Shown: positions 1-25,300 of the stretch, one piece after another
Position numbering within the stretch: position 1 is the stretch's first letter
How the letters are laid out: every line of letters starts with the position of its first letter
Origin: a virus
IMG/VR virus record: IMGVR_UViG_3300025132_000267
Coordinates: 1-25,300 of that record
DNA length: 25,300 nt
Strand: one strand, 5' to 3'
Notes under the pieces: model-generated
Database searches by the model: none
The model's input: the letters and a program-made list of their open reading frames with translations, nothing else
What the model was told of the DNA's origin: nothing
Translations under genes and position numbers: made by a program

Positions 1-1
1 A

Positions 2-127
2 TGCTTCAGCCTGAAAGACGACAAGATGGCAGACACCATAGTGGATACGATGGAAAACTGTATTGAAACACGGGTGCCGTTCAAAGTGGACAAGGCTGTA
101 GGCGACAACTGGGGTGAGATAGATTGA
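2..127 (+). CDS. DNA polymerase family A, C-terminal fragment
   Basis: This is the last 41 codons of a gene that enters from the left edge, read in frame 2 and ending in TGA at 125-127. The translated end carries V-P-F-K-V-D followed by V-G-D-N-W-G-E. That matches the usual carboxy-terminus of family A (Pol I-like) DNA polymerases, where a hydrophobic strand after the last helices leads to a G-x-N-W-x-[EQ] tail. The upstream helix (about residues 5-18 of the fragment, D-K-M-A-D-T-I-V-D-T-M) fits the helix before that strand. The catalytic palm motifs lie outside the window, so activity cannot be judged. Its stop overlaps the start of the next gene (TGATG), and an SNase-type nuclease follows, as expected for a phage replication module. 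The family call rests on the short tail motif only. Confidence 0.72.
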   Translation, partial: CFSLKDDKMADTIVDTMENCIETRVPFKVDKAVGDNWGEID

Positions 128-333
128 TGCAATATATTTTGATTTACTTTTTACAGGTGATGCCGCCCAACAACATCTATACAATAGATGAAGCAATGCT
201 GGGACTGACTCGGACTGAGTGCTTGAAAGAAGCAGAGCAGTTCAATGCGCTGCCGAGGGAACCAGAAGAGTTTTTGTTTGCAACATGCACTCCCCTGGTA
301 AAACACTTTCCGGCTAAGTTGGAGAAGAAGTAA
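127..333 (+). CDS. Small protein with hydrophobic N-terminus, unknown function
   Basis: This gene encodes 68 residues. The ATG at 127 is preferred over an in-frame TTG at 124 because it overlaps the polymerase stop codon as TGATG, a coupling that recurs through the window. The first 12 residues (MQYILIYFLQVM) are strongly hydrophobic and could be a short membrane anchor or export signal. A polar region follows with two cysteines (in T-E-C-L-K-E-A and A-T-C-T-P-L) and a basic tail ending E-K-K. Small phage proteins with a hydrophobic start and two conserved cysteines are common beside replication genes of marine phages, but I recognise no function. The gene is joined to the next one by TAATG. 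The reading frame is believable because of the tight overlaps on both sides; location in the envelope is inference. Confidence 0.7.
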   Translation: MQYILIYFLQVMPPNNIYTIDEAMLGLTRTECLKEAEQFNALPREPEEFLFATCTPLVKHFPAKLEKK

Positions 334-752
334 TGTATGAGTATGCGTGTACTGTAGAGCGTGTGGTAGATGGTGACACTATTGATGTTGTGCTCGACCT
401 TGGCTTCTCTGTTATGTACAAGTCGCGGGTCAGGCTGTACGGCATAGATACACCAGAGTCTCGAACCCGTGATCTGGATGAGAAGGCACGAGGCAAACTA
501 GCTACGAAGTTCCTCGAAGACGCTATCAGTCAGGGCGATGTTGTGATCAGGACAGAGTTGAAAGACTCACGCGGCAAGTTCGGGCGGGTGCTGGGCACAG
601 TAATCGTGAACGACGAAGACATAAACAAAGCCATGTGCGACAACTATCTTGCTGTCAGATACTTCGGACAAAGCAAGGATGATGTCGAACAGTCTCACAT
701 GGAGAACCGTTCTATTCTAATTCAGACCGGGAAGTTTGTTCCTGTGGGCTAA
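333..752 (+). CDS. Staphylococcal nuclease-like (SNase/thermonuclease) endonuclease
   Basis: This 139-residue protein is a single SNase (OB-fold) domain, close to the family's minimal length. The calcium and catalytic signature is complete: V-D-G-D-T at residues 12-16 (D15 equals Asp21 of the staphylococcal enzyme), R-V-R-L-Y-G-I-D-T-P-E at 32-42 (R34, D39, T40 and E42 equal Arg35, Asp40, Thr41 and Glu43), and G-K-F-G-R at 81-85 (R85 equals Arg87). The family cleaves DNA and RNA phosphodiester bonds with Ca2+. No signal peptide is visible, so it probably works in the host cytoplasm, for example in host DNA breakdown or processing of phage DNA beside the polymerase. The start overlaps the upstream stop (TAATG). 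Its last 41 bp overlap the convergent small gene on the other strand. Confidence 0.93.
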   Translation: MYEYACTVERVVDGDTIDVVLDLGFSVMYKSRVRLYGIDTPESRTRDLDEKARGKLATKFLEDAISQGDVVIRTELKDSRGKFGRVLGTVIVNDEDINKAMCDNYLAVRYFGQSKDDVEQSHMENRSILIQTGKFVPVG

Positions 753-882
753 AGTATTTTTGCTTATACCACTCAGCAAATTTTGGCTGTTCCCGAAAGA
801 GTTCTATAACTTCAGCAAGGGGCATTTGCTCTGTTCTAATCACACTTGCGTAGGCTTCAAACTCTTTGACTGTGTTCATCAT
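712..882 (-). CDS. Small 56-residue protein at the end of the late block, unknown function
   Basis: This short gene encodes MMNTVKEFEAYASVIRTEQM and continues to the end at ...S-R-S-E-L-E. The start at 882 shares bases with the stop of the M15 peptidase gene (TAATG), and a second ATG follows directly at 879. The product is acidic to neutral and looks helical (V-I-E-L-F-R-E-Q-P-K-F-A-E-W-Y-K-Q-K-Y), with no signal peptide or membrane span. It resembles, from memory, a small protein found next to peptidase genes in marine phage contigs, but no function is known to me. Its 3' end overlaps the SNase gene by 41 bp on the opposite strand. The protein-like composition and stop/start coupling support it as real. 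It fills what would otherwise be a 129-bp gap between the two convergent blocks. Confidence 0.72.
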   Translation of the reverse strand: MMNTVKEFEAYASVIRTEQMPLAEVIELFREQPKFAEWYKQKYFSPQEQTSRSELE

Positions 883-1271
883 TAGTAAGACCAGATTGTC
901 GGGCGGCTTTGATTATCCAAGTCATCAAGATGGATGAACCTACGGCTACGATCCCCGGCCTGCTGTACTCCGATGCCGGTGAAGTCCCCAGAATCAAGAG
1001 CCAAGTGCAGAAGATCAAGCGCATCCTGCCCATATATCCTGATGTCACAGGCACGACCTGATGCGTGAGAACCAGGGCCGGTTGCTTTCTTAGCTTCGAT
1101 GGGATGTTCGGGACTGCGGTATCCGCTACTGATTGTCAGACCCGCACCAAAAGCTGTGCGAAGTTTCTGTACCTTTGCGACAAAATTGAGATCCATACCG
1201 TCATCGCCGCTATGCTGACAACGAAACTCTTCTATCGAGAAGTTTTTAAACTGTGACCAATCTTGTGACAT
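882..1271 (-). CDS. Peptidase M15 family endolysin (M15_3-like)
   Basis: This 129-residue protein has the compact D,D-carboxypeptidase fold of M15 peptidases, which cut peptidoglycan stem peptides and often serve as endolysins. The start has F-x-x-E-E-F-x-C (residues 11-18). Next come S-S-G-Y-R-S-P-E-H-P (48-57), a loop with the zinc ligands H69 and D76 in G-S-H-A-S-G-R-A-C-D-I, and the third ligand H114 in F-I-H-L-D-D. The tail R-P-T-I-W-S-Y is typical of the family. There is no signal peptide, so it should need a holin to reach the cell wall. The only holin candidate lies about 23 kb away at the other end of the late block. It starts 3 bp after the preceding small gene and its stop overlaps the next start. 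Confidence 0.93.
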   Translation of the reverse strand: MSQDWSQFKNFSIEEFRCQHSGDDGMDLNFVAKVQKLRTAFGAGLTISSGYRSPEHPIEAKKATGPGSHASGRACDIRIYGQDALDLLHLALDSGDFTGIGVQQAGDRSRRFIHLDDLDNQSRPTIWSY

Positions 1272-1274
1272 GAC

Positions 1275-1475
1275 CTATCCATAATACAAAGAACGTGTGT
1301 GTTTATAAATATACTTGGGACACCGATCATCATAATAGATTTGATGTGTTTTAGAAGACTTGTCCTGACATTTGAATGTGCAACGACGAACAAGAACATT
1401 CGACTGACCATCCATGTATGATTGTGTTACGCCTTGCGTGCTAAGTTGGCAGATGATTGCTGCAACCTCAAACAC
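1275..1475 (-). CDS. Small cysteine-containing protein, possible GTG start
   Basis: This is a 66-residue frame beginning at GTG 1475, 8 bp before the end of the 1506-residue gene, with GAGG a short distance upstream. The first residues (F-E-V-A-A-I-I-C-Q-L) are hydrophobic and could form a short signal or anchor. The rest has a Cys pattern C-x3-C and a later C-P (R-R-C-T-F-K-C ... D-D-R-C-P-K-Y-I-Y) and is basic. An ATG at codon 21 would give a 46-residue product with those three cysteines but no hydrophobic start. I prefer GTG because it preserves the dense packing and a protein-like N-terminus. A longer in-frame start at 1520 would overlap the upstream gene by 53 bp and is less likely. The pattern suggests a small exported or zinc-binding protein, but no family is recognised. 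Confidence 0.55.
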   Translation of the reverse strand: MFEVAAIICQLSTQGVTQSYMDGQSNVLVRRCTFKCQDKSSKTHQIYYDDRCPKYIYKHTRSLYYG

Positions 1476-4400
1476 CTCGCCGTGTCCTCTGTGCAAGTTC
1501 CAAGTTCCGCGCTTGTTCAATCGGGTTGCTACCGAGAAGCTCCGCGTCTACTCGTTGCAAGCCGGAAGTTTGAATCAGTTGTTCGGGAGTCGTGCCCCGT
1601 GCCTGTGCTGATTCCTGAATCGTCGAGAAGGGTATGCCTCGACTTTGAGAGAAGATGCCCTGCTGTGTGCCGGGCATGAAGAATCGCGTATCAGCCGTAA
1701 CTTGAGGGATTTGCGTAGTTTGAGGCGTTTGTAACGATGCCTGTGGTGCTGTAGCGGTGGGCAGGGGTGCGACAGCCGGTGCTCCAGGGGACGTGAGAGG
1801 TAGCTCTGGAATCAAATCTGGCTCAATTTCTTCGATATTATCGGCGGCAAAGGGGATACCTGCTCTACTTTCGTAGTAAGCATTAAAACGATCAAAATCT
1901 AGTTTGTCTTCGTTACCTGCGTCTATCGCTCTTTCTTCTGCGGCACGACTCATTTCATATGGCACATATTCTCCAGCTTGCACATCTCTGAAAGTTGCGC
2001 CCAAGCCTTGGTCTGAAAACCGTTCATCTATTTCACCATCATCAAAACCCAACGTTCTCAGATCTTCTATTGTTTGAAACATTTCATTGTGAGCACGGTA
2101 TTTGGATTCATCGGCAGCAACATAGGCTTCGAATATATCCTGTGCACTAGACGTTGGTCTTGCGGCAACAGTGGTAAATAGCGCAGGCGCATTTCTTGTC
2201 GCTCTTTGAAAGTCTGCCGCTTTGTATCTAAATAGATTGTCGATGTTAGGCTCCCGTTCGGTAAAGCCTGTAATTGCGCGTGCAACTTCTTCAGATAAGT
2301 CACGTTCGTTCTTCTGATTGTCAATCGAAGTTACGCCAAAAAATAACTTGTTTCCTTCCGGTGTTCCAAACACACCACGAGCAAACCTAGCTGCTTCAAA
2401 CCTACCGCCTCGAACTTGAACTGGTATGAAGCTGGGTAACAGGCCATCCGCAAAATGCGTAAACGACTTGGCTACTTTTGTACCAGCATCGTCACCGTCT
2501 TGGAAAACACGAGCACCTAATGAAGTACGGCCTCCGCGTACTGTAATGTCCAAGGCTTTATCGGTAATTATGGATGTGCCAAAGAAAGGTAAGAAAGTCT
2601 CTTTCAAACCTTCTAAACCAGCCATCGTTGCTATTTCTGCACCGCTTTTACCAAGCTCTCTTTGAGTGTCTGCCATGTTAAGTGCACCACGAGCGACTCT
2701 AGCCAGTTGGTCATATGGGTTACTGTAGCTAAAGTTCACATAAGTAGGCAAACCCTCGGCAGTTCTACCAGTCGGCAACAGGACAGCATTCTTTTCAAAC
2801 GGGGCAGCGAAGCTACGTTGAAAGGCTTTCATTTCATCTTCTGATACACCAGATGCTTCATAAGCAAGTGATGCGGTGGCGGCGGGAAGAGCAGCGAAGG
2901 TGCCTGTGGCACCTGTCATGCGTCTTAGCCCAATCTTTTGTATCTCGGCATTAGTAGATGCCATCTCATCCAGCGCACGACCAATCGTGTTTATTCCTGT
3001 GCGATATATCTCGTATGGGAACGCGATAAAGTTACCAACAGGTAGGCGACGAAGATCTTTAATAAAGGTTGGTGCCAAGGAATAGTTAGGCACAGTGTTT
3101 CGGACAACCTCTGCGGCTTCCTTTTTGATAGACTGTATAAGACCCTCACTCTTTATTTGATTTCTTATGACTGTTGGATCAACATCCCGCAGACGCATTT
3201 GTCGTAGCTGTGCCAGTGCCTCAACTTGTTCGTCAACGGTGTTCCCACTTCTTTGCAAAACATTTAATATTTTGTTTTGTTCAAACTGAAAGTTGTAAAT
3301 CTTCCAAAGATCATCGCCGCCTTGGTACAAATCTTGTGCACCTTTTGCAGCCCGTCCCACTCCCGTTTTTTGCAGAGAGTTTTTAAAGAACATGGTCAGG
3401 CCACTTTCTCCGTAGTCCTGCCCTAGCTCACCAAAACTGTTGGTACTTGTGGCTCCCGGTCTGCCGTAAGTGCCCTTCAATAGTTCCAAAGATTCTTTTA
3501 ACTGTGCTTGGTTGTTTATAACACCCAGTTCCACAAGTTCCTTGAGAGCATCATCGACACCCTCGTCGCCGTTCTTCATTATCTGTCGATACACCAGACC
3601 CATCGAATCAAAAAGATTTGCACCTGAACCTATGTTGCCTTGTGCAAGAGCAAAGGCAGATGCTGTTGTAACGTTTCGGACTTGAGTGATTGGTGACAAT
3701 ACAGTTTTACTGTACTGAGAAAAACCTTTTAGCCGCAAAGCACCGTAATATGCGCTTTGAACCAAGCCAGTAAGACCATCCTCTTTGCCAACTACCTTTC
3801 TCGTTAAGTCATTGTAAATTCGTTCGGGCACTTGATAACCTTTGAGAGCACCAAAGTCATCGCCTAAAGTTTTTAAGTTAGTTGCGCTCGATGTTTGACC
3901 GGGTGCTATGAAATATTTACTCAAAGCATTGTTGGGATTATCTGCCATACTTTTCAAGGACGCAAAGTACCGGTCAGCGGCTCGAAACTCAGCTAGTTCA
4001 GCAACAGTTTTAAGAATGCTTTCATCAGGATCTTTTATTTCTCCGAGTAAAGCACGTTCAAAGTCTTGTATTTTAGTTCGTTGTTTCAAGATTTTCAGAT
4101 TGAGCCTATCAACAGGCACCCTGCCTGATTCTTTTCGATCCATTGCCTGTTGTTGAATTTTTTGATTCCACTTTTTAATAAAGTTATCTTTTGCAAAGTT
4201 TGCGGCAAGATCGATATCTGCTTCGGTTGCTGTTTCTTTTTTCAAACTGCGTTGTAGGCTTTCTAAAGTCTTCCGATCCAGATTACCAACAAACTTTAAA
4301 GCAGCCGAAAGTTGAGACTCTTTTTGCTCTTGCGTTCCAGCAAAGTCTTTTAATCGTGGGTTGAGAATTTGTTTAATCTGCGCGTTTCGTGCACTCCTTG

Positions 4401-5988
4401 AGTTCTTGTAACCAGAAACAGCCGCTGCGACAGCCTCGTCAGATGCCTTGAAACCCTGTTCCTCAAAAATTCTGTAGCTACGTCTAATATAAGAACCTAG
4501 TTCTTGTCTAAGGATTTTATCAAAACCTTTTACATCGGATAGACCCATGTTTTTAAGGTCTTTTTCTGTTGCGCTTGCAACTCGTCTTGCAGTTGGCCCA
4601 GTGCCAATATCAATACTTATTGAGTCAATGTCTCTTCTAATTTGATAGAGTAGTTCTTTCATTTCTGGTGTAGCAAACTGATCCAGCTTTTCTTTAAGAT
4701 CTTTGTTTACGCCAGTGTATACAATCTCACCCTTCCTTTTTGACAGGGTAGCCAGGTTAGCCTCTCTTGTACCCTTGGCTGTTTGTATCATTACTTTTTT
4801 TGGAGCCAAGATAAATTCCAGTGCAGTCTCTCTTATTTTTTCTGCCGTGAGATCGCTTTGATTATTCCCTTTTTTCGCTAACTCTTTAGCAAGCTGTCTC
4901 GATAACTTTGTAAGTCTCTGTAACCTTCTACCAGTTGTACCCACAGCAGCTTCGACCTCACTACCTAGCAAAGTTTTTACGGTGGCTACGTCTTGCGGCA
5001 ACATTCCTCTAGGTCTTAATGCAGCAGCGGTACCAGCCACACCTCTACCAACAAGACCAACTGATTCAGGATTTAATAAAATCTTCTCGTCTAAACGTTG
5101 TAAGGCTTCGCCCGTTTTTCTAAACGGGTAAGTAACACCCTTGGCTACACCCCGTGTGATTACCTGACCTGTCTGGGTGTCCAAGGCTCGACCTGCCGTG
5201 GCAAACGTACCACCTATGGCACCGCCTAAAGCAAGACTTTCTAAACCAAACTTAGCTTTGTTTTGAATACGTCGGAACGCTTCGTCTCTACCAGTAAGCC
5301 CCTCGGTTTGATCTGTTTGCGTTGGGCCACCTTCAAAAAAGTCACCAAAGGTTGTCAGATTATTAGTTGCAACAACCGCGTCTGTTAAACCCATAGCGGC
5401 TATTTGCTGTGCGCCTAGTGCCGCTTTTTGTCCACCTGTCAAAGCACCTTCTGCAGCGTCTTTTAAAAGTTTATTTTGTGTTACTTCGTCGGCCTGTAAC
5501 AAAGCCGCTTTGCGTTGCTCTGCAAAGTTGCGTGCCTGCTTACCTAATCGTGAGAACTTAGAAACAGCACCGATAGCCGCGATACCCGGCACACCAAACT
5601 GAACCAGAGCTTCTGTGCCTTTACCTGCAAAACCCTCTGGATCAATGCCTAAAGAATCGCGTAACTCTTGTGCGCCCTGTCGAACACTTGTGGCTAGGTC
5701 ACTGTCAGCTATAAGATCAACACCAAGTGCCGCAGTTTCGAGCACGCCCTCACCGATGCCGATGATACCTGAACCAATACCTTCAATAAATTCTTGAGCA
5801 ACACCCTCATAGGTTTCTGAGGGATCAGGCTCATCTATCAGGTCAGGCTCATCTATCGGATCTGGGTCTAAAAGATCATCATCTTCCAACCCACTTAGAT
5901 AGTCTTCTATCCTTGCCAAAGCCTCATCGTTTGAAAGACCATCTGCTAGTTGATACTGTTGGCCTCGGTATGAATATATTTGTGCCAT
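1468..5988 (-). CDS. Very large internal virion (ejection) protein candidate
   Basis: At 1506 residues this is the largest gene here. The N-terminus (residues 1-30, Y-S-Y-R-G-Q-Q-Y-Q-L-A-D-G-L-S) resembles the short start domain of large marine phage virion proteins. An acidic Asp-Pro repeat follows at 36-58 (D-P-D-P-I-D-E-P). Next are Gly/Ala-rich hydrophobic stretches at about 68-95 and 125-300, a long charged helical region at about 340-740, and a section at about 765-1100 with P-N-Y-S-L-A-P and L-R-R-L-P-V-G-N-F-I-A-F-P. The last section resembles, from memory, the LPD38 domain of large polyvalent proteins. A Pro/Thr-rich linker sits near 1390-1430. The size, the helical content and the position at the end of the structural genes resemble T7 gp16-type proteins that enter the cell with the DNA. 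I see no lytic transglycosylase motif. No clear Shine-Dalgarno precedes the ATG. Confidence 0.75.
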   Translation of the reverse strand: MAQIYSYRGQQYQLADGLSNDEALARIEDYLSGLEDDDLLDPDPIDEPDLIDEPDPSETYEGVAQEFIEGIGSGIIGIGEGVLETAALGVDLIADSDLATSVRQGAQELRDSLGIDPEGFAGKGTEALVQFGVPGIAAIGAVSKFSRLGKQARNFAEQRKAALLQADEVTQNKLLKDAAEGALTGGQKAALGAQQIAAMGLTDAVVATNNLTTFGDFFEGGPTQTDQTEGLTGRDEAFRRIQNKAKFGLESLALGGAIGGTFATAGRALDTQTGQVITRGVAKGVTYPFRKTGEALQRLDEKILLNPESVGLVGRGVAGTAAALRPRGMLPQDVATVKTLLGSEVEAAVGTTGRRLQRLTKLSRQLAKELAKKGNNQSDLTAEKIRETALEFILAPKKVMIQTAKGTREANLATLSKRKGEIVYTGVNKDLKEKLDQFATPEMKELLYQIRRDIDSISIDIGTGPTARRVASATEKDLKNMGLSDVKGFDKILRQELGSYIRRSYRIFEEQGFKASDEAVAAAVSGYKNSRSARNAQIKQILNPRLKDFAGTQEQKESQLSAALKFVGNLDRKTLESLQRSLKKETATEADIDLAANFAKDNFIKKWNQKIQQQAMDRKESGRVPVDRLNLKILKQRTKIQDFERALLGEIKDPDESILKTVAELAEFRAADRYFASLKSMADNPNNALSKYFIAPGQTSSATNLKTLGDDFGALKGYQVPERIYNDLTRKVVGKEDGLTGLVQSAYYGALRLKGFSQYSKTVLSPITQVRNVTTASAFALAQGNIGSGANLFDSMGLVYRQIMKNGDEGVDDALKELVELGVINNQAQLKESLELLKGTYGRPGATSTNSFGELGQDYGESGLTMFFKNSLQKTGVGRAAKGAQDLYQGGDDLWKIYNFQFEQNKILNVLQRSGNTVDEQVEALAQLRQMRLRDVDPTVIRNQIKSEGLIQSIKKEAAEVVRNTVPNYSLAPTFIKDLRRLPVGNFIAFPYEIYRTGINTIGRALDEMASTNAEIQKIGLRRMTGATGTFAALPAATASLAYEASGVSEDEMKAFQRSFAAPFEKNAVLLPTGRTAEGLPTYVNFSYSNPYDQLARVARGALNMADTQRELGKSGAEIATMAGLEGLKETFLPFFGTSIITDKALDITVRGGRTSLGARVFQDGDDAGTKVAKSFTHFADGLLPSFIPVQVRGGRFEAARFARGVFGTPEGNKLFFGVTSIDNQKNERDLSEEVARAITGFTEREPNIDNLFRYKAADFQRATRNAPALFTTVAARPTSSAQDIFEAYVAADESKYRAHNEMFQTIEDLRTLGFDDGEIDERFSDQGLGATFRDVQAGEYVPYEMSRAAEERAIDAGNEDKLDFDRFNAYYESRAGIPFAADNIEEIEPDLIPELPLTSPGAPAVAPLPTATAPQASLQTPQTTQIPQVTADTRFFMPGTQQGIFSQSRGIPFSTIQESAQARGTTPEQLIQTSGLQRVDAELLGSNPIEQARNLELAQRTRRGV

Positions 5989-6003
5989 ATCTAAACAATA
6001 AAC

Positions 6004-7905
6004 TTATTGGTCTAAAACAATCACATTAGACGCGCCCGAAGGATCGGGTAAAGCTGTTGCTGCTTCGTTTTCCAAAAAGTCCTTCAATACACTTGCAGGT
6101 ATCGGCGGGTTCACTTTTTGCCCACTTCTGCCGCCTTTTTCTTTTTCAGTCGGAGCGTATTTCTCGTAACCCGCAGTTTCACGCAAACGCTTTTCTGCTT
6201 CTCTTTTTGCTCTGCTATCTTTCAGAATGTCTGTTACATAGTTCTGTCGTTGTCCTTGTACGGTAATTTTTTGGCCGCTTTTTGATAATTCAAGTCTTTC
6301 ATTTTGATAGGCTATGTCATTTCGCATATTTGCCAGTTGTGCTTTTTGCATTATTAGTTGATTTGTTAAACTTCTAGATTGGTTTTCACTTGAAATTCTC
6401 TTGAGTTCTAACCCAGCTTCTGCAAAAGCATCTGCTTTCTTATCACGATACCGGGCATAAGCACTCTTCTCTTTTTCTTTCATATCTTTGTTGAACTCAT
6501 TCAGTCCAATGACAGCGGCTCTTGCCATGTTGCTAAACCTATCACCGCCTTCACTAGCACCAGCCGCCATCTGTAAACCAAACATCATGACTGCGTTCCA
6601 GAAAGAATCTCTTTTAAGACTGTCTCGGATTTCCTGCTCATCATACTCAGCCATTTCCATGGCTCTCCTAACAATGTCTTGTTCTTCCGTGCTAGTACCG
6701 TCTGCTATACCTTCGCTGTCCTCATCAAGATCTCTCTCTGCCTGTTCAATTATTTTGAGGGCCGTTGGTTGGTCTTTTGGACTAATGTCAGAATTTTTTA
6801 CAGCCTCGGTTGTGTTAGCATCAGCTGTCTTTTGAGCTTTCTTCAACACTTCTTCTTGTGCATCAGGTGCGCCTTCTCCGGTAACTTCTCCCTCGCCCTT
6901 TGCTGGTGGCACAGGTTTTTGAGGTCTATCTGAAGTATTTGTATCGTCGCCTTCAAACTTGCGTAAGCCTGCCTCTTCCATTTGAACTTGCACTTCTTCA
7001 AGCTCTTCACGAAGCTCCTGCTTTCTGCCCTCTGATACGTTGTCATCTCCAAGTTGACGATTGATATTCTCAATTTTACCAACAAACTTAGACATATTTT
7101 CTTTACCAAGTTGTTTGTTTAGCTCACTCAGTTCAAGGTTCTCTTGAGCTACTTTCTTTCTAGCAAGTTCGAGTTTAGAAAGTGCAACACCTATGGTTGC
7201 CTCATTTGTTGATCCTACTCTGTTTCCTTTCACTGCTTTATCGTAGGCTCTTTGTGCTTGGCCTAATTCATTTTGCGCTTTTTTTAACGAACGTCGTTGA
7301 CTTGTTCTTTGTCCATACAATTCTTTCAAACGAGGCTGCGGCATTTTTGTTTGTTTAGCGTATTCAAAACTTTCTGCAAGAGGTGGTTCCTCAGCCAAAG
7401 CCTCAAGTGTTGCAATGCCGAATGAAGAGGCATCTTTAGGTGGAACTACTTGTTCTTGCTCTCGTAGAATCCGTGCTCGGTCAGGTCTTTCTGCCGTGTT
7501 TGTGCCCATAATTCTTGAGCGTATGTTTCCAACAACAAGAGTAGGATCAACAAGAGCTTCACGAGGTGTCATAGTCGCTGGGTCTGGAGACAATCCTCGC
7601 TTTTGCACCTCTGGCAAAGCACCAATTCCCATACCAGTGTTAGACACTTGTGGTATGCGTAGTTGGGCTGATGGTGGCTGTGTTAATACACTAGAAATAG
7701 GCGATGAAAGATACTGCAATAAACGTCGTTGGCGTTCTTGCTCCAACGCGACATCGCCCCCGGCCACCATACGAACTGGTTGCACTTCGTCCATCAACTC
7801 GCGTGAGGAGGCAAGTATGCCTATGGCCTGTCTTGTAAGACTAGGCTTCTTCGTTGCTGGAGTTTCGTTGCGAAACATTCTGCGTCGTGAACCTGAGAAC
7901 ATCAT
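6004..7905 (-). CDS. Coiled-coil internal virion/structural protein, unknown function
   Basis: This gene encodes 633 residues from the ATG at 7905, chosen because GAGGAG at 7915-7920 sits 9 bases upstream and the gap to the preceding stop is 16 bp. A longer frame from 7980 would run far into the neighbour. The N-terminus is basic (S-G-S-R-R-R-M-F-R) and then reads I-G-I-L-A-S-S-R-E-L-M-D-E-V-Q-P-V-R-M-V-A-G-G-D, a pattern common in marine phage structural proteins. Residues of about 190-320 are a long Lys/Glu/Gln-rich coiled coil. About 335-430 is a polar acidic linker, about 430-470 is an amphipathic Ala/Met-rich segment, and the last 130 residues are again charged and helical. The position between two probable ejection proteins suggests an internal virion or tail-associated role; no enzyme motif is seen. 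Confidence 0.7.
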   Translation of the reverse strand: MMFSGSRRRMFRNETPATKKPSLTRQAIGILASSRELMDEVQPVRMVAGGDVALEQERQRRLLQYLSSPISSVLTQPPSAQLRIPQVSNTGMGIGALPEVQKRGLSPDPATMTPREALVDPTLVVGNIRSRIMGTNTAERPDRARILREQEQVVPPKDASSFGIATLEALAEEPPLAESFEYAKQTKMPQPRLKELYGQRTSQRRSLKKAQNELGQAQRAYDKAVKGNRVGSTNEATIGVALSKLELARKKVAQENLELSELNKQLGKENMSKFVGKIENINRQLGDDNVSEGRKQELREELEEVQVQMEEAGLRKFEGDDTNTSDRPQKPVPPAKGEGEVTGEGAPDAQEEVLKKAQKTADANTTEAVKNSDISPKDQPTALKIIEQAERDLDEDSEGIADGTSTEEQDIVRRAMEMAEYDEQEIRDSLKRDSFWNAVMMFGLQMAAGASEGGDRFSNMARAAVIGLNEFNKDMKEKEKSAYARYRDKKADAFAEAGLELKRISSENQSRSLTNQLIMQKAQLANMRNDIAYQNERLELSKSGQKITVQGQRQNYVTDILKDSRAKREAEKRLRETAGYEKYAPTEKEKGGRSGQKVNPPIPASVLKDFLENEAATALPDPSGASNVIVLDQ

Positions 7906-7921
7906 GCTCTTACTCTCCTCA

Positions 7922-9325
7922 TCAGGCTGGCCCGAAGATAGATTTATACGCACCCAGACCCGCGATTCCCAAACCAGCAAGCTGGCCTAGACGGTCAGGT
8001 GATTGCGGAGGCGGTGCCACTGGGCCGGGTGCCAAGCTCAATGCAGATTGCGAAGACGGTATGCCTGCAAAGATATCTGACTGCAACTGTATGGCACGAT
8101 ACGGATCCATCTGTTGTGCCACAGCATCTTGGAACTGTGCTTCGAGCATTGTTTGTTGTTGACCTTGTGTCAGTCCACCAAGACTCAACAATGTGTTTAT
8201 GTCTTGCAACTGTGCTTGTTGCTGTGCGCCTGCAAGGTCAGCGCGTAAACCACCAAGGCCGCGCAACTGTGTGGCTTGGTCACTTAACAAGCCAGCACCT
8301 GCGCCTAGAATATTTGCACCGAGTTCCGTGCCTGATAACCCAAGTTGCCCCGCACTCAAACCAAGGCGACCACCTTCAATACCTAACTGACCAGCACTCA
8401 GACCAAGCCGACCACCCGCCTCTAGTCCACCAAGCCCTAATTGTACGGCCTGTTGACGACGAGCCTGCTGTGACTCAAACGCTTGCTGTGCCCGTGCTTG
8501 TGCATCATCAAAGCCTTGTTTTCTCAACCGCGTTATTGTATCAATTTCTGTTTCGAGAGCTTTTTGTGATAAGTCAGCACGTTGTCTGTCTGCGCGTGTG
8601 CCCATGGCGGCGGCACCAGATGCAGCGAGTGCTTGTTCTTGTCTCTGCCTTTGAATCCCCGTGGACTCTGCGATGTCTTCCCGTATCTGTGCTACTAGCT
8701 GGTCTTCAAACGGATTGCGGAACGCGCTTATGTCTGAAGGATCAAACCTACCCGTGGTGTCTTGTAAGGCTGCAACTTGTTGCCCAATGCCACCAACCGC
8801 GCCTCGCGCACCCATAATGTCTGCACCAGTTCTTTGCACCGCGCCTGTTGCAAGATCAGTAAAAGGTTGAACTTGCCCTGCCGCCGTACCACCCATGCGT
8901 GCGAGTGTGTCGGAATAATCTCCTAACGTACTTAGCGCACCGCCAGCTTGATCAAACGTAGCACCTGCTTGTTGCAAAAAGGGTTGGTAAGAACCAAGGC
9001 CAGCTTGTGCGCGTTGTAGAGCTTGTTGTTGTTCTGCACTCAGACCAGCTACAAAAGGTGCTCTTGCGGGAGACACATATTGAATACCTGTTTCGGGATC
9101 CGATACAGCCTGTAGTCTTTCGAACAACTGTCTTTGAAAATCTTTTTGATACTGCGGTGTAACAGGAACCTGTATCGCAGCTTGAAGATTATCTGTATCA
9201 ATTTTTTGAAGAAGCGCGTCAAGCGGATCAGTTGAACCACTAGTTAACTCAACGGGTGCTATAGGAATGTTCGATAATGGTGCCCGTCCCCCACCTTTGT
9301 TTGTTATGCCACCCATTATAGCCAT
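7922..9325 (-). CDS. Ala/Gln-rich internal virion protein candidate
   Basis: This 467-residue protein is rich in Ala, Gln and Gly and almost entirely helical. The segment D-I-S-A-F-R-N-P-F-E-D-Q-L-V (from about residue 196), followed by A-A-S-G-A-A-A-M-G-T-R-A-D-R-Q (about 232), is a recurring signature of phage structural proteins. Relatives have N-P-[FY] followed about 30 residues later by A-x-G-A-F-G-G-S-R. Two tandem copies of G-G-R-L-G-L-S-A-G-Q-L-G lie near residues 305-330. The C-terminus is Pro/Ala-rich and then short and hydrophobic (L-G-I-A-G-L-G-A-Y-K). Comparable proteins lie between the tail nozzle and the largest internal protein in marine podoviruses, a position like T7 gp14/gp15. 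The start at 9325 overlaps the upstream stop (TAATG). The role in ejection is inferred from position and composition. Confidence 0.72.
   Translation of the reverse strand: MAIMGGITNKGGGRAPLSNIPIAPVELTSGSTDPLDALLQKIDTDNLQAAIQVPVTPQYQKDFQRQLFERLQAVSDPETGIQYVSPARAPFVAGLSAEQQQALQRAQAGLGSYQPFLQQAGATFDQAGGALSTLGDYSDTLARMGGTAAGQVQPFTDLATGAVQRTGADIMGARGAVGGIGQQVAALQDTTGRFDPSDISAFRNPFEDQLVAQIREDIAESTGIQRQRQEQALAASGAAAMGTRADRQRADLSQKALETEIDTITRLRKQGFDDAQARAQQAFESQQARRQQAVQLGLGGLEAGGRLGLSAGQLGIEGGRLGLSAGQLGLSGTELGANILGAGAGLLSDQATQLRGLGGLRADLAGAQQQAQLQDINTLLSLGGLTQGQQQTMLEAQFQDAVAQQMDPYRAIQLQSDIFAGIPSSQSALSLAPGPVAPPPQSPDRLGQLAGLGIAGLGAYKSIFGPA
8338..8418 (-). repeat. Two-copy coding repeat in the Ala/Gln-rich internal protein
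   Basis: Two tandem copies of about 42 bp each encode G-G-R-L-G-L-S-A-G-Q-L-G, linked by I-E, and are followed by a partial third copy (L-S-G-T-E-L-G). At the DNA level the copies are similar but not identical. Such glycine/leucine repeats could be a flexible or membrane-interacting segment; the function is not known. Confidence 0.75.
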
Positions 9326-10641
9326 TATGCAGCCTCCAGATTCTTCATGAGTTTGTACATTTTGGCTGCACCTTTGCGGCGATTACCGCCACCTGCGTTA
9401 CGGACTGCTTCCGCAGTCATGACAAACTCACCGTCTGACAACAAGGCTGGTATGCTATCCGAGGTTCCCGTACCGGGGCCAGCGACTTCGCCACCCTCCA
9501 TCAAGGTTGGAATACCTGAACCACCTACCTGTTGACCGCCAGCACCTTGATAGTTTTGTCTGTCTCTATAAAATTTTGCAAAAGCTATGGCTGCGGGAGA
9601 GGGTGGGCCTGCATCGCCTTTGCCGGTCAACGCATCTATGTCTTCCTGCGTCAGTGGTATACCAGATTCTTGTTGATACTGTTCAACATCTTGAGGAAGC
9701 AAGATAGGTAACACGGTCAATGCAGTTGCTGTTGTAGCAAAAGTTTTTGCCCCAGGACTCATGCCAGCAAGGAAACCCGTTTCGGCACCCGGTGCCGAAC
9801 TAAATGGGTTTAAGGATGAAAGACCTGATGCAATTTTTTCTCCAAACGTTGCAGGAGCACTGGCTAATTGAGTACCCTTTTGGATCGCTTCTAATTCTGC
9901 CGTGCGTTGTGCTGATGGTGCAAACGATTGAGACGCAACTTCCGGTTTAACAGACATTTGAGGAACAGTCGATGGGTCAACAGACATGTTCGCGCCTTGG
10001 GCAGTGGTAGCACTACTAACACCACTACTAGCACTAGCTGTGGGTGCGTATTGTTTAAGTGGGTCAAAAGCACCAATACCTTGCGCGGCACCCGTGATTG
10101 CCGCAACCTTGGCACCTCTTTTAAGTGAGTCTTTAAGATTCTTACCTCTTGCAAGTCCGTAAACTGTGCCACCAACTAAACCAGCTGTGGCGGCACTACC
10201 AATGGAAGTGGTAAGCGCGCCTGCTAAGTTAGAACCGAGAGCACTAAGACCACCAGTCGTAAAAGGGTTGACCAAGCCTCCGGTTAAACCTGCCGCAGCA
10301 AGACCAAGAATAATTGGCGCGGCTTTCTTAACTATTTTTTTAATGCCTTTAAATACTTTTGAAAGGAAGCCAAACTCTTGGACACCCGTGTACGGGTTTC
10401 GCGCAACCATGTCACCGCCAACGATAAATTCTTGCGGATCCATTCCTTCTTTTCTAATAACATCAAATATCTCCTCTCTTACATCTGGGTAATATTTGAG
10501 AATAGGTGCCGGTACAAGCATCTCACCTTCGGCAACGTGTGCGATTTGGTCGTCATCATATCGACCCATTTGAGCTAATCTATTAGCCATCATGGGGGTA
10601 GATAGCGAAGCTACACCAGCGGGTTGTTGCATATTCATCAT
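9325..10641 (-). CDS. Tape-measure-like / injection-associated structural protein
   Basis: This protein has 438 residues. The N-terminal part (22-90) reads R-L-A-Q-M-G-R-Y and A-E-G-E-M-L-V-P-A-P-I-L, then F-I-V-G-G-D-M-V-A-R-N-P-Y-T-G, a block I associate with marine phage structural genes. Residues of about 92-165 start as a basic amphipathic helix (V-F-K-G-I-K-K-I-V-K-K-A-A-P) and continue as Gly/Ala/Leu-rich hydrophobic segments that could enter a membrane. The C-terminus near 385-412 carries G-P-G-T-G-T-S-D-S-I-P-A-L-L and S-D-G-E-F-V-M, a motif common at the end of tape-measure and related tail proteins. Start choice is uncertain: ATG at 10641 gives an ATGA overlap with the upstream stop, and the next ATG at 10638 gives TGATG. 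A membrane-penetrating role during DNA entry is plausible but inferred. Confidence 0.72.
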   Translation of the reverse strand: MMNMQQPAGVASLSTPMMANRLAQMGRYDDDQIAHVAEGEMLVPAPILKYYPDVREEIFDVIRKEGMDPQEFIVGGDMVARNPYTGVQEFGFLSKVFKGIKKIVKKAAPIILGLAAAGLTGGLVNPFTTGGLSALGSNLAGALTTSIGSAATAGLVGGTVYGLARGKNLKDSLKRGAKVAAITGAAQGIGAFDPLKQYAPTASASSGVSSATTAQGANMSVDPSTVPQMSVKPEVASQSFAPSAQRTAELEAIQKGTQLASAPATFGEKIASGLSSLNPFSSAPGAETGFLAGMSPGAKTFATTATALTVLPILLPQDVEQYQQESGIPLTQEDIDALTGKGDAGPPSPAAIAFAKFYRDRQNYQGAGGQQVGGSGIPTLMEGGEVAGPGTGTSDSIPALLSDGEFVMTAEAVRNAGGGNRRKGAAKMYKLMKNLEAA

Positions 10642-10877
10642 GAGACTACCTTAACAGTTCCACTATCGCTGAACAATGCACCACTTTCAAGACCCGTAGA
10701 AGCTGTAGGTATTTGTGTCAGGGTCAGTGTGGTGCCTCGAAGGGCGCGAGTGCTACGTTCCTCATCTATAAATTGTTGTAAAACAAGGACAAGATCCGTC
10801 AGATACTCTAACGTAACCTCGCCGCTTCCGGGTGGCGTGGGTAGGATAATTGTAGAAACTTCTACCTTTCTTGCCAT
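10638..10877 (-). CDS. Small conserved-type phage protein between nozzle and tape-measure-like gene
   Basis: This gene encodes 79 residues with overlaps at both ends: its start shares bases with the nozzle stop (TAATG at 10877), and its TGA overlaps the start of the next gene. It reads V-E-V-S-T-I-I-L-P-T-P-P-G-S-G-E-V-T, then a helix L-E-Y-L-T-D-L-V-L-V-L-Q-Q-F-I-D-E-E-R, and a Thr-rich end. It has no cysteine, signal peptide or membrane span. Small proteins of this size at this place in marine podovirus genomes are usually uncharacterised and may be virion components or assembly factors. The tight coupling supports translation in proportion to its neighbours. Confidence 0.75.
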   Translation of the reverse strand: MARKVEVSTIILPTPPGSGEVTLEYLTDLVLVLQQFIDEERSTRALRGTTLTLTQIPTASTGLESGALFSDSGTVKVVS

Positions 10878-13015
10878 TATCTTCTCCCGTCTGGTCTGAT
10901 ATCAAAGCGCGGTGAGCCAAGTTGCCACTGCACGCCTAGCTGATCAGACGATATCTTGAGCGTGTAAGCTCTGCCGCGTAACCTGATATGCAACTGATCT
11001 GTGTACTGATCGACAGGAGATGTAGCTGTGCGAGTTACAGTGCCTGAGTCACTTGCACCGAACGTTGTGCCAGGGAATGTCCTAGCTTCCATAGTAAACG
11101 TGGCAGTCACACCTGTCTGTTCAGAACCAGTGAAGTTGATGTCCGGTACGACTCGTCTGACAAAACTAAAGTTCTCGCCATCACCGATGTCCATGACCGC
11201 AGATGTAATAGAAGGTGTCATGGCTGTTGTATCATCATCCACACCGTCCTCGTGCTTGAACAGCTTCGATGCACCCGCCGCGTGTGGATTAGACCGACTG
11301 GTTTTATCTATCCATGCTGTGCGTGACAGAGAACCGAAGTACCAGATCTGTGTCTGATAGTTGTAGATGACATAACGGTCATTCTCAGTTGCACTTGCGG
11401 ATGTATAAAACCACCATATCTCGCCATGGTCTGCGTTAGCCCCGGCTGTAATCTTGTTGAACTGACTGACGTTGATGTCACCAAACACTTTCAACTCTAC
11501 TGTGCAGGGCAGTTTTTCTGTTGTGCCGCGATAGATATAGAAGTTGTTCTTACCCATCCAGTAGACCGTATCGTCAACAGCAACAGCAGCATTGGGACTG
11601 ATGATGGATATGTTGGATGCAACGAGGTTGGCGGCAAAAATTGATTGCCCACCTATGAAAGTCATAGAATAGATAGCCGTATCCGTAAGCACTACCACCT
11701 CGCGACGTGTCTTAACAGCTTGTACAATCGTTGAGCCGACACCCAAGTCAAAGCCACCAGCTGTGTTGATGCCAGAGCCTGATGTAACAGCAAACCACTT
11801 CAGTTGATCTTCTGAATCGCTGAACCTAATCTTCAACGGATTCTGTGTGCCATTGCCCTCAGTCTCGCTACTACTGGCGTTCTCATCATCGCAACCGAAA
11901 GCAATAACATGACGCGGGAACGGAAAGACCATTACTTGTTTTGCTATTGTGGGCACACTGCGAGATGTGCCACCCGTGGTGCTGACCAGTTTGATGGCAC
12001 GAGTGGTAACACCATTTGCTTTTTCCCAACGAAAGATAGAGCTATCACGCGCACACAAAAGAAGATCATCGCCCAGCGTGTCGTGTGACCAAAGCCGTAA
12101 GTCTAGTGCGGTGCCTGTAGGTGCGGCACTACCCCAACCAAAGAAGTCTGTGGCATTTGTGACAGTTACTCCATTGCTATGAGTAGCGGCTGTCGTGCCC
12201 AAGGCACCGCGTGTTGCTCCTGTAATATCATTAGTGCTTTTGCCGCTGTAAGTAATAAGTTCTGATTCAATCAATAATGTCCCAGAACTTGGAAAACTAG
12301 CTGCGCTTGTAAGCGTAATTGTTGTCTCGCTAGTATCCAAATCTTCGTTTACAGTTGTGAACACAGCACCAGATACTTCACCACCCCACAGACCACCGCC
12401 CCAACCTGTGCCATCAACAGCACTATCAAGGCCGGTGTTGATCTGATACTTGCCAACAACAGAACTACCACCATTACCGGAGTCGCTACCGTTGGCTGTA
12501 ACGGTTGTACCGCTTGTGTCTTTGGCAGTTATTTGAAAGCTGTTGGCGTTTACGATGTTCGTAATCTGATACTCTTGATTGAGTACTGCCGCAGTTACAT
12601 TGCCACCAAGAGATGCAGCACCTGAGAAAGTAATGAAGTCATTTTCAAGAGCGTTGTGTGCTACTTCAGTCACCGTAATTGTCGAAGACCCATTTGATGC
12701 AGCAAAGGTTACGTCCCCTGCGGATGTGGTCAGACGCAACGGTGTTACATCATTATACGAGCCACCTTGTTCGAGATAGTATTTCAGGTGTGTGCCAATA
12801 CCCATAAGGTCTGAACTGTCCGTGGTAACAAAGTTTACCAAAGCACGGGCAGTGCCTTCATAAGTTGCACTCGATATCTTTTTCCAGCCACCAATCTTTT
12901 CAGGATAACCAAACCGGAAACGTACCTTATCGCAATCTACCCAGCTACCTTCATTGCTGTATGAGGTAACGTCGGTTGCAACACCGGGCCTGAACTGAAG
13001 TTTCGTAAGCGGCAC
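10877..13015 (-). CDS. Tail nozzle/stabilisation protein, beta-propeller-like
   Basis: This 712-residue protein begins with GTG, directly abutting the upstream TAG (TAGGTG). The N-terminus has F-R-P-G-V (8-12), S-Y-S-N-E-G-S-W and K-V-R-F-R-F-G-Y-P-E-K-I-G-G-W (30-44), a typical opening of marine phage nozzle-like proteins related in role to P22 gp10/T7 gp12. Two inserted beta modules follow. One at about 112-190 (S-T-I-T-V-T-E-V-A-H) resembles the E1_FCCH-type module also found in the 171-residue gene upstream. The other at about 231-288 carries I-T-Y-S-G-K-S and G-A-T-R-G. The C-terminal half has propeller-like strands (V-V-L-T-D-T-A-I-Y, V-Y-W-M-G-K-N-N-F-Y-I-Y-R-G, N-D-R-Y-V-I-Y-N-Y). It probably closes the tail tube and contacts the fibres. 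The exact family is uncertain. Confidence 0.78.
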   Translation of the reverse strand: MPLTKLQFRPGVATDVTSYSNEGSWVDCDKVRFRFGYPEKIGGWKKISSATYEGTARALVNFVTTDSSDLMGIGTHLKYYLEQGGSYNDVTPLRLTTSAGDVTFAASNGSSTITVTEVAHNALENDFITFSGAASLGGNVTAAVLNQEYQITNIVNANSFQITAKDTSGTTVTANGSDSGNGGSSVVGKYQINTGLDSAVDGTGWGGGLWGGEVSGAVFTTVNEDLDTSETTITLTSAASFPSSGTLLIESELITYSGKSTNDITGATRGALGTTAATHSNGVTVTNATDFFGWGSAAPTGTALDLRLWSHDTLGDDLLLCARDSSIFRWEKANGVTTRAIKLVSTTGGTSRSVPTIAKQVMVFPFPRHVIAFGCDDENASSSETEGNGTQNPLKIRFSDSEDQLKWFAVTSGSGINTAGGFDLGVGSTIVQAVKTRREVVVLTDTAIYSMTFIGGQSIFAANLVASNISIISPNAAVAVDDTVYWMGKNNFYIYRGTTEKLPCTVELKVFGDINVSQFNKITAGANADHGEIWWFYTSASATENDRYVIYNYQTQIWYFGSLSRTAWIDKTSRSNPHAAGASKLFKHEDGVDDDTTAMTPSITSAVMDIGDGENFSFVRRVVPDINFTGSEQTGVTATFTMEARTFPGTTFGASDSGTVTRTATSPVDQYTDQLHIRLRGRAYTLKISSDQLGVQWQLGSPRFDIRPDGRR

Positions 13016-14419
13016 CTAGCTCTCCAGTTTGACTTCAAGTTCTTCAACTTTGTTTGTTAGCTCATGCACAGCATTTACCAGCAGAGCTACAACACGATCA
13101 TATTTGATAGCCTTGAAGCCATCTTCTCTGTTGGCGACTACCTCTGGTAGAACTTTTTCTACGTCTTGAGCAATTAGTCCGACATCATGTTTGCGTACAA
13201 ACATACCGTCCTCGCCACCACGCCTCTCCATGTAGTCTTCTGTCCAATCAAACTCTACACCTTGTATCTGTGCCACCTTGTCTAGAGCTTCGTCGATGTA
13301 GCAGATGTTTTCTTTCAAACGTGCATCTGAAGAAAAGAACGCCGTGATGTCATTCGTCGCTCTTATCTCACCTTGTGTTGTTGATGATGCTGTGCCCACA
13401 CCAAGTGCATTGAACTGAACATTTGAGCCTGTTCCTACAGCTTGACCAATGGCTATGGTTGGCGTTATTCCCTCACCGCTAGTCGCGCTTAATGTGATGC
13501 CTGTGCCAGCACTGAGTGCGGCTACATAGTTACCTGTCGTATGCGTCGTCAAATCAACAGAGTTGTTTGCTTGTGCTGTAGTGATTGTAATATTTGCACT
13601 GCCATCAAACGATACAGCACTGGATGTAACATCTCCTGCTAACGTAATCGTTCGGGCATTTGCAAGCGCAGTGGCTGTTGCGGCGTTACCCGTGCAACTA
13701 CCAGACGAGCCACTTGTGTTGCCGGTTACATTACCAGTGACATTACCAGTAACGTTGCCGGTCACATTACCCGTAACGGCACCTGTAAGATTACCAGTGA
13801 CAGAAGTTGTCGTTAGAACACCTGTGCTTGGGTTGTAGCTTAATCCGGTATCGCTTTCCAAACCTTGTGCGCCAGTTGCACCATCAACAAACACAGGAAA
13901 CACGCTTTCGTTTGTGCTGTTGTTGGCGGTAACGTTTATGTTATCAACGGCATCAAGGGTCAGACTACCAAGGGCATTAACAACTGTTGCACTCGATCCT
14001 CCCCCATCAAACTTTGCTACAACTGTTTTGCCGTTTGCCAAGGTCAAGACATTAGCAGCATCGTATGTGCCTTGGATCAAAACAAGTGACTGGCTACCCG
14101 CTAGGCTGTTTTTAATAATCGCAATCTTTTCGACTGCGTTATCAAGCAAGCGAAGATACACCGTGCCGCCTAAATCACTACCACTCGTAACATTGATGTA
14201 CTTGTGACGTAGTGTAGAAGAGGTTCCATCTGCAATCGTCTGATCGTTTGGGCTACCTGTTGAGCCTGTGGCTGAAAGCGTCAGGGTTACAACGCCGTTG
14301 ATTGCTTCGTCGAGCAGTTCAAAGTTTGTATTAGTAGTCGTGCCCCAGGTTCCGGCCTGTTGACCCGTACCGATCAGAGTGATGCCTAGATTATTGCTAT
14401 ATGTCGTTGTCGTGGTCAC
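13016..14419 (-). CDS. Tail fibre with C-terminal S74 intramolecular chaperone
   Basis: This 467-residue protein starts with GTG at 14419, with AGAGGA nearby upstream; the product begins M-T-T-T-T-T-Y. The N-terminal 80 residues (I-G-T-G-Q-Q-A-G-T-W-G, N-T-N-F-E-L-L-D-E-A-I) are a common virion-attachment domain of marine phage fibres. The middle holds a four-unit G-N-V-T repeat (near residues 208-228) and Thr/Ser-rich fibre. The last 105 residues are an S74 chaperone: S-S-D-A-R-L-K-E-N-I (about 361-370) includes the Ser and Lys of the self-cleavage dyad, followed by V-G-L-I-A-Q-D-V-E-K-V-L-P-E-V and a coiled-coil end. In this family the chaperone drives trimer folding and then cuts itself off just before the Ser. 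Its place directly upstream of the nozzle gene suggests it attaches there. Confidence 0.93.
   Translation of the reverse strand: MTTTTTYSNNLGITLIGTGQQAGTWGTTTNTNFELLDEAINGVVTLTLSATGSTGSPNDQTIADGTSSTLRHKYINVTSGSDLGGTVYLRLLDNAVEKIAIIKNSLAGSQSLVLIQGTYDAANVLTLANGKTVVAKFDGGGSSATVVNALGSLTLDAVDNINVTANNSTNESVFPVFVDGATGAQGLESDTGLSYNPSTGVLTTTSVTGNLTGAVTGNVTGNVTGNVTGNVTGNTSGSSGSCTGNAATATALANARTITLAGDVTSSAVSFDGSANITITTAQANNSVDLTTHTTGNYVAALSAGTGITLSATSGEGITPTIAIGQAVGTGSNVQFNALGVGTASSTTQGEIRATNDITAFFSSDARLKENICYIDEALDKVAQIQGVEFDWTEDYMERRGGEDGMFVRKHDVGLIAQDVEKVLPEVVANREDGFKAIKYDRVVALLVNAVHELTNKVEELEVKLES
13721..13801 (-). repeat. Short G-N-V-T coding repeat in the S74 fibre
   Basis: A 12-bp unit encoding G-N-V-T is repeated about four times in tandem, flanked by related units G-N-L-T, G-A-V-T and G-N-T-S. 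The copies differ at synonymous positions, so this is an older or selected repeat. In fibres such runs form spacer shaft between domains and often vary in number between relatives. Confidence 0.8.
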
Positions 14420-14430
14420 TGTCTAATCCT

Positions 14431-14850
14431 CTAACTCGTATCAATATCCGTATAAGACTCAGAGCCTGATGGTGTTATCGTTGTCCAACTGTCTCCAGTA
14501 TGCGTAATATTCGTCCAGCTTTCTGCCGGAGTTCCAGCGTCTAACGGAGCAAACAAAAGTTCTCCGTTAGAAGTTACATCAAAAGACGGGATTAGGGAAC
14601 CTACACCGGACGCAATATATATGGCGGTAGTGGTTTTTGTGAAATTAGCGTCTATAGTTGCGCTGTCTTCAAGAACGGTGTTTGCAGCAGAAGTCTTCGT
14701 AAAATTAAAATCTGTGACGATAGCCGGGGGTATAGCTATCAATGTCGGCGTAGCTGTTTGAGTTGCATTAAAGCTCTGGGTAGACGCTTCGCTAACTATC
14801 GCTCCGTGTGCAGAAAAGCCCCGATCTGAAAATGATAACTCACCGAACAT
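14431..14850 (-). CDS. Thr/Ser-rich structural protein, unknown function
   Basis: This 139-residue protein is rich in Thr, Ser and Ala and has no cysteine. It begins M-F-G-E-L-S-F-S-D-R-G-F-S, with the ATG directly abutting the upstream TAG. Two copies of a short strand motif, D-F-N-F-T-K-T and D-A-N-F-T-K-T, lie near residues 47 and 67. The end has the repeat-like W-T-N-I-T-H-T-G-D-S-W-T-T-I-T-P-S-G, where W-T-x-I-T recurs. This composition suits a beta-rich virion surface or fibre-adaptor protein. It sits between a 93-residue small protein and the S74 fibre with an 11-bp gap to the latter, so it may help attach that fibre. No named family is recognised. Confidence 0.7.
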   Translation of the reverse strand: MFGELSFSDRGFSAHGAIVSEASTQSFNATQTATPTLIAIPPAIVTDFNFTKTSAANTVLEDSATIDANFTKTTTAIYIASGVGSLIPSFDVTSNGELLFAPLDAGTPAESWTNITHTGDSWTTITPSGSESYTDIDTS

Positions 14851-15132
14851 CTAGGCTGGCCCTGTTTGACTATCCATGAATGTTTCGTAGGCAGACTTCA
14901 CGCTATCCGTCCAAACTGCGTTGCACACAGCCTGTACGGTTGCATCTTCACCTGAGATGTCTGTGTCACCCCAAGTGTCACCAGACTTCGTGCGGCAGTA
15001 AAGAACATGCCTGTGATAGTTACGGCTTATTTCTGCTCCGTCATCTTTTACAATGGTTGCCTTGCGAACTTGGACATTTTTGTAAACGCCTTTGACTTCA
15101 CAGTCATATTCAAATTCTTTCGTTAGTGCCAT
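14851..15132 (-). CDS. Small phage protein, unknown function
   Basis: This gene encodes 93 residues with a good AGGAG a few bases before the ATG. It begins M-A-L-T-K-E-F-E-Y-D-C-E-V-K-G-V-Y-K-N-V-Q-V-R-K-A-T-I-V-K-D-D-G, a beta-rich start with one cysteine. It continues through Y-H-R-H-V-L-Y-C to a helical, acidic C-terminus containing W-T-D-S-V-K-S-A-Y-E. There is no signal peptide or membrane span. Proteins with this start recur in marine phage structural regions without known function, in my recollection. It follows the only sizeable untranslated gap of the late block (48 bp), which may mean that its expression is set partly by its own strong ribosome site. Its stop abuts the next ATG. Confidence 0.72.
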   Translation of the reverse strand: MALTKEFEYDCEVKGVYKNVQVRKATIVKDDGAEISRNYHRHVLYCRTKSGDTWGDTDISGEDATVQAVCNAVWTDSVKSAYETFMDSQTGPA

Positions 15133-15149
15133 TTTTATCTCCTATGGTT

Positions 15150-15178
15150 GGACTGTCCGACCCGACTTCCAGACGGGT
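15150..15178 (-). other. Short inverted repeats in the 48-bp gap between fibre and small gene
   Basis: The gap at 15133-15180 is the longest untranslated stretch of the late block. On the - strand, ACCCG and CGGGT (15174-15178 and 15160-15164) can pair around a 9-base loop, directly after the fibre gene's stop. A perfect 9-base odd palindrome, GGACTGTCC, lies at 15150-15158. No U-run follows the stem, so it is not a standard intrinsic terminator. It could be an RNA-processing or operator-like site, or chance. Confidence 0.3.
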
Positions 15179-15180
15179 TA

Positions 15181-16239
15181 TCATGTAAAATAAAATCCAA
15201 TTCCGATAATACGGGTGCCAGCGTTCATTGTGTCGAGAGAGCTTGTTCCAGCTTGAACCAAAATTATTTGGTCTGAATTGTGACCTATATATCCACCTTG
15301 TATTCCATCGGCTGTTGCATGAGCCACATGCAATGCACCAAAACTTCCACCGGGTGTAAATGGTAATCCGGTAATTGCATGTGTGGCTGATGAGCCAGAC
15401 GCTGATGTCGCATCAATAGTTAGAAAAACACCGCGACCAATTTTTGTGTATTTACACGGAGTGGATTGCGTCATGTTATTGCCGCCGTGAACTGGAGTCC
15501 AAGTTCCTTCTTCGTAGTCATCCTGTAAATTGGCGGCGGTTTCAGCATCGTTGCCAGCAAAAGATAATCCCCCTGAGAGTTGCACATTCCCAGAACTATG
15601 AATGAACATGGCAGTATTAGTTATTCCAGAGCCATAGCTGTTCGATGTTCCGAAGGCTAGGTTTGACCCGCCGCCATCAAACATACCCGCAATGCGAACA
15701 TTGGCGGCAGTCTGACTGTCGTCATACGGAGCCTCTACAAGACTGACATAATTACCAGCAGTGTAGTCTGTTTGTGTAACTCGTAGACCTTCACCATCTA
15801 CTGTGCCTGTAAACGTGCCACCAAGTTTGTTTGTTGTTTCTATCTCAATAGGATTTTCTGGTGAAGTAGTTCCTACCCCAACCCGATTGTTAGTACTGTC
15901 AACGTGTAAGGTGGTGCCATCAACAGTAAGGTCGCCACCTACAGATACGTCCTGTGCAAACTCACCGGAGAACAACCCAAACGTGTCAAACGCCAGTATC
16001 TCTAGCGTGTCGTTTGCGGAGGCACCGCTGTCCAGCACGATGCTCGTACCGCTAGTGGCGGTGTAGTCTGTCTTGTCTAGCTTAACGCCGTTGAGAAACA
16101 CATCCGTGTATTCGGAGTCTGTGTATGTCAGGGTGCGCCCAAGACTGTCAGATCCAGTGAAGCTGGTCTGCCCTGCTGTGGCTGTGTAGACAAACCTGCC
16201 TCGAAGACCACTGCCGGGTTCTTTGCCTATGTATGCCAT
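15181..16239 (-). CDS. Tail fibre with EEGTWTP-type C-terminal domain
   Basis: This 352-residue protein is modular. Residues 1-92 (M-A-Y-I-G-K-E-P-G-S-G-L-R-G and V-F-L-N-G-V-K-L) are a widespread marine phage fibre attachment domain. About 95-135 is a short beta-prism-like stretch with D-L-T-V-D-G-T-T-L and N-R-V-G-V-G-T-T-S-P, as in many trimeric fibres. The C-terminal third starts with D-Y-E-E-G-T-W-T-P-V (about 234-243) and has Y-T-K-I-G-R-G-V-F and I-T-G-L-P-F-T-P. It is a beta-sandwich-like tip domain found at the end of many phage fibres and probably binds the host surface. The start overlaps the 60-residue gene's stop (TAATG at 16239). The fibre call is firm; the receptor is unknown. 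Confidence 0.88.
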   Translation of the reverse strand: MAYIGKEPGSGLRGRFVYTATAGQTSFTGSDSLGRTLTYTDSEYTDVFLNGVKLDKTDYTATSGTSIVLDSGASANDTLEILAFDTFGLFSGEFAQDVSVGGDLTVDGTTLHVDSTNNRVGVGTTSPENPIEIETTNKLGGTFTGTVDGEGLRVTQTDYTAGNYVSLVEAPYDDSQTAANVRIAGMFDGGGSNLAFGTSNSYGSGITNTAMFIHSSGNVQLSGGLSFAGNDAETAANLQDDYEEGTWTPVHGGNNMTQSTPCKYTKIGRGVFLTIDATSASGSSATHAITGLPFTPGGSFGALHVAHATADGIQGGYIGHNSDQIILVQAGTSSLDTMNAGTRIIGIGFYFT

Positions 16240-16421
16240 TAATCTGCGTCCTCGATTGTTAGTGTGCCAGCTTCTACTTGGCGTAAGATTTCTGCGTAGT
16301 GGCGGTTGGCTGGGTCAAGTGGTACAAACATAGTTGTTCCATCAACAACTGCCTGCACAATGCTATTTTCTCCATTGTCGGCAATATATTTTGCAGATGT
16401 AAATGTAATTTTTTTTTCCAC
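16239..16421 (-). CDS. Small fibre-linked protein with GTG start
   Basis: This gene encodes 60 residues starting at GTG 16421, 2 bp after the preceding stop. The start is followed by a run of nine A at 16409-16417 that encodes E-K-K and part of the next codon. The protein reads I-T-F-T-S-A-K-Y-I, V-V-D-G-T-T-M-F-V-P-L-D-P-A-N-R-H-Y and ends V-E-A-G-T-L-T-I-E-D-A-D. Small proteins with V-D-G-x-x-x-x-V-P-x-D-P-x-N and an acidic E-[ED]-A-D end sit next to tail fibre genes in many marine phages. I suspect a fibre assembly factor or adaptor, but no role has been established to my knowledge. It is coupled to the downstream fibre by TAATG, which suggests it is made together with it. Confidence 0.77.
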   Translation of the reverse strand: MEKKITFTSAKYIADNGENSIVQAVVDGTTMFVPLDPANRHYAEILRQVEAGTLTIEDAD

Positions 16422-16423
16422 AA

Positions 16424-17395
16424 TTATAACTCCGCATCTGCCGCTGGTGATATATTGCCAGTATTAGTGGTCATTCCAGTAACTGTAACAAAATTTGTTC
16501 TTGTTCTATTAACAGAACCCCCTGTTGGCACAGCAGATAAAGTGACAGTGGGATTTGCTCTCATTGTGGTGGGAAAAGGGTAGTGTGCTTCTGGAAAATC
16601 TCCATAATGAAAGCGACCTGACCCAGCAAAGTAATACCTCTGGCACAACTGCAACTCTTCAGCAAAACTTCGATGCTCAAACTCAGTGGCTACTGAGCCA
16701 ACTTCTAGTTGCATCCCAGTTATAAACAAAGTGTTGTCTGTACTACTGAAAAAGTTAGAGCCACCTACGTTTCTATTTGCACTACTACTCGCTACCCAAG
16801 ATGTTTGCAAAGTTCCACTATTATATGTAGACCCCGATGCTAACCAAAAGGCAACATACAAACTTAGAGCGTTATCATCATCAAATGCACCTGTAGTATC
16901 TGCTCCAAAGTCAATTTCGATGCGTGACCAATCTGTTGTTGTTGTAAATGTTCTGCTAACTGCTCTACTGTTGTCATTGTCAAAAAGTTCTGCAACCATA
17001 GTACGGGCAGAGTTTGCCTTCACATAGAAACTAAACGTAAAGTTTTTTGCGCTAGACGTTCCTTTAGAAAATCTTTGTAAATCTTGACCCTCAATACGAG
17101 TTTGGAACCAAGCAAAATCTCCTGCGTCTAAACTAGATTGTGCTGTTGTGCAATCAAACTTCAAAGAGTTAGCAAAACCATCAGGGCTATCGCTATCTTG
17201 CGACATGGTTAATCTTCCATCCATGCCAGCAAGACCTAAATTCATTCTATCAGTTACAAAAATACCTGATGATGCACCAATACCTGTAACTGAGGTCGAG
17301 CGTTGAGCCACGTTCATTGAACCGTTGGTCACAACATTCTTCCGACCATCAGGTGCGCTTGCGGATTGTGCTAGTTGTCTTGCTTTGCTTGCCAT
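16424..17395 (-). CDS. Tail fibre/receptor-binding protein with carbohydrate-binding-like domain
   Basis: This 323-residue protein starts with a short Ala/Ser-rich region and V-V-T-N-G-S-M-N-V-A-Q-R-S (21-33). It then has a jelly-roll-like domain with Q-T-R-I-E-G-Q-D-L (98-106), F-T-F-S-F-Y-V-K-A-N (119-128), R-T-F-T-T-T-T-D-W and I-T-G-M-Q-L-E-V-G (about 225-233). The run H-R-S-F-A-E-E-L-Q-L-C-Q-R-Y-Y (about 241-255) follows, and a variable tail ends the protein. The same order of motifs is common in phage tip proteins and recalls carbohydrate-binding modules. It lacks a long fibre shaft, so it may be a tip or side protein attached to another fibre. Its start is 1 bp after the C1q-type fibre gene's stop, and the small GTG gene follows. 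Sugar binding is inferred. Confidence 0.83.
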   Translation of the reverse strand: MASKARQLAQSASAPDGRKNVVTNGSMNVAQRSTSVTGIGASSGIFVTDRMNLGLAGMDGRLTMSQDSDSPDGFANSLKFDCTTAQSSLDAGDFAWFQTRIEGQDLQRFSKGTSSAKNFTFSFYVKANSARTMVAELFDNDNSRAVSRTFTTTTDWSRIEIDFGADTTGAFDDDNALSLYVAFWLASGSTYNSGTLQTSWVASSSANRNVGGSNFFSSTDNTLFITGMQLEVGSVATEFEHRSFAEELQLCQRYYFAGSGRFHYGDFPEAHYPFPTTMRANPTVTLSAVPTGGSVNRTRTNFVTVTGMTTNTGNISPAADAEL

Positions 17396-17396
17396 T

Positions 17397-18230
17397 CTAA
17401 CTTGCCCCTAAAAGAACGCCGCCAAAATTACATCTTGTCCTATCAAGACTAAAGCTGGTGTTATTGTTGTTAATCGCCTGTATTTTAATGACATCACTTG
17501 CGGCACAGTCATCAATACCAATCATAACATTTTGGTCGTAGCTATCTCCGTAGCCGATAACTCTTGCAATGCTTGAGCTAGTAGTTTCGTTGACAATAAA
17601 AGCCTCAACACCTGTAGCTGCATCTGTCGTCGTTACACTTGCGAAAAACAAATAGATACCCGCTACTGGGCATGTGAATTTACCCGTTGTCGTGTTGTAA
17701 TCAGAGCCGTTATTCACAAAAGCTGAACTTAGAACAACGTCAGCCAAAGCCGCCGACCCCGAAAAGGCCATAAGACCTGAACCAGTTGCTTGAAATGCTG
17801 GTAAATTAGGAATACCAAGAAGCCCCGCAGAAGTAACATTAAACAAAGTGCTTCCTGAACTATCCCCCACCATAAAGGCATTTGCAGAACTAGCTCCTAT
17901 AAAACCTCTTGTTGTTCCATTGTCGGAAAACTCTTGTTTTAGTGAATTACTATTAGTGCTGTTTACTTCAAAAGGAACGCCACTGCCTGCTACATGCAAA
18001 GCAGTATCAGGAGAAATACCCACACCAACGCGGCCAGAACTATCAACTCTGACTCTTTCACCTCCAGCCGTTTCGAGGGTAATAGTATCGGTATCAGCAA
18101 AGCGGATGGCGGTGTTAGTATCTCCTGAGTGAACGATTTTGTCAGCGATTGTCAGGTCGCCATCAACCGTAAGTGATTGCGTTTCGCTGACATCGACTAC
18201 ATTGGTTGGCTTCTTACCAGTATAACCCAT
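17397..18230 (-). CDS. Tail fibre with C1q/TNF-like C-terminal head
   Basis: This 277-residue protein begins M-G-Y-T-G-K-K-P-T-N-V-V-D-V, a short attachment tag. A beta region follows with L-T-V-D-G-D-L-T-I, G-R-V-G-V-G-I-S-P-D-T-A-L-H-V (about 66-80) and more repeats to about 140. The last 130 residues resemble the C1q fold: A-F-x-x-x-x at the start, N-N-G-S-D-Y-N-T-T-T-G-K-F-T-C-P-V-A-G-I (about 172-191), Y-L-F-F-A-S-V, and the closing F-G-G-V-L-L-G. C1q-type domains form compact trimers and bind many ligands, so this is a good receptor-binding head. Three cysteines lie in the domain. The start overlaps the upstream stop (TGATG), and the next fibre begins 1 bp after its end. Confidence 0.85.
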   Translation of the reverse strand: MGYTGKKPTNVVDVSETQSLTVDGDLTIADKIVHSGDTNTAIRFADTDTITLETAGGERVRVDSSGRVGVGISPDTALHVAGSGVPFEVNSTNSNSLKQEFSDNGTTRGFIGASSANAFMVGDSSGSTLFNVTSAGLLGIPNLPAFQATGSGLMAFSGSAALADVVLSSAFVNNGSDYNTTTGKFTCPVAGIYLFFASVTTTDAATGVEAFIVNETTSSSIARVIGYGDSYDQNVMIGIDDCAASDVIKIQAINNNNTSFSLDRTRCNFGGVLLGAS

Positions 18231-18580
18231 CAGGTAATCTCCATAATACTGAGTGTTGCGTCAATCTTTGCCGCCGTGTCTGCGTCAATCTTCAAAACAT
18301 CTGAGTCCTGCAATACAACTTTACCGCCAGACAAAACCTCTAACGACGAGCCTACAGGTATCGGCACATTCTCCAGCAACTTCACTGTCGCGTTTGTTTC
18401 TGTGTCATTGGTATCTGAAACCAACTGCACATCTACAGTGTGTTGCGCCGTTCCTACGTTGCAAAGTATCAGTCCAAGGACAACAGAAGTTGTAGAGCCG
18501 GGGCAGGTATACAATGTCTCCAAAGTCCCAGCCGAAGCAGGCATTGCCGCATGTGTTTTTACCTTGAATGTATTAGCCAT
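18230..18580 (-). CDS. Small beta-rich tail protein, unknown function
   Basis: This gene encodes 116 residues reading M-A-N-T-F-K-V-K-T-H-A-A-M, then L-Y-T-C-P-G-S-T-T-S-V-V-L-G-L-I-L-C-N-V-G, V-D-V-Q-L-V-S-D and V-L-S-G-G-K-V-V-L-Q-D-S-D-V-L-K-I. The alternating pattern predicts a beta-sandwich, with two cysteines in adjacent strands and no membrane span. Proteins of this layout sit between fibre genes in many marine phages and are probably small virion proteins, perhaps linking fibres to the tail. It starts 3 bp after the 721-residue fibre and is coupled to the C1q-type fibre by TGATG. No enzyme motif is seen. Confidence 0.73.
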   Translation of the reverse strand: MANTFKVKTHAAMPASAGTLETLYTCPGSTTSVVLGLILCNVGTAQHTVDVQLVSDTNDTETNATVKLLENVPIPVGSSLEVLSGGKVVLQDSDVLKIDADTAAKIDATLSIMEIT

Positions 18581-18583
18581 GTT

Positions 18584-20749
18584 TTATCCTAACGCGATTG
18601 CCAATGCCGTTGCATCGTCCGTGGTTGCCACCGTGCCTGTTGCACTGGGTAGTGTCAGCGTTACATCGGCAGTAGAAGCTGGGCCGATAAGCGTTGCCTT
18701 GTTCGTGCCGTTATCGCTGTCTTCAAAGAACTCTACAAACCCTGCTGATGTGGCTCCGTTCTTTACCGACATGCCTGCATTGAACACATCCTTTGCCGTT
18801 GATGTTGACACGCCTGTCTGAGTTGTAGTGCCGCTAATCTCTACATTACCGTTGATGTCTATCGTCGTGGCGTTCAGTTCTAGTTCTGTATCAGATACCA
18901 AATCAAGAACACCGTCTGCGCTTTGATGAATATATGTACCTGAGTCACCAAACTGTAGTTGGCGTGAGCTATTCAGCAACAAAGCAGTATCAGCAACATG
19001 CGTAAGCGTTACGTCCTTATCTGCACCAAAACCTAGAACCGCCGCATCGCTGTCCAATGTAATGTCATCACCTACAAGCAGGTCGCCATCTATGTCTACA
19101 TCACTAGAAAAGTCACCTGTTGCCGCGTCCAATTCCCCAGTAACTGTAAAGTTTCTAATTCCAGTGTAATCTTTGTTGGAGTCTAGTATGACTGCCTTTG
19201 ACGCAATCGCTGTGCCAGCAGCTGTTGAGCCTAAATCAAGGAAGTTTATCTCACCAACAACTACGGTTGCACCATCTAAGATGTTTAGCTCTGCTGGTGT
19301 GGATGTGATTGCTGTGTTACTTGCGGCGGCAAGCACAGGTATCGTGCCCGACTGGTTCGGTAAGTTGATTGTTCTGTCTGCCGTTGGATCTACGATTGTT
19401 AGCGTGGTTTCATGGGCATCCGCAGTAGCACCTTCAAAGATAATCGCGTTTTGCGCGTTCATCGTAACGGTGTCTACCGTTGTGGTTGTCCCTGATACCG
19501 TGAGCTTTGGAACCAACAACTCACCCGTGCTTGGGTTATATCGCAGTGCGCCCGTGTCATCTAACAGCGCGTTTGATTCATCATGAAACACGACGGGGAA
19601 GTTTGTATTTGCTGTGCTGTCGCTGACAGTAACTGTCGTGGCAACCGCCGCAGTACCTGAGTATCCAGACGATGTAATCGTACCTAGCGATGAGCCTGCA
19701 TCGGCAAAGGTAATTGTACCGCCATCTGCGTCCAATGTAATCCCACCGGATGAGTCAAGCGTAACCGTTGTGCCTGCAAGCTCTGCTGTGCCATCTGCGG
19801 TAATCTGTATGTTTGCAGCCGCCGCTGCGTCATCTGTTGTGACAATATCTAGTGTGCCGTTTGTTCCCACCGTAAACGTAGCAGTATCACTGGTAGAGCC
19901 GGTCATCGTAATCACTTTACCGTCTACCGCTACATCATCCACTGTCAGCGCAGTTAGCGTGCCGACAGATGTAAGGTTAGGCATTGCCGTGATTTCATCA
20001 TCAAAGTATGCGGCTAAGTCTGTAACAGCCACCTGCTTCATTGTACCTGCATCGTTGAACACAACACGGTCTGCGTCAGCCACTGTGACAGATGAAGCTG
20101 AAGTATTCCCGTCAACAATATTTAGCTCTGCTACCGTAGAGGTAATACCGTCGAGTACGTTCAACTCGTCCGTAGTGACGGTTGCTCCGTCAAGTATCTC
20201 TAGTTCTGCTTCACTGATACCAGCACTGCCGATTGTGACAGTCCCGGCAAACGTTGCATTGGCTCCGTCAAATGTAATTGCAGTAGTAGAACCTGACTTC
20301 AAGACTAGATTGCCGGAAGAATTAGTCAGCGCAGCATATTGTGTGCCAGCATCTTTCAGCAAAACATCCGCGCCATCTGCATCAAGAATGATGTCAGCAG
20401 GTGCATCAATCGTCAGATCACCCGACCCTGGCACCAGCAATGCTTTTTCAGCAGGCAATGTGCAGAACACAGTCTTCGTGCCAGACGAAAAGTTTACTGC
20501 GCTATCGCTGTTCGAGCTTTCTAGTATGGTTGTGCGAGACAGCGTATCAGGCGAGGCATCCGTTACGGTGCCGATGCCTACCTCAAACTCGTTGGCACTT
20601 TCGTGAACAATCGCATAGTAGGTAGTGTTGCTGTTACCTATGCCAGCTACAAAGGTTTGAAACCCAGTTAGCGCACCAGCCAACGAGAGAGTGCCAGTGC
20701 CTGTAGTCGTGCTGGTTTCTTTTACTCTATCGTTAACTGCAAAAGCCAT
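18584..20749 (-). CDS. Long ladder-repeat tail fibre
   Basis: This 721-residue protein begins with an attachment domain (residues 1-105; M-A-F-A-V-N-D-R-V-K-E-T-S, Y-Y-A-I-V-H-E-S-A-N-E-F-E-V-G and S-R-T-T-I-L-E-S-S). A long shaft of short strands follows (D-L-T-I-D-A-P-A-D-I-I-L-D-A-D-G-A-D-V-L, G-T-V-T-I-G-S-A-G-I). The ladder motif A-E-L-x-I-L-D-G recurs near residues 178-216 (E-L-E-I-L-D-G, E-L-N-V-L-D-G, E-L-N-I-V-D-G) and once more near 495. The C-terminus is another beta run (V-T-L-T-L-P-S-A-T-G-T-V-A-T) with no chaperone or recognised head. The absence of a distinct tip suggests it may serve as a shaft for the small or tip proteins encoded next. It is the longest fibre here, and its start shares bases with the previous stop (TAATG). 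Confidence 0.88.
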   Translation of the reverse strand: MAFAVNDRVKETSTTTGTGTLSLAGALTGFQTFVAGIGNSNTTYYAIVHESANEFEVGIGTVTDASPDTLSRTTILESSNSDSAVNFSSGTKTVFCTLPAEKALLVPGSGDLTIDAPADIILDADGADVLLKDAGTQYAALTNSSGNLVLKSGSTTAITFDGANATFAGTVTIGSAGISEAELEILDGATVTTDELNVLDGITSTVAELNIVDGNTSASSVTVADADRVVFNDAGTMKQVAVTDLAAYFDDEITAMPNLTSVGTLTALTVDDVAVDGKVITMTGSTSDTATFTVGTNGTLDIVTTDDAAAAANIQITADGTAELAGTTVTLDSSGGITLDADGGTITFADAGSSLGTITSSGYSGTAAVATTVTVSDSTANTNFPVVFHDESNALLDDTGALRYNPSTGELLVPKLTVSGTTTTVDTVTMNAQNAIIFEGATADAHETTLTIVDPTADRTINLPNQSGTIPVLAAASNTAITSTPAELNILDGATVVVGEINFLDLGSTAAGTAIASKAVILDSNKDYTGIRNFTVTGELDAATGDFSSDVDIDGDLLVGDDITLDSDAAVLGFGADKDVTLTHVADTALLLNSSRQLQFGDSGTYIHQSADGVLDLVSDTELELNATTIDINGNVEISGTTTQTGVSTSTAKDVFNAGMSVKNGATSAGFVEFFEDSDNGTNKATLIGPASTADVTLTLPSATGTVATTDDATALAIALG

Positions 20750-21177
20750 TATTTCAACTCAATGGTTAGATTACTCGCGTTGATTCGGAAGATATCACCA
20801 GACGCAACAGACCTTGAAGAGTCTAAAGCACCTACAAAAAGTATGTTGCCGCTAGACGATGCGTCTACCAAAAACACATGTGTGATTGTCTGAGTGCTAC
20901 CGCCCGATGCTGGAAACTCTATGTTGGCAGCGTTTACAACGGTCTGTGCATCTGTGCTTGTAGAAGCAATCGTCCAGTTAGATGCTGTAACTTGCTGTCG
21001 CGCATAATTAGTAAAACTAGCTTCTGTCAGACTACCGGCTTCTGCATCAGACACAGCAGTTGCTAGGCCGACATAGATACTGTCGCCGGGTGATGAGAAA
21101 CTTGCGGCGTTGTTTTTGAAGATAAAGCTGAGTAGCTTGCCCTCAAGATATGTGGTTGCAGCATTAGAGGTAGCCAT
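20749..21177 (-). CDS. Gp80-like small tail protein
   Basis: This gene encodes 142 residues, with an AAAGGA a few bases before the ATG. The protein reads A-T-T-Y-L-E-G-K-L-L-S-F-I-F, S-I-Y-V-G-L-A-T-A, F-T-N-Y-A-R-Q-Q-V, I-E-F-P-A-S-G, I-T-H-V-F-L-V-D-A-S-S-S-G-N-I-L-F-V-G-A-L and an end I-N-A-S-N-L-T-I-E-L. This order of helix, [VL]-Y-V-[GA]-L, Y-A-R, F-P and G-N-[IL]-L-[FY]-x-G-x-L is that of the widespread Gp80-like family of small tail proteins. Their function is not well established; they may sit at the tail-fibre interface. It lies between the adaptor gene and the first large fibre, matching that idea. Confidence 0.82.
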   Translation of the reverse strand: MATSNAATTYLEGKLLSFIFKNNAASFSSPGDSIYVGLATAVSDAEAGSLTEASFTNYARQQVTASNWTIASTSTDAQTVVNAANIEFPASGGSTQTITHVFLVDASSSGNILFVGALDSSRSVASGDIFRINASNLTIELK

Positions 21178-21179
21178 CG

Positions 21180-21827
21180 TTACGTCCTTTCTCTACTTGG
21201 AAGACCCTTACGATAAGCATCTGTGTTTTCTCGTGCTTCACCCAGATCTTTCAGTCGCAACAGTTCCTCTGTAAATCTGTCACTGTAAACTTTTAACATA
21301 TCAGGGTCGCTTTTCATATAAGCGTAGGCTTCAAACAAGCTGCCGTACAACAAAGCAAAAGACGCATTTGTACTAAGCCATGTCGTGCCGCTATCTGCAC
21401 CGGCTGTGAGACTTGCAGGTCTGAAATAATAGTGTAGCTCTACCGTGTAATTAGAGTTTGGTGTCGGCGCAACGATGAGGTTTGTTTCATCAAACCGTGC
21501 ATAATATCGTGGCACACCTGTAGTAGATGCAGAGGGTGTGAAGGTCTGTAAAAAGTTTACGTCTTTTTGTTCTAAAAACCGTTCAGAACCCGATGTTGTG
21601 ATACGCAATGAAAATGACGCTAAAAAATCAGTGGGTACTGTCAAGAACCGATCACTTGAGGTAAACGCGCTGGTAACGTTTTTACGGAATATCTCAAAGT
21701 CCACGGACTTGAAGAGCCTGTCTTCAGCCGCCTTGATGAAGTCATTCAGGTGCGTAACAAAAGATGTCTCTGTGTTTTCGGTATAATCCTGAATCGCTGT
21801 TTTTAATTCGCTGTAAGTAAAACTCAT
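21180..21827 (-). CDS. Head-tail adaptor protein (SU10-adaptor-like)
   Basis: This 215-residue protein starts with helices (Y-S-E-L-K-T-A-I-Q-D-Y-T-E-N, F-I-K-A-A-E-D-R-L-F-K), then has a beta part: F-L-T-V-P-T-D-F-L-A-S-F-S-L-R, G-V-P-R-Y-Y-A-R-F-D and L-I-V-A-P-T-P-N-S-N-Y-T-V-E-L-H-Y-Y-F-R-P. It ends with a helical region (A-L-L-Y-G-S-L-F-E-A-Y-A-Y-M-K). This layout matches phage adaptor proteins of the SU10 type that bind below the portal and connect it to the nozzle. The start is 2 bp after the 171-residue gene's stop, and the gene sits with the 222-residue connector, as expected for neck components. Family naming is from memory of the motif order. Confidence 0.85.
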   Translation of the reverse strand: MSFTYSELKTAIQDYTENTETSFVTHLNDFIKAAEDRLFKSVDFEIFRKNVTSAFTSSDRFLTVPTDFLASFSLRITTSGSERFLEQKDVNFLQTFTPSASTTGVPRYYARFDETNLIVAPTPNSNYTVELHYYFRPASLTAGADSGTTWLSTNASFALLYGSLFEAYAYMKSDPDMLKVYSDRFTEELLRLKDLGEARENTDAYRKGLPSRERT

Positions 21828-21829
21828 AA

Positions 21830-22345
21830 TTATGCACTCACTGTTACTGGCCCAGCCGAAGCTACTTTGCCGCCACCAGACACAGAGCCAATAGTGGCTG
21901 TCTCCGATGACCCTCGCTGACTAATATCAAAAGTATAAGAGTTTGTGTCCACAACGGTGATTGTAAATCCGCTGCTATTTTCAAGCGCAGCTGATGTAAA
22001 ACCATCAAAAGGCACAGTAGACCGGAACCGAACTACATCACTGGTCGAACGACCATGGGCTGTTTCTGCAACAGTTATAACTGCCGAACTAGCAGACCCC
22101 GATGTAAACGGATCAAGATCTAGCAGAACTTCGATAGCTGGTTCTGTTCGATCTGTCCTAGCATTGCGGATAGCTTCTGGGTCAGAGATGTTGCGTGGCG
22201 GTGTAAGTTGAGGATGTTTGGGTTCATACTCATCCGGCCCCACCAATAGACCGTTCCACTCTTTCCGCATCTCTGCCTTGCGATAACGAAAGCCAGATCT
22301 GTCTGAGATGCCGTATGCTCTTTTACCTGATGCAAACCGGGCCAT
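21830..22345 (-). CDS. Neck-region structural protein with E1_FCCH-like module
   Basis: This 171-residue protein has two parts. Residues 1-65 are basic and conserved-looking (M-A-R-F-A-S-G-K-R-A-Y-G-I-S-D-R-S-G-F, E-W-N-G-L-L-V-G-P-D-E-Y-E and K-H-P-Q-L), a block I recall from marine phage neck regions. Residues of about 88-165 are a beta module: S-S-A-V-I-T-V-A-E-T-A-H, D-V-V-R-F, then F-T-I-T-V-V-D-T-N-S-Y-T-F-D and G-G-G-K-V. This closely parallels residues 112-190 of the nozzle protein and resembles modules that domain searches often label E1_FCCH. The shared module suggests the two proteins touch the same structure. The start overlaps the upstream stop (TAATG). No enzyme motif is seen. 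Confidence 0.78.
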   Translation of the reverse strand: MARFASGKRAYGISDRSGFRYRKAEMRKEWNGLLVGPDEYEPKHPQLTPPRNISDPEAIRNARTDRTEPAIEVLLDLDPFTSGSASSAVITVAETAHGRSTSDVVRFRSTVPFDGFTSAALENSSGFTITVVDTNSYTFDISQRGSSETATIGSVSGGGKVASAGPVTVSA

Positions 22346-23013
22346 TAGCGCACCCGTAGATAATCAATACTTGGAGTAAGTTTGAGTGCTACACGATCCT
22401 CGTCTTCATCTGCGGCACGTTGGAACTCTTCTTCGTAGATTGATTTCAACACCTGTATTCTTTGAGGTGCGCGTTTAACAGACAAGTAGTATGCCAGTCC
22501 TGCTGCCATGCAGGGCAGAAACCGGAAGGGTGCATCTACATCATTCACCAAAGCATCAGCATCTTGTATGCGTTGAACAAAGTAATAACGCAAAACATCT
22601 GTGCTGTTTTCAGGCGTGGGCCACAGGTTTATCTCTGGTGTAATCTGTCTGTTGAAATAGAAACTAGAGGGCTTGCCTGTTGTCGCCTTGTTTGGTTGGT
22701 TCTGATACTCGCCCCGGCTGATGCGTTGCACCTGAAAATCAGTGTTGTCACGACGAACAACCACTTCAAGTATATCAGTAATCTCGCTAGATAGAGTGTA
22801 GGTAGATGTACCTGATGTGAGAGCTTGTGTGCCCAACTGCACTGTCCACAGATTTACGCCTCTATTTGCCCAGTCTGCAAACATGATGTTAAGTGAGCGT
22901 CTCGCTGTCTCAGCATCATACCCAGTCCTGACTTCCAACCCACAACGTTCGTAGGCTTCCTCGATGACTTCAGCTACATCAAGAGTAAAGTTCCTTGAAC
23001 TGGACGTTGCCAT
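22345..23013 (-). CDS. Head-tail connector / tail accessory protein (P22 gp4-like)
   Basis: This 222-residue protein starts at ATG 23013, which shares bases with the upstream stop (TGATG); an in-frame GTG just before is unlikely. The N-terminal helices read D-V-A-E-V-I-E-E-A-Y-E-R-C-G-L and T-A-R-R-S-L-N-I-M-F-A-D-W-A-N-R (about 12-53). They are followed by N-L-W-T-V (54-58) and a beta domain with L-W-P-T-P-E-N-S, R-Y-Y-F-V and F-R-F-L-P-C-M-A-A-G-L-A-Y-Y-L-S. This matches marine podovirus connector proteins that are placed with the P22 gp4/T7 gp11 class on the basis of role and position. It would lie between portal and nozzle. A fourth connector gene, the adaptor, lies two genes downstream. 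Confidence 0.83.
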   Translation of the reverse strand: MATSSSRNFTLDVAEVIEEAYERCGLEVRTGYDAETARRSLNIMFADWANRGVNLWTVQLGTQALTSGTSTYTLSSEITDILEVVVRRDNTDFQVQRISRGEYQNQPNKATTGKPSSFYFNRQITPEINLWPTPENSTDVLRYYFVQRIQDADALVNDVDAPFRFLPCMAAGLAYYLSVKRAPQRIQVLKSIYEEEFQRAADEDEDRVALKLTPSIDYLRVR

Positions 23014-23690
23014 CACTCTTCCTCATTATAAAGGTTATCAAACACCCTGTTTACATCTAACGTATAATCTAAATCACTTTTAGAATAATGTATATGAGCA
23101 GATGGCTTGAAGTCTGGGGCACCAGTCCCCGTCTCAAACCAAGCTGGATGAGTTACTCTAACACGGTTGTTGGGCAACGCCACAATATTTCCTGTCCACT
23201 CACCAGCATCAAGCAAATGCAACACATGGCTCTGCTTATGTTGTGCGGGATCATCCGCGATTTCGTTTTCTGAATAATCTACAGTGAACAAATATTTGGC
23301 AGGAAACATCTCGCCATCTATCTTTGCAAACCAGGGACAAGGTGTGGCTCTATCTAAGACATACACAGCGTGGTTATGTGATGAGCAATCCCATGGTTGT
23401 GCATCATGAACAGCCATAGGGACAGGCCATTCTTCTAAAGGCTCATCTGCCACCAGTGCAGTGATAGGCATACGCGCCCACATCGCACCACCGTGTACAG
23501 TGTCCTCTTCCTCGCCTTCTGCTTCGATGCCCGTGAATATAACCTGAAAGCTCAACGACCTGCATGGCATAGTCGTCACAGCAATAGCCATGGCGTGTAA
23601 AAACTCGCCATGGTATTTCTCATGGTTGTGTGTGTATTCCCGGCGCACCCAGCACTTGAAGTGAGGGATGTTGCTTTGAAGATAAGGCAT
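23013..23690 (-). CDS. His-rich protein of unknown function near the neck genes
   Basis: This 225-residue protein is coupled at both ends (TAATG at 23690, TGATG at 23013). It is unusually rich in histidine (15 by my count), tryptophan and cysteine. Notable clusters are Y-T-H-N-H-E-K-Y-H (19-27), S-S-H-N-H-A (103-108), H-K-Q-S-H-V-L-H (151-158) and A-H-I-H-Y (198-202). The opening M-P-Y-L-Q-S-N-I-P-H-F-K-C-W-V-R-R-E-Y reads like a protein recurring in marine phage structural regions, without function known to me. The rest is acidic and mixed in secondary structure, with no membrane span. Several His clusters could bind a metal, but no classical metalloenzyme motif was recognised. It could be structural or an enzyme; the context favours a virion or assembly role. 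Confidence 0.75.
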   Translation of the reverse strand: MPYLQSNIPHFKCWVRREYTHNHEKYHGEFLHAMAIAVTTMPCRSLSFQVIFTGIEAEGEEEDTVHGGAMWARMPITALVADEPLEEWPVPMAVHDAQPWDCSSHNHAVYVLDRATPCPWFAKIDGEMFPAKYLFTVDYSENEIADDPAQHKQSHVLHLLDAGEWTGNIVALPNNRVRVTHPAWFETGTGAPDFKPSAHIHYSKSDLDYTLDVNRVFDNLYNEEE

Positions 23691-23911
23691 TACGCTTTAG
23701 TGAGCTTGTAACCTTTTTTCTTCGCTGCTGCTCTTATTTGAGCCAGTGTCATTGTGGGTTTTTTAGTGGCACCGCCACGCTTCATGCCCTTGGACTTCAT
23801 CATACCGCCACGCTTCATGCCCTTGGACTTCATACCAACGGCACCGCCACGGCGATAGCCTTTAGACTTCATCATACCGCCCTTTTTCATGCCCTTCCGT
23901 TTCTTCATCAT
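23690..23911 (-). CDS. Small basic repeat protein (K-G-M-K-R-G-G type)
   Basis: This gene encodes 73 residues in two parts. Residues 1-50 are an almost pure Lys/Met/Gly/Arg repeat with units such as M-M-K-S-K-G-M-K-R-G-G, and no acidic residue. Residues 52-73 are a small ordinary segment (T-M-T-L-A-Q-I-R-A-A-A-K-K-K-G-Y-K). Start choice is between ATG 23911 (ATGA overlap) and 23908 (TGATG). The strong charge suggests binding to DNA or to acidic capsid surfaces. Lys-rich repeat proteins of this sort occur in marine phage genomes near head and neck genes. The function is unknown; it may be packaged with DNA or help assembly. It is coupled by TAATG to the His-rich gene. Confidence 0.74.
   Translation of the reverse strand: MMKKRKGMKKGGMMKSKGYRRGGAVGMKSKGMKRGGMMKSKGMKRGGATKKPTMTLAQIRAAAKKKGYKLTKA
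23771..23833 (-). repeat. Tandem 30-bp identical direct repeat inside the basic repeat gene
   Basis: Two identical 30-bp copies lie at 23771-23800 and 23804-23833, 33 bp apart from start to start. A diverged third copy begins at 23843 and a further remnant begins near 23876. On the - strand each unit encodes M-K-S-K-G-M-K-R-G-G. The identity at the DNA level, including synonymous positions, points to recent duplication or gene conversion. It is a coding repeat, not a CRISPR, as there are no unique spacers. Confidence 0.9.
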
Positions 23912-24192
23912 CGCGTCTTTCTCCTTCTAACTGCTTTGACTCTACGAGGTTTACCGGCTGGTTGTCCCAACCGTTTCTTTTGACTAACTCTACTGCGCTT
24001 CTCAGCGGCTGTCATTTCTTTAGTAGTCTTGGGTGTTTTAGAAGAGACTCGTTTTGACGGACGACAATACGGTGTGCCCCTCTTCTCTCCTTTTCTACGA
24101 CCACACTTTTTACCCGTGCGAACGTCTTTCCAGTCCTCTTTGAACCAGCGTTTAAGGGCCAACCCTTTTTTAGTTTTTCTTACTGCTGGCAT
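23908..24192 (-). CDS. Small basic protein, DUF5872-like
   Basis: This gene encodes 94 residues, highly basic. The core reads W-F-K-E-D-W-K-D-V-R-T-G-K-K-C-G-R-R-K-G (16-35), then G-T-P-Y-C-R-P-S-K-R-V-S-S-K-T-P-K-T (39-56), M-T-A-A-E-K-R, and a Lys/Arg tail. This is the motif order of the DUF5872-type proteins seen in cyanophages and some large viruses, as I remember them. The two cysteines (30 and 43) could form a small metal-binding site. The function is not known to me; the charge suggests nucleic acid or capsid binding. It is coupled on both sides (TGATG at 24192; ATGATG at the end) and belongs to the basic small-protein cassette. Confidence 0.78.
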   Translation of the reverse strand: MPAVRKTKKGLALKRWFKEDWKDVRTGKKCGRRKGEKRGTPYCRPSKRVSSKTPKTTKEMTAAEKRSRVSQKKRLGQPAGKPRRVKAVRRRKTR

Positions 24193-24419
24193 CAGTAGAT
24201 CTTGGTGGTTTTATAGCGGTACTTCTGTCCGTTTCTGAACTTTGAAGCTCCGCGCACCATTCCTCCATCTGCTTTTCTAACTGTTTTACTCTTGCTTTTA
24301 TTTCCCCAGTTTTTAGCTCCGACTTTTCTGCACTTGGCAATTGCACCGGAAGCGTAAGCACTCGGAAAGACACGATAACGTGCCTTGACTTTGTGGTAAC
24401 AAGCATCCTTTTTTGACAT
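24192..24419 (-). CDS. Small basic protein with C-Y-H-K-V-K start, DUF5872-like
   Basis: This gene encodes 75 residues from ATG 24419, chosen because GGAAGAA precedes it and the previous stop is one base upstream. An in-frame ATG at 24458 would run 36 bp into the previous gene. It reads M-S-K-K-D-A-C-Y-H-K-V-K-A-R-Y-R-V-F-P-S, A-Y-A-S-G-A-I-A-K-C-R-K-V-G-A-K-N-W-G and a basic tail with D-G-G-M-V-R-G. The C-Y-H-K-V-K, P-S-A-Y-A-S-G and K-C-R-K-V-G blocks are familiar from cyanophage and marine phage small proteins grouped near DUF5872. Two cysteines lie 22 residues apart. No activity is known to me. The gene ends in TGATG with the next one, as part of the cassette. Confidence 0.8.
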   Translation of the reverse strand: MSKKDACYHKVKARYRVFPSAYASGAIAKCRKVGAKNWGNKSKSKTVRKADGGMVRGASKFRNGQKYRYKTTKIY

Positions 24420-24420
24420 C

Positions 24421-24576
24421 TCATTTCTTCCTTTTCCTGCGTCCTGCACAATGGGCACGCTCTGAAAAGCCTCTGGGCTTTTTACAGTTTATACTACGCT
24501 TGCGTTTTGCGCTCCATTTTCTTTTCTGTGGAGGCTTGGTGATCTGCTTCGGTATGCTCGACCTAGAGATCGTCAT
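24421..24576 (-). CDS. Small very basic protein, 51 residues
   Basis: This short gene encodes 51 residues and starts at an ATG that shares bases with the stop of the membrane protein gene (TAATG at 24576). It reads M-T-I-S-R-S-S-I-P-K-Q-I-T-K-P-P-Q-K-R-K, then W-S-A-K-R-K-R-S-I-N-C-K-K-P-R-G-F-S and E-R-A-H-C-A-G-R-R-K-R-K-K. About half of the residues are Lys, Arg or Pro, and the C-K-K-P-R-G-F-S-E-R-A-H-C block has two cysteines 12 apart. I recall near-identical blocks in marine phage proteins, which supports a real gene. It fills a 156-bp stretch otherwise without a gene. A nucleic acid-binding role is inferred from charge. Confidence 0.8.
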   Translation of the reverse strand: MTISRSSIPKQITKPPQKRKWSAKRKRSINCKKPRGFSERAHCAGRRKRKK

Positions 24577-24776
24577 TAGAACAACCTCTCAACAAAAGGC
24601 AGTAACGCAGTTGCTATGATGATACCCACCAGATATTTAAAGTTTGCTGAGATGTTGGCATCCAGCTTATCCATTTTTTGTTTACCGTCTTCTAGCCGAC
24701 GTTGTATTTCCTCGTATCGAAGAGAACATTCTGCTTCGTGCTTTTCTATACGGGCTACTGCTTCCTGAATTTTCAT
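24576..24776 (-). CDS. XhlA-like membrane protein, holin candidate
   Basis: This gene encodes 66 residues in two parts. Residues 1-40 are a charged coiled coil (I-Q-E-A-V-A-R-I-E-K-H-E, L-R-Y-E-E-I-Q-R-R-L-E-D). Residues of about 46-62 (F-K-Y-L-V-G-I-I-I-A-T-A-L-L-P-F-V) are one hydrophobic span, followed by E-R-L-F. An N-terminal coiled coil with a single C-terminal span is the layout of haemolysin XhlA-like proteins and small phage holins or holin helpers. It would act in the inner membrane to release the M15 endolysin. No second membrane protein is next to it, and the endolysin is far away. A structural or other membrane role cannot be excluded. It is coupled to the next gene by TAATG and follows the DUF6321-like gene by one base. 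Confidence 0.66.
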   Translation of the reverse strand: MKIQEAVARIEKHEAECSLRYEEIQRRLEDGKQKMDKLDANISANFKYLVGIIIATALLPFVERLF

Positions 24777-24777
24777 G

Positions 24778-25062
24778 TCAACACTTCCACCGTCTTCTTG
24801 CCTGACGCAATCTGCTGTTAGGATTCTTCGCGGCTTTGGGAAACTTCTTCATCTGACCAGCAGAACGAGCGCAGAATGATTTTCTACGCTTTGCCGCCGC
24901 GCTACCTTTTTTGACTTTACCTGTAACGGCAGTCTTCAGCTTACTACCGGGGTTCATACGACGATATGCAGCTACGCCCTTCTTAGTCATGCCTGCTCCG
25001 GCCTTGGTTGGCCTGAAGTTCTTTTTGTTTCGGGCTGGCATCTTGCTGGCTTTTCTAGTCAT
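24778..25062 (-). CDS. Small basic protein, DUF6321-like
   Basis: This gene encodes 94 residues from ATG 25062, whose first 8 bases overlap the end of the upstream gene. A second ATG at 25041 (M-P-A-R-N-K-K-N) is possible. A longer frame from 25098 is unlikely because it runs 44 bp into the cut-off gene. The protein is very basic. It reads N-F-R-P-T-K-A-G-A-G-M-T-K-K-G-V-A-A-Y, R-R-M-N-P-G-S-K-L-K-T-A-V-T, A-A-K-R-R-K-S-F-C-A-R-S and ends R-Q-A-R-R-R-W-K-C. The order R-P-T-K-A-G-A-G-M, N-P-G-S-K-L-K-T-A-V, R-R-K-S-F-C and R-R-R-W-K-C is that of DUF6321-type proteins, which I recall from marine phages. The function is unknown. It heads the basic cassette in this window. Confidence 0.8.
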   Translation of the reverse strand: MTRKASKMPARNKKNFRPTKAGAGMTKKGVAAYRRMNPGSKLKTAVTGKVKKGSAAAKRRKSFCARSAGQMKKFPKAAKNPNSRLRQARRRWKC

Positions 25063-25300
25063 CTCGACCACCATAGTAATCAGACATGGACACTTCACCG
25101 CTTGCAGGCACGTTAGGGTTTACAGAAGAACTGACCGTTGTTGTTTCGGCTTTACGACGAACAATTCCGTAACTTATTGGGTCATCAAACGTATTCGGAC
25201 TTGCGCCAACCCCAGGATCAGCCTCACTATCCGTTGCAAAGATTGTTGGGCCAAGTTGATAAATGAAACCACCTGTTTGAATTAAAATAGTGTTGGCTGC
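25055..25300 (-). CDS. C-terminal part of a cut-off structural (probably tail) protein
   Basis: The last 81 codons of a gene enter from the right edge in frame and end in TAG at 25055-25057. The sequence has I-Y-Q-L-G-P-T-I-F-A-T-D-S-E-A-D-P-G and P-I-S-Y-G-I-V-R-R-K-A-E-T-T-T-V, and it ends A-S-G-E-V-S-M-S-D-Y-Y-G-G-R-D-D. The ending [SG]-G-x-[IV]-S-[ML]-S-D-[YF]-[YR] is frequent at the C-terminus of phage tail and fibre-like proteins. With 5' sequence missing, only a general structural call is possible. Its stop lies within the start of the DUF6321-like gene (8-bp overlap), so the late block continues beyond the window. Terminase, portal and capsid genes are probably further upstream. Confidence 0.62.
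   Translation of the reverse strand, partial: AANTILIQTGGFIYQLGPTIFATDSEADPGVGASPNTFDDPISYGIVRRKAETTTVSSSVNPNVPASGEVSMSDYYGGRDD

Follow-up and report, generated by a model that had tools for sequence, protein, structure and literature searches.

A putative cassette of exchangeable fibre ends with end-specific partner genes in a marine podovirus-like phage

Introduction

Phages with several fibres, hypervariable host-recognition islands in marine phages, and fibre chaperones encoded downstream of their fibres are already known. Marine metaviromic islands carry hypervariable carbohydrate-binding, C1q, tail fibre, XkdW and tail fibre assembly genes; as far as the accessible text of that report goes, it describes neither a rule pairing fibre ends with partner genes nor an RNA element (PMC3909814). 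Known fibre chaperones, namely V22 gp27, A5 gp9, Pam3 gp25, Mu Tfa and T4 gp38, are encoded by a small gene directly after the fibre gene, and several of them combine beta and helical parts. A plan of a beta part followed by helices is given in the accessible portions of two reports (PMC9608196, PMC10579305).

In the branched complex of the Ackermannviridae (CBA120 TSP1-4), as in the locus studied here, several receptor-binding proteins have conserved N-terminal and swapped C-terminal parts. The virion of podophage GP4 is said to carry three fibre types and a 15-fold fibre-tail adaptor. The GP4/Lessievirus group, which includes BcepMigl, shares a Gp80 homologue with the DNA analysed here, a window of 25,300 nucleotides (positions 1 to 25,300 of IMG/VR virus record IMGVR_UViG_3300025132_000267).

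Results

A row of fibre genes between neck and nozzle genes

A preliminary description of this DNA had named five fibre-type proteins within 7.7 kb, separated by small proteins of 60-139 residues. All five fibre-type ORFs and the four small ones (116, 60, 93 and 139 aa) were found on the minus strand at the positions and lengths given there; all features below are on this strand. The row begins after the gene of a neck adaptor-like protein (215 aa, 21180..21827), which has a profile match to the phage SU10 adaptor (PDB 7z47, E 2.8e-5). A sixth fibre-type gene, directly upstream of the ladder, encodes a Gp80-like fibre I protein (142 aa, 20749..21177; PF23140, 'Podophage GP4 fiber I protein gp80', E 4e-30; PDB 8jou chain a, E 6e-11). 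It is followed by the ladder fibre (721 aa, 18584..20749), by s116 (18230..18580), and by the C1q-type fibre (277 aa, 17397..18230), which starts with MGYTGKKP and ends in a C1q domain that passed the Pfam gathering score (E 6e-10, 39.8 bits against a cut-off of 23.7). Next come the CBM-like fibre (323 aa, 16424..17395; PHROG 4492, tail fiber, E 6e-52), which has a variable C-terminal part and a DAEL end and whose CBM_4_9 score of 25.4 bits falls just below the Pfam cut-off of 25.9, then s60 (16239..16421) and the EEGTWTP fibre (EEG protein; 352 aa, 15181..16239). The row continues with s93 (14851..15132), s139 (14431..14850), which the alignment shows to have FTQT-type repeats, and the S74 fibre (467 aa, 13016..14419), which has an N-terminal domain (S74N) with NNLGIxLIGTGxQAGTWG and a C-terminal S74 chaperone above the gathering score (E 7e-16, 58.7 bits against 22). 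A 712-aa nozzle-like protein (10877..13015; PHROG 3287, virion structural, E 8e-58), whose relatives are annotated as stabilization protein, closes the cassette.

In Pfam, the ladder, the EEG protein, s93 and s60 all lacked a match above cut-off, and NCBIfam likewise gave none for the latter two; PHROG 6228 (s93) and PHROG 5784 (s60) are both annotated as of unknown function. A search of 50,697 phage records turned up no DNA closely related to the window. The gene order gp80-ladder-s116, a variable part, then s139-S74 fibre is more than a chance arrangement, as it recurs in relatives. From gp80 or s116 to an S74N-type gene, 26 loci are spanned, some of which are one contig present twice (L003/L083, L004/L085).

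Exchanged ends in sister phages

Between the window and its sisters, gp80, s116, s139, the S74 fibre (90%) and the nozzle protein are 88-98% identical overall. The EEG protein, when compared with sisters L085 and L005 in blocks of 25 aa, is 92-100% identical over residues 1-100 and then mostly 12-44%. For the C1q protein, identity is 100% over residues 1-25 against L085 and 68-100% over residues 1-75 against L005, and at most 50% thereafter. From these sequences we conclude that fibre ends are interchangeable between sister phages, with 25-100 N-terminal residues kept. Comparison with relatives had been proposed as a check on which fibres are swapped: the EEG and C1q slots exchange ends while the flanking genes are kept at about 90-99%. 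Together with the arrays, this bears out the earlier claim of several distinct fibre-type proteins with different ends, here swappable, in one phage. The same description had stated that only one fibre has a self-cleaving chaperone. This holds for the S74 match in the window but not as a rule, for L085 has S74 matches in its C1q and EEG slots besides its own S74 fibre, and L005 has one in its C1q slot.

Anchors without detectable kinship

Profile-profile comparison with hhalign found no similarity among the N-terminal domains of the ladder, EEG and S74 fibres (probability 0.8 for ladder and EEG anchor, 0.5 for S74N and EEG anchor). Nor did it relate any two of the anchors, ends and small proteins to each other, the best pair being s116/S74N with a probability of 28. 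The main anchors thus have no detectable kinship, which argues against alternative tips for a shared shaft, as had been suggested. Only the C1q and EEG proteins have a common short start, M-x-Y-x-G-K-x-P. This start, present exactly twice in 18 of the 26 arrays (some loci being repeated), would suit a single shaft whose tips are switched through inversion or with the help of a retroelement. Such switching is nevertheless most improbable: a search of positions 12900-21300 for long repeats, inverted or direct, found none (inverted pairs reached at most 23 and 19 nt, with 78-84% identity), and every gene is intact and separate.

In the AlphaFold model of the EEG protein, an anchor (residues 9-87, window 15979-16215) and a receptor-binding head (residues 242-352, window 15184-15516) are separated by a shaft of low confidence. 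The modelled anchor has a T7 gp17/TSP4-type fold: it matched residues 183-252 of CBA120 TSP4, a branching domain (Z 8.8, 2.2 A, 69 residues), and the tail-docking domains of podophages, represented by HRP29 (Z 8.2, 2.1 A, 68 residues) and T7 gp17 (Z 6.8, 2.7 A, 66 residues). These anchor Z values are middling for such small domains. The anchor thus agrees with the branched apparatus suggested earlier and with tail docking alike. The modelled head has a receptor-binding-head fold, with matches to the Dettilon tailspike (Z 11.1, 2.5 A, 111 residues) and the TP901-1 receptor-binding protein (Z 7.7, 3.3 A, 99 residues). PDB profile searches gave weak matches only for the EEG set (best E 0.02) and the S74 fibre (best E 0.002, phage L Dec), no match for p223, and nothing useful for the ladder, s139 or s116. 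The EEG structure alignment had one row per cluster, with 94 rows comprising 24 with anchor and 70 end-only rows drawn randomly from the remaining non-redundant ends. Across loci, the EEG end sits on different anchors.

Pairing of fibre ends with adjoining small genes

In 76 of 77 cases with an upstream ORF, the gene upstream of s93 has an EEGTWTP end, against 2/222, 6/209 and 0/188 (0-3%) in neighbour-class controls with other small genes. The gene upstream of s60 was of the CBM type, with a CBM/DAEL end, in 87/87 (control 0/188). The same pairing was seen in loci retrieved independently of the partner gene: s93 followed 91 of 123 EEG ends and 1 of 145 other ends, and s60 followed 39 of 40 CBM ends and none of 228 others. 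The ends in these counts, and in the hhalign comparison, were de-duplicated by their last 60 residues only, so that related phages count as independent in the Fisher values. Cultured phages agree: 67 records had a match, and the s93 pairing held in 12/12 phages checked (8 + 4); it was also found in 3/3 genome contigs. HTVC168P and P-GSP1 are examples of cultured s93 carriers. One of 44 S74 ends was followed by s93; L085, where the EEG slot has an S74 end, lacks s93. In 32 of the 123 cases something other than s93 came next after an EEG end, which suggests that s93 is not obligatory or that one copy serves several tips; for example, locus L090 has three EEG ends and a single s93.

The pairing might be purely genetic, with the tip and small gene forming one recombining cassette while the two proteins never meet. 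The region recombines heavily, hypervariable host-recognition islands are described for marine phages (PMC3909814), and joint transfer could maintain a shared cassette even if the proteins have no contact. However, joint transfer alone should break often, and the pairing persists across genera, families and three tail types although both partners have diverged; moreover, behind other ends this position is taken by chaperone families already known. We therefore consider a purely genetic pairing quite improbable.

The preliminary description had cast the small proteins as adaptors, which would join the fibres into one branched complex. The TSP4-like EEG anchor agrees with this, as do the ties of two small genes to one fibre each. 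In a family alignment, the ladder has a conserved N-terminal domain of about 105 aa, a length-variable middle and a conserved C-terminal peptide, ATALAIALG, with no recognised domain; peptides of this type are common to relatives even at a protein length of 126 aa. Ends of the forms FAIALG and AMAIAL were also observed. The next gene was s116 after 50 of 50 ladder proteins with the peptide and after 1 of 12 without it; put another way, the tie of s116 to the peptide is 50 of 51 against 0 of 11. An S74N fibre gene came directly after s139 in 19/19. Thus s116, a possible adaptor or partner, and s139 could be adaptors, and for these two the earlier idea stands as a possibility. For s93 and s60 it does not: whatever the anchor, what they track is one class of end rather than an anchor or a set place in the row, and they adjoin single fibres in unrelated phages. 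As an account of the small proteins, the adaptor reading is improbable.

Conservation of the partner proteins

Mean identity is 52% for s93 against 36% for EEG ends, and 54% for s60 against 29% for CBM ends. In 85% of pairs s93 was more alike than the tips, and among s93 pairs >80% identical, 75% of the tip pairs were <40% identical; s93 was 91% identical where the neighbouring tip had diverged. A chaperone, unlike an adhesin, should stay conserved beside diverged tips. Divergence of s93 and of its tip was not correlated (Spearman -0.07), which counts against the chaperone reading. The small proteins could instead remain part of the virion, where they would cap the tips or serve as accessory adhesins and contribute to binding. 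Both fates are described, in the accessible parts of the sources, for Mu Tfa, which stays, and T4 gp38 and Pam3 gp25, which leave (PMC9608196, PMC7289586), and association with a fibre end fits staying as well as leaving. Because partners more conserved than their ends are the reverse of what is expected for a specificity-giving protein, we regard the tip-cap reading as rather unlikely and prefer assembly chaperones.

The s93 model (pLDDT 95) has beta strands followed by two C-terminal helices, which fits the plan of described fibre chaperones. Fold searches with it gave no clear match (best E 0.14, best Z 3.7). Its structure alignment used one row per cluster, 84 of 86 (two L392 rows were left out). 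The s60 homologue in Melnitz-2 is annotated as a tail assembly chaperone, and other ends precede a known chaperone family, PF16778 (Phage_tail_APC). Both s93 and s60 are encoded directly downstream of, and are specific to, a kind of fibre end, and neither has a sequence match to a described chaperone family, including DUF4376 and Tfa.

A hairpin at the tip-s93 junction

A hairpin with a UGGA loop (15161..15177) lies between the EEG stop codon and s93. The window copy, with a U.U mismatch, is present in the MFE structure, but its stability does not exceed that of shuffles (z 0.26); five other copies had z values of -1.2 to -2.6 against shuffles. At many tip-s93 junctions of relatives we found a covarying hairpin with a YGGA loop. 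Covariation was counted in 16 hairpins, chosen for at least 4 pairs from 30 junction hairpins found by script; 4 in another register and 10 with five-base loops, which were aligned apart, were left out. The arm permutation took all 55 of 96 with YGGA in the first 45 bases. When run on 97 sources, hairpin model R1 gave 3 hits, one of which (L324) was a training sequence. Five pelagiphage junctions had no hairpin, and Rfam had no match in 13000-21200. Many junctions combine the YGGA loop with a ribosome-site GGA. CsrA-type hairpins expose GGA in a loop near a start codon; nothing on this topic was among the papers listed by a literature search on the hairpin and CsrA. The exposed loop between tip and s93 probably sets the amount of s93.

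Discussion

We propose that this marine podovirus-like phage has, between its neck genes and its nozzle gene, a modular cassette for receptor binding. The Gp80-like fibre I protein, ladder, s116, s139 and S74 fibre would form a fixed frame, enclosing slots whose proteins appear, from the comparison, to combine conserved N-terminal anchors with exchangeable ends. The difference between the main anchors makes it most likely that the fibres occupy separate docking sites on one virion simultaneously. As partners of EEGTWTP and CBM/DAEL ends, respectively, s93 and s60 would not be linkers; most likely each is an intermolecular chaperone for its own class of tip, which it would trimerise and fold before being released, a job that the S74 domain performs in cis and these proteins would perform in trans. 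A tip could thus be passed from phage to phage along with its helper. To this reading, a cassette of swappable ends with s93 and s60 as putative tip-class-specific assembly chaperones, we assign a probability of roughly two in three (0.68).

A more tentative extension, possible but doubtful, is that EEGTWTP head, YGGA hairpin and s93 form a portable 'tip cartridge' passed among marine phages of podo-, myo- and siphovirus type and placed on unrelated anchors. The hairpin, to which s93 itself might bind, would act as a translational operator and keep synthesis of the helper matched to that of the tip; CBM/DAEL with s60, C1q with APC, and ladder peptide with s116 would be alike.

We found neither the end-to-partner pairing rule, nor the junction hairpin, nor the EEGTWTP motif in the literature; as an RNA element, the hairpin would be new. 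The rule is testable on 'hypothetical' marine phage genes: which small gene adjoins a fibre gene should follow from the type of end that the fibre has. If the proposed reading is true, s93 and s60 gain a function in abundant pelagiphages and cyanophages, and metagenomic fibre ends become recognisable and can be classed by partner gene. It would also explain tip exchange between phages without folding failure, which suggests that phages could change their binding target without breaking assembly.

The proposed chaperones are much shorter (93 and 60 aa) than those of V22 and A5 (about 195-240 aa). The EEG model, with an anchor like TSP4 and a head like the Dettilon tailspike, recalls the Ackermannviridae; unlike CBA120, the window has a podovirus-type neck and nozzle context, short fibres and partner genes. 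HMO-2011, a cultured SAR116 phage, has a similar row of small fibre genes with a C1q end, an EEG-type anchor and s116, and its tail-fibre array contains CBM with s60 and PF16778 chaperones. In contrast, the gene after its array has no similarity to the nozzle gene, and an EEGTWTP end with s93 was absent from the genes checked. In BcepMigl, several fibre genes follow the Gp80 gene, and then a larger virion protein. Within gp54-gp64, only the gp80 and S74 chaperone profiles matched, and those of the ladder, s116, s93, s60 and nozzle did not; PDB profile searches with two BcepMigl proteins gave no match. BcepMigl gp60-gp62 have a common N-terminus but differ at their ends, and one of them has an S74 match. 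Compared with GP4 and BcepMigl, exchangeable ends are far more numerous here.

Organization of the fibre cassette

The window is an entire virus contig (25.3 kb) of a podovirus-like phage. By its 712-amino-acid nozzle/stabilization-like protein, its relatives include the cultured Pelagibacter phages HTVC023P and HTVC027P, the Roseobacter phages CRP-901/902 and Phage DSL-LC04. The genes are transcribed in the order neck adaptor (product matching the SU10 adaptor), Gp80-like fibre I, ladder fibre, s116, C1q fibre, CBM (carbohydrate-binding-like) fibre, s60, EEGTWTP (EEG) fibre, s93, s139, S74 fibre and nozzle, where s116 and the like are small proteins named by their length. The ORFs given in the preliminary description, five for fibres and four for small proteins, were all confirmed.

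The structural region also encodes a small, strongly basic Lys/Arg/Gly/Met repeat protein (KGMKRGGMMKS.., 23690-23911, minus strand) and a 225-aa protein (23013-23690, minus strand) that matches PHROG 3704, labelled ferredoxin.

Exchange of fibre ends among relatives

Comparison with two sister phages, L005 and L085, showed which parts are exchanged: the EEG and C1q ends are replaced by ends of another kind, S74 chaperone domains, which occupy the C1q slot in both sisters and the EEG slot in L085. Flanking genes were ~90-99% identical, and the S74 fibre, s116, s139 and the Gp80-like fibre 88-98%. The EEG protein had blocks of 92-100% identity in residues 1-100 and mostly 12-44% beyond. Identity of the C1q protein was 100% in residues 1-25 against L085 and 68-100% in residues 1-75 against L005, then low. 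The CBM protein was 56-60% identical overall, with the minimum close to its C-terminus, and the ladder of L085 had residues ~475-650 exchanged with both ends retained.

Tips of the same class were borne on many different N-termini. In all, 138 distinct proteins starting with M..Y[ILTVQ]G carried EEG (50), C1q (16), S74 (10) or CBM (4) ends, or none recognised (58). In more distant relatives the rows were longer, reaching nine ends of an additional type, which terminates in GDLA, in locus L134. This fibre-like family of 120-165 aa, up to nine per phage, was seen in L134, L116, L123, L138 and L412 (HMO-2011). In BcepMigl (L416), the adjoining fibre genes gp60-gp62 share the N-terminus MALKLSNN.. 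and differ in their ends, one with an S74 match.

Pairing of small genes with classes of fibre end

Profiles for s93, s60, the EEG end and the CBM protein were scanned against viral contigs. s93 lay directly after an EEG end in 76 of the 77 genes having an upstream ORF (three more had none), the sole exception being a fragment of 45 aa where a contig ends. For s60, all 87 genes with an upstream ORF (five more lacked one) came directly after a CBM protein. Other small ORFs of the same loci followed an EEG end in 2/222 and 6/209 cases and a CBM protein in 0/188. In the reverse direction, excluding loci fetched by the partner gene itself, s93 came after 91 of 123 EEG ends and s60 after 39 of 40 CBM proteins; in the lone miss, the next ORF (62 aa, terminus DAGDLTIEDAN) resembles s60. 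In the same kind of loci, s93 followed 1 of 44 S74 ends, and neither small gene followed any of 61 C1q ends.

Among cultured phages, 67 records matched s93, and an EEG end was upstream in all 12 checked (HTVC168P, P-GSP1, SynMITS9220M01, P-SCSP1d, Jormungand, S-SBP1, P-TIM68, P-RSP2, Kolga, HTVC119P, RB11-B and HTVC309P; in HTVC119P the match is divided between two frames). s60 followed a CBM protein with an AEL terminus in both records examined of six matched, HMO-2011 and Melnitz-2, the latter with s60 annotated as a tail assembly chaperone. Because the carriers span Autographiviridae, Kyanoviridae and one phage named as a siphovirus, the pairing is not confined to one phage lineage.

A hairpin between the EEG end and s93

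Gaps of 30-90 bases separating an EEG end from s93 were collected; of 96 distinct ones, 55 had YGGA within the first 45 bases. Around YGGA, 36 of these 55 had a stem score of at least 5, compared with a mean of 10.6% and a maximum of 25% in 500 permutations of the right arms. In 16 aligned copies, chosen for pairing, covariation was 1.08 versus 0.30 when shuffled, and all seven pairs varied on both sides. Intergenic YGGA hairpins with a stem of at least 6 numbered 37 in 3.25 Mb of loci. Annotated s93 lay directly downstream of 28; of the remaining nine, four precede s93 genes misplaced or missed by ORF calling and one an s93-like fragment. Hairpins with six other loop motifs were absent before s93 in these loci.

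In the window, the YGGA-loop hairpin (15161-15177, minus strand) was recognised from its sequence and the covarying stem of relatives; this copy has a mismatch, its stability does not exceed that of shuffles, and Rfam gave no match in the window. In eight cyanophage records, the junction often puts the loop GGAG at the expected ribosome site; five pelagiphage junctions lack the hairpin. Our guess is that it might be a translational operator.

Adaptors or chaperones

The preliminary description suggested the small proteins as adaptors in a branched apparatus, or in one with alternative tips on a shared shaft. This reading was half right. The ladder C-terminal peptide was present in 50 of 51 cases with s116 and 0 of 11 without, and s139 was tied to the fibre with the S74-fibre N-terminal domain (S74N) in 19 of 19; these two are the better candidates for structural adaptors. 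The role does not suit s93 and s60, which follow the end class.

From the window (18584-20749, minus strand) to relatives such as L105 and L109, the ladder keeps its N-terminal domain and its C-terminal peptide AIALG; where this peptide is present, s116 can be expected to follow. The part between the two varies in length, so that the shortest protein, with hardly any middle, has 126 aa and the longest >700 aa.

In the EEG model, the N-terminal anchor (residues 9-87) and head (242-352) were confident and the shaft unreliable, as expected of a monomer prediction. The modelled head resembles the Dettilon tailspike C-terminal domain (Z 11.1) and the heads of lactococcal phages. For the anchor, the matches were CBA120 TSP4, podophage tail-fibre docking domains and T7 gp17. 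TSP2 and TSP4 domains are described as joining four tailspikes into a branched complex (PMC11414711), so the anchor matches are compatible with branching as well as with direct docking. When their profiles were compared, the anchors of the ladder, EEG and S74N fibres proved unrelated, an argument for docking at separate sites.

We infer that s93 and s60 are probably chaperones. Fibre chaperones are described as encoded directly downstream of the fibre; they combine beta 'tentacles' with a helical portion for trimerisation and resemble the S74 domain (PMC9608196, PMC10579305, PMC7289586). In its model (pLDDT 95), s93 forms a beta sheet and, at the C-terminus, two helices. Neither protein matched any described chaperone family, and a fold search with s93 gave no clear match. 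Mean identity was 52% for s93 and 36% for tips; where two s93 proteins were more than 80% identical, their tips were below 40% in three quarters of the pairs. Against L005, s93 is 91% identical although the tip has diverged; in L085, with an S74 end in the EEG slot, s93 is absent.

Other families also stand behind ends: PF16778, a known chaperone family, after C1q ends (also in HMO-2011 gp38 and gp30), XkdW in one case, and DUF7936 after S74 ends. Unnamed small families recur behind C1q ends (MAxITVxLTDTQ.. and MANHTKTITLTDxQQK..) and S74 ends (MDEITAEEIAQHY..), in L113, L137, L143 and others and in L029, L213 and L227; these are possible further end-specific partners.

Comparison with known systems

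What is new here is the rule that one can tell from the class of a fibre end which small gene comes next, together with the hairpin at one type of junction. A literature search found no paper with the EEGTWTP motif, and the pairing and hairpin did not appear in the parts consulted, short of a full search, of the fibre-chaperone, metaviromic-island, HMO-2011 and GGA-hairpin literature. It is established that a phage can have many receptor-binding proteins whose N-termini are conserved and whose ends are swapped; one phage is named with 14 (PMC11414711). Marine phages are described as having hypervariable islands in which genes for C1q, carbohydrate-binding, tail fibre and assembly proteins abound (PMC3909814). 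HMO-2011-type phages and variation of tail fibres have likewise been described (PMC6918029). The cultured HMO-2011 has a row of fibre genes comparable to that of the window.
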